Source: Egibacter rhizosphaerae (lineage in GTDB: Bacteria; Actinomycetota; Nitriliruptoria; Euzebyales; Egibacteraceae). Taken from it: a DNA stretch of 64,000 nucleotides. Positions within the stretch are counted from its first letter, which is position 1. Every line of letters begins with the position of its first letter. The translations under genes were made by a program, and so were the position numbers. Location: NCBI RefSeq assembly GCF_004322855.1, contig NZ_CP036402.1, positions 1,860,001 to 1,924,000 on the forward strand. The letters run 5' to 3'. Under the pieces are notes generated by a model. The model saw only the letters and a list, made by a program, of their open reading frames with translations. It did not search any database and was not told the origin of the DNA. Below are positions 1-64,000 of this stretch, in pieces.

Positions 1-1
1 C

Positions 2-160
2 GAGCTTGAGGGGGAAAGCCATATCGCTGATGGACGAAACACCTTCATTCTGCGCCGCAAGGGCGGAGGGTGGAAGGTGATTCACTACCACGAATCCCTT
101 CCCGGCCCGGTGACGATGACCGATGGAGGGGGCGCGGACTCGCAACGCCCGGCGGCCTGA
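2..160 (+). CDS. SnoaL/ketosteroid-isomerase-like protein, C-terminal part
   Basis: The open frame enters from the left edge and stops with TGA at 158-160, leaving 52 residues. A tryptophan followed by KVIHYHES and then LPGP is typical of the last beta-strand of the NTF2-like fold (SnoaL/DUF4440 families), where a strand reading W-x-V-x-H-x-H-x-S closes the cone-shaped barrel. The 5' part lies outside the window, so substrate and length cannot be judged. These small proteins include isomerases, cyclases and many of unknown function. The family call is from pattern recognition of a short piece. Confidence 0.55.
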   Translation, partial: ELEGESHIADGRNTFILRRKGGGWKVIHYHESLPGPVTMTDGGGADSQRPAA

Positions 161-242
161 ACATAGTTGCCCCCGGTCGCGTGCTCGCGATGCGAGAGCC
201 GACCTCGCGCCTTCTGGTGCAATCGCACCTGACGAACGAGAG

Positions 243-1708
243 GGCACCGGGCTAATCTCATCGACGACGACCGACGTTCCGCCGGCGCGGGCGAGCTGGC
301 GCCAGTGGCTGGGGCTGGCCGCGCTGCTGGCGCCGGTGTTCATGATGGCCACCGACATGACTGTGCTGTTCATGGCCCAGCCGGCGATCGCGGCCGATCT
401 GACACCCAGCGGGGCGCAGGCGCTGTGGATCCTGCACGTGGGCGAGTTCCTGGCCGCCGGCTTCGTGATCACGATGGGCCGGCTCACCGACCGCATCGGT
501 CGTCGCCGCCTGCTGACGATCGGCGTGGCGGTCTACGGGGTCGCATCCATGGGAGCGGCACTGTCACCCTCGGCCGAGCTGCTGATCGCCGCGCGGGCGC
601 TACTGGGTGTCGCCGCGGCGACGATCATGCCGTCCTCATTTGTTCTTGGCCAACGTCCCGGCCGCGGTGAACCTGCTGGTGGCCGCCCCGTTGCTGTTGC
701 CGGTCTACCGCGACACGTCGGCGGGGCGACTGGACCTGACCAGCATCGCCCTGTCGGTGACCGCGGTAATGACCACGATCTTCGGGCTCCAGGAGATGGC
801 CGACCGCGGCGCGGTGCAGCCGGGCTACCTCGCGGCGGTCGTCTTCGGGCTGGCGGTGGCGACCGTGTTCGTGCGCCGCCAGCGACGTCTCGACGATCCG
901 CTGCTGGACCTGCGGCTGTTCGCCACCCGGGCGGTGCGGGTGAGCCTCGTGTCGATGGTGCTCATGATGGTCCGCCTTCATGGGAACCGACATGCTCTTC
1001 GCTCAGGTCCTCCAGGTGGGCGCCGGTCTCTCCTCGGCCCAGGCCGGGCTGGTGCTGATGATCTCGGGCGCGGGTTCGATCGCCGGATCGATGCTTGCGC
1101 CAGTGCTGCTGCGGTGGATGCGCCCGGCCTTCGCCATCGCCTGGGGGCTGGCCGCGGCCCTCGTCGGGTTCGTGCTCGCCATCTGGGTCCTGCCCGCCAC
1201 CGCCGACGGTGGAAGCGTGGTCTGGCTCGTGCTCATCGCGGCGCTGGCCGGGCTGTCCGCGCTGGCGCTCGTGCCGTTGGGCCAGGTCGTCGTTACCAGC
1301 GCCCCGCTGGAGCGCACCGGCTCGGCCACGGCCCTGCAGGACCTCAGCGGCGGGCTGGGCGGCGCGCTGGGCATGGCGTTCATCGGCAGCGTCAGCATGC
1401 TCGTGTACCGCACGGGATTGGCCGGGTCCGCGCCCTCGGGCGTCGCGGCGGCCGATCTGCGTGCGGCCGAGGACAGCGCCGGGGCCGGCGTCGCCGTCGC
1501 CGACGGGCTGCACGCCCACGCCGGCGAGCAGCTGCTGGAGGCGGTGCGCTCCTCGGTGACCACCGGCACCCAGGGCGCGTACGTGGTCGCGCTCGCCGCC
1601 ATCATCGCCGTGACGCTGCTGGTCGTGACCCGGCTGCGTCACCTACGCCTGGGCACCGCGTCCAGCGACGACAGGGCCGACGCGACGGAGACCGGCGGTG
1701 TGCAGTGA
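243..1708 (+). pseudogene. Decayed 14-TM MFS drug exporter (DHA2/EmrB-QacA type)
   Basis: Three reading frames in succession encode one MFS exporter. The first frame (to about 640) holds the first helices and the motif-A-like GRLTDRIGRRR followed by RALLGVAAATIMPSS. The protein then jumps to FLANVPAAVNLL in another frame. In full-length DHA2 exporters roughly 50 residues separate these two segments, so an internal deletion near 637-645 removed part of helices 4-6 and shifted the frame. A second shift near 972-980 has one extra C and moves reading to MGTDMLFAQ, which continues through the last helices to TGA at 1708. The start is unclear because no in-frame ATG with a Shine-Dalgarno precedes the homology. 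The product cannot be functional as encoded. Confidence 0.85.
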
Positions 1709-1785
1709 GCCCCTCGCCGACCTGGACGCTGAATCGTCATCGCGGTGGCTGTCCCTCGTGATGCTGGTGGTCGCGTTCACGGCTC

Positions 1786-2178
1786 TCACGAGGCCCACGG
1801 CGCTGACGGGTCGCTCGGGTCGACTCGTGCGACCTCTGCCACCTCGTCGAAGGCTCGGTCGGTGCTCAGGATCTGGTCGACGCCCGCGTGCAGCGCGGTG
1901 GCGGCGTGCACGGCATCCCGCACGCCGAGTTGCCGGTAGCGCGAGAGCAGTCGTGTCGCCTCCCCGAGCACGTCCTCGTCGAACGCGTACAAATGGCAGA
2001 CACCGCGCAGCTCATCGACCTCCTCCAGCGTGACCGATCGATCGGCGCCACGCCGCAGGAGCACGTGCGCGAACTCCTGCACGACTTCGACGCTCGCCTC
2101 GAGCACCACGCGGCCCTGTCCCACGGCGTGCAACACGTCCCGACAGGGCTGGCGATAAGGATGCTCGGTACCCCGTGC
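1786..2178 (-). pseudogene. vapC: VapC-type PIN toxin, C-terminal part, split by an IS element
   Basis: This minus-strand segment encodes residues 14 to the end of a PIN-domain ribonuclease. It begins with ARGTEHPYRQPC and includes an acidic helix (EVDELRGVCHLY) and the late PIN motif RDAVHAATAL. The first 13 codons, with the catalytic-site aspartate, lie 2 kb away at 4201-4239 on the far side of an IS1634-like element. Joining 4201 to 2178 across one copy of the target duplication restores an uninterrupted frame of about 144 codons. VapC toxins cleave tRNA or rRNA. A downstream GTG at 2134-2136 could start only a domain lacking the first catalytic aspartate. The toxin is therefore almost certainly inactive. 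Confidence 0.88.
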
Positions 2179-2184
2179 GTAAAG

Positions 2185-4201
2185 CCTGACTTCCGCAGCT
2201 CGTGGTCATACGGGAGGTCGGGATTAGGGGTTTGACCTGCGGTTTTGGGCGTGACGACCTGATGGGGTCGTGTTACTACAGTCCCACCGGCTGTGGTGTT
2301 CTGGTTACGGGGCGCTGTCGGCGGGGGTGAAGTCGAAGATGCGCGGCGGGGTGGGCAGTTCGAGGGCGGTGAGGATGTCGCGCTGTCCGGGGGTGAGCTC
2401 GCCGCGTTGGGCCAAGTGGCCGTCGTTGGTGGCCATGGTGACCAGGTGCAGCCGGTCGAGCTCGGCTCGCAGGTTGCGCCAGGTGTCGCCGGTGGCGTGC
2501 TCGGCGACGCGGATGAGCAGCAGCGCCAGCCAGCACAGCTGGACGTGGGCTTCGATGCGCTGGGGCTTGTGGTGGAAGACCGGGCGCAGGTCGATGCCGG
2601 TCTTGAGGTCGCGCCAGCCGCGCTCGGCCTCGTACAGGGCCTTGTAGCCCTCGGCGATGTCGCCGGCGGTCAGCGACTCGTCTGAGGTGCGTAGCAGGTA
2701 CTTGCCGTCGTAGTGGGCGTCGCGGCGCACCGCGGCGCGGTCGACGCGCAGGTAGCCGTTGGGCGTAGTGCGCAGGAACCGGTTGTAGCCGGGCTTGGTC
2801 TTCAACGCGCCGGCGAGCTCGGCGCGCTTGCGCGCCGACAGGCCGTCGCTGTCGGCGATTGCGTCTTCGAGGCGGGCGACGATCGCCGCGCGGACGGCGG
2901 CGTCGCGCTCGGCGGCCTCGGGGTTGTGGCAGACGACGAACCGGTCGCGGCCGGCGCCGTCATCGACTCTGACTTCCTTGACGCGCAGGTTGCCCGCCAC
3001 CGTGCGATACCGGCCCTGGCGGCCAAGCGCGGCGGCGGCCTCGCTCGAGGCGCCGCGCAGCTTCTCGCCCATGATGTAGCCGCCGCCGGCGCGCTGGAGA
3101 TACCGGCGGTTCTGCTCGCTGGTGAACCCGCGGTCGAGCACCCAGATGACCCGGCCCAGCTGCCAGTCGCGCAGATCGTCCTTGACGCGGCGGATGAGCT
3201 TCTGATCGGAGGTGTCGCCGGGGAAGGTCCACAGCCTGACGGGGATGCCCTCCCGGGTGACCGCCATGCCGATGACGACCTGCGGCAGATCCGGGCGGTG
3301 GTCCTTGGACCGGCCCCAGGTGCGCACCGCGGCCTCGACCGCCTCGGCCGCCACATCCCCGTCGCCGTCCTCGTCGTCGGCCAGACCGGCGAGGTCGTCG
3401 CCGTCGGCGGGCGCGTCGCCGGTCTCGGTCTCCCAATACGTCGACGTCGAATCGAAGAACAGCAGGTCGACCTCGAGGTTGAGCAGGTTGGCGACGCTGA
3501 AGAACACCCGCCGCTGCACCTCGCCGACCACGTCGCCGAACCGGTCCATCGCCCGGTAGCAGTCGTCGTCGCTCATGGCCTCGAGCCCGTCGATGAACAC
3601 CCGCTCGGCCACCCAGCGGGTCCCCGCACGCTTGGACAGCGGCTCGGCCGACAGCCGGTTGGCCACCATCGCGAAGATCACCCGCTCGACCGCCGCCGCG
3701 TTCACGCGGCCGCCGGCGACCGCCTCCCCGAGCGCGGTGGCGATCCCCAGCCGCTGCCACAGCTGATCAGCAACCCAGCTGGTGCCCATCGGCCGCGCGT
3801 CGACCACCGGCGGCACCCCCGCCGCCTCGACCTCGCCTGCCCGGCTCGCCTCGGGATCGAGGAACCGTCCGACGCTGTCGACCAGCCGTCCCAGCGCCGC
3901 CCGGTCGACCCGATCGGCCCGGCCGAGGTTGTACAAGATCCGCGCCCGCGGCGTTCCCGACTCCGGATCGCGCTCGTTGTGGGCCAGCGCCAGGTACGAC
4001 ACCACCGACCCGTCGCGGTTGCGCCGCTTGGTCTCCCGCAAATACATGTCTACGAACGTAGAGCATCCACAACCAGCCGCCAAGTAACCCGAACATCTCG
4101 TGTGTCTACATGAATCCGAGCGTCAGACCCCACCCGCCACCCTGACCAGCAACAACACACCCCCGACCCCCCGAATCTGCCTACGAGCTGCGGAAGTCAG
4201 G
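2185..4201. mobile_element. IS1634-like insertion sequence (IS4 superfamily) inserted in vapC
   Basis: A complete element of about 2.0 kb with one transposase gene. The ends are inverted repeats: CCTGACTTCCGCAGCTCGT at 2185-2203 and its complement at 4183-4201. It is flanked by the direct duplication TAAAG at 2180-2184 and 4202-4206. The duplication can be read as GTAAAG if the right end is set at 4200. A 5-6 bp duplication is usual for IS1634-type elements. Intact ends, an intact transposase gene and an exact duplication indicate a recent insertion. Confidence 0.93.
2305..4047 (-). CDS. IS1634 family transposase
   Basis: A DDE transposase of about 580 residues that moves the surrounding element by cut-and-paste. 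The first acidic residue lies in LLFFDSTSTYWE (about residue 196), the second in VIWVLDRGFTSEQ (about 303). The glutamate lies in YEAERGWRDLKTGIDLRP (about 478), which matches the Y-(2)-R-(3)-E-(6)-K signature of the IS4 superfamily. The frame is open further upstream, but the ATG at 4047 (MYLRETKRRN) matches the usual N-terminus. The gene appears intact, and it is the only complete transposase gene in the window. Confidence 0.92.
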   Translation of the reverse strand: MYLRETKRRNRDGSVVSYLALAHNERDPESGTPRARILYNLGRADRVDRAALGRLVDSVGRFLDPEASRAGEVEAAGVPPVVDARPMGTSWVADQLWQRLGIATALGEAVAGGRVNAAAVERVIFAMVANRLSAEPLSKRAGTRWVAERVFIDGLEAMSDDDCYRAMDRFGDVVGEVQRRVFFSVANLLNLEVDLLFFDSTSTYWETETGDAPADGDDLAGLADDEDGDGDVAAEAVEAAVRTWGRSKDHRPDLPQVVIGMAVTREGIPVRLWTFPGDTSDQKLIRRVKDDLRDWQLGRVIWVLDRGFTSEQNRRYLQRAGGGYIMGEKLRGASSEAAAALGRQGRYRTVAGNLRVKEVRVDDGAGRDRFVVCHNPEAAERDAAVRAAIVARLEDAIADSDGLSARKRAELAGALKTKPGYNRFLRTTPNGYLRVDRAAVRRDAHYDGKYLLRTSDESLTAGDIAEGYKALYEAERGWRDLKTGIDLRPVFHHKPQRIEAHVQLCWLALLLIRVAEHATGDTWRNLRAELDRLHLVTMATNDGHLAQRGELTPGQRDILTALELPTPPRIFDFTPADSAP

Positions 4202-4239
4202 TAAAGGAAGACGTTGGTGTCGACCAGAAACCGGTTCAT
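4201..4239 (-). pseudogene. vapC: VapC-type PIN toxin, N-terminal 13 codons, cut off by IS
   Basis: From ATG at 4237-4239 these 13 codons read MNRFLVDTNVFLY, the first beta-strand and catalytic aspartate of a PIN domain. They run directly into the end of the IS element. The ATG overlaps the stop of the upstream antitoxin gene (ATGA at 4236-4239), the tight coupling usual in vapBC operons. The rest of the toxin is at 1786-2178. Confidence 0.88.
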
Positions 4240-4493
4240 GCCCGTGAACCGCGCCCGAGAGCGTCTTCCACCTCGGCCTTGGCGTCCTCCCATGTCCCCA
4301 GCTCGATCGGCGCGCGAGCCAGGAGACGATCGGCGGCGTCGGCGGCCGAGCGGCCCTCCGGCGGGTAGGTGCGGTCGACCGCGTCGCGCACGAGCGCCGC
4401 GACGGTGGTGCCCTGCTCCCGCGCGATCCGCTCGAGATGCGCGAAACGCTCCTCTTGCATGAGCACCTGCAACCGTCGTGTCAAGGTCGCCAT
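4236..4493 (-). CDS. vapB: VapB-type antitoxin
   Basis: A protein of 85 residues with an N-terminal ribbon-helix-helix-like DNA-binding part (ATLTRRLQVLMQEERF) and a helix HLERIAREQGTTVAALVRD, followed by a variable C-terminal tail that would wrap the toxin. The stop codon overlaps the vapC start by ATGA. Three in-frame ATGs occur in a row at 4505, 4499 and 4493. The last gives the N-terminus most like the family, but the choice is uncertain. VapB normally binds its own promoter together with VapC. With the toxin split by an IS the antitoxin is now an orphan, free to decay, although the frame is still open. Confidence 0.8.
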   Translation of the reverse strand: MATLTRRLQVLMQEERFAHLERIAREQGTTVAALVRDAVDRTYPPEGRSAADAADRLLARAPIELGTWEDAKAEVEDALGRGSRA

Positions 4494-4786
4494 GAGCATG
4501 AGCATAGCATGCGTTGGACCTGCTGGAGGCGGCTCGACGAAAGGCCGGGTGAACGGCCGCGAGGGCCGCCCACCCGGGCGATCAGGCGTAGCGGGCCAAG
4601 ACGCCCGCCCCAGCCGGCTACTCGATCCCGGCGGCGCTGCGCGCGCCGTCGAGCGGAGTGCTCGGGTCCCCCGGGGTGAGGGGCTTGGGGGGCCACCCCG
4701 TAAGCTCCGGGCGGGCCGGGCCTGGCTCGACTGGTGACCCAGGCGGCGGCGTGCTCGGCCCCAGCCGTCTCGGCGAAGGAGCACAG

Positions 4787-6295
4787 TTGGCCGGATCGCG
4801 ACGCCTCGGGATCATCGTGGTGATCGACGGTCTCCGCCCCGACGCGATCACGCCACAAGACACCCCGGTCCTGCACGCGCTCGGCCAGGACGGCGCCGTC
4901 GCCACCCAAGGGCGCGCGGTCGCGCCCGCGGTCACGCGCGTCAACGCCGCCTCGATGGCCACCGGCGAACTGCCGACACGCACGGGCATCACCGGCAACC
5001 TGCTGCACGTCCCCGAGGTCGCGCCAGCGCCCTTCACCACCGCGGACGCCCGCAACCTGCTCCGCCTGCGCGAACGCACCGGCTCCATCGTCGACACCGT
5101 CACGCTCGCCGAACGGATCGAACACGCAGGTGGGCGGTTCGTCGCCGTGGGCTCGGGCTCGTCCGGCAGCACCCTGTGCCTGAACCCCCGCGCCCCCGAC
5201 GGCGTCGGCACCCTCGTGAACGCCGACGACCCCGCCAAGGGCGCCCCCTTCGCGTGGCCACCCGAGGTCGGCGACCAGGTGCACGCGCGCTTCGGGCCGC
5301 CGCCCCCGAAGGGACGCGACCACAGCAACGCGGACTCCTCCGACTACGCGACGCGGATCGTCACCGACTACGTCCTGCCAATGCTCGACGCGAGCGTGGT
5401 GATGCTGTGGCTGACCGAGCCGGACAGCGCCCAGCACCGTCACGGGGTCGGCTCGCCTGCCGCGACCGACGCCCTCCGCCGCGCGGACCGCAACGTCGGA
5501 CAGCTCGTCGACCAGTTGGAGCGTCTCGGGCTGCGCGACGAGGCGAACCTCTTCGTGGTCTCCGATCACGGGTTCTCGCAGGCCGCCCGCACCGTCGACG
5601 TCGCGCAGGACCTCGTGGCCGCCGGGTGCAAGGAAGGACCGGACTCGACCGACCTCGTCGTCGCGAGAACCGGGTGTGTCGGGATCTTCGCGGACTCCGA
5701 GGAGCGCGTCCCCTCGACCGTCGAGTGGCTGCGCCGACAGGACTGGGCCGACCTGATCTTCACCGCTAGCCACGACGCCGCGAGCCCGCTCGGATGGGTC
5801 GACGGCACCTTCGCGCTCGAGCTGCTCGGCTCCACCCACCCGACCCGAAGCCCCGACATCCACGTCACCCTCGCCTGGAACCAGCTCGCCGAGCCGACGG
5901 GCGGCTGGACCGGCCTCTATGCGAGCACGGGGGGAAGCACGGCCTCCGCCCCGGGGGGCGGCGACCACGGCAACCTGAGCCCCGCCGATGTGACCACCAC
6001 CTTCCGCGCGTGGGGCGCCGACATCGCGCGGACCCGGTCCGAGGTGCCCGTTGGCAACGTCGACCTCGCACCTACCGTGCTCGCCCTCACGGGCCTTCCA
6101 GACGAGGCGGACGGGCGACACGGGCGCGTCGCCCACGAGCTGCTCACCGGTGAGCACGAGCGCGCAGAGGTCACCATCGACCGAAGGATCCACACCACGG
6201 CATCAGCCGACGGCGCCTATGCCGCCGAGCTCAAGACCTCGCTCGTCGCGGGGCATCGCTACCTCGACCAGGGCCGACGCATCCGCGAAACCTGA
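4787..6295 (+). CDS. Alkaline phosphatase superfamily phosphodiesterase/pyrophosphatase
   Basis: About 502 residues related to nucleotide pyrophosphatases/phosphodiesterases and type I phosphodiesterases. Metal-site motifs are visible: IIVVIDGLRPD near the start (first Asp), the nucleophile region RVNAASMATGELPTRTGITG, then WLTEPDSAQHRHG (Asp/His), VVSDHGFSQ (Asp-His) and GGGDHGNLSP (last His). No signal peptide is obvious, so it may act in the cytosol or be anchored by partners. The start is TTG at 4787, chosen because AAGGAG lies 6 bases upstream and the protein then begins just before the core strand. A GTG at 4751 is the alternative. The gene is a single transcription unit between the antitoxin operon and a small unknown gene. 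The substrate is not predictable from sequence. Confidence 0.82.
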   Translation: MAGSRRLGIIVVIDGLRPDAITPQDTPVLHALGQDGAVATQGRAVAPAVTRVNAASMATGELPTRTGITGNLLHVPEVAPAPFTTADARNLLRLRERTGSIVDTVTLAERIEHAGGRFVAVGSGSSGSTLCLNPRAPDGVGTLVNADDPAKGAPFAWPPEVGDQVHARFGPPPPKGRDHSNADSSDYATRIVTDYVLPMLDASVVMLWLTEPDSAQHRHGVGSPAATDALRRADRNVGQLVDQLERLGLRDEANLFVVSDHGFSQAARTVDVAQDLVAAGCKEGPDSTDLVVARTGCVGIFADSEERVPSTVEWLRRQDWADLIFTASHDAASPLGWVDGTFALELLGSTHPTRSPDIHVTLAWNQLAEPTGGWTGLYASTGGSTASAPGGGDHGNLSPADVTTTFRAWGADIARTRSEVPVGNVDLAPTVLALTGLPDEADGRHGRVAHELLTGEHERAEVTIDRRIHTTASADGAYAAELKTSLVAGHRYLDQGRRIRET

Positions 6296-6445
6296 GCCTC
6301 GCCGCCCGAGTTCGTGAGGCGAGCCCAGGGTCTCAGGAAGGGTTGATTATCCGTTCCGGGCCATGGTCAACTTCCGACAAGCCGCCGCGCCGGAGAAGGG
6401 AGTGGTCGTCGTGCAACGCCAGTGACCCGACCGGGGAGCACGACG

Positions 6446-6784
6446 ATGCACGACGCACCCATCTACCGGTTCTACCGCCGCCGGTTCCTGAACCGGCCCG
6501 GAATGCACACCGGCGCGTACGTCCTCGCAGCCGTCGAGGACACCCGCGTCCTCGCTGACGACGACGCCCGCTACGCCGATCACACACTGCGCATCAGCGA
6601 TTGCGACCGCGTCATCAGCCTCGACCTCGACCTGGGATCTCCGGCGCACCGCCGCAACACGCTCGCGAAGATCGACACGCTGATCGCCACCCTGGTCAAA
6701 CTCCGCGCAGCGCTCGGCGAGGAAGCTCGGGTGGCCGCGAACCGGGAGCGGACACGGACCCTGCGCGACCGCCGGGACCGCTGA
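6446..6784 (+). CDS. Hypothetical protein, 112 residues
   Basis: I do not recognise this family. The start ATG at 6446 is preceded by GGGGAG at a good distance; an ATG at 6422 is possible but lacks one. The protein opens with a basic, aromatic stretch (YRFYRRRFLNRPG), then a beta-rich middle with DLDLDLGSP-like acidic strands. It ends in a long charged helix (NTLAKIDTLIATLVKLRAAL and a basic tail). There is no signal peptide or membrane segment. The layout, a short beta domain plus C-terminal helix, looks like a small soluble oligomerising protein. Confidence 0.6.
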   Translation: MHDAPIYRFYRRRFLNRPGMHTGAYVLAAVEDTRVLADDDARYADHTLRISDCDRVISLDLDLGSPAHRRNTLAKIDTLIATLVKLRAALGEEARVAANRERTRTLRDRRDR

Positions 6785-6926
6785 TTCCCGGTCGCAGTCG
6801 AGCCACGCCGGATCGAGTGGTGTGTAGGCTCAACCTCGCAGGTAGCCCGCGGAGTGGCGGAGCGCTTTGAGGTCGCCGAGCGTGCCCCGTGCCTGTAGCC
6901 GGATGACGAGTGCGGAGGAGTTCCAC

Positions 6927-7943
6927 ATGGTCGACTACGAGACCTTCGAGTTGGGTGACGTTCAGCTGAGCACGGGTCAGACCCTGCGCGATGCCAAGCT
7001 CGCCTACAAGACGTACGGCGAACTGAACGCCGATAAGAGCAACGCCATCGTTTACCCCACGTGGTACTCCGGGCAACACCACGACAACGAGTGGCTCATC
7101 GGCCAGGGCATGGCCCTAGACCCGTCGAAGTACTTCATCATCGTCCCCAACATGTTCGGCAACGGGCTCTCGTCCTCGCCGAGCAACACCCCGCCGCCGC
7201 ACAACAGTCCACGGTTTCCCAACGTGACGTTCCAGGACAACGTCGCGCAGCAGCACCGCTTGGTGACCGAGCACCTCGGCATCGAGAAGCTCGCTCTCGT
7301 CACCGGCTGGTCCATGGGCGCCGGTCAGACCTATCAGTGGGCAGTCAGCTATCCCGACATGGTTGAACGCATCCTGCCGTTCTGCGGCTCCTCTAAGACG
7401 TCCGAGCACAACATCGTGTTCCTTGAGGGCGTGAGGCACGCAATTATGACTGATGCCGCGTGGCAAGAGGGCCTGTACGACGAGCAGCCCGTGAAGGGCC
7501 TGCGCGCAGTGGGACGGGTCTACGCTGGTTGGGGGTTTTCGCAGGCCTTCTACTGGCAACAGCTCTACAAGCAGGACCCCCTCGACTACGCCTCGCTTGA
7601 GGACTTTCTCGTTGGCTTTTGGGAAGGCTTCTTCCTTAACAAGGACGCCAACAACCTGCTGGCGATGGCGTGGACCTGGCAGAATGGCGACATCGGCCAG
7701 ACGCCGGGCTTCGACGGGAACCACGAGGGCGCTCTAGCGTCGATCAAGGCGAAGGCGTTCGTCATGCCTGCCGAGAAGGATCTCTATTTCCCGCCCGAGG
7801 ACGAGGAGTATGCGGTCTCCCACATGACTAATGCCGAGTTGCGCGTAATTCCCGGGGTATGGGGTCATTTCGCTGGCGGCGGCGCGAACCCGGTGGATAT
7901 CCAGTTTATCGACGAGGCCCTCAAGGAGTTGCTCGCTAGCTAA
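6927..7943 (+). CDS. MetX-like alpha/beta hydrolase (homoserine O-acetyltransferase family)
   Basis: A protein of 338 residues with the alpha/beta-hydrolase fold of the homoserine O-acetyltransferase group. The nucleophile elbow is GWSMGAGQ (Ser about 129). The acid is in AEKDLYFPPE (Asp about 285) and the base in GVWGHFAGG (His about 314). The N-terminus (FELGDVQLSTGQTLRDAKL, AYKTYGEL) is also typical of the family. The start ATG at 6927 has GGAGGAG 7 bases upstream. No methionine-pathway gene is adjacent, so it may be an acyltransferase or hydrolase of other specificity rather than MetX proper. Third-position G/C is visibly less extreme than in the neighbours, which may point to a different origin. 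Confidence 0.85.
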   Translation: MVDYETFELGDVQLSTGQTLRDAKLAYKTYGELNADKSNAIVYPTWYSGQHHDNEWLIGQGMALDPSKYFIIVPNMFGNGLSSSPSNTPPPHNSPRFPNVTFQDNVAQQHRLVTEHLGIEKLALVTGWSMGAGQTYQWAVSYPDMVERILPFCGSSKTSEHNIVFLEGVRHAIMTDAAWQEGLYDEQPVKGLRAVGRVYAGWGFSQAFYWQQLYKQDPLDYASLEDFLVGFWEGFFLNKDANNLLAMAWTWQNGDIGQTPGFDGNHEGALASIKAKAFVMPAEKDLYFPPEDEEYAVSHMTNAELRVIPGVWGHFAGGGANPVDIQFIDEALKELLAS

Positions 7944-7992
7944 GTGGCTTCCAACAGGCTCCCCGGAAACAGGGGTGCAACCTTGGTGGCGT

Positions 7993-8703
7993 TCAGATCT
8001 GGAGCGGGCGCCCAGCCAGGAGATCGTCGGCGACGTCCCGCACTTTGCGGCGATGCGAGCGGGCGTGCTCGCGCATCCGTTCGAACGCCGTGTGCGGGGA
8101 GATTCCGAGCCGCTCGGCGAGCAGCCCCTTGGCCTGCTCCACCGCCACGCGCGCTTCGAGTGCGTGGGTGAGCTGGGAGACCGTGGTGTCCCTCGATCGG
8201 ATGATCTCTTCCTGCATGAGAGTAATCGCCGCCACATCCGCGAGTCCCTTGGCGACCACCGCATCCGTGTCGCCGAGGGGCTGGCGGTGCGCCTCCTGGA
8301 ACAGGTTCAGCGCCCCGATGGTGCGCCCACGCAGCCGCAGCGGGAACCCGTAGCCTCCGACGAACCCGAGCTCGAGCGCCCGCGGCACGAACCGTGGCCA
8401 CCGGTCGGCGGCGTTGTTGAGGTCGGCCTCCACCACCGGCGCTCCTGCCACGTAGGCCCCATAGGACGGGCCCTCCGCGGCGGCAACCTCGAACACCTCC
8501 AACTGGTCCATGCTCACACTGCTGGCCGCGACGGCTCGTAGCTGCTCGGGGTCCATCGCGAGCATCACTCCAGCCGCGTCGACGTCCAACAGCTCCACGC
8601 AGCGCTCGCACAACTCGCCCAAGAGTTCATCAGCATCGAAATCCTCGAGCAGCGAATCGCTCAGATAGACCAAGTTCTCGATGATGCGGCGCTCACGACT
8701 CAT
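7993..8703 (-). CDS. GAF and ANTAR domain transcription antiterminator
   Basis: A protein of 236 residues. An N-terminal GAF sensor domain (about 15-160, with GAYVAGAPV and GFPLRLRGRTIGALNLF) is followed by a C-terminal ANTAR RNA-binding domain of three helices (about 175-232, ALEARVAVEQAKGLLAERLG then AFERMREHAR). ANTAR proteins bind paired hairpins in nascent mRNA and prevent termination. In actinobacteria GAF-ANTAR fusions are common stress or redox regulators. The start ATG at 8703 follows GAGGTGGGGG. It is transcribed away from the hydrolase gene, end to end, and no target hairpins were identified. Confidence 0.9.
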   Translation of the reverse strand: MSRERRIIENLVYLSDSLLEDFDADELLGELCERCVELLDVDAAGVMLAMDPEQLRAVAASSVSMDQLEVFEVAAAEGPSYGAYVAGAPVVEADLNNAADRWPRFVPRALELGFVGGYGFPLRLRGRTIGALNLFQEAHRQPLGDTDAVVAKGLADVAAITLMQEEIIRSRDTTVSQLTHALEARVAVEQAKGLLAERLGISPHTAFERMREHARSHRRKVRDVADDLLAGRPLQI

Positions 8704-8937
8704 CCCCCACCTCACGGACGGCGCCTGACCGGACGGGCGACACCCTAGCCAACGGCGGTTCGGCGGCTTCGTGATGTCTACGGTCATTGGCGAGTTACGA
8801 GGACGGGATTGCGAACCTCCGGCATGCGGGGTACGACGAGGCGACCACTTCGCGCCCGTTGGACACAAAGACGACGCGTTGTCGCGGCCGTCTCCACGAC
8901 GATATCCAGCTCCTCATCCGTGTTCCAGCCTTCATGA

Positions 8938-9480
8938 TCAGCGATGTATTGGCAGCAGCAGCCGGGAAGGGTATGGGCCGCCGTGCATGAGTTCCTGCTC
9001 GGCAGGGTGCATGCTGGTTGCTGTGGCGAGCGGTTCTGCTGTTCCGAGATTGCGGGTGAACCGGGGGTGGGCTCCGCTGGAGACTTGCAGGCGTATGCGG
9101 TGGCCTGCTGGGAAGCGATAGGCGGTGCCGGCCATGTCGATCACTACCCGGTGAATGCCGGAGTCGTCGGGGCGTGCCTGGTCGGGTGAGAGACGAGTGA
9201 TCCCATCGCAGATATGGATCGATCTCCCGCGGGGCGTGACGTCGCAGAGCTTGGTGTAGAAGTCGGTGTGGTCCCGACTCGATCGTACGTGCAACTGTGC
9301 CGCCACCGGGCCGACCACGTCGCATTGGTCTTCGAGCGCGTCGCTGGTGAACGTCAGCACGTCTGGTCGGGCCTCGAGCCGGCGGGTGTCCTTTGCGCCG
9401 TAGCGGAACGGCAGGTCGGGCACGGCGCCGCCCACGTTCGGAGGGGGGTCCCGGGGATCGAAGCGGTAGGTCGTGGTGTG
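8938..9480 (-). pseudogene. CocE/NonD family hydrolase, C-terminal remnant
   Basis: About 180 codons encode the C-terminal jelly-roll domain of X-Pro dipeptidyl-peptidase/CocE-type hydrolases. Recognisable segments are TYRFDPRDPPPN, VLTFTSDALEDQ, DHTDFYTKLCDVTPRGRS, YRFPAGHRIRLQVSS and a natural ending PSRLLLPIHR. The catalytic alpha/beta-hydrolase domain (about 400 residues) that should precede it is absent; upstream sequence up to the DinB gene shows no homologous frame. It is a truncated relic. The internal GTG at 9433-9435 could start a domain fragment, but no function is expected. Confidence 0.78.
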
Positions 9481-9608
9481 GCATGTCCCAACGGGGGCCG
9501 GGTCGGATGGCCGCGTCTGCCACGCTGGCGCGGCGGCCGAGACTTGCCAAGCTCGTCGACGCCCGGGTGGCGCTACCGGCCGATGCGGCAGGGAACGCGA
9601 CCTCCACG

Positions 9609-10445
9609 TCAGCCGGCTTCGCCTGGGCGCGTCCCGGCGCCGTCGCCGTCTCCTTCGCGGGCTTGCAGCACGGCGAGGTCACGCTCGGCGAACTCTCGGT
9701 GGCGCCACTCCTCTTCAAGGATCGTTTCCACACAGCCACGGACCGGGTAGTGGTCGGGTTCCGGGTATCCGGGCTCGGTGACCGGCTCGGTCTCTTCGTC
9801 GAGACGCTCCTGGGTGAGACCGTCGAGCAGCTGACGCACCGTCTGCATCCGGTCCTGGCGCAGCGCGAGGACCTGGTCGAGGGAGGGGCGCGCGTCTGGG
9901 TCGTTCGGGACGCCAGGCAGCTCGCGGAAGGTGGTGTGCGGCAGGCCGAGGGGGTCCCAGGGGCGCGGTTGCCCCAGGACGGCGCGCCGGACCCACGCGT
10001 CGGTGGCGAACACGAGGTGCCGCATCGTCTGGATGAACGACCACTCGCCGTCGACCGACGCGTGCAGCAGTGCTGGGTCCAGGCCCCGCGCGCGGGCGAC
10101 CGTCTCGTCCCACCGTCGTTCGATGATGTCCCAGGCCTCACGGAACCCGTCCGGGTCGGTCGGACGCATCCTTCGGCGTTCCGGGTCGCGCCGGTCCAGC
10201 TCGGCCTCGATGAGCGGCGCGACGTCCACGCCGTTGACGACAAGGTTGGACACCTCGCCGTCGATCTCGACGTCGATCAGGTCGGCGCCGCGCATCACGG
10301 CGCCATCGAGCACCACCTGATCGAACCGGGCGCCGCGGAGGTCGACGAGGTGGAATCGGGCCTCGTTCAGCCTGACCGTCCGAAAGCGGGATCTGGAGAG
10401 GTCCTGGCGGTCAAACACGAGGGTTTCGCGCCCGGTGGCGGGCAT
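9609..10445 (-). CDS. DinB-like protein with N-terminal pentapeptide repeats
   Basis: A protein of 278 residues. The first 90 residues carry pentapeptide-type repeats (LSRSRFRTVRLNEARF, LRGARFDQVVLDGA, MRGADLIDVEID), forming a short quadrilateral beta-helix. The rest is a DinB/YfiT four-helix bundle with ASVDGEWSFIQTMRHLVFATD and a late EEEWRHREFAERD. Histidines in these two segments are candidates for the metal triad. DinB-type proteins include thiol S-transferases that use mycothiol in actinobacteria, which is a plausible but unproven role. The start ATG at 10443-10445 follows GGGAGGATCAGTC. Confidence 0.82.
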   Translation of the reverse strand: MPATGRETLVFDRQDLSRSRFRTVRLNEARFHLVDLRGARFDQVVLDGAVMRGADLIDVEIDGEVSNLVVNGVDVAPLIEAELDRRDPERRRMRPTDPDGFREAWDIIERRWDETVARARGLDPALLHASVDGEWSFIQTMRHLVFATDAWVRRAVLGQPRPWDPLGLPHTTFRELPGVPNDPDARPSLDQVLALRQDRMQTVRQLLDGLTQERLDEETEPVTEPGYPEPDHYPVRGCVETILEEEWRHREFAERDLAVLQAREGDGDGAGTRPGEAG

Positions 10446-10720
10446 GACTGATCCTCCCGTGTGGTCGGCACCTCGTCGGCCACGGTCGCGGCATCCCCGC
10501 ACGGGTCACGGAGTCAGTCTGCGAACCCAGTCTAGGACCGCAAGTGTACCTGACATGCTGCCCCACCGGGCGGCCACGGTAGGCGGCTCGGGTGGGTGCG
10601 GGTTGCGCATCGTCACGGTGGGGGCAGACCGAGTTCGGTCTGACTCCCCGGACCGGGCGACGCGTTCAAGCCTTGCCAGGTTAGGCCCGCGCGTCGGGTG
10701 AGACGCGTACGCTGGCAGCG

Positions 10721-10927
10721 ATGGCCAAGACACGGACCGTGCGACTGAACGAGCAGGTGGCAGCGAGGGTCGATGAGGTCGCGGCCGCCCAGGGCCTGGA
10801 CCCAGAGCAGTGGGTCAACGACCAGCTCGCGCGGGACCTGTTCCTCGCCAAGCTCGACGAGGTCCAGGCCAGCAATCTTGACCCGCGGTCCGAAGACGAG
10901 GCGGCCAAGATCGTCTACGGACGCTGA
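10721..10927 (+). CDS. Ribbon-helix-helix antitoxin
   Basis: A protein of 68 residues. TRTVRLNEQVAARVDEVAAA is the N-terminal beta-strand and first helix of a ribbon-helix-helix DNA-binding domain, and WVNDQLARDLFLAKLDEV forms the following helices. It ends two bases before the PIN toxin gene, giving a standard antitoxin-toxin operon. By family rule it would neutralise the toxin and repress the shared promoter. The start ATG at 10721 is the only reasonable one. This pair is independent of the vapBC at 1.8-4.5 kb. Confidence 0.82.
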   Translation: MAKTRTVRLNEQVAARVDEVAAAQGLDPEQWVNDQLARDLFLAKLDEVQASNLDPRSEDEAAKIVYGR

Positions 10928-10929
10928 CG

Positions 10930-11373
10930 TTGCGGGTCGTCATCGACCCCAACGTGCTGCTGTCGGCGTTGATCGCGCCTGGTGGCGCCAGCGACCAGGC
11001 GGTGCGCAGGATCGTTGTCCACGCCACGCCGATCGCCTCTCCGGAGCTGCTTGATCGTTTCGTGCAACGTGCGCGTGAGGAGCGGTTTCGGCGGTGGTTC
11101 AGCGTCGCCGGCGCTGAGGAACTGGCGGGACAGCTCGCCGAACTCGCTGAAGTCGCAGAGGATGCGGCGCACGTCCCTGCGGTCGGCGTTGCCGATCCCT
11201 CCGATGACTACTTGGTGGCCCTCGCCCGCCGCAGGCGCGCAGACCGCCTGCTTACTGGCGATCGGGGCATCCACCGCGCCCTTGACGGTGCCGACGACCT
11301 GCGCGTTGTATCGCCCTCCGATTTGCTCGGCGAGTTCCCAGCTGACGCAGACAGCCGGTCCGAAGGCGCATGA
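10930..11373 (+). CDS. PIN-domain toxin (putative toxin-antitoxin ribonuclease)
   Basis: A protein of 147 residues starting at TTG 10930. The opening RVVIDPNVLLSALIAPGGA holds the first catalytic Asp, VADPSDDYLVALARR the central acidic cluster, and LLTGDRGIHR the last Asp strand, all usual for the PilT/PIN group. The TTG lies two bases after the antitoxin stop, so translation is coupled. PIN toxins are Mg-dependent ribonucleases. This is the last chromosomal gene before the left att repeat of the island. Confidence 0.86.
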   Translation: MRVVIDPNVLLSALIAPGGASDQAVRRIVVHATPIASPELLDRFVQRAREERFRRWFSVAGAEELAGQLAELAEVAEDAAHVPAVGVADPSDDYLVALARRRRADRLLTGDRGIHRALDGADDLRVVSPSDLLGEFPADADSRSEGA

Positions 11374-11601
11374 GGGGTCGGCCGCCGACACGGTCGTCGT
11401 TTCACCCACCGCAGACGTTCCTGAGGCTCGGCGCGCCATGCAGCCCAGGCTTATGGCGAGTGCCGTCCGCAAGGAGGCCGCAGATGTTCGAGAACGGCGT
11501 GGCCGACTGAACCCGCTCGCTAATGGGCGAGCACTCGGCAGGAGCGCATTCGCAGCGCTTTGACCAGCGGCGATGCGTCAGTTGTACGTACGAATGGTGC
11601 T

Positions 11602-11646
11602 GGCGCGCCGGGGAGGATTCGAACCCCCGACCTTCTGATCCGTAGT
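11602..11646. repeat. Left attachment site (att repeat, partial tRNA-Arg)
   Basis: A 45-bp segment identical to 55285-55329. It reproduces the 3' part of tRNA-Arg(ACG) read on the minus strand: the acceptor 3' strand, T-arm, variable loop and half of the anticodon arm. It stops exactly where the anticodon arm would continue. It is not a functional tRNA. The position, on the far side from the intact tRNA, is what integration into the 3' end of a tRNA gene leaves behind. Confidence 0.93.
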
Positions 11647-11808
11647 GTAACCCTCGGCTCGGTCGGTGCGGGCGTGACCTGCGGTTTTGTCCTGCCAGCT
11701 GTGTCGCCGTTCCTGCCGGTCGGTGCCGGTCGCGGGCGACGCGTGCCACTCTGCGTGTCGCTTCGTTACTGAGCGAGAGTCCGGATCTTACCTCGCACGA
11801 CAATCGCG

Positions 11809-12066
11809 TCAACCCGCAGCCGAGGCGGGAGGGGCGACGGACTCCATCCGCTGCTGCCACGCCCGGCGGTACACCGCTTTGGCTAGCCGATCAGAGGTCA
11901 GCCACGTGGCCGGGCAGCAGCCTGCGTCGTGGCGTGCCGCGGCCGAGGTGGGCGCGCAATGTCGGCCCGTCGGGTTTGGGTGGGAGCAGCCTGCGAACGC
12001 GGCCGCGCCGCAACCGATCGCACGCCACGCCCTCATCACCGAGGGGTCGCGGCGTGCCCGCGCCAC
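11809..12066 (-). CDS. Small cysteine-rich hypothetical protein
   Basis: An open frame of 85 codons from ATG at 12064-12066. The product has cysteines in GCGAAAFAGCSH, RHCAP and GCCPATW and a basic C-terminal helix (DRLAKAVYRRAWQQRM). I do not recognise the family. The spacing of cysteines and histidines would allow metal binding, but no standard finger pattern is present. It abuts the stop of the following minus-strand gene with only a few bases between. Coding status is uncertain. Confidence 0.35.
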   Translation of the reverse strand: MARARRDPSVMRAWRAIGCGAAAFAGCSHPNPTGRHCAPTSAAARHDAGCCPATWLTSDRLAKAVYRRAWQQRMESVAPPASAAG

Positions 12067-12069
12067 CGA

Positions 12070-12480
12070 CTAGATACGGCCGCGTTCCTTGTGCACGATC
12101 ATGGTGCGGTCACGTTCGCCGACCTCGTCGACCACTCGTTGCGCGGCCGCGGGCATGACGCGCAACGACAGCAGCGTGCCAGCGCGCGTCTCCCGCAGCC
12201 GTGCCAACCGACGGTCGCTGCCGTCCTCCTCGTACACCGAGAGCACGAGCACGCCGACGTGCGCCCCCAAGCCGCGAGCACGGTATTCTGCGCCGAGCTC
12301 GAGCGCCGGCTCGACGACGAACTCCTCAGCACCGTCGATCAGCTCGTCGGAGTCCTCGGGGGAGAACAGGTCGGCCTTGGCGCCCAAGCCGCTCGACCGT
12401 TGCACGGCGTCGCGGAACACCGTTTCGAGCGCCTCGGCGCGCAGGCTCGTGTCCATGTCGTAGAACCTTGCTTTGGCCAT
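12070..12480 (-). CDS. Hypothetical protein, 136 residues
   Basis: The product begins MAKARFYDMDTSLRAEALETVFRD-like, with strongly acidic and helical stretches (EDSDELIDGAEEFVVEP), a beta-strand GVLVLSVYEEDGSDRR and a helical tail. No family is recognised. The start ATG at 12480 is clear, although the Shine-Dalgarno is weak. It lies at the left end of the island, downstream of the DISARM-like genes in the same orientation, and could be cargo or an element-specific gene. Confidence 0.55.
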   Translation of the reverse strand: MAKARFYDMDTSLRAEALETVFRDAVQRSSGLGAKADLFSPEDSDELIDGAEEFVVEPALELGAEYRARGLGAHVGVLVLSVYEEDGSDRRLARLRETRAGTLLSLRVMPAAAQRVVDEVGERDRTMIVHKERGRI

Positions 12481-12582
12481 ACCGGACTCGCTTGATCAGG
12501 GGACGCGGTAGAGCGCCTCAAGGATCGCCCCGCCCATCCTGGTTCAGGCGCGACCGGCCGCTCGGCCGGTCGCGCGCGTCGG

Positions 12583-12717
12583 CTAGCGGTGGCGGGCGCA
12601 GGGCGTTCCGCCCCGTCCCCGACACTCGGTGCAGTTGCCGAACGTCGCAGGCGCCTTCCCCGCGCCCTTGCAGACGCGGCAACGTTCACAGTCTCGACAG
12701 GACTTGTCATAGGGCAT
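12583..12717 (-). CDS. DnaJ-like zinc-ribbon microprotein (44 residues)
   Basis: A short gene with a strong Shine-Dalgarno (GGGAGGG, 7 bases before ATG at 12717). The product has two CxxCxGxG motifs, CRVCKGAG and CTECRGRG, plus a leading CRDC, giving eight cysteines in 44 residues. CxxCxGxG is the signature of the DnaJ cysteine-rich zinc domain; here it stands alone without a J domain. It probably binds one or two zinc ions and acts as a small protein-binding or redox module. The strong ribosome site and dense cysteine pattern argue that it is real. Confidence 0.68.
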   Translation of the reverse strand: MPYDKSCRDCERCRVCKGAGKAPATFGNCTECRGRGGTPCARHR

Positions 12718-12991
12718 CGCGATTCCCTCCCACCCGATCTACTGCCCGCCCCGATACCGGCGGCCCGCGTAGACGCGTCGGCAACGGTCGCGCAAGTAAA
12801 TGCGGCGCCCGCGCTCGTGTCAACCGCTTGCGTGCAGTGCGCGGGGGGTGGTGTTTCGGGCAGGCTGAGGGTCGGGGGGCGTCAGTGACCACGAGGACAC
12901 ACAACGGGATCTCGCGTTGCTCACCGCACCGTCCCGCCTCGCCAGCACCGCGCAACCTCTGCCAGCCCTCCCGGTTGCCGCGGCCCGTGGG

Positions 12992-14935
12992 CTAGCCGGG
13001 GGGGTGAGGGGCGAGGAACGGCTCGGCGCATAGCTGCGCCACCATCGGCTCCCACCACGCGCCCGCCGCGGGGTCCACGGCGGCGAGGAACCACTCCCCC
13101 ACCCGCAGCAGAAACCGCTCCTGCGCGTCGCCGCAGCAACGCTGCGGGCGGTGCGGCGCGGCCGGCGTGCCCGCGGCCGCGGGCACGAGATCGAGCACCG
13201 CGTCCATGGTGCACGCGCGCACGCCGCGCTTGCCGTGGTCGGCGTCGTTCTCGGCGTGCACCACCTCGTAGCCGCAGGCGCGGAACCCCGCAGCCGAGAG
13301 GGCGGCGAACAGCGCCGCCCACGCCCGCGGTTCGCGATTGGCGTAGCTCAACAGCAGATGCCCGCCGGGTTTGAGGACGCGGCGGCACTCCACGAACACC
13401 CACGTGAGTAGCCGCTGGTAGTCGACGTCGTCTAAGGCAGTGGCCACCGCCTCGTCAGCCAGCAGTTCGCCCGTGCCGTCCCACGCCCGAAACAGTCCGG
13501 ACAGCTCGCCGTAGTGCACATCGTCGTGGTAGGGCGGGTCGGTCCAGATCACGTCGGCGCTGTGGGCGGGCAGCAGCATCCGGTGCGACGAGCCGCGGGT
13601 CACCCGCACATCCACGCGCGCGGGCATGCGACCGCGGCGCTGCTGCGCGGACCGGGGCCCGTCGACGGTGAGCTCGCCGGCGTGGGCGCGCAGCCACTCC
13701 GCGCTGCGGGCCAGCGCGTCCACGCGGCGGCGCACCGTGCCGCGTCCGACCGGCCCCACGCCCCACACGTGCGGTTCACACGCCAGCGTGGTGAGGCTGA
13801 ACCGGTGCGAGGACACCGCCTCGTAGGCCTTGAGGTAGCGACGCTCCCACCGCGACAGGTAACCGGCCATCTCGGTCGACCCGAGGACAGCCAGCCGCAG
13901 GGCGGCGCGCACCTCCTCGGCCGCGGACAGCTCCTCGACCGCGCGTAGCACCCCCTCGAGGACTACTTGCTGGCGCGGCGGGTAGCAGTCCTGCCACCGG
14001 CGGTAGCCGAAGCTGTGCAGCGCTCGGGTCTCCACGCCCACAGGGATCGCGCCGAGGTCGCGGTCAGGCGCCCACCCCTCGGTGGCCTGGGCGATCTCGG
14101 CCGCGGTGGGAGGGCTGAGGTCGCGGCGGCTCTCGGCGACGCGTTCGACGAGCACAGGGTCCCACTCGAGGCCGTTCGCCGCGACATCTCTCAACGGTGC
14201 GGCCGCGCCGCAGGGGCAGCGAAACACGCGGGCCGCGGTGTAGCGGTCCTCGGGCGAGACCCGAAGCCGACATACGGGGCAGGTCGAGGGCGCGCTCGCG
14301 CGGCCGGCGAACAGGTGCCCGTAGGCACAGGCCAGCCACGCGTCGTCGCCGCTGGCGAGGGTGTCGACGCGCTGGCGGCGGCTCACCAGCGCGTAGGGGT
14401 ACAGCCGCCAGCGCGCGTCGCACTCCGGGCAGCGGCCCGCCGCGACCCGGATCGTGTGCGCCACCGCAGCGGGCTCACCGGTCGTGGAGCGGGTGGCATA
14501 GGCGCGCTCTAGCAGCGAGCGGCAGGACTCGTGCAGCGCGTCGGCGGCCTCGAGCAGCGCCTCCCGCGGCGGCAGGGACAGCATCGTCGCCAGTCCCGCC
14601 GCCGCCCACGGGTTGATGTCCTGGGCGTACACGCGGTGGCCGCGCACGGTGGCCGACAGCGCAACCGTGCCGCCGCCGGCAAACGGGTCGACGACTAGCA
14701 GCCGCGGATCGGGCGCATCTGCGGCGACGGCATCGAGTACCCCGCCGGTGACTGCCTCGGTGCGGCGCGCCCACCACCGGTAGGTCGACACCGGCGGCAC
14801 GTGCCGCTCGCGCGCGCGGCTCTCGCGCCGCGCGGCTGCGGACACCGCAGAGGTGTCGAGGTGGCGCAGTGGGCTGACCACCCCCGGCGGCGCGGCAGGT
14901 CGCCCCCCCGGGGTTTCCTGGGGGTCTGAGGTCAC
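12992..14935 (-). CDS. DPPY-type DNA methyltransferase with zinc ribbons (DISARM-associated)
   Basis: A protein of 647 residues. The SAM-binding motif I is DPFAGGGTVALSA (about residue 85) and the catalytic motif IV is WTDPPYHDDVHY (about 463), the order used by N6-adenine and N4-cytosine amino-methylases. Between them lie cysteine pairs (CPECDARW, CPVCRLR, CPCG) that look like zinc ribbons, as in the COG1743/DUF1156 methylases. The N-terminal STYRWWARR also fits that group. The start GTG at 14935 is chosen; an ATG at 14992 is possible. Within the operon it would supply the self-marking methylation of DISARM. It is not a C5-cytosine enzyme: the PCQ motif of that class was not seen. Confidence 0.85.
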   Translation of the reverse strand: MTSDPQETPGGRPAAPPGVVSPLRHLDTSAVSAAARRESRARERHVPPVSTYRWWARRTEAVTGGVLDAVAADAPDPRLLVVDPFAGGGTVALSATVRGHRVYAQDINPWAAAGLATMLSLPPREALLEAADALHESCRSLLERAYATRSTTGEPAAVAHTIRVAAGRCPECDARWRLYPYALVSRRQRVDTLASGDDAWLACAYGHLFAGRASAPSTCPVCRLRVSPEDRYTAARVFRCPCGAAAPLRDVAANGLEWDPVLVERVAESRRDLSPPTAAEIAQATEGWAPDRDLGAIPVGVETRALHSFGYRRWQDCYPPRQQVVLEGVLRAVEELSAAEEVRAALRLAVLGSTEMAGYLSRWERRYLKAYEAVSSHRFSLTTLACEPHVWGVGPVGRGTVRRRVDALARSAEWLRAHAGELTVDGPRSAQQRRGRMPARVDVRVTRGSSHRMLLPAHSADVIWTDPPYHDDVHYGELSGLFRAWDGTGELLADEAVATALDDVDYQRLLTWVFVECRRVLKPGGHLLLSYANREPRAWAALFAALSAAGFRACGYEVVHAENDADHGKRGVRACTMDAVLDLVPAAAGTPAAPHRPQRCCGDAQERFLLRVGEWFLAAVDPAAGAWWEPMVAQLCAEPFLAPHPPG

Positions 14936-15016
14936 TGCCACACCACCCACTCGTGCACCTCCAGTGCGTCTTGCGTGCGCTTTAGCGCGCATGCTGGCCA
15001 GTGGACGCGCGGCAAC

Positions 15017-15833
15017 CTACCGCCCGGCAGGGGGATCAGGTGGGCAAGCGCCCGCCTCCGCGGGGTCGGCGACGAACAGGCCTGCCTCGGTGAGCGAGCC
15101 CAGCAGCCCGCGCAGTTGCTCGCACTGGCGGGCGCCCAGGCCGCACCGATCTCGACGTGCTGCTCCGGTCCCTGCGAGCTGAGGTTGGCGGTGCCCAGGT
15201 AGCCCTCGCGGCAGTCGGCGACGAACTTGGCGTGCATCAGCGACCGCGCAGGCCCCTGGTACCACCAGGTGCGCACCTGCGGGGGTGCGCCGACCGCACC
15301 GATCAGCGCACCCAGCCGGTCACGCGCCGCGGCGTCGGGCCAAGCGTGCACGTAGAAGGCGCAGGCCACGCCGCGTTCGGTGATCGCGGGGGCCAGCACG
15401 TTGAGCAGCCGCTGGATGCCCGGGTCGTTCCAGAACGGGCCGCCGAGCAGCACCTCGCTGGTGGCCATGCGGATCACCCGCTCAACAAAGAGGTCGAGCC
15501 GCTCGCGCGGTTCGATGAGCCCCTGCGCGGGCTCGGGCACGGTGAACACCAGTGAGGGGTCGCGGCCCGGCGGCGGCGGGGCGCGGGGGGTGCAGCGCGC
15601 AGCACCTCGCACACCGTGGTCAGCAGCGCCGTGCGCGCCAGGGTGCCGCGGTCGTGCGCGTCGACCAGGCCGAGCTCACGAGCCTGCCTCCGCAGTGCCA
15701 CGCGCACGTCGCCGTGGGCAACGTTGAGCGCGGCGGCGCCCTGCTCGCCCATCCGGTACGCCAGCGCGGCGGCCCCGCCGTAGCCGCCCGTGACATCGGC
15801 CAGTTGCCCGGCAAACGTGACCAGATCGTCCAT
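15017..15833 (-). pseudogene. drmC: DrmC-like phospholipase-D protein, two frameshifts
   Basis: Three successive frames make one PLD-fold protein. ATG at 15833 starts MDDLVTFAGQLADVTGGYGG and runs to CEVLRAAPP. Near the G6 run at 15585-15590 it passes to the frame of SLVFTVPEPAQG and the catalytic HxK stretch SLMHAKFVADCREGYLG with GTANLSSQ. Near 15136-15145 it passes to CEQLRGLLGSLTEAGLF and a stop at 15017. One missing C at each point would restore a single frame of about 270 residues. DrmC is dispensable or modulating in studied DISARM systems. The gene may be truly broken or these may be sequencing errors in GC runs. It follows drmB by 17 bases. Confidence 0.8.
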
Positions 15834-15850
15834 TCGCGCCGCCGCTCCCC

Positions 15851-17653
15851 CTAGGTGCGCCAGAAGTCCATCGCGAGTTCGCGCGAGAGATCGCTGTTGA
15901 ACCGTCGGCAGCCGAACGTGAGGTACAAGCAGCGCTCGCACGCACGCGGGCGGCGGTGGTGGCACAGCGGGTCGTTGTCGCAGCGCCAGCTCGCATCGAA
16001 CGCGCGTTCCATCCACTCGAGGCTGCGGCTGTGCAGCAGCGTCCACAGCGCCCCCAGGGTGTGAGACTGGAAGCTGGACACATAGATGCTGATCGTCAGC
16101 GTCTCGGGCACCAGCCACTCGGCCAGCGACGCCTCCCCGAACCCGGTGCGCCCATCGTCGAGAGCGCGCAGGAGCACATGCGAGAGCGTGTGCACGAGCA
16201 CGCGGGTGTCCTGCGGCCCCTCGGGGGCGGTCTCCTCGACGGCGAACATCTCCAGCACCGCGGCGCGGGCGTCGCGCTCGTCGGAGGGCACCGGGGCGGG
16301 GTAGCTGCCGCGGCGCCGCAGCCAGGCCAGCACGTCGACGGCCGACAACGCCACCAGCGCCGCCTCGGTGTCGGTAGTGACCGCGAAGATCGGGTCCTTG
16401 TTGTCGTACTCGCCACGGCGCGCGAACCCACGCAGCGTCGAGGTGTTGGGGCGCTTGGAGGTGCGCGTGTAGCCGTAGGCGGCCACGGCGATGGGGAACT
16501 GGTCGGTCACCGCAAGTTCGTCCACGCCCAGCTCGCCGGCGCGTTCGCGGGCGCGCAGGAGCGCGCGCTCCTGCGCGGTGCGCCCGGTCCGCTGCGCCTC
16601 GTCGTGCGCGTCCTCGAGCCGGTAGCGGGCGACCTGCTGAGGGTCGTACAGGGTCGCGCGTTCCAGCATGCGCCGCTCGGCGGCGAGGCCGCAGGCCGCG
16701 GCGCTGAGGTCGCTGGTTGCCGCCACCCCCTCGGTGGCGGGTCCGCGGCGGCGGCGGATTGCCTCGATCTCGTCGTCGTCGAGTTGGCTGTACTTGGTGC
16801 GTATCGCCTCCTCCCACTCCTCTTGGCTCATGCGCTCGCCGGACTCCCCGCCCGCGAGCTCGTTCAGCGCAATCCCCACGCGGGCCTCGTCGCCGAGGTA
16901 GGAGGCGGCGGCGATGCGCCCGCGGGCGTGGTGGCGCTGCAGCTGCTCGTAGGCGTTGGTCTTCAAGTTCAGCAACGACACGGTCTGCGGGTAGAAGCTG
17001 CGGGGGTCTCGGACGGTGTACTGGCGCATGAACGCTTGGCTGCTGGTCTGCTGGGGGGAGAGGTACTGACCGCAGTCGCACGGCGACATGCGCGTGCCCT
17101 TGATGTAGGCGTTGCCGCAGGTTCGGCACCGCCAAGCCGCGGTCTCGAACGAGCCGGTGTCCTCGAGGAAGACGTTCTCGTCGCTGCCGCACCCGCGGCA
17201 GGTCGGCACGAACATTGGCTGGATCCGCCCGCACGCGTGCGCGCTGTAGTAGCGCAGCTGGCGCAGCCGCGAGCGGCAGTGCTCACAGCGCACCCGCTGG
17301 TCGCCTTCGCGGGCCTCGAGGACCTGCTCGTCGCGGTAGAAGCGGCGGACGCGCTGGCAGTGGCGGTTGGCGCATTGGAACACCAGCGGCCACACCTCCC
17401 ACTGCACGAGCACGGGTTCGATGACCACGAAGGCCTCGTCGCTGGTGTCCCGCGGCACCCGGATGCCGGCGCGCTTGTCCTCGTCCCACCGGCGCAGCTC
17501 GTGCTCGACCTCGGCGAGCAGCGCGTTCTTGTTGATGGTGGGGCCCAGCGGGTTGCCGCGCACCACCGAGGTGCGCACGACCAGCTCGTCGTCGTGCAGG
17601 TACACCGCGCCGGGCAGGTAGCGGTACAGCGTCTGCGAGCGGCTGCGTTGCAT
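15851..17653 (-). CDS. drmB: DrmB, DUF1998 protein of DISARM
   Basis: A protein of 600 residues. The DUF1998 C-terminal region is recognisable: LVHTLSHVLLRAL, then EWLVPETLTISIYVSS and a closing cysteine cluster CHHRRPRACERCLYLTFGC. The N-terminal half has several zinc-binding pairs (CEHCRSR, CRGCGS, CRTCGNAY, CDCG). In DISARM, DrmB forms a complex with the DrmA helicase and is needed for phage DNA recognition. The ATG at 17653 overlaps the drmA stop by one base (TGATG), so the two are translationally coupled. Confidence 0.9.
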   Translation of the reverse strand: MQRSRSQTLYRYLPGAVYLHDDELVVRTSVVRGNPLGPTINKNALLAEVEHELRRWDEDKRAGIRVPRDTSDEAFVVIEPVLVQWEVWPLVFQCANRHCQRVRRFYRDEQVLEAREGDQRVRCEHCRSRLRQLRYYSAHACGRIQPMFVPTCRGCGSDENVFLEDTGSFETAAWRCRTCGNAYIKGTRMSPCDCGQYLSPQQTSSQAFMRQYTVRDPRSFYPQTVSLLNLKTNAYEQLQRHHARGRIAAASYLGDEARVGIALNELAGGESGERMSQEEWEEAIRTKYSQLDDDEIEAIRRRRGPATEGVAATSDLSAAACGLAAERRMLERATLYDPQQVARYRLEDAHDEAQRTGRTAQERALLRARERAGELGVDELAVTDQFPIAVAAYGYTRTSKRPNTSTLRGFARRGEYDNKDPIFAVTTDTEAALVALSAVDVLAWLRRRGSYPAPVPSDERDARAAVLEMFAVEETAPEGPQDTRVLVHTLSHVLLRALDDGRTGFGEASLAEWLVPETLTISIYVSSFQSHTLGALWTLLHSRSLEWMERAFDASWRCDNDPLCHHRRPRACERCLYLTFGCRRFNSDLSRELAMDFWRT

Positions 17654-20600
17654 CACGTCCCTCTCTGGCCGAGCAGCGCCTCGTAGATCTGGCCGGCTCG
17701 CGGCCACGGGTCGAAGCCCACGGCCTCGTCGACGTCGCGGAGGTTCTCCATCACCCGTTCAAGGAACAGTTCCTTGGTGTTGTCCTGCTCGTAGGTGACC
17801 ATCTGGTTGCGTTCGTAGTGGTCCCAGCGGTCAAGCGCGCGTTCGACGAGCTGGTCCTCGAGGGTGCGGTCGACCGCAGTGGCCACGACCGCGCGGTAGG
17901 CCCGCTCGAGCCGGTCGCGCAACACCGGCTCGAGGATCGCCGCCCGCGGTTCCCACCACGGCCGGAAGTTGCGCACGCGCCGGATGCCGCCCTCCGGCGG
18001 GTCGTTGGCGGGATCGCGGGTCATGTCCCAAAGCAGCGCCATGGCCAGGCCCGGTAGCGTGCGGTCGACCGCGTTGCGGGCGTACTTGTTTACCGGGACC
18101 GGCTCGACGGTGTGGTCGAGGAACCGGTGCGCGGTGTCGAAGTGCGCGAACGACGACGCCTCGCGGCGCGCGAAGTGGTCGAACACGGTAACGACCGCGC
18201 CGACGTGGGAGCGGCCGGCGCGGCTGGTCGCCTGGATGTAGTCGGCGATCGTGGTCGGCAGCCCGGTCATCACCATCAAGTTCAAGCGGCTGATGTCCAC
18301 CCCGTGCGAGACCACCGAAGTGCCGACCAGGGCGCGCAGCCGCTGCCCGCGCGCGGTCGATGGGTCGGCGTCCTCGACCTGGTCGATCGCCGCGGCGAGC
18401 TGGCCGATGGGCACGTCGCCGGTGAGCTGGTCGAACAACAACGGCTCACGGTGGCGTTCCTCCAGCGTTCGGCTGAGCTCGCGTAGGTCGTCGGCGATGC
18501 TCGCGCCGTGGCCGCGGTTGTTCACATACCCCAGTGACACCTCGTACTGGAACAGCAGCTCGAGGGCCTCGTTGGCGGTCGGTGTCTGCCCGCAGCGCCG
18601 CTCGATGATGTGTTGTGCGGCGGGCAGGTCGTCTTGCAGCTCGGCGATGACGCGCACGAACGTGGACTGCACCTTGCCGGCGACCTCGACCTTGGTGGTG
18701 CCCCCGCCAGTGGGCATGAGCCCGAGGAACACGCGGCGCACGTCAGGGGTCTCGGCGGTGTAGAAGCTCTTGGCCGCCTCGAAGCCGGGGGAGGGGAACC
18801 GTCGCGGGTGTCGCCCGTACACCTGCCGAAGCTGGTCCTCGTACTGCTCGATGGTGGCGGTCGCGGCCAACATCTTGCTCGGCAGCTGCGACGGTCCGCT
18901 GCGCTGCAACTCGGCGAGCAGCCCGTCGTAGTGGGCCGCGAACGTGCCAAGCTCCTCGCGGACCAGGTGCAGCTCGTCCTGGATCACCAGGGCGGGCACC
19001 GGGTCGGGCCACGCGTCTACCTGCGCCATCTCCTGGGTGGCGCGCTCGCAGCGGTTGCCGGCCAGGCACCGGTAGGTGAAGTAGCCGTGGTCGGGGCAGC
19101 GCTTGGCGGGGCCCCAGTTCAGGGAGGTGAACTCGCCGAAGTGCGAGAAGCCGGTGATCTTGTCGGTGGTGGAGACCAGCACGGTGGGCTGGTAGCGGTA
19201 CACCTCGTCGTCGCTCATGTGGATCGGCAGGTCGGTATCACATACCTTGCAGCGGTGCAGGATACGCACGCGCGGGGGGTCGGGTTCCAGCCGCACGCCG
19301 TCGTGGTCGCCGCAGTGCGGGCAGGCCGCGACCAGCCGCCGGTGCAGCTTGTCCTCTTCGGTCAGTTCGTCCGCGCGGTCGATGCCAGGCCACCAGCGGC
19401 TCTCGTACTGCAGCTGGTTGGGCGTGTTCGTCGAACCCACGAGGTAGCCGAGCTCGAAGGGGGCGCCGAGCCCGTCGAGCTGCTCTTCGCGCACCCGGTC
19501 GGCGGCGACCAGCACGTCGAGCACGCGGGCGAGCTGCTGCACCGACAGCATCCGCAGCGGGAACCGCAGCCACGCGGTCACGCCGGCGTGTTTGCCGCGG
19601 AGCCGGTCGTAGAACGCCGCGGCGAGGACGAGCCCGAGGTAGGCCTCGGTCTTGCCGCCGCCGGTGGGGAACCACAGCACGTCGGCGCTGTCGAGCTCGG
19701 CGCGGAGCTGTGGGTCATTGCGGTGGCAGCGCGCGGCGAGGCCGGGCAGCTGGGAGACGATGTACACGAGCTGGAACAGCCGCCACGAGTGCACCTGCGG
19801 GTCGGCGGCGTTGGCGTGATCGAACGCCTGGTTGGCCAGCGTGAACGCGGTGCGCAGCTCGGAGTCGGTGCGCAGCAGCTGGCGGCCGAGCGCGAAGCGC
19901 TCGAGTTCCGCGGCGAAGCCGGCGCGCTCGGCTTCGGCGTCGTCGCGGGTGCGGGTATCGGCGAAAGTGGCCTCGGCGAGGAAGCGGTCCCACGCGGCGA
20001 GGTAGTCGCGCATCGCGTCTTCGACGCCCCCGAGCACCGGCTGCGGGTCGGTGGCGAGCGCGGCCCAGCGCAGCCCTGGGACATGGTCGGTGCGCGGCCG
20101 CACGATGCGTTGCACGTGGCGGGGCAGTGTCTCCGACCGCAGCTCCTGCTCATCGCCGGCCGCCACGCAGTTGCGGCCGTGGCCGATGACGTCGCGCTGC
20201 TCCGCGTAGCGGTAGTCCTCGGAGGCCAGGCTGAACCGTTGGCGCACGACGCGGGCACCTGCGCGTGGGCGCACCGCGACGCGGCAGTCGTACAGCGCGA
20301 GGTCCTGGAACGCGCCGAGGTCGACCTGGGTGCGGTTGACTAGCGACACCGACACGATGGCGCGTCCGTCGGGCAGCGGTTCGGCGAACGCCACGACCTC
20401 GGGCCGGGGGGCGTCGGGCGTCCACTGGGGATCGGTGCGCTCGCGCGCCGCCTCGGTCCACGCCGCGTCGCCATCGAGCGAGCGCACTGCCACGGTGCGT
20501 GCGCTGGTGAACGGGCGAGCGGCGTCGGCGCGGCGGTAGTGCGCCTCGACCGCGTCCCGGGCCGCGGCGGCCACGGCGTCGCGTTCGACGGTGTGGGAGC

Positions 20601-21210
20601 CGTCGACGGTGAGGGTCAGGGGCAGGTCGAGGGCTTCGACGTCGGTGCGCAGCCACGCGTGGGGCACGGGCACGCGCGTGGGCCTGCGGCCCCCGTCTTC
20701 GTCGCCTTCGTCGCTCGCGCCGTCGGTGGCGTCGTGTTGGGCGGCCTGCTCGCGCACGTGTCGGGCCATCTCCTCGCGGGCGGGCAGCAGCGGTTGGTAC
20801 AGCGCGAACCGCACGTCCACCGCCAGCGTGAGCTTGGGGGCGGTGTGGGTGGGCTGGTCGGGTTGCGCCGCGAAGTCGAGGCCTAGCGCCAGCGGCTCGT
20901 GGTTGACGTCGAGCCGCTCGTCATCCTCCTCGTCGTCGCTGGCGTCGCCACGCGGCTGACCGTCGCGTTCCTCGCGCGGGGGCCGCACCTGGGGGCGCAG
21001 CACCCCGACGCGGACCTGCTGCTTGGGATCCCACGGGGGTGCGTGCCGCCCGCCCGCGCGGTCGGTGAGCTCGGTGGCCACGACCCCGAGGACGTGGTCG
21101 ACCAGCGCGCCTTCGGCGGCGTTCTCGGGTCGCTGTCCGGGGTGCGGCGCGCCGCCGGTGGCGGTGGCCGCGGGACCGAAGTCGGGGTGGACGCTGTCGG
21201 CGTGGTGCAC
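17653..21210 (-). CDS. drmA: DrmA, DISARM helicase
   Basis: A superfamily 2 helicase of 1185 residues. Walker A is WFPTGGGKTEAYLG (about residue 515), the DE box is VIQDELHLVREELG (about 742, with DELH instead of DEAD), the later motif III-type LAATATIEQY follows, and the C-terminal lobe has SVVSHGVDISRLNLM and QATSRAGRSHVG. A zinc ribbon (CPHCGDHDG, CKVCD) is inserted between lobes. This arrangement is that of DrmA, which with DrmB loads on unmethylated phage DNA. The start GTG at 21210 is preceded by AGAGGAG at 7 bases; the frame remains open further upstream. It is intact and the largest gene of the island. Confidence 0.92.
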   Translation of the reverse strand: MHHADSVHPDFGPAATATGGAPHPGQRPENAAEGALVDHVLGVVATELTDRAGGRHAPPWDPKQQVRVGVLRPQVRPPREERDGQPRGDASDDEEDDERLDVNHEPLALGLDFAAQPDQPTHTAPKLTLAVDVRFALYQPLLPAREEMARHVREQAAQHDATDGASDEGDEDGGRRPTRVPVPHAWLRTDVEALDLPLTLTVDGSHTVERDAVAAAARDAVEAHYRRADAARPFTSARTVAVRSLDGDAAWTEAARERTDPQWTPDAPRPEVVAFAEPLPDGRAIVSVSLVNRTQVDLGAFQDLALYDCRVAVRPRAGARVVRQRFSLASEDYRYAEQRDVIGHGRNCVAAGDEQELRSETLPRHVQRIVRPRTDHVPGLRWAALATDPQPVLGGVEDAMRDYLAAWDRFLAEATFADTRTRDDAEAERAGFAAELERFALGRQLLRTDSELRTAFTLANQAFDHANAADPQVHSWRLFQLVYIVSQLPGLAARCHRNDPQLRAELDSADVLWFPTGGGKTEAYLGLVLAAAFYDRLRGKHAGVTAWLRFPLRMLSVQQLARVLDVLVAADRVREEQLDGLGAPFELGYLVGSTNTPNQLQYESRWWPGIDRADELTEEDKLHRRLVAACPHCGDHDGVRLEPDPPRVRILHRCKVCDTDLPIHMSDDEVYRYQPTVLVSTTDKITGFSHFGEFTSLNWGPAKRCPDHGYFTYRCLAGNRCERATQEMAQVDAWPDPVPALVIQDELHLVREELGTFAAHYDGLLAELQRSGPSQLPSKMLAATATIEQYEDQLRQVYGRHPRRFPSPGFEAAKSFYTAETPDVRRVFLGLMPTGGGTTKVEVAGKVQSTFVRVIAELQDDLPAAQHIIERRCGQTPTANEALELLFQYEVSLGYVNNRGHGASIADDLRELSRTLEERHREPLLFDQLTGDVPIGQLAAAIDQVEDADPSTARGQRLRALVGTSVVSHGVDISRLNLMVMTGLPTTIADYIQATSRAGRSHVGAVVTVFDHFARREASSFAHFDTAHRFLDHTVEPVPVNKYARNAVDRTLPGLAMALLWDMTRDPANDPPEGGIRRVRNFRPWWEPRAAILEPVLRDRLERAYRAVVATAVDRTLEDQLVERALDRWDHYERNQMVTYEQDNTKELFLERVMENLRDVDEAVGFDPWPRAGQIYEALLGQRGT

Positions 21211-21329
21211 GAACCGCTCCTCTGCCGTCTGGGGTGATGACGTTGCTGTCGGTGCGGTGGGCGCTAGGTCGGTGCGGTGGGGTCGTCGTCGCGGTGAATG
21301 CTGACTGCCACCGGGCTCAAGGGCCGGGG

Positions 21330-23809
21330 TCAGGTGCCAGGTGGGTGCACGCCCCCGAGGGCGTGGGCGGGGATCTCCTCGCGTGGTTCGATGCGGCGGA
21401 CGGTGGCGACCTCGAACTCGTCGAGGACGTCCGAGGGGTCGCCGCCGAGCTCGGCGGCCAGCGCCCGCAGGTTGGGGCCCGCCCCGTCGGCGGCCTCGCG
21501 CATGGCGCCGGAGATCACCCGGCCGATGCGCTGGTGCAGGCCGCGGAGCTCGCGGGCGACCTCGGCGACGCGGCGCCAGTGCCGCTGCAGCCACTCGTCG
21601 CCGGCGAGACGGGCGATGCAGGCGATGTCCTCGGGGTGTTGTGGCGCGATGGTGCGGCCATGGGCCCACGCGTCGAGCTGGGTGCGCACCTGGCAGCCGG
21701 CGTGGCGCAACCGCGCTTCGATGGTGGGCTGGTGCTGGTCGCAGTCGGCGACGACCGCGCGGCAGGCGCGCCGCCAGCGTTCAATGACGACTTTGAGGTC
21801 CTGCACGTCGTGGTCGCGGTGCTTTTCCTCGACCAGGCGGGTGAACAGGTCCTCGCGGCCCGTGCCGCGAGCGACGATGACCTGATCGCCGGGTGCCAGA
21901 TCCTCGACGTGCCATCGCCGGTAGCTCATGGCCGCGACCCGCTCGATGGCGGAGTCCTGCGGCACCAGCCACACCTGCCCCGACGGTTCGAGCTCGACGG
22001 CGTAGCCGGGCACCGGCGCGTGCGACGCGCCGCCCCCGGGCCGCGGCGCGTCGCGGTCGCCGGGATCGTCGGCGACGCGCTCGAGCGCGGCGAGGTCGGC
22101 GGTGAGCCCTGCGAGGTCGACGTCGAGGTCGACCGGGGTGACCGCGGGCTCGGGGCCGGGGGGGATCCCGTCGAACCGCCGCGGCGTGGCGGCGGCGGCG
22201 CGCGGCGCGGCGTCGGCGTCCAGGCCCTGCAGCGGGAACGAGCGCCGCAGCGCCGCGCTGGCGCGGTCGGCCTCCGCGTCGAGGAGGCCGGGCAGCGCCT
22301 CGACCTCCCACGGGTAGGCAAGCACGATGCGTCGGTTGGCCTCGCCCGACCACAGCGCCTCGCGGCGCGACCGCGGCGGCAGCGCGGGGAGGATCTCGGT
22401 GGTGTCGCGCTCGGACCACGGCAGGCGCGCGGTCCACGGCACGATTTGCAGGCGCTGGTCGCCCAGCGCCAACTCGTGCTCGCCGTACTCGAGGAGGTCG
22501 TCGACCACCGCGGCCGCGGCGGCCTCGCTGGCCACCCGCACCACGAGGCGGTGCTCGGGGTAGCGCCGCGCGCTCACTTCGAGGGCGCTGAGCAGTGCGA
22601 GGAACTTGGGGTTGTCCGCGGTGAGGCCGTCGACGAGGTCGAGGATGAGCGCGCGCAGCCCCTCCCAGCGCGTTGCGGCGTACCGGTGCCACATCCCGCC
22701 GAGGTCGCTGCTGCGGGTGCGGGCGACGTCGGCGCGCAGGCTGTTGAGGGTGCGGGCGCGGTGGTCAAGCGCCGCGGAGCGGTTGAACGCCTCGGCGGTG
22801 CTGGCCAGCTGCACCAGCGTGTTCAGTGTGCGGCGCGCGGCCTGCAGCGGGTAGGGCAGCTCCTCGGCGACGCGGTGGGCGTCGGTGAGCAGCGTGATCG
22901 CCTGCCGCATGCTGCGGTCGAACGCGGGCGCGTGCACGTCACTGTAGGCCACCTCGCCGGGGTCGCGGTCGAGCAGCGCGCTGGTGGTCAGCGGCGAGCG
23001 GGTCCGCTCGCGCCCGCCCGAGCGCCACAGGGCGGCGACGAGTTCGTCGATCACCGGCCAGTGCGACACGACCGCGCAGCGCTCGTCGACCACGCGGGCG
23101 GTCTCGCGGTCGCCGAGGTCGCTGACCACGACCAGCCGGCGCGCCTCGTGCGCCTCTGCCCAGTCAAGCGCCCGCGCGCGCAGGTCGGGGTTGCGGAAGG
23201 TGGTGCGATCGATGACCACCAGCCCGTCGCGCTCGCCCGGCAGGGGGGATAGCCCACGCGCGTGTTGAGGTACAGCATCCGCTGGCGGCCCACGCGGTAG
23301 GGCACGATCGCCCCCGAGGGGTCGACCAGCTGTCCGTCGCTGCGGACCCGGTGCACCGCGAGCCCCTCGGCGAGGCCGACGTTGTGTAGGCTCACGCGGC
23401 GCAGACGGCGCTGCAGCGCGCTGTCCATCCCGATGACCGTGACCGACCCGTGAAACGGGGGCTCGCGGCGCGCGCCGTCGAGCGTGGACCGCAACCGCGC
23501 GAGTTGGGCGAAGATCCCCAGCATGGCGGCGACCTCGTGCGCGCCGCGGGGCAGCTGCACGTGCAGCGCTGCCGTCGCGCCGTGGCGCACCCGCAGTCGC
23601 GCCAGCCAGCAGGTGAGCGCGGCGAGTACCTGGTCCAACGCGCCGAGCCAGACATCCGCGCCGTCGTCGCGCAGACGCAGCTCGCGCAGCGCCGCGACCG
23701 TGTAGTCGGGCGGCCCCTCGTAGCCCAGCAGCTCGTCGACCCAGTCGTCGTCGCGATCGGGGTGCAGCGGAGGGCCGCTGTTCGGTGGCGCTGTCGTTGC
23801 TGGGTCCAT
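21330..23809 (-). pseudogene. drmE: DrmE-like protein of class 2 DISARM, one frameshift
   Basis: An about 826-residue protein encoded in two frames. The ATG at 23809 (MDPATTAPPNSG, after GGGCGGGAGC) begins the first part, which ends at RQRMLYLNTRVGYP. A run of six C on the coding strand (plus 23243-23248) then shifts reading to LPGERDGLVVIDRTTFRNP and on to the stop at 21330. One extra C repairs the frame. Size, position before drmA and lack of familiar catalytic motifs match DrmE, the component unique to class 2 DISARM. I cannot point to a diagnostic motif, so the name rests on context and size. The C-terminal part contains GDQVIVARGTGREDLFTRL, a beta-strand/helix unit. Confidence 0.62.
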
Positions 23810-24085
23810 GCTCCCGCCCCGCTCCGCGTCCGGTGTGCCCCCGACCGGACGCTTCGTCCACTAGGCAATGTAGATCGCGGTTGTGACGAATGCGCTGAGC
23901 CCCCACCTCCCGCCCACAGGTGAAAGGGAGACGAGGCGCGGCCGACGCGGGCATCGTCACACGGGCACGGCGACGATCTGCACTTCGCGCCCTGCGACGC
24001 GGGGGGCCGCCGGCGCGGGGGACGGTGGAAGATGGCGGGGATGGCGGATCTGATGTCGAGGTGGGAGCGCTAAGCCGGACTCGGG

Positions 24086-24823
24086 CTATCCCCAGCCCCT
24101 TCGGGCGAGGACGACGCCGCGCACTCTCTCGGCGCCGTGGCGGCGCAGCACTCGCGCGAGCGCGTCGAGGGTGTGCCCGGAGGTGCAGACGTCGTCGTAG
24201 ACGAGGACGAGGCGGCGGATTCGGCTGGGGTCTGGCACGACGGTGGCGGCGGCGAGGTCGTCGGCGGCGGCGCGTTTCTCGGGCAGAGTCCCGCGAGCGG
24301 ACGTCCGCGTAGCACGGGTCAGGGTGAGGACGGGTTGGGGGCTGTCGTCGAGCGGCCAATAGCCGAGCATGTCCGACTCGGCCGCCTGTCGTACGACCTC
24401 CTCGGTGTGGCCGAAGCTGCGGCCTCCTGACCCGGTCCAGGTGGGCGCCGCTACTACGAGACCGACGTCCCAGGGCGCGTAGTGGCGGTCGAGGTAGCCG
24501 AGCAGTAGCCGCGCGAAGATGAGCTTCCACCCCCACTGCCGCTGGTACTTGTATCGCTCGATGGCGCGCTTGAGTCCCCCCGAGTGCATCGCGATCGCGT
24601 CGATCGCCTCGATGCTCCGAGCGGGGTCGTTGCAGAGGCTGTTGATGCACGGGTCATCCGACGACTCGCGTGCCTGGCTGCAGACCGGACAAGCGTAGGC
24701 CGAGACCGCCTCCATGCTCTGATGTGCACAGCCGTAACAGGTCTCCACCGGGCCGGTGAGCTGGTAGGCGCACTCCGCGCAGTCGGGGAAGCCGGCCGGT
24801 TCCGGAGGTGGCTCCCAGGTCAC
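24086..24823 (-). CDS. ComF-like phosphoribosyltransferase with zinc ribbon
   Basis: A protein of 245 residues. The N-terminal 60 residues have CAECAYQLTG, CYGCAHQ and CPVCSQ, a zinc ribbon. The C-terminal part carries the PRTase loop RLVLVYDDVCTSGHTLDAL (PRPP site, DD at about 205) of type I phosphoribosyltransferases. In competent bacteria ComF helps DNA uptake together with DprA. Here it sits 21 bases after dprA inside a defence island, so the pair is more likely a DNA-handling defence module than a competence operon; no other competence gene is present. The start is GTG at 24823. A gap of 276 bases separates it from drmE. Confidence 0.83.
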   Translation of the reverse strand: MTWEPPPEPAGFPDCAECAYQLTGPVETCYGCAHQSMEAVSAYACPVCSQARESSDDPCINSLCNDPARSIEAIDAIAMHSGGLKRAIERYKYQRQWGWKLIFARLLLGYLDRHYAPWDVGLVVAAPTWTGSGGRSFGHTEEVVRQAAESDMLGYWPLDDSPQPVLTLTRATRTSARGTLPEKRAAADDLAAATVVPDPSRIRRLVLVYDDVCTSGHTLDALARVLRRHGAERVRGVVLARRGWG

Positions 24824-24844
24824 GCGAGACCTCGTGCGGCCCGG

Positions 24845-25801
24845 TCAGAGGACGTCAAGTGCGAGCTGGCGGGCGCGCTGCCCCGCCCTGGCGATCTGCG
24901 CTGGGCTGGCGAGCTCCCGAAGGACGTCATCGACGTCGGCTACCTCGACGGCGCCGCGCTCGTGGACGTACTTGTGCGCCCACGTCTGTCCGGTGACGAG
25001 GCTGCGCAGTAGCCACACGCGCTTGCCGTGCTCGAGCGCGAGTCTGGCCTGCATTTTCGCGCCGCTGGTCTGGCTTGCCTCGACCACGACCGTTCCTTGG
25101 GTGATGCCTGACATGGTGCGGTTGCGGCGCGGGAAGGTGTGCCGCGCCGGCGGCATCGAGGGCCAGAACTGCGAGACCAGCGCGCCGCGCTTCTCGTCGA
25201 GGATGCGGTCGGCGAGCTCGGCGTGGTGGGCGGGGTAAATGCGGGTGATGCCGGTTCCCATCACGGCGATGGTGCGGCCGTCGGCATCCATCGCGGCGAG
25301 GTGCGCTGCCCCGTCGATGCCCTGGGCGAGCCCGGAGGCGACGGTGACGCCACGAGCTGCGAGCTTGTGGGAGATCTGAGCAGCGCGGCGCAGTCCGAGG
25401 TCACTTGGCTGGCGGGTGCCGACGACCGCGACGGACACGAGGTCGTCCTCGGTGAGGTGTCCTCGGATGAACAGGAACGGCGGCAGATCGTGGACGAGCC
25501 GAAGGGTGGCGGGGTAGTCCTCGTCGAGGACCGTGACCAGGGAGGCGCCTGCCTCTTCCGCGAGCTGCAGCTCCTGCTGCACGCGCTCGCTGGCGCGGTC
25601 CCAATCGTCATGCAGGACAGCACGCAGTAGTTCGCGGGTGCTGTCGGCCGCCGTCGACCGCTCGTGTACCTGCCCCTCGCCCAACAGGTCGGGCCCGTCG
25701 CCGCGGAGGGCCTCGCGGGCCACCACGTTCCAGTCCGGACCTGAGCCATCGTGGCGGAGTGCGCACACGGTGAGCAGGCGGTGCTGCGCGTCAGTGACCA
25801 T
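24845..25801 (-). CDS. DprA/Smf family protein
   Basis: A protein of 318 residues. The Rossmann-like DprA core is clear: LVSVAVVGTRQPSDLG (about 121), VASGLAQGIDGAAH (about 155), IAVMGTGITRIYPAHH, FPRRNRTMSGITQGTVVVEA and the closing SGAKMQARLALEHG. DprA binds single-stranded DNA and loads RecA. It lacks the C-terminal winged-helix domain of many chromosomal DprA proteins. An N-terminal helical extension of 100 residues precedes the core. The start ATG at 25801 has GAGGAG upstream. It is first in the row of minus-strand genes leading into the DISARM-like set. Stand-alone DprA-like proteins are frequent in mobile defence contexts. Confidence 0.87.
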   Translation of the reverse strand: MVTDAQHRLLTVCALRHDGSGPDWNVVAREALRGDGPDLLGEGQVHERSTAADSTRELLRAVLHDDWDRASERVQQELQLAEEAGASLVTVLDEDYPATLRLVHDLPPFLFIRGHLTEDDLVSVAVVGTRQPSDLGLRRAAQISHKLAARGVTVASGLAQGIDGAAHLAAMDADGRTIAVMGTGITRIYPAHHAELADRILDEKRGALVSQFWPSMPPARHTFPRRNRTMSGITQGTVVVEASQTSGAKMQARLALEHGKRVWLLRSLVTGQTWAHKYVHERGAVEVADVDDVLRELASPAQIARAGQRARQLALDVL

Positions 25802-26099
25802 CCCTACTCCTCGCGATCCTTGTTCGGGATGCCGTCGGGGGAGCATGCCACATTGGTGCGTCAGCGCCACGCGCCCCGCAGCTGCAGGGTCGGTCCTCGT
25901 ACGCGGAGGTCGTCGCGGACGGTGGCCTCGGCGACGCGGAGTTCGGCGGGAGAGGCTGAGCCCGTCGGCGCAGCGCGGGCGGGCGCACCCGGTCGGTCTG
26001 CCGTGCTGGGCTGGGCCGCAGCGTCGGCGCTGCGAGAGTTTCGTACGAGCGGGCAGTGAGGGCGCTGGCGCGAAGCCGGCTGGGGACCCGAGGAGCGGC

Positions 26100-26318
26100 T
26101 CGAGATCGCCGTCGATTCCCTCCTCGGGAGTCGAGGGGCGGCGGCGCTGGTCGAGCTCGGCGGCGAGCTACGCGCATTTGGCGCGCGCCGTGGCGCCCCC
26201 ACACCCCGGCGAGTGAGGAGGTGGCGTCGAACGCGAACCGCAAGCAGTCGGCGCTGAGCAGGCAGACGGCGCACACGCGCCGTGCGAACTCACCCCCGCA
26301 GTGGACGTAGCGGGAACC
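26100..26318 (-). pseudogene. WhiB-like regulator remnant
   Basis: On the minus strand a frame reads HCGGEFARRVCAVC, then SADCLRFAFDATSSLAG, then GVWGRHGARQM. This is the iron-sulfur cluster and the GVWG turn of WhiB-type regulators (C-x2-C-x5-C plus an earlier cysteine). No plausible start precedes it: a stop lies just upstream and only an internal GTG at 26276 is available, which would lose the first cysteine. The N-terminus is gone, so this is a relic. It lies upstream of dprA in the same direction and might once have regulated it. Confidence 0.45.
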
Positions 26319-26463
26319 TCATGCGCGCAGCTACGCCCAATGAAGCCCACGCCGTGTGGTAGGCGCTTGGCGCGCCGGTCACCCACCCCCGGGGGACCGC
26401 GCGCCTCCCGTCGCGTGCGAGGGGCGAGTGCGCCGGAGCTCGGCGCCCCCGCACCATCAGCGC

Positions 26464-26840
26464 ATGACCAACCGAGGCGCACACTACCGGCCCGTGACCG
26501 CCAGAACCCGCGAACGGTTCGCCGCGGCGTTCATCGCCGCGCTCGATGCCATCGAAGCCCCCGAGGCGCCGCTGCTCGTGCTCGCTGCCGAGCCGCCTTG
26601 CGCGGGCGGGCTCGAGTTGGCCCGAGTGACCGGCGCCGACTCACCCGGGGAGCTCGTGCAGGTCGACCAGCCGACCGCCGACAGCCACCGTCTGCTCGGC
26701 GCCGCCAGCCGCGTGGCCTGGTCACCCACCTCTCGCGGGCGGAGCAGCCCCGCCTGGCTGGCACTCGGGGCCGCCCGCGATCTCCCAGTGTGGGCCGCGG
26801 GTGCGGCGCGACAACGAGCGCGTCTGGGCGCTGCACCTTC
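26464..26840 (+). pseudogene. Unknown protein gene truncated by an IS3-like element
   Basis: From ATG 26464 the frame encodes MTNRGAHYRPVTARTRERF, a helix AAAFIAALDAIEAPEAPLL and a beta-rich segment ending near RQRARLGAAP. It then runs into the end of the IS3-like element, and the last residues are IS-derived. The remainder of the gene was not found beyond the IS. I do not recognise the family. No Shine-Dalgarno is visible. Confidence 0.4.
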
Positions 26841-26861
26841 CGGATCGGCTTCCCTGATTCG

Positions 26862-27717
26862 TGGCCGAGGACGGTTTCGTACTCGATGGGGGTGAGCTTG
26901 CCGAGGCCTCGTTGGCGTCGACGGCGGTGGTAGGTGCGTTCGATCCACAGGGCGATGGCCACCGCGAGGTCTTCGCGGGTGGCCCAGCGCCTGCGGTCGA
27001 GGACGCCTGCGTTGCAGCAGCGCGAAGAAGCTCTCCATGGCGGCGTTGTCGCCGGCTGATGCGACGCGGCCCATCGACCCGGACAGGCCGTGGGCGCGCA
27101 GGGTGCGCTGATACCGGGGGGAGCGGAACTCCCCGCCACGGTCGCTGTGTACGACCACGGTGGCCCCGGGACGGCGCGCGAGAGCGGTGCGCAGCGCGGC
27201 ATCGGCGAGATCGCTGGTCATGCGCGCGCCGGTGGCCCAGCCCACGATCCGTCGCGAGCAAGTGTCCTTGACCGCGCAGATGTACAGCTTGCCTTCGGCG
27301 GTGGGGTGCTCGCTGATGTCGGTGAACCACACGCGATCGATCCCGTCGACCGCGAAGCGTCGGCTGACCAGGTCGTCGTGCACCGGCGGGCCGGGCGCCT
27401 GGCCGCCCCTGCCACGCCGACGCCGCTGGGTGACCGGGGCGATCCCGTGCTGGCCACACAGCCGCTGCACGCGGTTCTCCGAGGCCGCCCAGCCGGCCGC
27501 GGCGAGCTCGTCGGCGATGAACCGGTAGCCGAACTCGGGATCGTCGGCGTGGATGTCGATGATCGCGTTGACCAGGTGCGCGTCGCACCGAGTCGCGCTG
27601 GGTCACCGGGCAGGCGGCCCACTGGTAGTAGGCCTGGGGTGTGAACCCCAGCACCCCGCAGGTCACCACCACAGGGAACCCCTCGGCGGCGAGGTCGCGG
27701 ACCAGCGGGTGCATCAT
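26862..27717 (-). pseudogene. IS3-family OrfB transposase, frameshifted
   Basis: An integrase-core (rve) transposase in at least three frames. It begins MHPLVRDLAAEGFPV at 27714-27717. A single extra base near 27596 moves reading to AHLVNAIIDIHADDPEFG and on to WFTDISEHPTAEGKLY (first D) and VVHSDRGGEFRS (second D). A further shift after AAMESFFALLQ (the E of DDE lies in MESFF) leads to RRRWATREDLAVAIALW and YETVLGHE. The gene cannot make an active transposase as encoded. The ATG overlaps the OrfA stop, as is usual in IS3 elements. Confidence 0.82.
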
Positions 27718-27986
27718 TTTGGGAGCGTGTCCTTGGCGAAGTACGCCGCCGCGCGGCGCAGGATCTCGTTCTCCTGCTCCAACTGGCGGTTGCGTCGCTT
27801 CAGCGCCGCAAGCTCGGCCTGGGTATCGCTGGACACACCATCGACGACGCCATCGTCGATGTCGGCGTCCAGGCCCGGCGGCGCGCCGCCGGGCAGACCC
27901 CGCACATGCGCCCGCACCCGCGCCAGCGCGTCCTCGATTCGGGTGATCGCCGCTCGCCATCGGCGATCGCCTCGATGGTGCGCCAC
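27714..27986 (-). CDS. IS3-family OrfA-like protein, C-terminal coiled coil
   Basis: The last third is the IS3 OrfA leucine zipper: ELAALKRRNRQLEQENEILR and AAAYFAKDTLPK. The first 55 residues (RITRIEDALARVRAHVRG and a glycine/proline linker) do not resemble the usual OrfA helix-turn-helix, so the DNA-binding part seems replaced or lost. The stop at 27714-27716 overlaps the OrfB start. Probably non-functional. Confidence 0.55.
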   Translation of the reverse strand: MAHHRGDRRWRAAITRIEDALARVRAHVRGLPGGAPPGLDADIDDGVVDGVSSDTQAELAALKRRNRQLEQENEILRRAAAYFAKDTLPK

Positions 27987-28190
27987 GCCCCCCGTGTGAT
28001 TCCGTTGGGATAAACCCCGCGCGGTCCCCGTCGCGGGCGCTGCGCTACGCGCCGGCGCGGTCGGGATTGTACGCCGCTGACCAGGACAGACACGGCCGCG
28101 GCTCCGGCCATAGCACCGAGGGGAGCACCGACACGCGGCCGCGAGAGGCCTGACTTCATCCCAACGAGATCACACGGGGGGCGCCACGCG
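27980..28190. repeat. Imperfect inverted repeat pair, about 34 bp
   Basis: The segment 28156-28190 reads ATCCCAACGAGATCACACGG and onward; its inverted counterpart at 27980-28013 reads ATCCCAACGGAATCACACGG on the minus strand, with about 28 of 31 positions equal. The two arms flank roughly 140 bp without a coding frame. The pair sits exactly where an IS1380 transposase fragment is cut off and the IS3 element begins, so the arms may be ends of a small non-autonomous element or an inverted duplication made during nested insertions. Confidence 0.6.
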
Positions 28191-28489
28191 GTCGGCTGCG
28201 ACGCGGTCGCCTGCCCGGGATGCTCGCCAAACAGCACCGGATCGCGGGACGCGGGAGCGGAGACGCACTCGCCCCAGTCGATCAGCAGCACCGCCAGATC
28301 CCGCGCGACCACCCCCGGATGATGATCCCGCCACGACCGCACCCCCGCCAAAGCCTGCCGCAGCGCCCCAGTCAACCCGACCTGGTTAGCCAGCTGCGCC
28401 GGCAACGACAACCCCGCCCGACCCTCCAGCCCGACCCCATCACCGGTAACAACGAACCCGCCCGCCGACTTGCTAGCCTTCACCCGCAC
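28176..28489 (-). pseudogene. IS1380-family transposase, N-terminal fragment
   Basis: The first 100 or so residues of an IS1380 transposase are recognisable: VRVKASKSAGGFVVTGDGVG, then LANQVGLTGALRQALAGV, DHHPGVVARDLAVLLIDWGE and FGEHPGQATASQPTAW. The catalytic DDE region is missing. The homology breaks near 28176 at the inverted repeat arm. An alteration after WGECVS (the family usually continues with a DLAVLRDQP-type segment) shows further decay. Confidence 0.72.
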
Positions 28490-28623
28490 GGTGACCCCCT
28501 GGTCTCGAGGGACTGCTCTTGGACAAGCAGCACCCTCGCAGGTCAGGGGGTCACCACACTTCAGGCGCCCCGCCACCCACCTCGCTGGCGTGAATAGTCG
28601 AGGCTAGCTTGCCGGCTTGGCGA

Positions 28624-29385
28624 TCAATAGTCTGATTGCACGTTCGAGCCGCCACCACCCCACATCTGCAAGATCACCTCTGGGTGATAGTTGGTTATGG
28701 TGCCAGCGAGGTTATAGGACCAAAGCTCCTGGGTGGCGCTTTCGACGTAACTGCTTGGTGTAGCATCATCGGTTTCGTATACGACGCCCTGCCGTGTCAT
28801 CTGCATCGCAGACTCTTGGACACGGTTGAAGGTGTTGTACAACGAGGTGACGTTGTCGCCGTTGAAGCAGTAGGTCGCGTGGCGCTCCAGAACTAGGAGG
28901 GTGCCCCATGTCCCAGGCACTGTCACCGTGCCGAACCAATCGTAACAAGTCGATTGAGTCCCTACGTCATCTGAACTTGGCACCTCCTCGATCGCTGGAC
29001 CATCGAAATCATCGGCATCGACGTCCTCGGCGCTGGAAACCACATTGCCCGCGGCGTCGCGAATCTCGTAGCTGACAGTGGGGTCCGCGTTCGGGTCGGG
29101 CAGGTCGATCTCGACGAGCTCTGGATAGGTTTCCTCGACGTACTCGATTTCTCGGTCGGTTAGGCCTCTAGTCGCGGCGTTCTCGACGATCTCCACAATC
29201 TCTTCGCGTTCTTCCGGGGTCGCGTCCGGGAACGCGTCATAAACGTCGTCGTTCGCTTCGTTTGCCCCATCTGAGACGTCCGCGTGCGCTGTTCCCGTTA
29301 CCAGGAATGCGACGCAAACCGCAGCCAGCATGATGAAGGTAGCGACTGCCGTGATACCCCAGTGAGCAGTTATGCGGACCGGCAT
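28624..29385 (-). CDS. Secreted hypothetical protein
   Basis: A protein of 253 residues with a signal peptide (basic start MPVRITAHW, hydrophobic core VATFIMLAAVCVAFLVTG, likely cleavage after TAHA). The mature part is very acidic (ANEANDDVYDAFPDATPEE) and then has a beta-rich domain with two cysteines (TQSTCYDWFG and ATYCFNG) that could pair outside the cell. It ends QMWGGGGSNVQSDY. The family is unknown. AAGGAG lies at a good distance before ATG 29385. The DNA here is clearly lower in G+C than its neighbours, which suggests separate acquisition. Confidence 0.75.
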   Translation of the reverse strand: MPVRITAHWGITAVATFIMLAAVCVAFLVTGTAHADVSDGANEANDDVYDAFPDATPEEREEIVEIVENAATRGLTDREIEYVEETYPELVEIDLPDPNADPTVSYEIRDAAGNVVSSAEDVDADDFDGPAIEEVPSSDDVGTQSTCYDWFGTVTVPGTWGTLLVLERHATYCFNGDNVTSLYNTFNRVQESAMQMTRQGVVYETDDATPSSYVESATQELWSYNLAGTITNYHPEVILQMWGGGGSNVQSDY

Positions 29386-30061
29386 TGCGGCTCCTTTGCC
29401 ACGGTGCTGTGATTCCCCCTGTCCACTGCGCTACCACGAGAACCACTGTTAGGGCAAGTGTAAGCACGTCATGGCATCGTGACGCGCAGTGGCGAGGCGA
29501 AACTAACAGAAGGCAGCGCGAACGCAAGGGGTGTCTGGATTGATTGGCTTCGCCAGGAAGGGTGCTCATGCTGCTGTCCGGCGGGGCCCGCCAGGGAGCG
29601 CGCGGGGTGCGCACCCGAGGTAGGGGAGCGGCCCGGGCGACTGACCTGTCGGATCGCGGTCAAGCGCGTCAACCGGTTGTGCACGCGGCTCGCAGGATGC
29701 TCCGAGCCCTCGCGGTCCATGGGGAGATGGGGTTGGTGGCGCCCGGGGTCACTGTCGCTCCGCGACGCGCACCTTCCCGGCTCAAGGCGACGCCTCGTCG
29801 GTCCGCTGCGCCTCGTGGGCGTACATGGCATCGGCAGCGCTGGAGATGAGCGCCTCGGGTCCGCCGTGGGGGAGGGGAGAGCGTGAACCCGACGCTGGCG
29901 CGGGCTTCCACGACCGTGGGGGCGAGGCGGTAGGGCCCTTGCGAGGACCCCTTCGACGCGGGGCGCGGAGTTCCCGCGCCTCGTGCTCGTCGATGCCCTC
30001 GCCGGGTGGTCAGGACCTTCGCCGTCGAGCCGTGTCCGCTCACACCATGAGAAAGTCCCCC
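29386..30061. other. Intergenic stretch without a supported gene
   Basis: I find no frame with protein-like composition or a start with a ribosome site. The open frames on both strands are arginine/proline-rich shadows. The first 80 bases presumably hold the promoter of the secreted protein gene to the left. Confidence 0.5.
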
Positions 30062-30134
30062 GTCTGTGGCCAGTTGAGGTCCCCGCTCGTGGCCAGTGAA
30101 TGTCTTCGCTGGTGGCCGGCGGAGGTCCCGCCTG
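30062..30134. repeat. Three 23-bp tandem repeats, IS21-like end
   Basis: GTGGCC recurs at 30066, 30089 and 30112 with a 23-base period, each followed by a similar AGGTCCCCGCTC-type tail that degrades towards the right. Such stacked GTGGCCA repeats are characteristic of the ends of IS21-family elements, where the transposase binds several subterminal copies. No istA or istB frame is left nearby, so this is an isolated terminal relic. Confidence 0.5.
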
Positions 30135-30299
30135 GTTGGAGATGACCGGAGTGCCCTGCCCGAGTGGCGATGGTGTCGCTGTCGAGACGCATGCGTCGAG
30201 GCGGTGGCGTGACGTAGAGCGCAGCTCCCCGGAGCGAGGTCGCGACCCCAGCTGGCTCGGTCAGCTGCCCGCCTCGCCCGACGGGGAAGGGGCGAGCCG

Positions 30300-30543
30300 A
30301 TGAGCAGGAAACTGACCGCCCAAACGGTGCGCACGGCGGGCGATCCCGAGCTTCTCATCTTCGACGCCTCGTACGACGAGGCCGGCATCATCGAGCCCGG
30401 CGACCCCATCGCGCGCCGACGGGGACCCCGAGACCGAGGCCGCCGACGATGTACTTGACCGCCTCGGCTACTGGCTGCCCTCCCGTCACGGGTGGGAGGC
30501 CACCGACTTCGGCGGCACGGCAATCGTCACGCGGGCGGGGTGA
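30300..30543 (+). pseudogene. Small unknown gene with a frameshift
   Basis: ATG at 30300 follows GAAGGGGCG. The frame reads MSRKLTAQTVRTAGD, then LLIFDASYDEAGIIEPG and is natural-looking up to DPIA near 30410. It then needs one shift to continue as GDPETEAADDVLDRLGYW and LPSRHGWEATDFGGTAIV with a stop at 30541-30543. Together they make about 80 residues of mixed alpha/beta composition. I do not recognise it. It may be a short element-borne gene that has decayed, or one sequencing error. Confidence 0.45.
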
Positions 30544-31128
30544 GGCCGTCCTGGGGCGCGTCCGACGGCGGCGCGATGCGCACCAGCCCCACGACCGTGC
30601 CGCAAGCCGCCATCGATAAGGGGGTGGTCAGTCTGCTCCAGTGCCCACAAGGTCTTGCGGGTGGGTGACTGCACTTCGCGGCGACTGCCGCATCGTGACT
30701 GGCGATGGGTGCGCAACGCGATAATCGGTGGAGTCAGCGCGGCAACTATGCAGCGTGGTCGACCAGCCGGAGTGCGCGACCAGCACCACGCACGTGCGTC
30801 CGTCCGAGATCGACGAGCGGGTGCTGTGGGCACTGACCGAGAAGACGGCGCGGTTGCGTGGAGCGGCGCTGGCGAAGCGGTCGCGGTTCGGCGCAGCCTT
30901 TGACAAGGACCCTCAGTAGTGGCCGTATCATCGGTTGCGTGACGAGGGTGCGCCGAAGATCTGGGCGGACCGTCGACGCGAAGCAGTGGCGGCGCGCGGC
31001 GTCCTCGCCGATTACAGCCGCGCCCAAGCGCGGCAGCAAGCTGTAACCTAGGGGCAGTAATCAAGCTCCCGCGGCAAGCTGGCGGGCTCGGCAGAGATGC
31101 GGGGGTTCGGTGCACGAAGCCCGTCGCA
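30544..31128. other. Intergenic stretch with one weak frame
   Basis: Mostly non-coding in appearance. The only protein-like stretch is at 30755-30919 on the plus strand: 54 codons from GTG, with PSEIDERVLWALTEKTARL followed by a basic tail, ending at TAG. It has no ribosome-binding site and no recognised family, so I do not call it a gene. Confidence 0.35.
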
Positions 31129-31259
31129 GCAGGGACCGGATTGCGGATGTGATGGAGTCCAAGGCTCTGACCAGGACAAACACCGGACTAGACCCACGAA
31201 ACTGCTGGTCACAGCACTGTCAGTTGCTGGAGTCTGTCACACTTCAATCCGGTCCCTGC
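31129..31259. repeat. Perfect 15-bp inverted repeat, MITE-like
   Basis: GCAGGGACCGGATTG at 31129-31143 is repeated exactly inverted at 31245-31259. The 101 bases between contain a second, shorter inverted pair (TGACCAG and CTGGTCA). No frame lies inside. The unit of 131 bp may be a miniature inverted-repeat element or a large hairpin. It lies about 80 bp beyond the end of a small membrane-protein gene. Confidence 0.6.
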
Positions 31260-31337
31260 GTCGCAGCCGGAGGAGGTCGCGGGCGCGCCCGTGCCGATTC
31301 CTGCGTCTACTGATGGGCCGGTGGCTCTCCCCGACGC

Positions 31338-31487
31338 TCAGACCTCCCGGCTATCGCTCAGTTCCTCCAAGCGCCGGTGTATGCCTTCGACAGCCGTCGT
31401 GATCCGGCGGAGGAGCACCAATACGTACACGAGCAGCACTGCGCCGCCCATCAAGATTACCAACGCCAATAGTGGAGCAGCGTTCAT
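31338..31487 (-). CDS. Small single-span membrane protein (49 residues)
   Basis: A short gene with AAGGGG upstream of ATG at 31487. The product opens MNAAPLLALVILMGG and continues with AVLLVYVLVLLRR, making one long transmembrane helix. A cytosolic amphipathic helix follows (ITTAVEGIHRRLEELSD). The arrangement of one helix plus a charged coiled-coil-like tail resembles small subunits or holin-like proteins, but no family is assigned. Codon use is less GC-rich than in the DISARM genes. Confidence 0.55.
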   Translation of the reverse strand: MNAAPLLALVILMGGAVLLVYVLVLLRRITTAVEGIHRRLEELSDSREV

Positions 31488-31603
31488 GTTGTGAGCCCCT
31501 TGCCTTCCAAGTTGCCTCCCTCACGGACCCTACGGCGGGATGACGCTAGTCCAGTACCGGTCCCCTAGGATGAACCCTGTAGCCAACGTGTGCATGTGGC
31601 GTG

Positions 31604-32996
31604 GGACTGTCAGATGCACGGTGTATCGGGGCTGGCCACGTGGTCACTCTCCTGCGGGTAGCAGGCGGCCCTCGAACGTGATCTGGAACGCGTTGAGGGC
31701 GGGCTTCCAGCGGTTCATCCACCTCCTTCTACCGCGGCCGGTGGGGTCGAGGCTGCGCACCGCCAGGTACAGGCACTTCAGCGCGGCCTGCTCGTTGGGG
31801 AAGTGACCGCGCGCCCTGGTCGCTCGGCGCATGCGCGCGTGCAGTGATTCGATCGCGTTGGTGGAGTAGATCACCCGGCGGATCTCGGGGCTGTAGTCGA
31901 GGAAGGGCACGAACTCGGTCCAGCTGTTCTCCCACAGCTTGGTGACCGCGGGGTACTGCTCGCCCCAGAGCTCGTTGAAGTCGGCGAGGCGCTCCTTGGC
32001 GGCGTGCTCGCTGGGCGCGGTGTACACCGGCCGCAGGTCGCGGGCCATGGCGTCCCAGTCGCGGCGTGAGGCCAGCCGGAAGGTGTGGCCGATGCAGGTG
32101 GGAGCACACAGGTCTGGATCACCGCCAGCGGCCACGTCGCCTCGATCGACTCCGGTAGCCCCTTGAGGCCGTCGCAGACGACGATGCACACGTCCTCGGT
32201 GCCGCGGTTCTCGGGTCTCGGTCAGGACCTGCAGCCAGAACTTGGCGCCTTCGCCGCCCTGGCCGATCCAGATGCCTGTGGATGTCTCTGGTGCCGTCGG
32301 CGGTCACGCCGATGGCGGTGTCCGCGGGCCGGTTGGTGACCTGCCCGTCGCGGACCTCGGGCCACGACGCGCGCGACGAACACTGCGGCGTAGACGCGCT
32401 CGAGCGGCCGGCTTGAGCCAGTCGCCCATTTCCTCTCTGGATGCGGTCGGTGATCTTCGACACCGTCTCGCGCGACACCTCGGCGCCGTACACCTCCGCC
32501 AGGTGCGCGGACACCTCCCCGGTGGTCAACCCCTTCGCGGTCAGCGACAGCACCATCTCATCGACGCCTGACAGGCGCCGCTGGCGCCTTTTGACCAGCT
32601 TGGGCTCGAACGAACCCTCCCGATCCCTGGGCACCTCAAGCGGCACGGGGCCGATCTCGGTCAGCACGGTCTTGGCGCGTGTGCCGTTGCGCGAGTTGCC
32701 GCCGTCGCGGCCTTCGGCGGCGTGCTTGTCGTAGCCCAGATGCTCGGAGAGCTCGGCTTCGAGCCCGGTCTCGAACACCTGCTTGGTCAGCCCCGTCAGC
32801 ACCCCGGCGGGGCCGACCAGGTCGAGGCCTTCCTCGCGCGCCTGTTCGACGAGGCGTTCGGCGACCTCGCGGTCGTCGTCCGAGCGTTGCCGCTCGGCGT
32901 TGTCTCCAGTCGTGTCGGTCATCAGCTGTCCCTTCTGGCCGAGCGGATAGCTCAGCCTGTCAGGCCAGCCCCGTTACACCGATCAACTGACACCCC
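31604..32996. mobile_element. Decayed IS256-family element
   Basis: About 1.4 kb with related ends: the left end near 31604-31636 and the right end near 32961-32996 both contain TGTCAG, then CGGTGTA and CGGGGCTGGCC when read inward, with scattered mismatches. The transposase gene between them is frameshifted several times. No exact 8-bp target duplication could be seen, which fits an old insertion. Confidence 0.75.
31644..32922 (-). pseudogene. IS256-family transposase, several frameshifts
   Basis: The N-terminal part (ATG 32922) is typical: GLTKQVFETGLEAELSEHLG, GNSRNGTRAKTVLTEIGPV and VPRDREGSFEPKLV. The catalytic centre is scattered over other frames. The C-terminal part reads IGHTFRLASRRDWDAMARDL, AAKERLADFNELWGEQYP and VIYSTNAIESLHARMRRAT, where TNAIES carries the catalytic glutamate. 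At least two shifts lie between 32100 and 32450. It is not functional. Confidence 0.85.
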
Positions 32997-33205
32997 CGGA
33001 CCTTTCGTCGGGGTTCGCGTGCTGGGGTCTCGCGACGCGAGCCCGGCGCGTTCGGCCACGTGTGCGCTGGCGTCCGGGCGCTTGTGGGCGCGGGGTTTGT
33101 CGCTGGTGGCGGCACGTGCTGGCCGGCAGCCCGCGGGGCTGGTTGCCGCAGCGGGGCTAGCGCGCACGGGTCGGGGGCGTGATGTGCCCATCGCCCGCGG
33201 CGGGG
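32997..33205. other. Intergenic stretch upstream of the recombinase operon
   Basis: No supported gene. It carries the promoter region of the recombinase genes together with the repeats described next. Confidence 0.4.
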
Positions 33206-33316
33206 GTGGGTGCAAGCGCGACCCGAGCCTTCCCGCAGGTGCAAGCACCCAGCCAAGGGAAGGGGGGTTTCCTCGCCTGCAGCTTGCACCTTCGCGGGGG
33301 TGGCGCTTGCACCCAC
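33206..33316. promoter_or_regulatory. Four GGTGCAAGC-type sites in nested inverted pairs before the recombinase operon
   Basis: GTGGGTGCAAGCGC at 33206-33219 has a perfect inverted copy at 33303-33316. Inside, AGGTGCAAGC at 33237-33246 has its inverted copy at 33282-33291. The pairs are nested symmetrically and end 40 bases before the GTG start of the fused recombinase. Such paired arms are what a tyrosine recombinase or a dimeric repressor would bind, so this is either a recombination site or an autoregulatory operator. No further copies were seen at the far end of the operon. Confidence 0.6.
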
Positions 33317-33355
33317 GCGCTCGCGCGCGGGCCCAAGCCCCAGGAGGTCCCCGCC

Positions 33356-35854
33356 GTGTCCCACGACCACCCCGCCTCGTGCGACCCGTCCGAGCTGCTG
33401 GCCACCGCCCGCGAGCTGCTGGCGCGCGATGCCGACCTCGCGCCGTGCACCGTCTTCGAGCAGCGGGCCAGCACCCGCCGGTTCGAGCGGTTCGTCGCCG
33501 CCCGCGCCGCCGCCGTGAACCTCGTCGACGCCGACCCGCTCGACCTCGCCGCCTACGCCTACCACGCGCTGTACCACGTCCACCTCAAGCCCAAGAGCGT
33601 CGGCGAGTACCTGTACGGCATCACCGCTGAGTGGCAACGCCAGACCGGCCGCGACGACGACATCGCCGCACCCGCCCGCCTGGTGCTCGCCGCCGCGCGG
33701 CGCGGCCTGCCCGCCCGCGCCCGCCGCCCCGCCCCTGTACTGGCGGTGTGGCTGCTGCGCGAGCTGCTCGGCGAGCTGCGCGCCGACGCGCCCGGCTACG
33801 AGCTCAACGGGGAGTGGCGCGCCGCCCGCGACCGCGCGCTGGTGGCGCTGCTGTACGGCGGCGCGCTGCGCCCCGGCGAGGCGCTGACGGTCGAGACCAC
33901 CCAGCTCGCGCGCCGCGACGGCGGGTGGGAGGTCACCCTGTGGCGCAGCAAGACCAACCAGAAGGCCCGCCACGCCGAGCGGGTGTTCATCGCCGACCAC
34001 GACCCGATCGGCTCGGGGCAGCTGCTCACCGACTGGCTCGCGGTGCGCGGCGACCTGCCCGAGGCCGCGGTGGTCCCGGGCACGCGCTACGGGGTGGCGC
34101 TCAGCCCCGCCACCGCAGCGCGGCGGCTGCACGCCGCCGCGGAGCGCGCCGGCCACCCGCGGGAGGCGTTGACCCTGTACTCCTTCCGCCGCAGCGCCGC
34201 CACCCACGCCTATCTCGCGGGATGGCCGTTCCAGGCGATCCAGCGGCTGCTGCGCCACCGCAGCGCCCACATCACCGAGCGCTACATCGCGCACTTGCGC
34301 ACCGCCACCGAGGTCGCCGACGCGCGCACCTGGCACCTGTCCCCCACGCGCCCCCCCGGCGCGGACGTCGAGGGGCTGCCGCGCCGCCAGCCGCAGCCGA
34401 GCGGGACGTTCACCACGCGCGCCAGCGCGGACGAGCACGGCGACGCGCTGCCGCTGGACGCGCTGCGCGACCTCGCCGAGGCGACCGCGCAGCAGACCCA
34501 CGCCCTGCTCACCGCGCGAGAGGAGACCGAGGTGGCGCGCGTGGGACGGGCGTGGCAGCGGTTCGCCGCCGCGTTGCCACCCACGACCGGCGAGCCGGTA
34601 GACCCCATCGATCCGCCCCCTGAGGCCGTCGCGGCGTTCGTCGCCGACGCCGACCGCCGCGGCGTCAAACCCACCTCGATCGCGCGCGAGTTGGCGCGAC
34701 TGCGCTGGTGGTTCACGCTCACCGACCCCGGCGCCGCCCCCCCGACCCACCTCGCGGAGGCGGTGGCGCGCGCGCTGGAGCGCCGCGACGCCGGCCGCAC
34801 GCCCGACCGCGCGCCCGTGCACCCCCGCGAGGCCTTCGAGGTGCTCGCTGAACGCGCCGGCCAGGCCCCCACCGCCACGCTCGACCGCGCGATCCTGCGC
34901 TGGCACCTCGCGCAGGCCGGCGCGCCGTGGCCGCTCAAGCCCGGACGTCGGGCTTCAGCGCTTCGCGGCGGCGACGTGCGCGTGGCCCCCGACCGGCAGT
35001 GGGTCGACATCGACGCGCCCGCCGGCACGGTGCGGCTGCCTGAGGGACCCACGCCGCTGTGTTGCCCGGTCCGCGCGGTCGAGCGGCTCCTCGACGCTGC
35101 TGGCGAGCACGGGGTGCTCATCGACCGGTGGAAGCTCGCCACCGCCAGCCTCGTGCCGCACCAGATCAGCCAGTCCTGCGAGCAGTGGAGCCGCGCCGAG
35201 TTCGAGCAGGCGACCTGGGTGCTGGGCTACGCGCTGCGACACGCCGCGCGCCGCCGGATGCTGGTCGCGGTCGCGTGGGCCGGCGCGCTGCGCATGGGCG
35301 ATTTGCGCGAGGCGCGCATCGAGGAGCTCACCCCGACGCGCAACGGCTACGAGCTGCACCTGGGCCGCTCGAAGCTCAACCGCGCCGGCGAGCCCGAGGC
35401 CATCCCCCTCGACCGCACCGGCGACGCGCTGTGCCCGGTCGCAGCCATCCAGGGGTGGCTGGCGATCTGGCAGCACGACACCGGCCCGCTGCTGCCCGGC
35501 GACATCAACCTCGCGCCCCACGAGGCCGCCGCGGTGGAGCCAGCCAGCAGGGACACCACCCGCGAGCTGGTCGGCCAGCTCGCCGAGCTCGACGGGATCG
35601 CGCTCACCGGGCACAGCTTCCGCCGGTCGCGAGCCACCCACGACTGGCACACCCACTACGACCTCATCGCCATCCAGCGGCTGCTGCGCCACCGGCGCCG
35701 CGACCATACCGAGGGCTACATCGCCGACCTCGACCCCTTCGCCTTCGACACCACCGACCAGCTCACCTCCGCCGCCGCCGACGACACGACGTCCCGGCGC
35801 GGAGCGGACGAGGGCGACGCGGAGCGCTCGGAGCGCTCGGAGCGCTCGGCATGA
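33356..35854 (+). CDS. Tandem fused double tyrosine recombinase
   Basis: An 832-residue polypeptide containing two complete tyrosine-recombinase catalytic domains. First domain: GGALRPGEALT (Arg about 170), SFRRSAATHAYLAG (about 276), LLRHRSAHITERYIAHL (Tyr about 308). Second domain: AGALRMGDLREARI (about 643), HSFRRSRATHDWH (about 752), LLRHRRRDHTEGYIADLD (Tyr about 786). Each is preceded by its own helical core-binding region. These enzymes are normally 300-400 residues and act as separate chains. GTG 33356 follows AGGAGG and fits the family start better than the in-frame upstream region. The stop overlaps the next recombinase by ATGA. Confidence 0.88.
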   Translation: MSHDHPASCDPSELLATARELLARDADLAPCTVFEQRASTRRFERFVAARAAAVNLVDADPLDLAAYAYHALYHVHLKPKSVGEYLYGITAEWQRQTGRDDDIAAPARLVLAAARRGLPARARRPAPVLAVWLLRELLGELRADAPGYELNGEWRAARDRALVALLYGGALRPGEALTVETTQLARRDGGWEVTLWRSKTNQKARHAERVFIADHDPIGSGQLLTDWLAVRGDLPEAAVVPGTRYGVALSPATAARRLHAAAERAGHPREALTLYSFRRSAATHAYLAGWPFQAIQRLLRHRSAHITERYIAHLRTATEVADARTWHLSPTRPPGADVEGLPRRQPQPSGTFTTRASADEHGDALPLDALRDLAEATAQQTHALLTAREETEVARVGRAWQRFAAALPPTTGEPVDPIDPPPEAVAAFVADADRRGVKPTSIARELARLRWWFTLTDPGAAPPTHLAEAVARALERRDAGRTPDRAPVHPREAFEVLAERAGQAPTATLDRAILRWHLAQAGAPWPLKPGRRASALRGGDVRVAPDRQWVDIDAPAGTVRLPEGPTPLCCPVRAVERLLDAAGEHGVLIDRWKLATASLVPHQISQSCEQWSRAEFEQATWVLGYALRHAARRRMLVAVAWAGALRMGDLREARIEELTPTRNGYELHLGRSKLNRAGEPEAIPLDRTGDALCPVAAIQGWLAIWQHDTGPLLPGDINLAPHEAAAVEPASRDTTRELVGQLAELDGIALTGHSFRRSRATHDWHTHYDLIAIQRLLRHRRRDHTEGYIADLDPFAFDTTDQLTSAAADDTTSRRGADEGDAERSERSERSA

Positions 35855-37650
35855 ACGAGCGGGGCCCCATCTCCGAGGCCGTGCAGTGCGAAGCCGCCAC
35901 CGCGAGCGGCAGCCGCTGCCGCAAGCTGGTCACCGCGCCGCAGACCCACTGCCGTGACCACCGTGACGTCGCGTCTGCGCCCCCGCCACGCGACGCGTTC
36001 GCGGACGCGGTCGCCGCCGCGCTGCGCGCCGACCCTGGCGTGTCGTCACCCCGATCTATGATCACATCACCGAACGTGACCTCACCCAGCGAGGCGACGA
36101 TGGTGGATGTGACCGGCAGCGAGGGGTGGCGAGCGTGGCTCGGCGAGCACCTGGCCGCAGAAGCCGATACGCTCAGCGCCGCCGAGCTCGAGCAGCTCGG
36201 CACCCACGGCGAGCAGCTCGTCGACGCCGTGCTCGCCGAGAGCACCGTGAACGCCTACCGCGAGCACTTCGCAGGATTCAAGCAGTGGTGCGCCCGCATC
36301 GGCGCGGACGCGCTCCCCGCGAGCCCCCAGGTCGTCGCCGCCTACCTCGTCACCATCGCGCACCAGGGCACCACCAGCACCACCGGCGACCGCGGCGCGT
36401 CGGACGCTGAGCCTGGCCGCCTCGCGCCGAGCACGCTCGCGCTCGTGGCCACCGCGATCGGCACCGTGCACCGCAACCACGGGCACACCGACCCCACCGC
36501 GCATCCGCGGGTGCGGGCGCTGATCGGCGGCTACAGCCGCCAGCACGCCCGCGCGACGCAGCAGGCGCACGGCATCACGCTCGAGGAGCTCGGCCTGATG
36601 GCCGTGCGCTGCGAGCTGCCGCCGCCCGAGCAGCTGCGCGACGCCACGCTGCTCGCATTGGCCACCCACCCGCTGGTCGAGACGACCGCCAACCAGCTGT
36701 CGCGGCTGCGCTGGGACCACGTGCAGCTGCCCGACGAGCCGGGCCTGCCGGCCCGACTGCACCTCGGCGGCCGCATCGGCACCGTGTGGATCCCGCCCGA
36801 GGACACCCCCGCGATCTGCCCCGTGCGCCACCTGGTGCGCTGGCACGCCCAGTGCGCCGGCGAGGGGCCGGTTTTCCCATCCCCGCGCGATGCGGACCGG
36901 CCCACCAGCCGCCAGGGCCTCACCCAACGCGTCGACCAGCTCCTCGACCGCGCGGGCGTGGCCGCCTCCGCACGGCTGGGCGAGCTCGCGCGCCTGTCGG
37001 TGACCGACCGCCAGCTGCTGCTCGAGCACCTCAACGCCCCCACGTTGCGTCAGATCCGCGACCTGGCCGTGCTGAGCGTGATGTGGTGGGCGGGGCTGCG
37101 GGCGGACGAGACCGAGCGGCTCGACGTCGGCGACCTCGACCTCGACCACGACCGCGGTCTCACCGTGCGCGTCAGGCGGAGCAAGAACGACCCCTACGGG
37201 CACGGCGCGGTGACCCCGATCGTGCACCAGCGCGGGTTCATCGCCTGCCCGCTCGAGCGCACCGCGCAGTGGCTCACCCGCTACCAAGCCGCCCTCGGGC
37301 GCGACCTCGTCGCCGACGACCCCGCGTTCCCGCAGCTCAACCGTGGCGTCGGGGGGCGGCTCGGCTATCACGGCATCAACGACCTGGTGAAGCACTGGGC
37401 GGCCGCCGCGGGCATCGAGCCCGGCGCCAACGAGCGGATGAGCAGCCACGCGCTGCGCGCCGGACAGACGACCGAGATGCTGCACCGCGACCTCAGTGCC
37501 GAGGAGATCGCCCGCCACCAGCGCCGCCGCGACACCCGCCACGTCTACACCTACTACCGCCCCACCAACGACTGGGCCAACAACCCCACCGCCAGGCTGC
37601 TCGACCGGGTCGCCTCCCCGCCGCCCGCCGACGAGGCCGTCCCCGAATAG
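35851..37650 (+). CDS. Tyrosine recombinase with N-terminal zinc finger
   Basis: A protein of 599 residues. A possible zinc knuckle opens it (CEAATASGSRCRKL with a later THCRDH). A core-binding helical part follows, with ESTVNAYREHFAGFKQWC at about 130. The catalytic part has MWWAGLRADETERLDVGDLD (Arg about 415), RVRRSKNDPYGHG (beta-hairpin Lys), SSHALRAGQTTEMLHR (about 533) and RHVYTYYRPT (Tyr about 566). Its ATG overlaps the stop of the fused recombinase by four bases, so the two are co-translated. With that protein it makes three catalytic domains in a row, as in recombinase-in-trio elements. Confidence 0.86.
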   Translation: MNERGPISEAVQCEAATASGSRCRKLVTAPQTHCRDHRDVASAPPPRDAFADAVAAALRADPGVSSPRSMITSPNVTSPSEATMVDVTGSEGWRAWLGEHLAAEADTLSAAELEQLGTHGEQLVDAVLAESTVNAYREHFAGFKQWCARIGADALPASPQVVAAYLVTIAHQGTTSTTGDRGASDAEPGRLAPSTLALVATAIGTVHRNHGHTDPTAHPRVRALIGGYSRQHARATQQAHGITLEELGLMAVRCELPPPEQLRDATLLALATHPLVETTANQLSRLRWDHVQLPDEPGLPARLHLGGRIGTVWIPPEDTPAICPVRHLVRWHAQCAGEGPVFPSPRDADRPTSRQGLTQRVDQLLDRAGVAASARLGELARLSVTDRQLLLEHLNAPTLRQIRDLAVLSVMWWAGLRADETERLDVGDLDLDHDRGLTVRVRRSKNDPYGHGAVTPIVHQRGFIACPLERTAQWLTRYQAALGRDLVADDPAFPQLNRGVGGRLGYHGINDLVKHWAAAAGIEPGANERMSSHALRAGQTTEMLHRDLSAEEIARHQRRRDTRHVYTYYRPTNDWANNPTARLLDRVASPPPADEAVPE

Positions 37651-37697
37651 GCCGCCGCGCCGGAGGGTCTCACGTCGAACCGCTGGTCGTGGCGCGG

Positions 37698-38126
37698 TCA
37701 GGTCGTGTCGGGGCGCACGGCTGTTGACGGGGACTCGCGGTGGGCGCGGACCGACGGCTGCGGCAATCCCTGGGGTGGTGGCGCGCTGGGGCCAACGGCT
37801 GCGTGCGATGCGAAGGACGTGGCGTAGACCAGCGCGGCGAACACGTTGTTGCCGGCCCACCGCTCGCCGAGCATCGAGCGTGAGAAGACCTGCCGGCTGA
37901 ACCCCCATCGCCGGCCGAGCCAGGCGCCGCTGGGTCGCTGACCTTGCGCCCGCCAGCGGCACACGAGCAGATGCTGGACCCGCGCGATGCGGGCGCTGGT
38001 CGCGTTCCCGCCGGCGGGGACGACGAACTCGGCAGTCTCGTTGTGGCCGAACTCATGTGGCCCGACAGCGCAGTAGTCCCTCGGCGTCAGCCGCAGGCGC
38101 GTGTCGAGGTGGTTGGCCGGTTGCAT
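37698..38126 (-). CDS. Hypothetical protein, possible DNA-binding
   Basis: An open frame with natural-looking composition: LDTRLRLTPRDYCAVGPHEFG, ARIARVQHLLVCRWRAQGQR and SMLGERWAGNNVFAALVYAT. The middle could be a helix-turn-helix (WLGRRWGFSRQVFSRSM). The start ATG at 38126 is tentative and has no clear ribosome site. It is transcribed towards the recombinase operon. No family is recognised. It could be a control protein of the element. Confidence 0.42.
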   Translation of the reverse strand: MQPANHLDTRLRLTPRDYCAVGPHEFGHNETAEFVVPAGGNATSARIARVQHLLVCRWRAQGQRPSGAWLGRRWGFSRQVFSRSMLGERWAGNNVFAALVYATSFASHAAVGPSAPPPQGLPQPSVRAHRESPSTAVRPDTT

Positions 38127-38244
38127 CGCAGGCCGAGCGTGCGCGGCCGTCTCGCCGGGACACACGCCGCGCATCGGGGCGCCTCAACGTCGCATCGGGC
38201 CGCGCCGGAAAGGCGCGACCCGACCGATGATGCGAAACGCGAGG

Positions 38245-38757
38245 TCAGAGCAGCGCGACCGCGAGATCGGGGTCGACGGCGCTGCGCCGCGGAGCTCGGT
38301 CGGCCACCGCCGGCAGCCAGCTCACCGCCAGCGGCGCCTCGTCGCCGTCGAGCGCGGCGACGAGCCAGCCCTGCAGCGAGCTCGTGGTCGCCGCGCTGAC
38401 GCGGGGTCCGGCCGCGACCGCGCGCCGCTGGAACAGACCGAGCAGCCGCATCGCGTTCGCGCCGTCGAACGGGACCACCACATCGCGCGATGAGTAGTGC
38501 AGCGTGACGTGACCGTGCGTGAGGCCGTTGGCGGCCTCGACCGCCAGCGGGGGCGGTAGCTCGTCCTCGCCGCCCGCGTCGACGCTCGCTCCGCCCTCAT
38601 CGCCCTCCTCGCCGGGTCCTGGCGCGTCGGCGAGCTCGTCTCCGCCGCGCGACACCTCGTCGGGCGCGGTCAGCCCCTCGGGAGCGGCCGGCTCGACGGC
38701 GTCATCCTCGTCAGCGTTCTGGGACTCGGGGTCGTGATCCTCGTGTTCGTCGCCCAA
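38245..38757 (-). CDS. Acidic hypothetical protein, 170 residues
   Basis: TTG at 38757 follows GAGGAGG at about 6 bases and fits better than the remote ATG at 39012, which would add a shadow-like arginine-rich stretch. The first 90 residues are a low-complexity acidic tail (DEHEDHDPESQNADEDD and onward). The rest is folded: LTHGHVTLHYSSRDVVVPFD, AMRLLGLFQRRAV, SLQGWLVAALDGDEAPLAVS. I do not recognise the family. The acidic N-terminus could mimic nucleic acid or mediate contacts. Confidence 0.52.
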   Translation of the reverse strand: MGDEHEDHDPESQNADEDDAVEPAAPEGLTAPDEVSRGGDELADAPGPGEEGDEGGASVDAGGEDELPPPLAVEAANGLTHGHVTLHYSSRDVVVPFDGANAMRLLGLFQRRAVAAGPRVSAATTSSLQGWLVAALDGDEAPLAVSWLPAVADRAPRRSAVDPDLAVALL

Positions 38758-39415
38758 CGGGTCCTCCTCGGCAAGTCGTCCGCGGACCGTCCGCGAACGA
38801 CGTTGACCATGGATCGCGACGACGGGTTCTTCCACCGATGAGCGGGAATGTCCCGGCCCATGGGCCGGGACAGTGCGCCAGCGGGCGCGGCTGCCCACCG
38901 ATCGGGCATCCGCGGCAACACGCGACAGGGTCGCGCAGTCACGTAGCGGCCCCGCACACGTTCGTGCGGCCAAGGCCCGCAACACCCGTGCGCGCAGCCC
39001 GTTTCCCAGCACTGCGGCGCGGCACGAGGGCGCGCCTGTCGTCGGCGTCAGGCACGCCGAGGTGACGACCCGCGAGCGTCAACCCGCTGGGGACGCCGAG
39101 CCCCGATGGGCGCGACACGGGCGCAGGCTCGTGGGAGTGCTGGCAACTCGATCAGGAGATACACCCGCGGCAGTCGGTGCCATCCCCAGCCTCCTGCAGC
39201 TGCACACCGCAGCTTCGGGCCGCCGTGGTTCGCAGTCCCAGCTGAGCGAGGCGTTTCCCGGGCGCGCGACACCGAACACCCCTGGGGCCACCCTTGACCG
39301 GCATCGTGCATGTCACAACCCTTCGGTATCGTCCAAGGTCCTCCTGTTGCTGTGGCGGGACACGCGCGGCGCAGCGATAGCGCGATGAGGGGAAGCCGAC
39401 GGGAAGGAAGGCCCC
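38758..39415. other. Intergenic region upstream of the cas operon
   Basis: No supported gene. It must contain the cas promoter. A possible -35 box TTGACC lies at 39294-39299, with no convincing -10 box at 17 bases; TATCGT further on is too distant to be sure. The Shine-Dalgarno GGAAGGAAGG precedes csb1. Confidence 0.4.
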
Positions 39416-40603
39416 ATGTCGATTTCTGCGAGCGGGCTTATTGCGGCGTGTCGTGACACCGCCGTCGACGCCGGCCTGCACATTCACAGCAGCCTCGAAC
39501 CACTCGGGGGCGAGGGGAGCCCGATCAAGCCTGCGGTCTACGAGGGCGGCGTGTACCAGCACGATCGGCGGTGGCCACCCGATGGCCGTGCGGAGCCCGT
39601 CGATGTGCTCGTGGTCGACAACGTGCCCAGTCAGGCCAACCGCCTCGAGGCCGCTCTCGAACGCCACGCCGGATGGCTCGGGCTACCGCGTGTGGTCCTC
39701 GATCTCTCCGGGGTTGGGGCGCTGCCGCCACATCTGCCGGCGACGATCAGCGGATTTCGGTTCCCCCATCGGCACGCTGACGCGTATCTGCGCGACTCGA
39801 TGCTCGACGGCACCCCGTTCCAGCGAACCGAGATCGGCCGGCGACTGCGCGACGCCACCTCGGACCATCCGGCTGCGCTGCTTGAGTGGTTCCCGCAGGC
39901 GCTGCTGTTCGGGTTCTGGCAGTCCCACCTGGCGAAGGGGCAGAGCCAGGCCAAGCTCGCGCGCTCTTGGATCTCCGAGACCGTCGGCTACGAGCCCGCC
40001 ACGACCGAGACCCGCCAGCTCGGCCTCAAGGGCGACCCGCTCAACCTAAGCGTCGAGCAGCGGGTGCAGTTCGACGAGTCGGACCGCAGCGCGTGGGAGT
40101 TGACCGAGGAGGCGCGCGGCGGCGGCCGGGGAGAGCGACTGTCCGAGCTCGGGCACGGGCAAGTGCCGATCTCGGTCAACGACGCCGCGCCCGGCGGTGT
40201 GTCGTTCGCGTCGATCGAGCAGCAGGCGACACTGTCGCTCGCCGGGTTGCGGCGGTTGACCTTCGGTGCCGAGGATCCGCGCAACGCTCCTGCCCGAGCC
40301 GTGGTCGCCGCCATCGGGCTGTTCGCGCACGCGGCGGCGTTCGACCGCGCGTTCAGCTTGCGCTCGGGCTGCGATCTCCGCTCGACCGGCAGCACGTGGA
40401 CGTGGCTGGGCGAGGCCGGCGACACGCCGGTGGACCCGCTCGACGTCGCCAGTGCGCGCGAGTTGCTGGAGGGCTGCGCCGCGGCGGCAGAGGAGGTCGG
40501 GTTGCCCGTCGGCAGCGCATGGCCTTCCGAGCCGCTGGTCGTTGAGCCGCACGAGCAGCTGTCCAAGGCGATCCGCAAGACCTACCCGGAGGTTGACTCG
40601 TGA
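39416..40603 (+). CDS. csb1: Type I-G Cas7 (Csb1)
   Basis: A protein of 395 residues and first gene of the cas operon. Family landmarks are DVLVVDNVPSQANRLEAAL, DLSGVGALPPHL, HRHADAYLRDSMLDGTPFQ, LLFGFWQSHLAKGQSQAK with LARSWISETVGYEP, and the late FASIEQQATLSLAGLRRLTFG. Csb1 (GSU0053 type) forms the Cas7 backbone along the crRNA in the type I-G (I-U) complex. ATG 39416 has GGAAGGAAGG upstream. Its stop overlaps csb2 (GTGA). Confidence 0.93.
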   Translation: MSISASGLIAACRDTAVDAGLHIHSSLEPLGGEGSPIKPAVYEGGVYQHDRRWPPDGRAEPVDVLVVDNVPSQANRLEAALERHAGWLGLPRVVLDLSGVGALPPHLPATISGFRFPHRHADAYLRDSMLDGTPFQRTEIGRRLRDATSDHPAALLEWFPQALLFGFWQSHLAKGQSQAKLARSWISETVGYEPATTETRQLGLKGDPLNLSVEQRVQFDESDRSAWELTEEARGGGRGERLSELGHGQVPISVNDAAPGGVSFASIEQQATLSLAGLRRLTFGAEDPRNAPARAVVAAIGLFAHAAAFDRAFSLRSGCDLRSTGSTWTWLGEAGDTPVDPLDVASARELLEGCAAAAEEVGLPVGSAWPSEPLVVEPHEQLSKAIRKTYPEVDS

Positions 40604-42126
40604 TCGCGGTGGAGGTGGAGTTGCTGCACGGCGTCCTGCGCCTGGCCGGGTCCGACGCGGCGGTCACGGGGGTGCCGACGACGGGCGAGTGGCCACCGAG
40701 CCCGGCCCGGCTGTTCGCGGCGCTCGTCGCCGCTGATGGCACCGGTCGGCATTGCACGGTCACCGACGGCAGCGAGCTTGAGTGGCTGGAGTCGGCGGGT
40801 GCGCCCGAGCTGATCGCCGACGACCGTGACGACGTGCTCGTCTCGCCGGTGACCCCTCGCTATGTCGTCGACGACCAGCGCGCAGCGGGCACGGTGCAGG
40901 ACTATCCAGCGCGCAAGGCCACCATGGTGCGTCCGGGTGTGCGGGTGTGCCCGCGCCGACCGCGGGTGGTCTACGAGTGGCCGGACGCGACGCCGCCAGC
41001 CCACGTCGTCGAAGGGCTGCAGCGTCGCGCCGCCCGGGTCGGCTACCTCGGCTGTGCCGACAGCCCGGTCCGCATGCGCGTCGCGACCACCCCGACTAAC
41101 CCGATGGAGGAGGACGACGCGCCCGCCGGTGCCGCGCGATCCGCCGCGTCGCGGCGTTGGCGCGTCGGCGAACAGGGCATGGACGTGCTGCCGGTACCCT
41201 GGCAGGGCAGCCTCGCGGTGCTCGACGACGCCTACGAGCGCTGGCGCGCCGGCCAGCCGGTCCGCCGCGCCTGGCTACCGACCGGGCACGCGCGCTACAC
41301 GGCGCCGCACACCCGACGCGACGACGCTGACGAGACGTGGGCGGGGGTGTGGCTGCGGCTGCGCCCAGCGCTCGACGGGCGGCGGGTGCGCCTTGTCACC
41401 GAGACACTGCGGGCCGCCGTGCTGGAGCACTACGAGCGGCACGTCGCCGGCGCGAGCGAGCAGGTGCCCGCGGCACTGCACGGCCACGGCTACACCGGCA
41501 CTGGCCTGGACCACGCCTACTGGCTGGCGCTGCCCGATGTCGGCCACCGCCACGCGCGCGGGCGGATCCTCGGCGCAGCGGTCGCTCTGCCGCCCGCCGC
41601 CCGGCTGGGGGTAAGCGCCGACGAACGTGCGCATCTGTTGGAAGGACTGCGCAGCGCGTTGTGGCACGTACGCGAGCTCGTCGCTCCCGGCGCATTCCGT
41701 GTCCAGGTCGAACCAGCGGGCGCTGCGGGGCAGCGCGTGTGGAGCACGCACCCCCGACGATGGACGCAGCCAGCGCGCCGCTGGGCCTCGGTGTTTCCCG
41801 TCGTACACGAGCGCTTCACCGGCAAGGGCCTGGACCTCGACGAGGTCGCTCGCTGGTGCGCCCACGCGGGACTGCCAGCGCCAGTGGGGTTCAGAGCAAG
41901 CCGACCGCCGCTCGTTCCCGGCGGCGTCGCGCTGCGAGCGCACGAGGCGCGCCGCAACGCCGCCGGCCGGCGGCCGTTCACCCACGTCGAAGTGACTTTC
42001 GCCGAGCCGGTCGCCGGCCCAATGGCGCTCGGTCGGCTCCGCCACTTCGGTGTCGGCCTCATGGCGCCGGTCGACGACACCCCGAACCCCGACACAACAG
42101 TGACCGCGCAGGAGGTCGGCCAGTGA
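40600..42126 (+). CDS. csb2: Type I-G Cas5/Cas6-type protein (Csb2)
   Basis: A protein of 508 residues starting at GTG 40600, overlapping csb1 by four bases. The N-terminal ferredoxin-like part is Cas5-like (GEWPPSPARLFAALVAADG). The C-terminal part has HGHGYTGTGLDHAYWLALP and VGHRHARGRILGA, where histidines probably form the Cas6-type crRNA-processing site. In type I-G, Csb2 acts as both 5'-handle binder and processing nuclease; no separate cas6 is present in the operon, which agrees with that. Length is within the family range. Confidence 0.9.
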   Translation: MIAVEVELLHGVLRLAGSDAAVTGVPTTGEWPPSPARLFAALVAADGTGRHCTVTDGSELEWLESAGAPELIADDRDDVLVSPVTPRYVVDDQRAAGTVQDYPARKATMVRPGVRVCPRRPRVVYEWPDATPPAHVVEGLQRRAARVGYLGCADSPVRMRVATTPTNPMEEDDAPAGAARSAASRRWRVGEQGMDVLPVPWQGSLAVLDDAYERWRAGQPVRRAWLPTGHARYTAPHTRRDDADETWAGVWLRLRPALDGRRVRLVTETLRAAVLEHYERHVAGASEQVPAALHGHGYTGTGLDHAYWLALPDVGHRHARGRILGAAVALPPAARLGVSADERAHLLEGLRSALWHVRELVAPGAFRVQVEPAGAAGQRVWSTHPRRWTQPARRWASVFPVVHERFTGKGLDLDEVARWCAHAGLPAPVGFRASRPPLVPGGVALRAHEARRNAAGRRPFTHVEVTFAEPVAGPMALGRLRHFGVGLMAPVDDTPNPDTTVTAQEVGQ

Positions 42127-44888
42127 GCAGTGTCGGGGTCGAGGCTCCGCCGTTCGAGGTGTTCTATCGCGCGGTGCATGACGACCACGCCCCGCTGCCA
42201 TGGCAACGACGCCTAGCCGAGCAGGCCGCCACCGGAAGGTGGCCGTCAGGGATTGGCGTGCCGACCGGGCTCGGCAAGACATCGACGCTGACCGTCGCGG
42301 TCTGGGCGTTGGCCACGCAAGCCGACCGAGCGCCACGCGAGCGCAGCGCCCCGACCCGCGTGTGGTACGTCGTCAACCGGCGGCTGCTCGTCGATGCCGC
42401 CTACGACCTCGGGCTGCGCCTGCAGGCGCTGCTGGCCGACCCACAAGGCGCCGCCGCCGACCGGCCCGTCGACCAGCGGCAGGCACTCTCGGCAGTCGCC
42501 GAGCGTCTCGGCGCCGTCGGCGCGCTCGGCACCGAGCAGGGGCCGCTGCATGTGGCCCGGTTTCGTGGCGGCGCCGCCCCGGACGGGCGGGTTCCCGACC
42601 CCTCCCAGCCGGCGCTGCTGTTCGCAACCGTCGCGATGTACGCCAGCCGCTGGCTCTTCCAGGGCTACGGCAGCAGCCGCAGCATGCGGCCGATCGACGC
42701 CGCACTGGCCGGTACCGACGCGCTCGTGCTGCTCGACGAGGCGCACCTCAGCCGACCATTGGTCAACCTCGTGCCCACCGTGGTCGAGTGCGACGCGGGT
42801 GATGCAGGCGCGGTGCTGCCGCCCGAACGGGCCCGCCCCCGGATGGTCACGCTCAGCGCCACCGGCGCCGCCGATGATCTCGACCTCGACGCTGACGACC
42901 ACGCGCATCCGCTCGTGCGGCAACGCGTTCACGCCCCCAAGGCCCTCGAGCTGCGGGAGGTGCGGGAAAGCCAGCTCGAGCAGGAGCTCGCCCGCGCCAC
43001 CCTCGACCTCGTCGGCGTCGACGACGTCAACAGCGTCGTGACTTTCGTGAACTCGCCGGCTCGTGCTCGCGCCGTGGCCGATGCGGTCGCGACCCAAGCT
43101 CGCCGGGCGGCACCTGAGGCCGAGGTGGAGCTGCTCACCGGTCGAGTGCGTGCCCGCGAGGCCGAGCGCATCAGGCGACGGCTCCTCGACCCCGAGCACG
43201 GCATCGCCTCCGGGGCCCAGCCCCATCCCGCCGCGCCCCCGCTGATGGTCGTCGCGACCCAGACCCTCGAAGTCGGCGCTGACCTTGACTTCGATGCGCT
43301 GGTCACCGAAGCCACCGGTCGCCGCGCCCTCGTGCAGCGACTCGGGCGGTGCAACCGCCTCGGCGCGCGGGCCCACGCCCCCGCGGTACTGTGCCATCCA
43401 CGCCAACAGCGGGAATGGCCCCTGTACGGCACCGAGCCGGCCGAGCTGTGGGCCGAGCTCGACACCGCCGCCGACGAGCAAGGCGTCATCGACGTCTCCC
43501 CGGCGGCGCTGGCCGCGACGCTCGACCCGCCGTCCGACGAGCCCCCGCGCACCGGCGAGCTTCTGCCCGCGCACGTGCGGGAGTGGGCCAAGACCTCGGC
43601 GCCGCCCCCAGACGCCGCCCCGTTCGAGGTCTTCATCGACGGCTTCGACGAGCCTGCCCGAACCGCGAGCGTGCTGTGGCGAGCGCACCTGCCACCCGCG
43701 GGTGTCGCGCTCGCGCCACCGCCGCTCGCGCGCGAGAGCGTCGAGGTGCCAATCGGGGAGCTTCGCGACACGCTCGTGGCACGGGAGCTCACGACCGTGC
43801 GCGTGGTCGCCAGCGACGGCGTCACCACCGAAGACGCGGCAGTCACATCGCTGCGCCCGGGCGACCGTGTCGTGCTCCACGCGCGCGTAGGCGGCTACGA
43901 CCCGCGGGGGTGGAACCCGGGGTCGACCGAGGAGGTGCTCGACCTGGGGCTACTCGAAGGCGCAGTGCTGCCGCTGGCCCGCCCCGCGGTCGCGAACCTC
44001 GCACCCACGGCGCTCGAGGACGCCGAACTGGCGGCAGCCCTAAGACGGCTGGGAGCCGCGACCGCGGACGAGGCCGACCCCGACATGGACGACGCCGCCG
44101 CGCTCATCGTCGACCGGCTCCGCGGCCTCCGACCCCGTGACGGCGTCGACAGCGACGAGTGGGCGGCCTTCCTCGACCGGGTCGACCGCGCACTGCGCCG
44201 CCCCGTCGACGACGTGCCCCGCCTGCAAGCCCCTCCGCAGCGCAGCCCGGCGCGCTCGGCGGTGCGCACCGATGCGTTCGACGAGCTTAGCTTCGTCGCC
44301 GACTCTGTACGCCTAGGGGACCATCACCAGACCGTTGCCGCGTCAGCCGCAGCCGTCCTCGCCGCGATCGGGGTCGCGCCCACGCTCGTCGCCGTCGCCA
44401 GGGAGGCGGGGCGCTGGCACGACGCCGGCAAGATCGACGCGCGCTTCCAACGATGGCTCGGCGCCACCGAGGAACCGCTCGCGAAGTCCGCCCGACGGCT
44501 CGACGACGTCGAGCTCACGAGAGCTGCCTCGGGCTGGCCACGCGGCGGCCGCCATGAACTCCTCAGCACCCGTGTGCTCGACCAGTGGCTCGCTACAAGC
44601 GGCGCGCATAGCGACGACGACGAGTTGCTGCTCCATCTCGTCGCCAGTCATCACGGGCACGGACGGCCGACGCTGCCGCCGGTCGCCGATTCCATGCCGA
44701 TGCGGGTCGCCGCTCGATTCGAAGGCTACGACGTCAGCGTCTCCGGTGACCTCGCCGAGACCGACTGGACGCAGCCACAACGGTTCCAACGGCTGTCTGA
44801 GCGCTACGGCTACTGGGGGCTGGTGCTACTCGAGGCCGCCGTTCGCCAAGCCGACCACGCAGCCTCTGGAGCGGTGACAGTGCGATGA
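42123..44888 (+). CDS. cas3: Type I-G Cas3 helicase with C-terminal HD nuclease
   Basis: A protein of 921 residues. The helicase comes first: Walker A GVPTGLGKTSTL (about residue 45), VLLDEAHLSRPL (about 203), TLSATGAADD, and the C-terminal lobe with TQTLEVGADLDFDALVTE and RALVQRLGRCNRLG. The HD domain is at the end: GDHHQTVAAS, EAGRWHDAGKIDARFQRWLG (about 763) and VASHHGHGRP. This helicase-then-HD order is the reverse of most Cas3 proteins and is a mark of type I-G. It unwinds and degrades target DNA after recognition by the complex. Overlaps of four bases on both sides tie it to the operon. Confidence 0.93.
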   Translation: MSSVGVEAPPFEVFYRAVHDDHAPLPWQRRLAEQAATGRWPSGIGVPTGLGKTSTLTVAVWALATQADRAPRERSAPTRVWYVVNRRLLVDAAYDLGLRLQALLADPQGAAADRPVDQRQALSAVAERLGAVGALGTEQGPLHVARFRGGAAPDGRVPDPSQPALLFATVAMYASRWLFQGYGSSRSMRPIDAALAGTDALVLLDEAHLSRPLVNLVPTVVECDAGDAGAVLPPERARPRMVTLSATGAADDLDLDADDHAHPLVRQRVHAPKALELREVRESQLEQELARATLDLVGVDDVNSVVTFVNSPARARAVADAVATQARRAAPEAEVELLTGRVRAREAERIRRRLLDPEHGIASGAQPHPAAPPLMVVATQTLEVGADLDFDALVTEATGRRALVQRLGRCNRLGARAHAPAVLCHPRQQREWPLYGTEPAELWAELDTAADEQGVIDVSPAALAATLDPPSDEPPRTGELLPAHVREWAKTSAPPPDAAPFEVFIDGFDEPARTASVLWRAHLPPAGVALAPPPLARESVEVPIGELRDTLVARELTTVRVVASDGVTTEDAAVTSLRPGDRVVLHARVGGYDPRGWNPGSTEEVLDLGLLEGAVLPLARPAVANLAPTALEDAELAAALRRLGAATADEADPDMDDAAALIVDRLRGLRPRDGVDSDEWAAFLDRVDRALRRPVDDVPRLQAPPQRSPARSAVRTDAFDELSFVADSVRLGDHHQTVAASAAAVLAAIGVAPTLVAVAREAGRWHDAGKIDARFQRWLGATEEPLAKSARRLDDVELTRAASGWPRGGRHELLSTRVLDQWLATSGAHSDDDELLLHLVASHHGHGRPTLPPVADSMPMRVAARFEGYDVSVSGDLAETDWTQPQRFQRLSERYGYWGLVLLEAAVRQADHAASGAVTVR

Positions 44889-45802
44889 CCACGGAGACCA
44901 ATCACACGAGCGCGACCCCCGGCGAGGTGGCTGACGCGCCCGGCTGGCAGGTCGACTGGCTCAACGCGTGGCTGGCTGCCATCGGGCTGCTCTGGCTCGA
45001 GCCGGCCGCCCGAGTGGCCTGGAGCACCGATCCCGTGCCACACGCTCGGCTGCACGCCCCCGGCAGCGACCCTGCCTCGGCGATCGCCGAGGCACTGCCC
45101 GACCTCGCGGCGCTGCAGCGGCTCGCGATCGCCAGCGAGCATCCCAGCAGCTCGAGGCCGTTCAAGCGCAATCCCTCGCTGGATGACTACCGCGCTCGCG
45201 CGGCGCTCGCGCGCGCGGATCACGACTTCTCCCTCAGCGTGTCGGTCACCGATCTGACATCCGACGCCTCCCGCGAGCTCCCGCACAGTCCGCTCGACCC
45301 GCCGGCGCCCAAGGGGCAAACCCTGTGGGACCGGCTGGTGCGGGTGCGAGAGAAGCTCGACGCCCAAGCGCCGAACACGGTCGAGGCTGCGGCGCGGTCG
45401 CTTCAGGGCGTGCCGACGCGGGTGCAAGCCAACGGGCTTGGCTTCGACGTGCGCCGCATTGACCCCGCTGCGGGGGGCGACGAACTCACCGTCGATCCCA
45501 TCGTGGAGTGCCTGGCGTTATTCGGCCTCGCGCTGCTGCCGATCCGCGGCGACGGCGTGCGCCCCACCACGCGTGGTTGGCGCGGTCCCGCTTTACGGGG
45601 CGGCTCGTTTCGCTGGCCCGCCTGGTCTGACTGGCTCGATGTCTGGGCAGTCGACGGGCTGCTGGATCGCTGCCATGCCGCAGCACACGAGGCTCATCGG
45701 ATAGGCCGCTGGGGCGTGGCGGCGGTGTTCGAGACGGTCCCCTACCAGCCGACCGGGCAGAGCGATGTCCGCCGCGGCTACGCGTCCCGACGGTTGTGGT
45801 AG
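44885..45802 (+). CDS. Small type I-G protein (Cas3-extension or Csb3-like)
   Basis: A protein of 305 residues between cas3 and cas4, where csx17 (the about 700-residue Cas8-like subunit) usually stands. The opening WQVDWLNAWLAAIGLLWLEP resembles the start of the Cas3-extension and Csb3/Cas8u groups, which also begin with a strand and an AAIG-type turn. Later parts include DHDFSLSVSVTDL, NGLGFDVRRIDPA, and VECLALFGLALLPIRGDG. It may be a reduced large-subunit substitute responsible for PAM recognition. The exact family needs a profile search. The ATG overlaps cas3 by ATGA. Confidence 0.7.
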   Translation: MTTETNHTSATPGEVADAPGWQVDWLNAWLAAIGLLWLEPAARVAWSTDPVPHARLHAPGSDPASAIAEALPDLAALQRLAIASEHPSSSRPFKRNPSLDDYRARAALARADHDFSLSVSVTDLTSDASRELPHSPLDPPAPKGQTLWDRLVRVREKLDAQAPNTVEAAARSLQGVPTRVQANGLGFDVRRIDPAAGGDELTVDPIVECLALFGLALLPIRGDGVRPTTRGWRGPALRGGSFRWPAWSDWLDVWAVDGLLDRCHAAAHEAHRIGRWGVAAVFETVPYQPTGQSDVRRGYASRRLW

Positions 45803-45804
45803 CC

Positions 45805-46425
45805 ATGCTCGACCCCGAGCCGCTGCCGATCTCGGCACTAGAGCACTGGGTGTACTGCCCACGCCAGTGCGCTTTCATCCACGTCGAGGGGCTGTGGCAG
45901 GACAACCCGCACACGGTGCGGGGCACCTGGGGCCACCGACGCCCTGACACGGGGACAGATCGCGTCGAGCGCGGCCGGCGCGTGCTACGCGGCGTGCCGC
46001 TGCACTCACACCACCTCGGGCTCATCGGCCGCGCCGACGTCGTGGAGGTTCACCGCGATGGGACCGTCGTTCCAGTCGAGTACAAGGTCGGTGGCAGGCA
46101 TGGGGATACCGCCGAGGTGCAGCTGTGCGCCGAGGCGCTCTGCCTGGAGGAGATGACCGACCGCCGGGTACCCGAGGGAGCGCTGTGGCACAGCGGCCCG
46201 CGGCGGCGCACCGCAGTGCCAATCGACGAGGGGCTGCGCGCCCGCACCCGCGCGCTCATCGACGAGGTCCGCGCCGCCCTTGCTGCTGGCCGCCTTCCCC
46301 CTGCTGTGAACGATGCCCGCTGCGCGCAGTGCCAGTTCCTGGACCAGTGCCTCCCCTCCGTCATCGACGATGCCCCGTGGGTCGCGCGCTACCTCGCCGA
46401 GGAGGTGTTCGCGTGCGGCTCCTGA
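45805..46425 (+). CDS. cas4: Cas4 nuclease (separate, not fused to Cas1)
   Basis: A protein of 206 residues. The N-terminal cysteine motif WVYCPRQCAFIHVEG and the C-terminal CAQCQFLDQC hold the iron-sulfur cluster. GLIGRADVV and VPVEYKVGG are the RecB-type nuclease acidic residues, and AEVQLCAEALCLEE the QhxxY-like helix. Cas4 selects and trims prespacers next to the PAM. In most type I-G systems Cas4 and Cas1 are one polypeptide; here they are two genes overlapping by 13 bases. ATG 45805 is preferred to GTG 45796. Confidence 0.9.
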   Translation: MLDPEPLPISALEHWVYCPRQCAFIHVEGLWQDNPHTVRGTWGHRRPDTGTDRVERGRRVLRGVPLHSHHLGLIGRADVVEVHRDGTVVPVEYKVGGRHGDTAEVQLCAEALCLEEMTDRRVPEGALWHSGPRRRTAVPIDEGLRARTRALIDEVRAALAAGRLPPAVNDARCAQCQFLDQCLPSVIDDAPWVARYLAEEVFACGS

Positions 46426-47441
46426 ACACGCTGTACGTCACCGAGCACGGCGCGCGAGTAGGACTGCGGAAGGGCTCTCTAGCCGTCAAGTTGCGCGATG
46501 GCAGAGAACGACGGGTGCCGATAAACGCTGTCGACACAGTGGTGCTCCTCGGCCGCGCGCAGCCGTCGGCCGAGCTTCTTGCCGAGTGCTCCAGGCGCAA
46601 CATCCGCGTCGCTGCACTGACCCGCTACGGCCGTGTCCGCTTTGTGGTCGCCGGTCCGACCGGGGGTAGCGTCCACCTCCGGCTCGAGCAGTACCGCCGA
46701 GCGACGGAGGCCGCGCCTTCGGCGCAGGTCGCTCGCACCGTCGTCGCCGGGAAGCTGCAGAACTGCCGTCGCATGCTGCAACGGTGGGAGTGGGACGCGC
46801 CCGCTCGACTGCGGTCCCTGTTCGCCGATCAGCGAGGAATGGTCGAGGAGCGGCTACGTGCGCTCGAGGGCTCCCTCGACGGGGACCGGATCCGCGGCAT
46901 CGAGGGCGACGGCACGCGCCGCTACTTCCGCGGACTGGCCCTACACCTCGGTTCCCAGGAAACTTCGGTGCACTTCGCCGGCCGTTCGCGGCGGCCTCCC
47001 CGCGATCCCGTCAACGCAGTGCTTAGCTTCGCTTACGGGCTGCTGCTGACCGAAGCGGTGGGAGCGCTCGAGGCTGCCGGTCTCGACCCGCAGATCGGCT
47101 TCCTGCACCAACCACGATCCGGGCGGCCCGCACTTGCGCTCGACCTGGTCAAGGAGTTCCGCCCAGCGTTCGGTGACCGCTTCGGCATCGCTGCGCTCAT
47201 GCGCGGGCAACTCACTGACGATGACTTCGTCCGTTCCAACCGTGATGCGTGCCACCTGAATGACGAAGGGCGCCGCAAGTTCATTGAGGCGTTCGAGGAG
47301 TTCAAGTCAGAGGAAGTGTTCCATCCGGTGCTGGGTCGCGATCTTCCGCGGTGGAGCGCCTTGTCGGTGCAAGCCACACTGATGGCCCGCCATGTGCGCG
47401 GCGACCTGGCTGACTACCCACCGTTCACGCTCGCGGGGTGA
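46413..47441 (+). CDS. cas1: Cas1 integrase
   Basis: A protein of 342 residues starting at GTG 46413 after GAGGAGGT inside the end of cas4. The N-terminal beta domain reads LLNTLYVTEHGARVGLRKG. The metal-binding residues lie in FAYGLLLTEAVGALEAAGLD (Glu), FLHQPRSGRPALALDLVKEF (His, Asp/Glu) and RFGIAALMRGQL. Cas1 with Cas2 inserts new spacers at the leader end. The sequence is complete, so adaptation may be active. Confidence 0.93.
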   Translation: MRLLNTLYVTEHGARVGLRKGSLAVKLRDGRERRVPINAVDTVVLLGRAQPSAELLAECSRRNIRVAALTRYGRVRFVVAGPTGGSVHLRLEQYRRATEAAPSAQVARTVVAGKLQNCRRMLQRWEWDAPARLRSLFADQRGMVEERLRALEGSLDGDRIRGIEGDGTRRYFRGLALHLGSQETSVHFAGRSRRPPRDPVNAVLSFAYGLLLTEAVGALEAAGLDPQIGFLHQPRSGRPALALDLVKEFRPAFGDRFGIAALMRGQLTDDDFVRSNRDACHLNDEGRRKFIEAFEEFKSEEVFHPVLGRDLPRWSALSVQATLMARHVRGDLADYPPFTLAG

Positions 47442-47447
47442 GCCGTC

Positions 47448-47738
47448 GTGGACCTGCTCGTTGCATACGACGTCGCAACCCGCGACCGGGAGGGAGAGCG
47501 CCGTCTGGCTGAGGTCGCCGCCGTGTGCGAGCGCTACGGGGTTCGAGTGCAGTACTCTGTGTTCGAGTGCCGGCTGACGGCCACGGCCGCGGAGTCGCTG
47601 GTCGTTGAACTGGAGGCCACCATCCTCCCGAGTGACGACTCGGTGCTCATCTATCGTTTCCCTGGCGATCTGCGGACGAGCCGGCAAGCACTGGGTCGCA
47701 GACGGGGCAGCGGCCCGGCCGGCCCCTGGATCGTGTAG
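47448..47738 (+). CDS. cas2: Cas2
   Basis: A protein of 96 residues from GTG 47448. LLVAYDVATRDREGERR is the first strand with the conserved Asp, YGVRVQYSVFECRLT the second, and DDSVLIYRFPGD the fourth. It is the structural core between Cas1 dimers. The gene lies six bases after cas1 and 166 bases before the first repeat. Confidence 0.93.
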   Translation: MDLLVAYDVATRDREGERRLAEVAAVCERYGVRVQYSVFECRLTATAAESLVVELEATILPSDDSVLIYRFPGDLRTSRQALGRRRGSGPAGPWIV

Positions 47739-47904
47739 GCCGAACCGTCGGTGATCCTTGACAACACAAGAGCCCGCACGGCTGATCGTAACCTGGCGTC
47801 ACGCTGCGGATACAGCACGTTGACACAAGCCACGGTCAAGGCGGAAGCGTGAGGCAGCCACGTCGCGTCACGTCATCGACCAGCTACTTTGTGCCCCAAG
47901 GAGG
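47739..47904 (+). promoter_or_regulatory. CRISPR leader
   Basis: 166 bases between cas2 and the first repeat, without a gene. Two TTGACA boxes occur at 47758-47763 and 47820-47825, either of which could be the -35 of the array promoter; -10 boxes are not clear. The perfect repeats start here while the other array end is degenerate, so this side is the leader. Confidence 0.6.
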
Positions 47905-50900
47905 GTCTCGTCGGGGAGCCATCCCCGACCTTCGTTGAGCGGACCGGGCCCGCCAGTCGCTCGACCGTCACGCGAGGTCTCGTCGGGGAGCCATCCCCGA
48001 CCTTCGTTGAGCGGACTCCTACCCCGACATCGTGAGCGCCCTCAGCCGAGGTCTCGTCGGGGAGCCATCCCCGACCTTCGTTGAGCGGACGTGGGTGTGG
48101 CTTCGATCAATGAGCGCGGCTATGTCTCGTCGGGGAGCCATCCCCGACCTTCGTTGAGCGCAGATCCTCGCGCGCTAACCCCGGACACGCGAAACGGTCT
48201 CGTCGGGGAGCCATCCCCGACCTTCGTTGAGCGTGCCCGCTGTCGGGCACGATGCCCTGCAGGACCGCCGGGTCTCGTCGGGGAGCCATCCCCGACCTTC
48301 GTTGAGCGTCGTACGTCGTCCGGTCCCAGTCGCGGTCCACAACGTCTCGTCGGGGAGCCATCCCCGACCTTCGTTGAGCGAAGGGCATCATCGACCTCGC
48401 CCGCCGGTCGGGGGGTCTCGTCGGGGAGCCATCCCCGACCTTCGTTGAGCGTGCCCGCTGTCGGGCACGATGCCCTGCAGGACCGCCGGGTCTCGTCGGG
48501 GAGCCATCCCCGACCTTCGTTGAGCGTCGTACGTCGTCCGGTCCCAGTCGCGGTCCACAACGTCTCGTCGGGGAGCCATCCCCGACCTTCGTTGAGCGAA
48601 GGGCATCATCGACCTCGCCCGCCGGTCGGGGGGTCTCGTCGGGGAGCCATCCCCGACCTTCGTTGAGCGAGCTCGACCGAGCAAGAGGCGATCGCGTGGG
48701 ACCTCATGTCTCGTCGGGGAGCCATCCCCGACCTTCGTTGAGCGACTGGCTGTGCCTTGTAAGCACTGGCCACACGGTTCGAGTCTCGTCGGGGAGCCAT
48801 CCCCGACCTTCGTTGAGCGGACCTCGCCCCGGACGGCGCGTCGCACGGCCACACGGTGTCTCGTCGGGGAGCCATCCCCGACCTTCGTTGAGCGGAGGAG
48901 TGCCTCAAGTCGCTCGACCTGATCGGCGACAAGGTCTCGTCGGGGAGCCATCCCCGACCTTCGTTGAGCGGTCGATAACCAGCTAGCCAGTAGGACGGGG
49001 GAGCCGAAGGTCTCGTCGGGGAGCCATCCCCGACCTTCGTTGAGCGCGCGGCGCGTGGGACTCGGGCACCACCTACAGCGCGCGTCTCGTCGGGGAGCCA
49101 TCTCCGACCTTCGTTGAGCGGCCGAACTCGCGCGTGGCCTGCAAGAACACCGCGTCGTCTCGTCGGGGAGCCATCCCCGACCTTCGTTGAGCGACCTCGT
49201 CGTCGGCCTCCGGCACACCGAACGGGGGTCTCGTCGGGGAGCCATCCCCGACCTTCGTTGAGCGGAGACACGCGGGACAGTGGCGCGGCGTCACGAGTCA
49301 CGTCTCGTCGGGGAGCCATCCCCGACCTTCGTTGAGCGCACCGGGGCAGTAGTCATCCCCGGGGCGCCAGCGTCATCTCGTCGGGGAGCCATCCCCGACC
49401 TTCGTTGAGCGACGGGCCAGCCGAAGTACGCGATGACGCTCTTGCAGTCTCGTCGGGGAGCCATCCCCGACCTTCGTTGAGCGCTGCGCGGACCATTCGG
49501 GGTGCACCATCTCCGTCCACGGTCTCGTCGGGGAGCCATCCCCGACCTTCGTTGAGCGGCGCAGGTCCGCGTTCCCACCGGGTTGCGCGACCGCGTCTCG
49601 TCGGGGAGCCATCCCCGACCTTCGTTGAGCGAACCAGCCACCGAGCGCGAGCAGACAGTCGCTCACCGGTCTCGTCGGGGAGCCACCCCCGACCTTCGTT
49701 GAGCGACCGGCCGCAACGTCATGGCCAAGCGCGCGGCCGACCGGTCTCGTCGGGGAGCCATCCCCGACCTTCGTTGAGCGGTCGACGACATGCTGCTGCT
49801 CGACCGCGACCCCGGCGTCTCGTCGGGGAGCCATCCCCGACCTTCGTTGAGCGTCCATCAGCTGGTCCCAGCGCGGGTCTTCCCGCCAGGTCTCGTCGGG
49901 GAGCCATCCCCGACCTTCGTTGAGCGTTGTGGCCTCACAGGGGCCGGGGTGGCCGGTCCGGTCCGTCTCGTCGGGGAGCCATCCCCGACCTTCGTTGAGC
50001 GCAATAACCCCCGTCCGCGTGCACGGGGACTTGCTCGGTCTCGTCGGGGAGCCATCCCCGACCTTCGTTGAGCGTCCATCAGCTGGTCCCAGCGCGGGTC
50101 TTCCCGCCAGGTCTCGTCGGGGAGCCATCCCCGACCTTCGTTGAGCGGCCTCCTCTGCTCTCGCGGTCACCCGCACCATCGGGTCTCGTCGGGGGAGCCA
50201 TCCCCGACCTTCGTTGAGCGCCCTACGCCCTCGAGTGACTGCTCGCCCTGAACGGGCAGTCTCGTCGGGGAGCCATCCCCGACCTTCGTTGCGCGACGAA
50301 CTCGTTGAGCTGATGCTGTATCGTCGCGATGTGTCTCGTCGGGGAGCCATCCCCGACCTTCGTTGAGCAGCCATGAACGAGCTCGCCGGCTCGGTCGAGC
50401 TCATCCGTCTCGTCGGGGAGCCATCCCCGACCTTCGTTGAGCGACGGTGGATTCGCGTTCGGTCTCTATCGAGAACTCGCGTCTCGTCGGGGAGCCATCC
50501 CCGACCTTCGTTGAGCGGTCTCCGCGCGCGGCGACTCCGGCGCGTGCTCCACGGTCTCGTCGGGGAGCCATCCCCGACCTTCGTTGAGCGAACCTCAACG
50601 TCGACGCGATCGTCCGCGGCGACGAGTCTCGTCGGGGAACCATCCCCGACCTTCGTTGAGCGGAGGTGCCCGTGAGCGACGAGGGCCGCTTGGTCACCCC
50701 GGTCTCGTCGGGGAGCCATCCCCGACCTTCGTTGAGCGGTCATCTACGACCGGATCGGGCTCGCGCTCGAGCTCGTGTCTCGGCGGGGAGCCATCCCCGA
50801 CCTTCGTTGAACGTTCTCGCTGCCGGACTCGCCGATCAGCGCCCAGTCGCGTCTCGTCGGGGAGTCATCCCCGACCTTTCATTGAGCGTCGCCCTTCCAT

Positions 50901-51186
50901 CGGCGCAGCTCCGCGAGAGCGAGCTCGTCTCGTCGGGGAGCCATCCCCGACCTTCGTTGAGCCGTGGCCTGGTGGCACGGCACCGAACTCGAGCAGGTCG
51001 CGTCTCGTCGGGGAGCCATCCCCGACCTTCGTTGAGCGAAGCAGCGCATGACCGTGGCCGCGGCCGACCGCGTGTCTCGTCGGGGAGCCATCCCCGACCT
51101 TCGTTGCGCGGTGACGCAGCAGGCCGAGTGGAAGATCGGCAGCGATCACGTCTCGTCGGGGAGCCATCCCCGACCTTCGTTACGCG
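47905..51186 (+). CRISPR. CRISPR array, 45 repeats and 44 spacers (type I-G)
   Basis: The 37-bp repeat begins GTCTCGTCGGGGAGCCATCC and ends CCGACCTTCGTTGAGCG. An internal palindrome (CGGGGA...TCCCCG) forms the hairpin, and the TTCGTTGAG end is usual in this subtype. Spacers are 34-39 bp. Three units (48197-48414) are duplicated in tandem exactly at 48415-48632, so spacers 5-7 equal 8-10. Spacer 27 (49854-49889) equals spacer 30 (50075-50110). Variant repeats increase to the right (from 50183: one inserted G, GCGCG, GAGCA, GAACG and TTACG ends), which marks the old end. Spacer sequences with codon-like content (for example the one at 49706) look phage-derived. No spacer was seen to match this window. 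Confidence 0.98.
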
Positions 51187-51300
51187 CGGCCACAGTGCGC
51201 AGAGGTCCGGTCTCGACCTCCAGGCTGTCGGTCCGGTCCCCATTGGCTGTGGACGTCGCGCTCGAGGGCTCAGTCGACGACTGCACCGATCTCCCGCCGC

Positions 51301-51615
51301 CTACGAGCCGGTGTCCCCTCGCGGCGAGGCACGACTCGGTGCCGGCACCCCTGAAGCGCCAGAGTGGCGGTCCTCGCGCGGCGGCGAGAAGCGCTGCCGC
51401 GCCGCCTGGCGGGAGATGCCGAGCGCGCGCGCGAGGTCGGCGTACTGGGCACCGTGGCCGAGGGCCTGCGCAGCGGCCTCGTCGCGCCGCTCGGCGACGC
51501 GGCGGGCGAGCTCGGCCAGCACCGCGACGCGGTGCTCCTCCTCGACGACGTCCGCCGCCGTCAGCGCGCGACGCATCGCCAGCTCGACGCGGTCGGCAGC
51601 GCGGTGTCGATCCAT
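51301..51615 (-). CDS. Small helix-turn-helix protein
   Basis: A protein of 104 residues from ATG 51615, with GGGGAAGG upstream. A long first helix (ADRVELAMRRALTAADVVEE, AVLAELARRVAERRDEA) leads to a helix-turn-helix YADLARALGISRQAARQRF like that of sigma-factor region 4 and small regulators. The tail is basic and disordered. It lies between the array and the integrase operon. It may regulate the element or the neighbouring genes. It reads toward the array. Confidence 0.62.
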   Translation of the reverse strand: MDRHRAADRVELAMRRALTAADVVEEEHRVAVLAELARRVAERRDEAAAQALGHGAQYADLARALGISRQAARQRFSPPREDRHSGASGVPAPSRASPRGDTGS

Positions 51616-51856
51616 CAACGGGCCTTCCCCACACCACTGACAGGCTCGGTTGTCGCCGGGCCGCGAGCCGCGACAAGATCGGTTGTCGTGCTGGCGAAGC
51701 GCGGCGTGGCGCGGCCGACGAGGTCGCCACACGCGACCCCGGCGCCGGTGGCAGGGTCGGTCGCGGCGGTGGACCGGTCGGGGCTCGATGGGCTCGCCGG
51801 CGCGGTCGCAGCGCGCCTCGTCGCCGCGCTGCGGTGGCCGAGCGCTGCGGCGCGCA

Positions 51857-52684
51857 TCAGTGCGCCCGCGTCGGCGGGTGGGCGTGGTAGCGCAGGGGGG
51901 TGCCGTCGGATCTGGTGATGGGGTCGGCGGGGTCGGTGGCGGCCTCGCGCAGGGTGCGAAACAGCGTCTGCTCGGGTGTGGCGGTGTCGGTGTCGCGCAG
52001 CCGATGGGCACGGATCCTGTCGAGCACCTGGGCGACGCTGAGCGGCGTGGCGCTGCGGCGCAGCACCCATTGCGCGGCGGCCCGCCAGGTGGGTTGGGTC
52101 TCGGTGGTTTCGACGCGGGCGTCGTCGGCTTCGCGCAGCACCTCTGTGGCCGCGGCGAGCCCCTGCAGGCGGAGCAGGCTCAGCACCGGCGCGGTGACCC
52201 GGTCCAGCTGGTGGCGACGGAACGCGTCGATGCTGTGGTCGCCGGGGGTGCGGTGGTTGTCCACCAGCGTGGCCTCGGCTTGCAGGCGGCGGTAGAGCGC
52301 GCCCTCGAGGTAGCCCACGCACGCCGAGGTCCACCGACCCGCGCGGTTGGCGGCCGCGGAGGAGACCGCGACGGCGACCTCCCACCAGTCCTTGAGCTCG
52401 ACCTGCTCGCCCAAGCGCCCGCGCACGTCCTGGGGGCTCTGGCCGACGTACAGGCGCGTGCTGCCGGGCTCGGGGCCGGGGCCGAGCAGCACGTAGCAGC
52501 CGGGCACCGCCCACAGCGGGCCCGCGAGCGCGGTGAGGCTGTCGCTGCGGACCACCGCGAGGTTGACCGCGGGGTCGGCGAGCTCGAGGTGGCACACCCC
52601 CGCGCGCGCGTCGCGGGGCAGGTAGGCCAGCGCCTGCATGTGGCGACCGGGCTCGGGGGCCGCGTTGGCGGGCTCAGCCGACAT
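51857..52684 (-). CDS. GIY-YIG-like nuclease domain protein
   Basis: A protein of 275 residues whose ATG (52684) overlaps the end of the integrase gene by 11 bases. VPGCYVLLGPGPEPG and RLYVGQSPQDVRGRLGEQ match the GIY and YIG strands, with an Arg in the following helix as in these nucleases; KDWWEVAVAVSS continues the fold. The C-terminal third is a winged-helix-like region (WRAAAQWVLRRSATPLSVAQ). GIY-YIG proteins of this kind accompany integrases on some actinobacterial elements, but I cannot give a specific role. A nicking or processing role in element movement is an inference. Confidence 0.7.
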   Translation of the reverse strand: MSAEPANAAPEPGRHMQALAYLPRDARAGVCHLELADPAVNLAVVRSDSLTALAGPLWAVPGCYVLLGPGPEPGSTRLYVGQSPQDVRGRLGEQVELKDWWEVAVAVSSAAANRAGRWTSACVGYLEGALYRRLQAEATLVDNHRTPGDHSIDAFRRHQLDRVTAPVLSLLRLQGLAAATEVLREADDARVETTETQPTWRAAAQWVLRRSATPLSVAQVLDRIRAHRLRDTDTATPEQTLFRTLREAATDPADPITRSDGTPLRYHAHPPTRAH

Positions 52685-54461
52685 CCCCGACCCCCTTGCG
52701 GCGGCGCGCCCGCGCCGCTGCGAAGTCGATGACGTTGCCCGCGTCAGGGGCCGGCGCGGCGTCGTCCGCGTCCTCGTCGCCGTGGTCCTGCCAGCGCCGA
52801 TCCAGCGCCGCACGGGCTTGCGCATCGGCGTCGCTGGTGCCGTGGCGGTAGTGCTCGAGGATGGTCTTCTCGCTATTGCCCGCGAGGTCGGCGACCTGCC
52901 CGTAGTTCAGCCCGGCGTTGTCGATGCTGTCGTTGGTGACGATGTGGCGCAACTCCCCGAACGCCCGCCCCCGCAGGGGGTGCCGCGGCTCGCCGGGCTT
53001 GTCGGGGAACGCCGCGGCCACCGCGGGGTGCCAGACGCGCTCGTTGAAGTTGCTGCCGCGAAACGGGGCGCCCTGCTTGGAGGGGAAGGCGCGCACGAAG
53101 CGCTGCTGCTCGCCCAGCCAGGCCGCGACCTGCTCATGACGCTGCTGATCGCCGAGGCGAGCGGCGAGCTCGAGCTCCTCGCGCAGCCACGCCACGCGCC
53201 GGTCGTGCAACTGCTGGGCCTGCGGCAACCACCTGGCGAGGCAGTCCAGCAGGCGGGGCCACTGCGGCAGCGGCACCACCGAACGGTCGCCGTACTCGCG
53301 CCACTTGGGGGCGCCGTGCTGCCACGTCTGCCCGTTGTTCAGCCGCGCCGACACGGGCGTCGCCGTACGGTCGATCGCGACCACGCGCTCGTCGAGGTCG
53401 AAGTCGTCGACCGCGAGCGCGGCGAGCTCGCCGACCCGCTTGGGCGTGGCGATGACGTTGAGCACGTGCGGTTCCCAGAAAGCGTCGAGGTGATTGTCGA
53501 GCACCCACAGCACATCCTCGACGGTGCCGGTCTCGCGACCACGGGCGCGCTCGGCGGCCTGGCGTTCGTCCTCGGTGCTGCGCATTTGCTTGCCGCGACG
53601 GTGGTGGCGCGCAACCACCTCGTCCATGGGATTGGCATCGATGAGCGGGGGCGTCATCCTGTGTGCGAACGCAAACACCCGCCGCAGGTCGTTGTAGAAG
53701 TGCCGCTCGGAGGCGAGGCCGACCTTGGCGCCGTCCTGGCGGGGCGTGGGGCCGTTGATGTAGGCCCGTAGATTGGTGGCACGGCGCCGTTCGACCGCGT
53801 ACTGGCCGTCGGGGGTGGTGACATCGCCCACGCGCATGCTCTCGCCTTCTGCGCCCCGCGGGTCATCGGGGCCGTAGACGAGCAGGCGCACGGCGAACCG
53901 CACACTCGTGTCCAGCTGCGCGCGGGTGGGGGCCTTGGGCGTGGCGGGCAGAACGGTGGCGAGGTAGTAGCTGCCCAGCTGCGCCACGGTCCAGCGCGCC
54001 GCCTCCGCGGCCGACCGCGGCGGCGGCGGTTGGGGCGGCAGGGCGACCAGCCGACCGCCATCGACCGGTCCCCCCTCACCGGTGTGGCCCTGCGGCGAGC
54101 GCGCGCCGTCGCCCTCACCGGCCGGCTCGGCGGCGTTGGCGGCGGGTGCGTCGTGGCGGTCCGCGCCGCCGGCGCGGGGGCTGGTCGCCGCCGAGGTGGA
54201 CTGGGGCAGCCCGTCGGGGTCGGCGGGCCAGCAGTGCTGCGCGCCGGCGGTGAGCAGGGTCTCGAGCCGGCGGGCCTCGGCGAGCCCGCCCTTGGTGTTG
54301 GCAAACCGCCGGCGGCGCGGGTTGCGCTCGCCGGGCGCGCGCCAGCGCAGCAACAGCTTCTGGGCGGTCGGAGCGTCGAAGTCGGGTTGGCCGTCGGCGT
54401 CGCGCACGGTGGCATCGCGCGCGTCGACGGGCACCAGCGGGTAGCAGCGCCAGCGGCCCAT
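52674..54461 (-). CDS. int: Site-specific tyrosine integrase of the island
   Basis: A protein of 595 residues. The catalytic part is at the C-terminus: ATPKRVGELAALAVDDFDLD (Arg about 340), RGRAFGELRHIVTNDSI (His/Arg about 505) and LAGNSEKTILEHYRHGT (Tyr about 535). The core-binding part has ASERHFYNDLRRVFAFAHRM. A large N-terminal extension is proline-rich in the middle. The gene is next to the intact tRNA-Arg and reads inward, as usual for enzymes that act on the 3' end of a tRNA gene. The ATG at 54461 follows the AlpA-like stop by one base, so the genes are coupled. Confidence 0.9.
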   Translation of the reverse strand: MGRWRCYPLVPVDARDATVRDADGQPDFDAPTAQKLLLRWRAPGERNPRRRRFANTKGGLAEARRLETLLTAGAQHCWPADPDGLPQSTSAATSPRAGGADRHDAPAANAAEPAGEGDGARSPQGHTGEGGPVDGGRLVALPPQPPPPRSAAEAARWTVAQLGSYYLATVLPATPKAPTRAQLDTSVRFAVRLLVYGPDDPRGAEGESMRVGDVTTPDGQYAVERRRATNLRAYINGPTPRQDGAKVGLASERHFYNDLRRVFAFAHRMTPPLIDANPMDEVVARHHRRGKQMRSTEDERQAAERARGRETGTVEDVLWVLDNHLDAFWEPHVLNVIATPKRVGELAALAVDDFDLDERVVAIDRTATPVSARLNNGQTWQHGAPKWREYGDRSVVPLPQWPRLLDCLARWLPQAQQLHDRRVAWLREELELAARLGDQQRHEQVAAWLGEQQRFVRAFPSKQGAPFRGSNFNERVWHPAVAAAFPDKPGEPRHPLRGRAFGELRHIVTNDSIDNAGLNYGQVADLAGNSEKTILEHYRHGTSDADAQARAALDRRWQDHGDEDADDAAPAPDAGNVIDFAAARARRRKGVGDVG

Positions 54462-54462
54462 C

Positions 54463-55008
54463 TCAGGCCACCCCCTCGAGCCGGGCGTGGTGCTGCTGGC
54501 GGTCGGCGAGCCACGCGGTGACCTCGGCGCGCTGCCAGCGTCGCTGCCCGGAGGCGGGCGCCGACCCGCCGAAGGCCTGGGGCAGGGTCGCGACGGTGAT
54601 CGGGGTGGGAAGCTCGCCCTGCTCCCAGATCCGGGCCGCGGCCCACTTCTTGATGGTGTCGAACGGCAGCCCGAGCGCGGCGGCGAGCCCGCGCGTGTCG
54701 AGCAGCGCGCAGCCGGCCAGCGGCGCGAGCGGGGTTTGGCGGGGCGTGGCGCCGGCGGCGTGGTGGCGGCGCGCCAGCCAGTCATCCAGCTCGGCGGTGC
54801 GCACCGTGAGCCGCCCGGCCCATGGCGCAGCGGCCGAGCCGGGGCCGATCCACAGCGGCTCGGGGATCGCGTCGTCGAACCACGCGGCGGCGTTGACAAG
54901 ATCGGCGAAGTGCTCGCGGCTGACGCCGAGCAGGCCGATGAGCTCGCCGCGGTCGACCAGCAGCGGCACCGAAGGGGTCTGGTTTGCGGTGGTGGTGTGT
55001 TCGCACAT
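54463..55008 (-). CDS. AlpA/excisionase-like DNA-binding protein
   Basis: A protein of 181 residues with repeated winged-helix/excisionase-type segments: ELIGLLGVSREHFADLV near the start, GLAAALGLPFDTIKKWAAAR in the middle and QRRWQRAEVTAWLADRQQ at the end. AlpA-type proteins direct excision or control integrase expression. It is the gene nearest attR and is followed by the integrase one base after its stop, making an excisionase-integrase operon. The start ATG is at 55008. The promoter lies in the 270 bases before the tRNA. Confidence 0.76.
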   Translation of the reverse strand: MCEHTTTANQTPSVPLLVDRGELIGLLGVSREHFADLVNAAAWFDDAIPEPLWIGPGSAAAPWAGRLTVRTAELDDWLARRHHAAGATPRQTPLAPLAGCALLDTRGLAAALGLPFDTIKKWAAARIWEQGELPTPITVATLPQAFGGSAPASGQRRWQRAEVTAWLADRQQHHARLEGVA

Positions 55009-55284
55009 GCCGGGACCGGTGCGAGCTCTGCGACCGGTGACAACCGGCGGCCACCACCCCGCGCGTGCCCTTCCCCCGCGCCCCCCGGGACGGGGATGGG
55101 CGCGCGGGTCGCCGCCCGCCCGCCGGCGGTGGCCCGCGGCGGGCTCGGCTGTGTCGCAGCTGTGTCGCGGCTGTGTCGCGGTGGGCATCGGCGCACCCCG
55201 TTATGGGTGCCCGCCGACCCGCCGAGAGGAGCCCGATACGCGTGTGACCAGGGCGAACGCGCCCTGGTCACACCGTGGATCGAA

Positions 55285-55360
<76 letters not shown>

Positions 55361-55515
55361 GTGCGGGGAACCGCATTCCGAGAGGCTAGCGCACGGCGAC
55401 ATCACTCGCACCGAGCGGACACCGGCTCGGAACGGTGCCCATGCGGGCGCACACCACACCGCGAGGAGGAGATCCACGCCGGTGAACCGCCGCTGCGAGT
55501 CGCGCGACGACCGCC

Positions 55516-56334
55516 TTACTTCCGGTCGTGCACCACCACCGTCGGACACTGGGCGTACTGGGCGACCTGCATGCCGACCGAGCCGAGCAACATGCCGGCG
55601 AACCCGCCGCGCCCGCGCGAGCCGAGGACCACCGTGCGGGCCTCCGAGCTGCGATTGATGAGCACCTCGGCAGGCGTACCCGTGAGCGGCTGCTCCTCCA
55701 CCGCCACCCCATCGGGGATGCGCTGCCGTGCTTGCTCCATCACGCGGTCCCGGCCGTGAGGCTTCGGGTCGGGATCGGCGTAGAGCACCACGACCGTCCC
55801 ACCGCTCACCTGCACCTCCTGAACGGCCCAGTCCAGCGCCGGCGCCGCATGGTCGGACCCGTCGAACCCGACGAGCACGTGCCCGCCCTCCCCGAGCGGC
55901 TCGGCGCCGCGCTCGGGCCCGGGCACGATGGCCACCGCCCCGGACGCGTTGCTCAGCAGCTGCATGCTCACCGACCCGATCACGAGGCCGAAGAACCCGC
56001 CCACTCCGCGGCTGGCGCTGACGAGTAGGTCGGCGCCCTCGCCCGCGTCGAGCAGCGCCTTCGCGACGTTGCCCTCCCGCACTGGCCGCACCTCACGCTT
56101 GACCGGCACGTCGACGTCGCCGAGGTCCGCGAGCGCCTGGTCGGCGATCTTCTCGGCCCTCTGCTGGGACTCGGTCGAGACCTGCTCCGCGGTCGCGGAA
56201 CCCAGGCCTTCCGGGGTCACGTAGGCGTGCACGGCAGTTACGCCCCCACCACGATGCCGCGCCAGGTCCACCGCCCACCGCAGCGCACGATCGGCACCGG
56301 TCGATGCGTCGATTCCCACCACCGCGGTCCACAT
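55516..56334 (-). CDS. Universal stress protein with two USP domains
   Basis: A protein of 272 residues with two tandem USP domains. The first (1-140) ends in ASRGVGGFFGLVIGSVS. The second (about 150-272) opens with HVLVGFDGSDHAAPALDWA and ends in GSRGRGGFAGMLLGSVG. Both show the G-x2-G-x9-G-S/T ATP-binding pattern. Such tandem proteins in actinobacteria respond to hypoxia and other stress. AGAGGTGATCGCG precedes the ATG at 56334. A perfect 8-bp inverted repeat with an 8-base loop at 56353-56376 lies just upstream and could be an operator. Confidence 0.92.
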   Translation of the reverse strand: MWTAVVGIDASTGADRALRWAVDLARHRGGGVTAVHAYVTPEGLGSATAEQVSTESQQRAEKIADQALADLGDVDVPVKREVRPVREGNVAKALLDAGEGADLLVSASRGVGGFFGLVIGSVSMQLLSNASGAVAIVPGPERGAEPLGEGGHVLVGFDGSDHAAPALDWAVQEVQVSGGTVVVLYADPDPKPHGRDRVMEQARQRIPDGVAVEEQPLTGTPAEVLINRSSEARTVVLGSRGRGGFAGMLLGSVGMQVAQYAQCPTVVVHDRK

Positions 56335-56699
56335 CGCGATCACCTCTCCTCGGATGCCGGCGCCGTCTCCGGCATCGTGCTCTCTCGTCTGCAGCGCGTG
56401 CACTCTGCATCCTCTCAGGAAGATGGCCTGGAGGTGGAGTGCCCGGAACGCCGGAATGACCCTATTACTCGGCCCGTTGGTCCCGGTTCGTCGCATGGAA
56501 CCGGCCACGCCGCGCGCAGCGGTTGTCCGGCCGAGGCTGCAAGCGTCGCCTCACGCGGGAAGGCTCGGGGCTGCTGGTGCGTTCACGACCGAGGAACAAG
56601 GCCGTCCCATCGCCACACGGGCACCACGCGCCCTGGCGCGAGTGCGGTCGACCCCTGTCGGGCTTATGGTCCGCGACACGTTCGAGACGAGAAGGAGCC
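56335..56699. other. Divergent intergenic region (usp and ABC exporter promoters)
   Basis: No supported gene in 365 bases. GATGCCGG at 56353-56360 and CCGGCATC at 56369-56376 form an inverted repeat 19 bases before the usp start, a possible operator or 5'-UTR hairpin. AAGGAG precedes the ABC gene on the other side. Confidence 0.5.
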
Positions 56700-57776
56700 A
56701 TGGCGGTCATCAGCGCCCGCGGCCTGCGGAAGGCCTATGGAGACACGGTCGCCCTCGACGGGGTGGACCTCGACGTGGCGGCTGGCACGGTGCTCGGCCT
56801 GCTGGGGCCGAACGGCGCCGGCAAGACGACCGCCGTGCGGGTGCTCACCACCCTGCTGCGCCCGGACGCGGGTGAGGCGACGGTCGCGGGCGTCGACGTG
56901 ACCGGTGACCCGCACGGGGTGCGGCGTCAGATCGGGCTCGCCGGCCAGTACGCGGCCGTGGACGAGAACCTGACCGGGCGCGAGAACCTCCGCATGGTCG
57001 GGAGGCTGTACCACCTGGGCCGCGACCCCGCCCGCGCCCGGGCCGACGAGCTGCTCGAGCAGTTCGCCCTGACCGACGCCGCCGACCGACTCGTGCGCAC
57101 CTACTCGGGCGGGATGCGCCGCCGTCTCGACCTGGCCGCGAGCCTCGTGGCCAACCCACCGGTGCTGTTCCTCGACGAGCCGACCACCGGCCTCGACCCG
57201 CGCAGCCGGCTCGCCTTGTGGGACCTCATCGAGTCGCTCGTCGACGCCGGCACGACGGTCCTGCTGACGACGCAGTACCTGGAGGAGGCCGACCGGCTCG
57301 CCGACCGCATCGCCGTCATCGACCAGGGCCGGGTCATCGCCGAGGGCACCAGCGACCAGCTCAAGGACCGCGTCGGAGGCGCCGTCGTCGAGGCGCGCGT
57401 GGCGCCGGACGACGAGGCTCGCGCCCGTGACGCGCTCGAGGCACTGGGCACCGGCGCCTGCCACCGCACCGAGGACGGGCACCTGACGGTCCCCGCCAAC
57501 GGGACGACCGACGTGGCCGCCGCCGCCCGAGGGCTCGAGGGCGCAGGCATCGACGCGATCGAGCTCGGACTGCGCCGCCCGACGCTCGACGATGTCTTCC
57601 TCGCGCTGACCGGCCGGGCAGCCGCGGAGGTCTCGGTGCCGCCGTCGCGCAACGGGGAGGGACCCGACGCAGCGGCCGAGTCGGGGGAGGCAGCGCTGCA
57701 CGGCACCGCGGTGGGGCCCCACCATGCCGGTACGGGCGACGGCGGTCCCGACGGATCCAACGGGAGGGGCGCGTGA
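56700..57776 (+). CDS. ABC exporter ATP-binding protein (DrrA type)
   Basis: A protein of 358 residues. Walker A is GPNGAGKTTAVR, the signature is YSGGMRRRLDLA, Walker B is VLFLDEPTTGLD, and the H-loop region is TTQYLEEADRLADRIAVID. The C-terminal 100 residues (AVVEARVAPDDEARARD and RPTLDDVFLALTG) are the DrrA-type extension of daunorubicin-resistance family exporters. ATG 56700 follows AAGGAG. It overlaps the permease gene by GTGA. The substrate is unknown; this family exports antibiotics, lipids or other hydrophobic compounds. Confidence 0.93.
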   Translation: MAVISARGLRKAYGDTVALDGVDLDVAAGTVLGLLGPNGAGKTTAVRVLTTLLRPDAGEATVAGVDVTGDPHGVRRQIGLAGQYAAVDENLTGRENLRMVGRLYHLGRDPARARADELLEQFALTDAADRLVRTYSGGMRRRLDLAASLVANPPVLFLDEPTTGLDPRSRLALWDLIESLVDAGTTVLLTTQYLEEADRLADRIAVIDQGRVIAEGTSDQLKDRVGGAVVEARVAPDDEARARDALEALGTGACHRTEDGHLTVPANGTTDVAAAARGLEGAGIDAIELGLRRPTLDDVFLALTGRAAAEVSVPPSRNGEGPDAAAESGEAALHGTAVGPHHAGTGDGGPDGSNGRGA

Positions 57777-58642
57777 GCCTCGACACCTCACCCACCGCCG
57801 CGAGCCCCGGGCCCCCGGCCGGAACCGCGCAACGGCCGGGTCTGCCCGAGCGCCTGCGCTGGGAGATCAGCGACGCGCTCGTGGTCACCTGGCGCAATCT
57901 GATGCGCTGGGTCCGCCTGCCGCGGCTGCTCGTCGTGTCGACGATCCAGCCGATCATGTTCGTGCTGCTGTTCAACTTCGTGTTCGGCTCGGCGATCCAG
58001 ATCCCGGGCGTCGACGGGTACATCGAGTACCTCCTGCCCGGGATCTACGCGCAGGCCGTCGCGTTCGGGGCGGTGCAGACCGGCGTGGCCCTCGCCGAGG
58101 ACCTCGAGCAGGGCGTGATCGACCGGCTGCGCTCGCTGCCGATGAGCCGCTCGGCGGTGTTGGCGGGCCGGACGCTCGCGGACACCCTCCGCGCGGGCTT
58201 CGTCGTCCTGCTGATGACCGGGGTCGGCGTGCTCGTCGGGTTCCGGTTCCAGACGGGGATCTGGTCCGTGCTCGCCGCGTTCGCGATCATCGTCGTGTTC
58301 GCGCACGCGCTCGCGTGGGTCTCCGCTTGGGTCGGACTCACCTCGAAGGGCGCGGAGACCGCGCAGGCGACGAGTTTCGTGTGGGTCTTCCCGCTCGTGT
58401 TCGCCTCGAGCGCGTTCGTACCACCGGCGGCGATGCCCGACTGGCTCGCGACGTTCGCGCTGGTCAACCCGATCAGCTCGGTGGTCGACATGGCCCGCAT
58501 CCTCATGCTCGGCCAGCCCGCCATCGACATCCTCGAGATGAGCCCGGGCTTCGCGTTCGCGCGCGTGACCGTCTGGGTCGTAGTGCTGCTCGCGATCTTC
58601 GTGCCGCTGGCGGTCAGCCGTTACCGTCGCGCCGCCGAGTGA
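57773..58642 (+). CDS. ABC-2 type permease (DrrB type)
   Basis: A protein of 289 residues from GTG 57773, overlapping the ATPase gene by four bases. It has six predicted helices, for example LLVVSTIQPIMFVLLFNFVF, AVAFGAVQTGVALAEDLEQG and SFVWVFPLVFASSAFVPPAA, as in ABC-2 permeases. EDLEQGVIDRLRSLPMSRSA is the conserved cytosolic coupling loop. It makes a DrrAB-like exporter with the preceding gene. Confidence 0.92.
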   Translation: MSLDTSPTAASPGPPAGTAQRPGLPERLRWEISDALVVTWRNLMRWVRLPRLLVVSTIQPIMFVLLFNFVFGSAIQIPGVDGYIEYLLPGIYAQAVAFGAVQTGVALAEDLEQGVIDRLRSLPMSRSAVLAGRTLADTLRAGFVVLLMTGVGVLVGFRFQTGIWSVLAAFAIIVVFAHALAWVSAWVGLTSKGAETAQATSFVWVFPLVFASSAFVPPAAMPDWLATFALVNPISSVVDMARILMLGQPAIDILEMSPGFAFARVTVWVVVLLAIFVPLAVSRYRRAAE

Positions 58643-58653
58643 TCGGCGGCGCG
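58628..58653 (+). terminator. Hairpin between convergent genes
   Basis: An 11-bp perfect stem (CGCGCCGCCGA / TCGGCGGCGCG) with a four-base loop that contains the stop codon of the permease gene. No T-run follows, as is common for GC-rich actinobacteria. It lies just before the end of the convergent metallopeptidase gene (58673) and could stop transcription from both sides. Confidence 0.5.
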
Positions 58654-58672
58654 ACGAGTGGCGGCGCGGCGC

Positions 58673-61600
58673 TCAGTCGTCGAGCCGCAGCGTCCCGGCG
58701 GCGGTGAACTGGACCGCCCCGTCGCTGTAGCTGGTCGACAGGTCCGTGAACTCCTCACAGCCGAAGGTGACGCTCTCGCCGTCGTCGGATAGAACGCCGT
58801 CCAGGGGTCGTCCCTCGCGGCCGGTGGGAAGGTGGGTCCCGCTGTCGGGGCGTACACCATCCCCGGCGTCGGGCCAGAGCACGCCGCCATCGACGCACTG
58901 CACCCGCAGGTTCTCGGTGCCCTCGGACACGGTCGTCTCGTAGAGCAGGTCGGCGTACGAGATGATCGGCCGAACGTGCACCTCGCGGTAGCCGACCTCC
59001 ACCTGCAGGTCGACGGTGACAGTCCCGTCGTCGTCCACGAACACCGTCGGCTCGTACCCCGGGGACAGGTCCTCGCCGGCCACCGATCCCGAGTGCGCGT
59101 ACGTGCGCTGGCGGGTGCCGCACGCACCCCCCGGACTGGGGCAACCCTCCCAGCTGGTGGCACCGCTCACGTGCACGCGGCTGCCACTCGCGTCGTACTC
59201 GACCCCGATCTGCTCCCGCATCTCGGGCGACAGCGCCGGATGGTCGTACACCGGCTGCGGGTCCTCGGCCCGGATGAACCAGTGGGCACGCCACCGGACG
59301 TGGGAGTCCTCGGTGATCGGGATCGACTGCATGTTGCGGTAGGAGCCCTCGAAGTCCATGTCGAGGGTCCCTTCGAACGGGGGGCACGGCGGCCCTTGCG
59401 GCTCCACGGTGATCGACCCGTCGGCCAGCGCGCCCTCCTCCAGGGACGCGTTGCTCGTCACGATGTAGAGGTCACGGGGATCGCAGAAGCCGCGTCCGTC
59501 GGGCTCGTCGAGCGACACCCGGCGGTACAGACCGGTGTCCCGGTCGCGCAGGATGCCCTGGACGCGAACGTCCTCGTCGTCGACCAGCTCGTCGTCCGCG
59601 GTGATGACGACCTCGCCCTCGGAGGCGACGTCGCCGCCGACCTCGACGTGGTCGTAGCGCATCGACCGGCCGGGCACCCCCGCGGGCGCGCCTGAGGTGC
59701 CCCAGTCCGCGAGGTCGATCTCCACGTGGTCGCCACCGGCCTCGAGCGCGTGCCGCTGGCCGGGCAGGTCCGGCTCCAGGTCGTCGGGGAAGCCCGGCGC
59801 GACGTCGGCGAACCGCGGCGTGACCGGGTCGCCGGGCAGGTCGAGGTTGGAGGCGCGCACCGCGAACTCGTGGAAGTGGTCGGCGAAGGCGAACGCTTCG
59901 TCGAGCTCCTCCACGATGCGGACGTCGTCGGCCTGGTTCGCGAGGTCGGCCCACGACTGATGAACGAGTTCGGCGGCCGCCGTCTGCTCCATCATGACCG
60001 GCCACAGATACGCGCCGTAGGCGTCGCGCTCGTCGAGCGGCGCAACGGTGGGCATGAAGTCCCCGACCGCGTCCTCGTGGAACTCGCGCAGTACCTCGTG
60101 GTCCTCGGGGAAGTGGGGCAGCATCGCCCAGCTCGCGCTGGCCTCGTAGTACCAGCGATCGTCCAGCGAGTGGTGGTGGGCGTACTGGAGCACGTGGTAC
60201 AGCTCGTGGGCCGCGACGCCCCGCAACTCGCCGGGGTCGTCGAGCAGGTCTCGGCGCAGAAGCATCATCCCGCTCGACGAGGTGCCGACCGACGGATGGT
60301 CGGTCGGCTCCACGGCGGCCGCCGCGCCGCGCGGGGCCCGCGGCGACCCGACCGCGTCGGCGATCTCGCCCGAGGGCATCACGAAGACCTCGATCCGGTC
60401 CTGCGGCGGGTCGGCGGCGGGATCGAGCTCGGGTGGTCCCAGGCCGTCGGGTACATCCCGGGTCAGCGGCTCCCACACGGCCTCGAGCTCGGCCGCGACC
60501 GCGTCGGCGTCACCCTGATCGCCGTGGTCCTCGCACATCCAGACCACGAACGGGTGGGTGTCGTGCTCGTGCTCGCGCCACCTGGCCTCCGCGCACGGCG
60601 GCACCAACTCGCTCCCGTCGGCCCGCCCGTGTGCCAGGCTCGAGGTCGCGTCGTCCGCCGTGAACACGCTCGCGGGGTCGTTCGGGGCCGCGAGGTAGGG
60701 CTCGACGGTGTCGCGCACGTCGCCCGGCAAGTCCTCCCACGCCGCCGCGAGCTCGCCTAACACCGCGTGATCCTCCCACTCGCGTCGCTCGCCGGCGTAC
60801 CTGTCGGGCAGCCGGTCGTCGTCGAACCGCGCGAAGAGCCGGTACTGCAGGCCCGTCGCCTCGTCGATGTCTCCCGACGCCACGGCCTCCTCGATCAGCG
60901 CCCGAGTGGTCGTGGGCGTGAGGTCGGGCGGCTGCGGCAGGTTCGCGGGCGCCGCATGGCAGGCGTCGAGCGCGGCCCCGAGGTCCCCGACCGCCGCCGA
61001 CGCGACCGCGGCCTCGCCACCGACGACCCGCGCCGACGTGAGGTCCAAGGCGCAGACCGCGTCCTCCACCGGGGCGGGGATCGCGTCGGGCTGCACGAGC
61101 AGCACCGGGGCGGCTTGCGCCCCGGCGACGGCGCCCGCGGCCAACGCGTCGGGGAAGGCCCACCCGGTCGCGACGTACGCCTCACCACCGGCGCCCACCG
61201 TGTCCTCGGCGATGCGGATCGCGGTCTCCACCCGGTCCGCGCCCGCGATCCGGCGCACCTGCGAGGCGTGGTCGCGCAGCTCACCCAGCACCCCGTCGTC
61301 GACGGCGGCGGGTCCGCCGAGCACGACGATCTCCGATGGCTGCAGCTCGGCGAGCGCATCGGCGGTCGCGTCCGGCAACGTACCCGTCCGGGTCAGCAGG
61401 ATCGGCGCCTCCGCAGCCACAGCCGCCGGTACCCCGGCGAGCGCATCGGGGAAGGCCTCGCCGGTGGCCACGAACACGGTGTCCGTCCCGCCGGGGAAGG
61501 CCGAACGCGCGACCTCAGCGGCCGTGGCGAACCGCTCCGGCCCGGCGACGCGCTCGACCGTCGCCTCCGCCACGGCCCCGAGCTCGGCCTCCACCACTCC

Positions 61601-62044
61601 GTCGACCGCGGCCTCCCCGCCCAGGACCACGAGCCGGTCGGGGTCGAGCCGCTCGAGCTCGTCGTGTGTGGGCTCGGGAACCCCGGCGGCGCGCGTCAGC
61701 AGCAGGGGCGCGTCATCGCGAGCCGCGGCGACCCCGGCCGCGAGCGCATCGGGGAACGCCTCACCCGTGGCGACATAGGCCACCTCCACCGTCCCGTCGA
61801 AGGCGTGGCGGCTGAGCTCGACCGCCGTCTCGTAGCGGTCCGCTCCGGCCAGGCGCGTCACCGGGTCGTCGGACCCCGTGACCCCTGCGCTCTGGGCGCG
61901 AGGCCCTCCGGTGTCCGCACCGGTGGGGGTGTCCCGGTCCGAGCCCGCGGCCGGGCTATGGGCACCCTGCCACGAGGTCGCGAGAAGCAGCGGCAGCGCC
62001 ACGATCAAGCACACGAGCATCACACGGGACCGACGGGAAGCCAT
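58673..62044 (-). CDS. Secreted cell-wall-binding protein with three CWB2 repeats and a zinc-peptidase-like domain
   Basis: A protein of 1123 residues. A signal peptide (MASRRSRVMLVCLIVALPLL) is followed by three cell-wall-binding type 2 repeats starting near residues 61 (VTRLAGADRYETAVELSR), 161 (VERVAGPERFATAAEVAR) and 260 (VRRIAGADRVETAIRIAED). A middle domain contains GVAAHELYHVLQYAHH at about 613, an HExxH zinc-peptidase site, and WYYEASASWAMLPHF downstream as a possible third ligand (Glu). The last 300 residues are beta-rich and have paired cysteines. It probably sits on the outer surface. CWB2 tandem repeats with varied effector domains are abundant in Nitriliruptoria-like actinobacteria. 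Confidence 0.87.
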   Translation of the reverse strand: MASRRSRVMLVCLIVALPLLLATSWQGAHSPAAGSDRDTPTGADTGGPRAQSAGVTGSDDPVTRLAGADRYETAVELSRHAFDGTVEVAYVATGEAFPDALAAGVAAARDDAPLLLTRAAGVPEPTHDELERLDPDRLVVLGGEAAVDGVVEAELGAVAEATVERVAGPERFATAAEVARSAFPGGTDTVFVATGEAFPDALAGVPAAVAAEAPILLTRTGTLPDATADALAELQPSEIVVLGGPAAVDDGVLGELRDHASQVRRIAGADRVETAIRIAEDTVGAGGEAYVATGWAFPDALAAGAVAGAQAAPVLLVQPDAIPAPVEDAVCALDLTSARVVGGEAAVASAAVGDLGAALDACHAAPANLPQPPDLTPTTTRALIEEAVASGDIDEATGLQYRLFARFDDDRLPDRYAGERREWEDHAVLGELAAAWEDLPGDVRDTVEPYLAAPNDPASVFTADDATSSLAHGRADGSELVPPCAEARWREHEHDTHPFVVWMCEDHGDQGDADAVAAELEAVWEPLTRDVPDGLGPPELDPAADPPQDRIEVFVMPSGEIADAVGSPRAPRGAAAAVEPTDHPSVGTSSSGMMLLRRDLLDDPGELRGVAAHELYHVLQYAHHHSLDDRWYYEASASWAMLPHFPEDHEVLREFHEDAVGDFMPTVAPLDERDAYGAYLWPVMMEQTAAAELVHQSWADLANQADDVRIVEELDEAFAFADHFHEFAVRASNLDLPGDPVTPRFADVAPGFPDDLEPDLPGQRHALEAGGDHVEIDLADWGTSGAPAGVPGRSMRYDHVEVGGDVASEGEVVITADDELVDDEDVRVQGILRDRDTGLYRRVSLDEPDGRGFCDPRDLYIVTSNASLEEGALADGSITVEPQGPPCPPFEGTLDMDFEGSYRNMQSIPITEDSHVRWRAHWFIRAEDPQPVYDHPALSPEMREQIGVEYDASGSRVHVSGATSWEGCPSPGGACGTRQRTYAHSGSVAGEDLSPGYEPTVFVDDDGTVTVDLQVEVGYREVHVRPIISYADLLYETTVSEGTENLRVQCVDGGVLWPDAGDGVRPDSGTHLPTGREGRPLDGVLSDDGESVTFGCEEFTDLSTSYSDGAVQFTAAGTLRLDD

Positions 62045-62210
62045 TCCACATCTCCAGGACAGGCGGGGCCACGCAGGTCGTGGGAGTGTCGGCCCACCGT
62101 GTCCCGGCGTTGTCCCGCGAAGCGACCCGCGGGCCACCCCTATCCGGTGGGAGCCCGCGTCCGCACGGCCGCGGACGACCGGTTGGCATGGTCGGGCGAG
62201 CCGCTCGGGT

Positions 62211-63166
62211 TCACCGCGGACGGGTCAGGGCGACCCGAGCCTCCTCAGCCGTGCCGGTTGTCGGCGCCACCCCGTCGAACGACCCGGCGGTTCGACCGTC
62301 CCCGCTGGGTCGCGCCTGCTCGGGACGCCCGTCCTCGGTCCCCGCGGTGGGCGCGAGCGCGCGGACCTGCCCCTCGATCCCGGTGACCGCCTCCGAGGCG
62401 TGGCGCATCCGGCGAACGATGTCCTCGCTCGCGGTCGACTGTTCCTCCACGGCGGCGGCCACGTGCTGTTGCAGCCCGGCGATCTCGTGGACGACCTCCC
62501 CGATGCCGTCGAGAGCTGACGACGTCGCACCTGCCTGCTCGCGGACGTTGCTCACCTGAGCACTGATGCGCTCGGTGGCCGAGGCCGTCTGCTGCGCGAG
62601 CTCCTTGACCTCCCCGGCCACGACGGCGAACCCCTTGCCGGCCTCGCCCGCCCTCGCCGCCTCGATGGTGGCGTTCAGCGCGAGCAGGTTCGTCTGTTCG
62701 GCGATGGTGGCGATCAGGTCGGCGACCTCGCGGATCTCCTCCGACGCGTCGGTCAACCGTTGCACCGTCCCGGACGCGTCGTCGGCGCGGCTGGCGCCGT
62801 GCGTCGCGATCTCGGAGGCGCGTTCGGCGTTGCCGGCCACCTCGGTGATGCTCGCCTCGAGTTCCGCCGCGCTCGTCGCCGCCGTCGAGACCGCCTCGCT
62901 GGCCTGAGCGACCTCGTGGGTGATCGCCTCCGCGCCCTGGGCGACCCGCGCGGCTTGTTGCGCGGACTCCTCCGCTCGTCGCTCCTGGGCCATGGCGCCC
63001 TGCTGGGCCTGCTCGGCCGCGGCCCGCTGGCCGTCCTCTGCGAACCGAGGACGGCGATCAGTGGGACGTGCAGCACCAGTACGGCGGTCAGCAGACGGTG
63101 ACGCCGTTGCAAGGTCGCCTCGGGCAGTGGGTCCCCGCGGGGGATGAGTTCGCGTAGGCGCAGCAT
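62211..63166 (-). pseudogene. Methyl-accepting chemotaxis receptor with internal deletion
   Basis: The N-terminus (ATG 63166, MLRLRELIPRGDPLPEATLQ then RRHRLLTAVLVLHVPLIAVL) is the first membrane helix of a receptor. Reading then changes frame and continues at FAEDGQRAAAEQAQQGAM, which in related receptors lies about 150 residues later, after the remaining transmembrane helices. The signalling domain is intact, including the hairpin tip EQTNLLALNATIEAARAGEA with GKGFAVVAGEVKELA. A deletion of several hundred bases near 63020-63060 thus removed the sensory/membrane part and broke the frame. An internal ATG (about 62998) could still make a soluble signalling fragment. Confidence 0.75.
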
Positions 63167-63344
63167 GGTCCGCGTGCCGGCCCCCGCACCCACCGTCAAC
63201 CGGGGCGTGCGTTCGGCGCTCGCCCGATGACAACGGCGTCCTCTGCGAGCAGCCCGTCAGAGGACGCCGCGAAGCCGCCGAGGACATGCCGCGTCAGGGC
63301 GAGGCTGCCCGCGCACTCGGGCCCCGGACGGCGGGAAGGGATGG

Positions 63345-63433
63345 CGGAGGCTGAGGGATTCGAACCCTCGAGGAGCCGGAGCTCCAACGGGATTAGCAAT
63401 CCCGCGCCATAGACCAGACTAGGCGAAGCCTCC
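63345..63433 (-). tRNA. tRNA-Ser(GCT)
   Basis: An 89-base class II tRNA on the minus strand. The acceptor is GGAGGCT/AGCCTCC, and the anticodon stem CGGGA/TCCCG has loop TTGCTAA (GCT). The long variable arm is GGAGCTCCGGCTCC-like, and the T-loop TTCGAAT. CCA is not encoded. Confidence 0.95.
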
Positions 63434-63561
63434 AATGCCCTGCCGCGCAGAGCATCGGCGAGTGTAGCCACGTCTCCTCGTGCCCGCGACCGTGCTCGCA
63501 CAGTCTCGACAGCGGCCATGGACCTGCCCTCATCCGTCCGACTTCCTACACTGCCGTCTCT

Positions 63562-63649
63562 GGAGGCGTGGCCGAGCGGACGAAGGCAGCGGTCTTGAAA
63601 ACCGCCGGGCACTTCGTGTGTCCCGTGGGTTCGAATCCCACCGCCTCCG
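63562..63649 (+). tRNA. tRNA-Ser(TGA)
   Basis: An 88-base class II tRNA. The acceptor is GGAGGCG/CGCCTCC, and the anticodon stem GCGGT/ACCGC has loop CTTGAAA (TGA). The extended variable arm is GGGCACTTCGTGTGTCCC, and the T-loop TTCGAAT. It is divergent from the tRNA-Ser(GCT) gene 130 bases away. Confidence 0.95.
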
Positions 63650-63847
63650 CCGCGCCAGCCAGCACGTTGACAGGGCAACCTGGCGGTGGTGGCCGCTCAC
63701 GAAGGAAGCTACGTAGTGTCAGGCAGCCACGGCCGAGCTCCCTCGCACAACGCGACATCGGCGTCGGGCAGTTCCTCTACATCACCAACCCGTTGCTGCG
63801 CAGCTTCAGCGAGAGTGGGTAACGGAGACAACGAGGAGGGCCAGCGT

Positions 63848-64000
63848 ATGGCGGCGACCTCGTCGCAGGACGCGGACGACCTCACCGTTCGTGACCTGCT
63901 GGCCGGTGCGGCGTTGAGCACTATCGCCACCGCCGGGCTGTTCGTCGCGCTGAGCGTCGGCACTCTCGCCTACGAGTGGTTCGCCGGCAGGGCGCCGCTG
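63848..64000 (+). CDS. Membrane protein, N-terminal part
   Basis: ATG 63848 follows GGAGGG. The first 51 residues reach the window edge: a hydrophilic opening (MAATSSQDADDLTVRDLL), then a transmembrane helix ALSTIATAGLFVALSVGTLA and a loop with YEWFAGRAPL. The rest is outside the window, so no function can be given. Confidence 0.6.
   Translation, partial: MAATSSQDADDLTVRDLLAGAALSTIATAGLFVALSVGTLAYEWFAGRAPL

Follow-up and report, generated by a model that had tools for sequence, protein, structure and literature searches.

A DrmE-bearing, DISARM-type operon of Egibacter rhizosphaerae with a predicted zinc-ribbon amino-methyltransferase

DISARM systems are sorted into classes by their methylase and helper gene. 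A locus of Egibacter rhizosphaerae raises the question of where an operon belongs that has the gene order of class 2 and a methylase which, like that of class 1, is of the amino type. The first-pass annotation had read it as a hybrid in which the features of both classes are mixed. The locus lies in a 64,000-nucleotide stretch of contig NZ_CP036402.1 (positions 1,860,001 to 1,924,000), which is called the window below and to which all coordinates refer unless stated otherwise. Five genes, drmE, drmA, drmB, drmC and a gene for an amino-methyltransferase, follow one another on the minus strand from 23809 to 12992, and profile matches bore out the order and strand given in that annotation. As will be argued below, these genes quite probably represent an anti-phage operon of the DISARM type that belongs to the DrmE-bearing, class-2-like lineage and would mark self by amino-methylation, the place of the methylase being taken by a zinc-ribbon enzyme of the HmaB/PglXI/DUF1156 kind.

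Gene content of the operon

The product of drmE (21330..23809, ATG at 23809) showed a Pfam DrmE_C match of 2.9e-18, which is over the cut-off. It was matched in two frames by tblastn to the DrmE proteins of the related loci L006 and L015, and in a profile-profile comparison (hhalign) this DrmE group was related to haloarchaeal DrmE with an E value of 1.9e-9 over 381 columns. Both Pfam and hhalign thus identify it as DrmE, as had been supposed. The PADLOC models for DrmE gave no match to the window protein, though they fired on control proteins, as did those for DrmMI and DrmMII. A structure prediction of DrmE from five sequences reached a pLDDT of 47.7.

The intact drmA gene (17653..21210, with a likely GTG start at 21210) encodes an SF2 helicase of the YprA type. 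It was recognised by PADLOC (1.3e-112) and by NCBIfam DrmAS (2.1e-102; 344 bits, under the equivalog cut-off of 950), and the core helicase motifs TGGGKT, DELH, AATAT and QATSRAGR are intact. The ATG of drmB (15851..17653) overlaps the stop codon of drmA at 17653. Its product, a DUF1998-type partner of DrmA, is likewise intact and was matched by PADLOC (3.6e-25) and NCBIfam DrmB_fam (4e-13; 49 bits versus a cut-off of 240). Since DrmE and DrmB both stay under the curated NCBIfam cut-offs, they are divergent members of their families. The fourth gene, drmC (15017..15833), encodes a PLD-type nuclease with a HAK motif and is distributed over three frames in this assembly. PADLOC (3.9e-7) and NCBIfam (1.7e-8) both recognised DrmC on one fragment, and the fragments matched DrmC of Nocardia mikamii (L015) in two frames.

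No C5-methylase, drmD or SNF2 gene was found in the operon, and the window as a whole also lacks a C5-methylase. The absence of DrmD that had been noted before therefore holds; the three SNF2 matches of the genome are all at least 0.75 Mb away. The only PF00145 (C5-methylase) gene of the genome is located at contig position 1736744, at a distance of 124 kb, and its best models were DruM/MTase_II. On distance and profile it was rejected as the operon's own enzyme; action in trans is possible.

Directly upstream of the operon, and outside its conserved part, lie genes for a ComF/ShosT-like phosphoribosyltransferase (24086..24823, minus strand; PADLOC ShosT 1.7e-7, Pfam Pribosyltran 5.8e-7) and a DprA/ShosA-like protein (24845..25870, minus strand; PADLOC ShosA 3e-68; TIGR00732 203 bits, over the cut-off). 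A second DprA is present in the same genome.

The methyltransferase

The last gene (12992..14992) is intact and encodes a protein of 666 amino acids, with ATG 14992 or GTG 14935 as candidate starts. In an alignment of 13 homologues the motifs DPFAGGGT (residues 102-109) and TDPPY (484-488) were mostly invariant, and seven cysteines (188, 191, 222, 238, 241, 259 and 261) were invariant. In other words the SAM motif is followed by two zinc-ribbon-like CxxC sets and then by TDPPY, so that the motifs and zinc ribbons reported in the first pass are indeed present. A SAM motif combined with (D/N/S)PP(Y/F/W) in a class-I fold characterises the amino-methyltransferases (N6A/N4C), and the Pfam family N6_N4_Mtase was matched at 3.3e-6 (27.7 bits versus a cut-off of 26.7).

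The AlphaFold model of the enzyme had a pLDDT of 77.6. In a search with this predicted structure (VIA-align) the best matches were tRNA m2G methyltransferases (Z about 16), and the DNA N6A methylase M.BseCI was also among the matches (Z 13.6); Foldseek gave no match in the PDB at E < 0.001. At the level of a predicted model, the structural matches fix the fold class and leave the substrate unfixed. As the best of them are tRNA m2G enzymes, a DNA substrate is assigned from context.

The profile matches listed by PADLOC were HmaB, PglXI, mad2 and DUF1156_MTase, and neither DrmMI nor DrmMII was among them. The relationship to the DUF1156 anti-phage methyltransferase NF042963 was a local match (51 bits versus a cut-off of 1000), and Pfam found no DUF1156 domain in the protein. 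The DrmMI proteins of two class-1 control loci (L059 and L060), which are related to type IIG enzymes, have 1387-1484 amino acids and scored 1144-1668 bits on the DrmMI models; the window enzyme has about half their length. From these profile comparisons the enzyme is a third type of methylase, neither DrmMI nor DrmMII, with a distant relationship to the HmaB, PglXI and DUF1156 enzymes, which we take to be COG1743-like. No relatives of the methyltransferase or of DrmE were found in viral contigs when these were scanned with alignments of both proteins.

Recurrence, ancestry and the state of this copy

In Actinomycetota and Pseudomonadota, seven further loci have an amino-methylase of this general sort next to drm genes, and at most of them the genes are tightly spaced. 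The order drmE-A-B-C-methylase is intact in N. mikamii and at locus L020. Variant arrangements were observed at L006, L013, L014, L018 and L019. Actinophytocola and a Thiosymbion symbiont have drmE-A-B-methylase without a recognised drmC, while on a Rubrobacter plasmid the methylase gene precedes drmE-A-B-C. DrmC is intact at L015, L018, L019 and L020; it was not detected at L006 and L013. Because the five-gene order recurs in unrelated genomes, it is not due to chance. A sampling for DrmE_C that covered three taxon groups and about 1,190 genomes yielded only a handful of carriers, too few for frequencies of methylase types.

In the DrmA tree the eight carriers formed one clade (support 100/99) and class 1 was separate (100/100); the DrmB tree agreed on the class-1 split. 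By these phylogenies the operon belongs with the DrmE-bearing systems, at a long distance from class 1, and shows no class-1 ancestry. A further clade of related methylases resides in a separate cassette without drm genes, composed of two uncharacterised genes, an SNF2 helicase and a NOV_C protein. The methylase gene thus moves between contexts, and in the methylase tree the DISARM-borne enzymes lie outside the clade of the SNF2 cassette.

It might be thought that the operon is a true hybrid which took over a DrmMI from class-1 DISARM as its methylase, since DrmMI and the window enzyme are both amino-methyltransferases and a C5 enzyme is missing from the operon. This idea is largely refuted and must be regarded as most improbable: the control DrmMI proteins are about twice as long and score very highly on their own models, the matches listed for the window enzyme are to the HmaB group instead, and neither DrmA nor DrmB clusters with class 1. 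The earlier view of a hybrid was consequently right as to a class-2-like chassis whose C5 enzyme is replaced by an amino-methylase, which DrmE and both trees support, and wrong as to a class-1 origin of the methylase and a mixture of both classes. There is also little to commend the proposal that a DISARM system lost its C5 methylase and has an unrelated orphan or restriction-modification methylase downstream by mere coincidence. The cassette without drm genes shows that related methylases can serve elsewhere, but the repeated and mostly tightly spaced association with drm genes at seven other loci, and the position of the DISARM-borne enzymes outside the cassette clade, make such a coincidence very unlikely.

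A different matter is the state of the copy in Egibacter. According to tblastn and the sequence, drmE is not the single frame that it had been taken for but is split into 23809-23246 and 23243-21330, with a break at about 23243-23252 within a run of six identical bases. Homology, sequence and frame plot place two breaks in drmC at about 15575 (within 15551-15599) and about 15140 (15141-15147). The breaks in both genes were missed in the first pass. This copy may therefore be decaying or misassembled. That it is a relic without working defence, in which the restriction side (drmE and drmC) was frameshifted in an IS-rich region while the methyltransferase and the helicase pair were kept, is a serious possibility that falls a little short of an even one. 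Homology revealed three breaks in about 11 kb, a detector that permitted short non-coding gaps found 2 breaks here versus 0.26 per 10 kb of coding DNA across 348 kb from this genome, and broken transposases of the IS3 and IS256 types are found near the operon. On the other hand, two of the three operon breaks fall in six-base runs (versus one of nine breaks elsewhere in the genome), which are the usual site of indel errors in long reads, and drmA, drmB and the methyltransferase gene are unbroken across about 2,400 codons. With drmE and drmC broken the defence may be inactive here while the methyltransferase is intact. Such decay would concern this copy and is compatible with a DrmE-bearing DISARM lineage that uses an amino-methylase.

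Possible function and relation to known systems

If the operon acts as a DISARM-type system, the methyltransferase would use the zinc-ribbon insert at its centre to bind a DNA motif and would methylate an exocyclic amino group, thereby marking host DNA as self; judged from its motifs, the methylated base is probably adenine, at N6. DrmA and DrmB might then load on incoming unmarked DNA (with a 5'-overhang or single-stranded), which the DrmC nuclease would degrade, with DrmE in an accessory role. By analogy with the DISARM literature, DrmAB in this lineage may sense methylation and block phage (PMC9142583).

Whether the lineage represents a third DISARM class, with DrmE, a zinc-ribbon N6A/N4C self-mark and a methylase exchanged with the undescribed cassette of SNF2, NOV_C and two further genes, appears to us evenly balanced. 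If it does, the chemistry by which DISARM marks self can be exchanged as a module, and DrmAB can adapt to different methyl marks. The published structural work on DrmAB reportedly used 5-methylcytosine. For the distinction of self from non-self, this lineage would require DrmAB to recognise some other mark, or none. A conserved DrmE lineage without DrmMI and DrmMII means that the class scheme is incomplete, and current detectors can miss it, as the silent PADLOC models for DrmE illustrate.

With DISARM class 2 (type II) the operon shares the order drmE-A-B-C with the methylase last, as in the canonical drmE-A-B-C-C5 arrangement of Halorhabdus tiamatea plasmid pHTIA (L027), and the tree position of its DrmA and DrmB, which is on the DrmE-bearing side. 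It differs in its divergent DrmE and DrmB and in having an amino-methyltransferase with zinc ribbons instead of the C5-cytosine methylase DrmMII, which PADLOC requires for class 2 (PMC9252829). DrmA, DrmB, DrmC and an amino-type methylase are shared with class 1 (type I). However, class 1 has DrmD and DrmMI, whereas here DrmD is absent, the profiles show no relationship between the methylase and DrmMI, and DrmA lies outside the class-1 clade. Among the matches listed, the HmaB, PglXI and DUF1156 methyltransferases are nearest to the window enzyme; they occur elsewhere with SNF2 helicase cassettes, whereas here, with a local match only and no DUF1156 domain, the enzyme is linked to DrmE-A-B-C. 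Operons of the COG1743-DUF499-SNF2 type are known from archaea (PMC7641849). A literature search, outside which lay the DISARM variant lists of Ofir et al. 2018, found no paper with both DISARM and DUF1156. According to a survey of YprA helicases many DISARM-like classes are still undescribed (PMC12458937). ARMADA, from the same work, also combines a YprA-type helicase with an amino-methylase, but it has a BrxHII-like helicase and a YprA helicase fused to DUF1998, whereas the Egibacter operon has neither, carries DUF1998 separately as drmB and possesses DrmE.

Operon layout, frame breaks and neighbours

The DISARM operon of Egibacter rhizosphaerae (Actinomycetota; 4.64 Mb, one contig) lies on the minus strand from 23809 to 12992, with short gaps or overlapping genes throughout. 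The gene order given in the first-pass annotation was confirmed, each drm name having a profile match: drmE (23809-21330; Pfam DrmE_C 2.9e-18, over the cut-off, which upholds the proposed identity of its product), drmA (21210-17653; PADLOC DrmA 1.3e-112, with the TGGGKT, DELH, AATAT and QATSRAGR motifs all kept), drmB (17653-15851; PADLOC DrmB 3.6e-25), drmC (15833-15017; NCBIfam DrmC 1.7e-8, matched on one fragment) and the methylase gene MT (from 14992 or 14935 to 12992; 666 aa).

The genes are thus present as annotated, but one break in drmE and two in drmC, seen by homology and sequence, had been overlooked. drmE occupies two frames, homology to DrmE of Actinophytocola oryzae (L006) and Nocardia mikamii (L015) switching between ~23246 and ~23243 in a six-base homopolymer. 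drmC occupies three, with switches at about 15551-15599, a region including a six-base run, and 15141-15147. The frame-break detector reported 2 breaks in 11.9 kb of the DISARM locus against a genome background of 0.26 per 10 kb of coding DNA (348 kb surveyed), which marks them as unusual in this genome. They may reflect gene decay or they may reflect misassembly: part of them fall at sites typical of sequencing errors, and both genes are intact in relatives.

Directly upstream of drmE is a ShosTA-like pair (24086-25870, minus strand), a DprA-type ShosA (3e-68) and a phosphoribosyltransferase. In the relatives examined first, the drmE neighbourhood contained no DprA-like gene; a second DprA of the genome is at 1071757. 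Frame-broken remnants of IS3-type and IS256/Mutator-type transposases (26484-27960 and 31644-32922) separate the defence genes from an ORF matching Pfam Phage_integrase (33179-35854). Downstream of the operon, a PIN_3-domain protein (10930-11373, plus strand; Pfam 9.6e-11) is possibly the toxin of a toxin-antitoxin pair.

The methylase and its two contexts

Alignment bore out the motifs noted earlier in MT, DPFAGGGT at residues 102-109 and TDPPY at 484-488, and showed invariant cysteines in the pairs 188/191 and 238/241 plus 222, 259 and 261. MT exceeds the Pfam cut-off for N6_N4_Mtase. Residues 47-607 of its AlphaFold model (pLDDT 77.6) align with class-I amino-methyltransferases, archaeal Trm14 and Trm11 among them (Z about 16), as well as with M.BseCI, a DNA enzyme specific for adenine (Z 13.6). 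A long insert carrying the zinc cysteines, a plausible target-recognition region, thus interrupts the catalytic core.

A methylase search across 84,980 genomes gave 13 loci, four of them with drm genes: A. oryzae and a Thiosymbion symbiont (both drmE-drmA-drmB-MT), N. mikamii (drmE-drmA-drmB-drmC-MT) and an actinobacterial MAG (drmA-drmB-drmC-MT, the contig beginning inside drmA). Further searches added L020, ordered as in N. mikamii, a Rubrobacter tropicus plasmid (MT-drmE-drmA-drmB-drmC) and a Streptomyces cellulosae plasmid (L019), whose amino-methylase, divergent to drmE-drmA-drmB-drmC, is far more diverged.

The remaining 9 of the 13 loci carry another gene set, mostly two unknown genes, an SNF2 helicase and a NOV_C protein; none contains drm genes, and DrmE_C had no match in their genomes. 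This five-gene cassette of Actinomycetota (L010, 4099-12013; also L007, L008, L009, L011, L012, L016 and L017) is a candidate undescribed defence system. Its methylase is 46-49% identical to MT, its NOV_C protein matches PADLOC PDC-S36 (1.6e-16), and its first two genes have no family match. By eye the second of these looks ParB-like, and in Catellatospora (L016) a CHAT-domain protein (12116-14371) adjoins the methylase.

The methylase tree puts the SNF2-cassette enzymes together in a clade of their own (100/100) with the DISARM enzymes outside, a topology that suggests a single transfer between the two contexts; its direction depends on the root of this unrooted tree. Long branches, above all that of L019, are unsure.

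Proposed mode of action and relation to known DISARM classes

If the operon works like described DISARM systems (PMC9142583), the methylase would mark host DNA, DrmAB would load on unmarked 5'-overhang DNA and DrmC would help to degrade it, with DrmE as a putative helper. The mark should be on an amino group, most likely adenine N6 because of the DPPY motif, with m4C possible. Published work on the DISARM ATPase used m5C, so this model may need DrmAB to sense another mark.

The first-pass annotation had read the operon as a hybrid of class 1 and class 2. It rightly gave drmD and a C5-methylase no place there: the only C5-methylase of the genome lies 124 kb away, its best matches being general and Druantia-type cytosine methylase models, and all three SNF2 genes are far from the operon. 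The hybrid itself did not stand. Among the best 25 of 27 PADLOC matches of MT were PglXI, HmaB, mad2, type II methylases and DUF1156_MTase, and neither DrmMI nor DrmMII; as controls, DrmMI models scored 1144-1668 bits on two class-1 methylases, and on the Halorhabdus proteins DrmMII gave 4.5e-45 (C5 enzyme) and DrmE 6.1e-142. DrmA and DrmB also fall outside class 1. All eight carriers group in a single DrmA clade (100/99) that lies on the DrmE-bearing side and apart from class 1 (100/100); the DrmB tree gives the same split, its single carrier clade being less well supported (73/51).

Plasmid DISARM-like loci show that the methylase varies freely, which makes any single combination less surprising. 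Three (L025, L027 and L030) have a C5 methylase. A Sphingomonas parapaucimobilis plasmid (L034, 3432-14880) has an N6_Mtase of Alw26I/Eco57I type with drmA-drmB-drmC and an unknown 916-aa gene at the drmE position, and a Haloplanus rubicundus plasmid (L026, 6221-13549) has drmE-drmA-drmB with no methylase or drmC annotated nearby. A survey of YprA describes many DISARM-like classes as uncharacterized (PMC12458937), and in archaea a COG1743 methylase occurs together with a DUF499 protein and an SNF2 nuclease (PMC7641849). No description of DISARM with this methylase was found in the literature searched, Ofir et al. 2018 being outside that search.

PADLOC requires DrmMII for type II DISARM and DrmD with DrmMI for type I (PMC9252829), so under these definitions the operon belongs to neither type. 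It is a new, conserved variant of DISARM and not a hybrid of the two classes.

What the first reader, a model, noticed from the sequence alone, without database searches (positions are those of the whole stretch)
24086..25801. DprA plus ComF-like phosphoribosyltransferase as a module in front of DISARM
Two genes 21 bases apart encode a DprA without winged-helix domain and a zinc-ribbon PRTase. They lie in the same direction just upstream of the DISARM-like genes, with no competence genes around. A DNA-binding Rossmann protein paired with a PRPP-using enzyme could sense or modify invading single-stranded DNA, or regulate DISARM. I do not know of this pair as a described DISARM component.
Basis: inference. 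Interest (0 to 1): 0.72.

Follow-up and report, generated by a model that had tools for sequence, protein, structure and literature searches.

The report
Mobile DprA-phosphoribosyltransferase pair near DISARM
Two neighbouring genes, a DNA-handling DprA protein and a ComF-like phosphoribosyltransferase, form a roving module related to the known ShosTA anti-phage system; they most likely lie beside a DISARM defence system here by chance and are not part of it.

Summary
On the minus strand a DprA without winged helix (25801-24848) is followed 21 bases later by a ComF-like PRTase with eight conserved cysteines (24823-24089). DISARM genes follow (drmE from about 23809, then drmA, drmB, drmC, methylase). 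Neither gene is the host's competence copy: the genome has a housekeeping dprA beside comM and another ComF-like gene elsewhere.

The DISARM reading fails. None of 18 other actinobacterial DISARM loci (one truncated), including the two closest (44-47% identity), has this DprA or PRTase within about 10 kb. None of about 20 other loci with the pair shows DISARM.

The pair is a mobile module. All 24 plasmids that encode the PRTase (Streptomyces, Kitasatospora, Embleya) have the DprA directly upstream. The DprA falls in a 100/97-supported clade with plasmid- and phage-borne, PRTase-paired DprAs, apart from housekeeping DprA. It is ShosTA-like, but the PRTase is not ShosT. In at least 10 Streptomyces loci a true HAD-PRTase ShosT lies upstream, giving ShosT-DprA-ComF-like PRTase; the window has the two-gene form. 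Window-type DprAs also end in a conserved QLxL tail, resembling a sliding-clamp-binding motif (untested). New variant of a known kind; function inferred.

The parts
24848..25801 (-). DprA-like protein, 318 aa, Rossmann (SLOG) core without winged helix, C-terminal tail ...RQLALDVL
   Evidence: Pfam/NCBIfam hits; PADLOC ShosA 228.6 bits against 174.3 bits for the genome's own housekeeping DprA; tree clade 100/97 with pair-associated DprAs
24089..24823 (-). ComF-like phosphoribosyltransferase, 245 aa, eight conserved Cys (two putative zinc sites), PRPP motif VLVYDDVCTSGHT
   Evidence: Pfam PRTase; family alignment; AlphaFold model pLDDT 87, best matches HpComF Z 14.4 and ShosT Z 11.6
24848..24868 (-). 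C-terminal tail codons (QLALDVL) of the DprA, a motif resembling a beta-clamp-binding peptide
   Evidence: Q-L-[ATS]-L in 16 distinct DprA tails, absent from the 33 others without a known PRTase partner in the same table

Best explanation
The pair is a free-standing, horizontally moving two-gene module of the ShosTA kind that happens to sit in the same defence island as a DISARM system and a type I-G CRISPR. SHOWN: conserved tandem order; a DprA lineage separate from housekeeping DprA; plasmid and phage carriage of the DprA lineage; a ComF/ShosT-like PRTase fold (predicted) with an intact PRPP loop; a neighbouring ShosT gene in most Streptomyces relatives. INFERRED: the DprA binds single-stranded or branched DNA at replication or entry intermediates of invading DNA, perhaps tethered by its C-terminal QLxL tail to the sliding clamp, and through direct contact (as ComFC does with DprA in competence) controls the PRTase, which acts on the PRPP/nucleotide pool. 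When an invader disturbs the DprA-DNA state, the PRTase activity is released and growth of the cell and the invader stops. In relatives that also carry ShosT, the ComF-like PRTase would be a third component that tunes ShosA/ShosT rather than the toxin itself; in the window it is the only PRTase partner.
For: DprA-PRTase adjacency in 24/24 plasmids and in about ten genome loci; plasmid or phage context without DISARM; DprA tree; PADLOC ShosA/ShosT hits; ShosT gene next to DprA in at least 10 Streptomyces loci; fold match to HpComF Z 14.4 and to ShosT Z 11.6, both above generic PRTases at 9.3 or less. Literature: DprA+PRTase protects against T7 and lambda (PMC9122126); ShosT disturbs purine metabolism and ShosA is a DNA-binding antitoxin (review PMC12593503); ComFC binds ssDNA and its S. 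pneumoniae and C. jejuni homologues interact with DprA (PMC9005727).
Against: No activity was tested. The PRTase is only marginally similar to ShosT by sequence (29 bits) and slightly nearer to ComF/GntX; it lacks the HAD domain. Its coexistence with ShosT argues against it being a simple toxin substitute. The relatives come mostly from one genus. The Streptomyces plasmid context also fits a plasmid-establishment role.
Confidence: 0.62

Rival explanations
1. The pair is a competence-like ssDNA-handling module of mobile elements: ComF-like PRTase and DprA protect incoming single-stranded plasmid or conjugative DNA and hand it to RecA, helping the element to establish. No toxin is involved.
For: The PRTase fold is closest to H. 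pylori ComFC (Z 14.4), which protects ssDNA and whose relatives bind DprA; two of the plasmids carry a CoiA-family gene nearby; mostly plasmid-borne; PRTase relatives without DprA exist, one beside conjugation-type genes.
Against: At least 10 loci carry a true ShosT next to the DprA, which points to the toxin-antitoxin world; the DprA lacks the winged helix and belongs to a clade that includes PRTase-paired DprAs of temperate phages. In the window the pair is chromosomal, in a defence island.
Confidence: 0.25
2. The pair is a genuine accessory part or regulator of this DISARM system.
For: Same strand, 276 bases upstream of drmE in this genome.
Against: 0 of 18 other DISARM loci have it (one truncated), including the two closest (L154, L159); 0 of about 20 pair loci have DISARM. 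Streptomyces cellulosae plasmids carry both but 92 kb apart. The drmE and drmC reading frames in the window are broken while the pair is intact.
Confidence: 0.05
3. The pair is a decayed or neutral remnant of a larger ShosTA operon that lost its toxin gene (an orphan antitoxin plus accessory protein, perhaps acting as an anti-addiction module).
For: Most Streptomyces relatives have ShosT upstream, and the window has no ShosT trace there, with transposase-like fragments beginning within about 0.7 kb upstream.
Against: Both frames are intact with invariant active-site residues; ShosT-less pairs also occur on Kitasatospora and S. venezuelae plasmids and in two other genomes.
Confidence: 0.08

Closest known systems
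ShosTA (DprA-like antitoxin ShosA + HAD-PRTase toxin ShosT; PMC9122126; PDB 8zvb-d, 9vzo, 8zva)
   Same: DprA without winged helix next to a PRTase; mobile-element carriage; DprA scores 54 bits higher against ShosA than housekeeping DprA does; the PRTase model overlaps the ShosT PRTase region over 185 residues.
   Different: The window PRTase has two putative zinc sites, no HAD domain and only a marginal ShosT match; in relatives it stands beside a real ShosT.
ComFC (ComF) with DprA in natural transformation (PMC9005727; PDB 7p0h)
   Same: Cys4-type zinc site plus PRTase fold with PRPP loop; known DprA partner.
   Different: The region that is RGFNQ in ComF is replaced by a family-specific sequence; eight cysteines; no competence genes adjacent; the host has another ComF-like gene.
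PsyrTA/RqlHI (RecQ-PRTase + DprA)
   Same: PRTase paired with a DprA; a same-family genome (L218) has one, whose DprA also ends in QLAL.
   Different: No RecQ helicase in the window; the DprA scores far lower on PsyrA than on ShosA.
DISARM class with drmE and DNA methylase
   Same: Neighbouring genes in the window.
   Different: DprA and this PRTase were not found in any other DISARM locus examined.

Membership tests
ShosTA | ShosA-type DprA lacking winged helix | tested here: met
   PADLOC ShosA 2.4e-68, 228.6 bits against 174.3 for housekeeping DprA; no C-terminal domain. The model is not fully specific, as housekeeping DprA also hits it.
ShosTA | Adjacent PRTase gene | tested here: met
   21-base gap; conserved in 24/24 plasmids
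ShosTA | Toxin is ShosT: HAD domain fused to PRTase | tested here: not met
   245 aa, no HAD domain; ShosT model 1.7e-7 over 61 residues only. A search of the window with a ShosT profile found no HAD-PRTase.
ShosTA | Toxicity of the PRTase, neutralised by the DprA; phage protection | not testable with these tools
   needs wet-lab work
DISARM component | Recurrent linkage with drmA/B/C/E | tested here: not met
   0 of 18 other DISARM loci (one truncated); 0 of about 20 other pair loci
Host competence genes (dprA/comF) | Being the genome's single, comM-linked dprA and its only ComF | tested here: not met
   Second dprA next to comM/YifB and another ComF-like gene at 1362156; separate tree clade
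PsyrTA | RecQ helicase fused to PRTase | tested here: not met
   No helicase domain in P0001; PsyrT 24 bits on the PRTase end only
ComFC | Cys4 zinc site and PRTase domain with PRPP loop | tested here: met
   Alignment A4 and fold match Z 14.4; but NCBIfam comF only 33.5 bits against a cut-off of 233.55
ComFC | Role in DNA uptake with comEC/comFA | not testable with these tools
   No com genes next to the pair; function not assayed

The most novel reading that the evidence does not exclude
Actinobacterial ShosTA is often a three-part system, ShosT - DprA - ComF-like zinc PRTase, in which the DprA is the hub, the ComF-like PRTase is its constant partner and ShosT is optional. These DprAs replaced the winged helix with a short C-terminal QLxL tail that docks them on the replication sliding clamp, so they monitor replication of invading DNA. 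The window is the ShosT-less form.
Probability: 0.3. Interest if true: 0.62.

Novelty: new variant of a known kind. Interest (0 to 1): 0.42.

Why it matters
It removes a proposed new DISARM component and replaces it with a testable point about ShosTA: in Actinobacteria the DprA often keeps a second, ComF-like PRTase, with or without the toxin. That ties anti-phage DprA systems to the ComFC-DprA pairing of natural transformation, and the conserved QLxL tail offers a specific, easily mutated hypothesis for how such DprAs find replicating DNA.

Tried and rejected
DISARM linkage: tested from both sides, negative. Host competence copy: rejected. Calling the PRTase ShosT on the PADLOC hit alone: rejected, because real ShosT proteins in relatives score 1e-23 to 1e-30 and are separate genes. 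Viral contigs: 45 pattern matches, none confirmed, so the window-type PRTase was not found in IMG/VR by this search. DrmE as a survey handle: too rare (2 of 396 genomes), so DrmA was used. The Pu et al. 2025 ShosTA paper is not held; its content is cited from a review. An AlphaFold job for the DprA was not finished. The QLxL tail is not universal: DprAs paired with other PRTase types in Gordonia, Rhodococcus, Burkholderia and Pseudomonas elements lack it.

Full report
WHAT IS THERE. The window is bases 1860001-1924000 of a single-contig 4.64 Mb genome, 71.5% GC in this window. On the minus strand lie a DprA of 318 aa (25801-24848 plus stop) and, 21 bases on, a PRTase of 245 aa (24823-24089 plus stop). 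The starts agree with the N-termini of relatives. Downstream on the same strand come drmE (ATG 23809), drmA, drmB, drmC and a DNA methylase. Between the PRTase stop and the drmE start are about 276 bases, so the pair is close to DISARM but not tightly fused to it.

NOT THE HOST'S COMPETENCE GENES. The genome has a second dprA at 1071778 next to a comM/YifB gene and another ComF-like gene at 1362156. The two DprAs share 32% identity. In a maximum-likelihood tree of 45 DprAs the window protein groups with PRTase-paired DprAs of Streptomyces-type plasmids, a same-family genome (G129), two other genomes, Gordonia phage Vasanti and Burkholderia phage Mana (support 100/97). The genome's own second DprA groups with the DprAs of related genomes (100/98).

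NOT A DISARM COMPONENT. I searched 396 genomes of the phylum with the window's DrmA, took about 10 kb on either side of the 17 best DrmA loci where the contig allowed, and added the Streptomyces cellulosae and Rubrobacter tropicus plasmid loci (the latter appears to be the same record as L161). Neither tblastn nor profile search found a DprA or this PRTase in any of the 18 distinct loci; one, L160, is too short to judge. This includes the closest relatives, G382 (L159) and S. cellulosae (L154), with the same drmE-drmA-drmB-drmC order. Conversely, none of the loci bearing the pair had a match to the window's DISARM proteins. S. cellulosae plasmids carry both systems 92 kb apart.

A MOBILE TWO-GENE MODULE. 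Of 72,556 plasmids, 24 encode a relative of the PRTase over at least 80% of its length (34-42% identity), all in Streptomyces, Kitasatospora or Embleya, and all 24 have the window-type DprA directly upstream (annotated examples). The pair also occurs in two other genomes of the phylum, G220 and G061, and in eight genome-collection loci. Gordonia phages, a Burkholderia phage, a Pseudomonas phage and actinobacterial plasmids carry DprA with PRTases of other subtypes.

RELATION TO ShosTA. DprA with an adjacent PRTase was described as an anti-phage system that protects against T7 and lambda (PMC9122126), and actinobacterial ShosTA is reported to be often plasmid-encoded (PMC10482375), which fits. 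The window DprA scores 228.6 bits on the ShosA model against 174.3 for the housekeeping DprA. The PRTase, however, is not ShosT: it has no HAD domain and only a marginal local match. The decisive clue is upstream of the DprA in Streptomyces: the 'hypothetical' gene there is a HAD-PRTase that matches ShosT at 1e-23 to 1e-30. It is next to the DprA in L038, L041, L043, L045, L046, L048, L049, L050, L052 and L156, divergent in L042, and not found in Kitasatospora (L039), S. venezuelae (L040), L047, G220, G061 and the window. L158 has ShosT and DprA without a recognisable ComF-like PRTase. So the ComF-like PRTase is a separate DprA partner, with or without the toxin.

THE PRTase. Its PRPP motif VLVYDDVCTSGHT is intact, and D210, D211, T214 and eight cysteines are conserved or nearly so. 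The region that is RGFNQ in ComF is replaced by a family-specific sequence. The AlphaFold model (pLDDT 87) matches H. pylori ComFC best (Z 14.4, 182 residues), then ShosT with PRPP (Z 11.6, 185 residues), with generic PRTases at 9.3 or less. ComFC binds ssDNA, and its homologues in S. pneumoniae and C. jejuni interact with DprA (PMC9005727).

THE DprA TAIL. Window-type DprAs end in Q-L-[ATS]-L plus two or three residues: window RQLALDVL, Streptomyces QQLALAGL, G220 QQLTLSLL. The same core ends the DprA of G129, of the P2-type phage ShosA (QQLSLLGDE) and of a PsyrTA-type DprA in G172 (PQLALDI). It is absent from 33 DprAs without a known PRTase partner in the same table, and from 10 DprAs paired with other PRTase subtypes. 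A random 16-residue tail of the same composition has it in 1.2% of cases. The sequences are related, so the Fisher value overstates independence. The pattern resembles bacterial sliding-clamp-binding peptides (my knowledge: QLxLF and QLxLxL types, e.g. the C-terminus of Pol IV). Binding is not tested.

MECHANISM. Shown: anatomy, linkage, lineage, predicted fold, mobility. Inferred: the DprA binds ssDNA or fork intermediates and contacts the PRTase, which acts on PRPP or nucleotides; disturbance by an invader releases its activity. For ShosTA itself a review reports that ShosT disturbs purine metabolism and ShosA is a DNA-binding antitoxin (PMC12593503). Whether the ComF-like PRTase is an effector or an accessory is open: coexistence with ShosT favours accessory, ShosT-less loci allow effector.

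LIMITS.

Noticed in passing
window 21330-23809 and 14932-15900 (minus strand): drmE and drmC appear frameshifted relative to Streptomyces cellulosae and G382 homologues (drmE near 23246 at a G6 run; drmC near 15590 at a G6 run and again near 15080): either assembly indels or a decaying DISARM.
   Followed up: partly
window 39416-51150 (plus strand): Type I-G CRISPR-Cas genes (csb1, csb2, Cas3-extension, cas4/cas1, cas2) followed by an array of about 43 repeats, including an exact tandem duplication of a 218-base three-unit block at 48196-48631. The Cas4g/Cas1g ORF matches only the first 192 of 546 model positions, so it may be frameshifted too.
   Followed up: partly
window 31644-32922 (minus strand): IS256-family transposase split over two overlapping ORFs in different frames, another apparent frameshift in this window.
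   Followed up: no
L038 9567-12726, L041, L043, L045, L046, L048-L050, L052, L156: Streptomyces three-gene arrangement ShosT (HAD-PRTase) - DprA - ComF-like PRTase; the plasmid ShosT genes seen are annotated only as 'hypothetical protein'.
   Followed up: yes
L218 (G172, same family as the window genome): A PsyrTA-type pair: RecQ-PRTase followed by a DprA that also ends in QLALDI.
   Followed up: partly
L176 about 8284-11800 (G061): The DprA-PRTase pair lies directly beside a comM-like fragment and the housekeeping dprA, as if inserted at the competence dprA locus.
   Followed up: no
L216 8879-10587 (G129, same family): A window-clade DprA paired with a different zinc PRTase subtype (DDTFTTG motif) in a region that looks like a mobile element.
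   Followed up: partly
L053 9902-12653 (Dormibacterota MAG): A window-type PRTase without DprA, followed by genes that look like a replication-relaxation protein and a conjugation-type ATPase.
   Followed up: no
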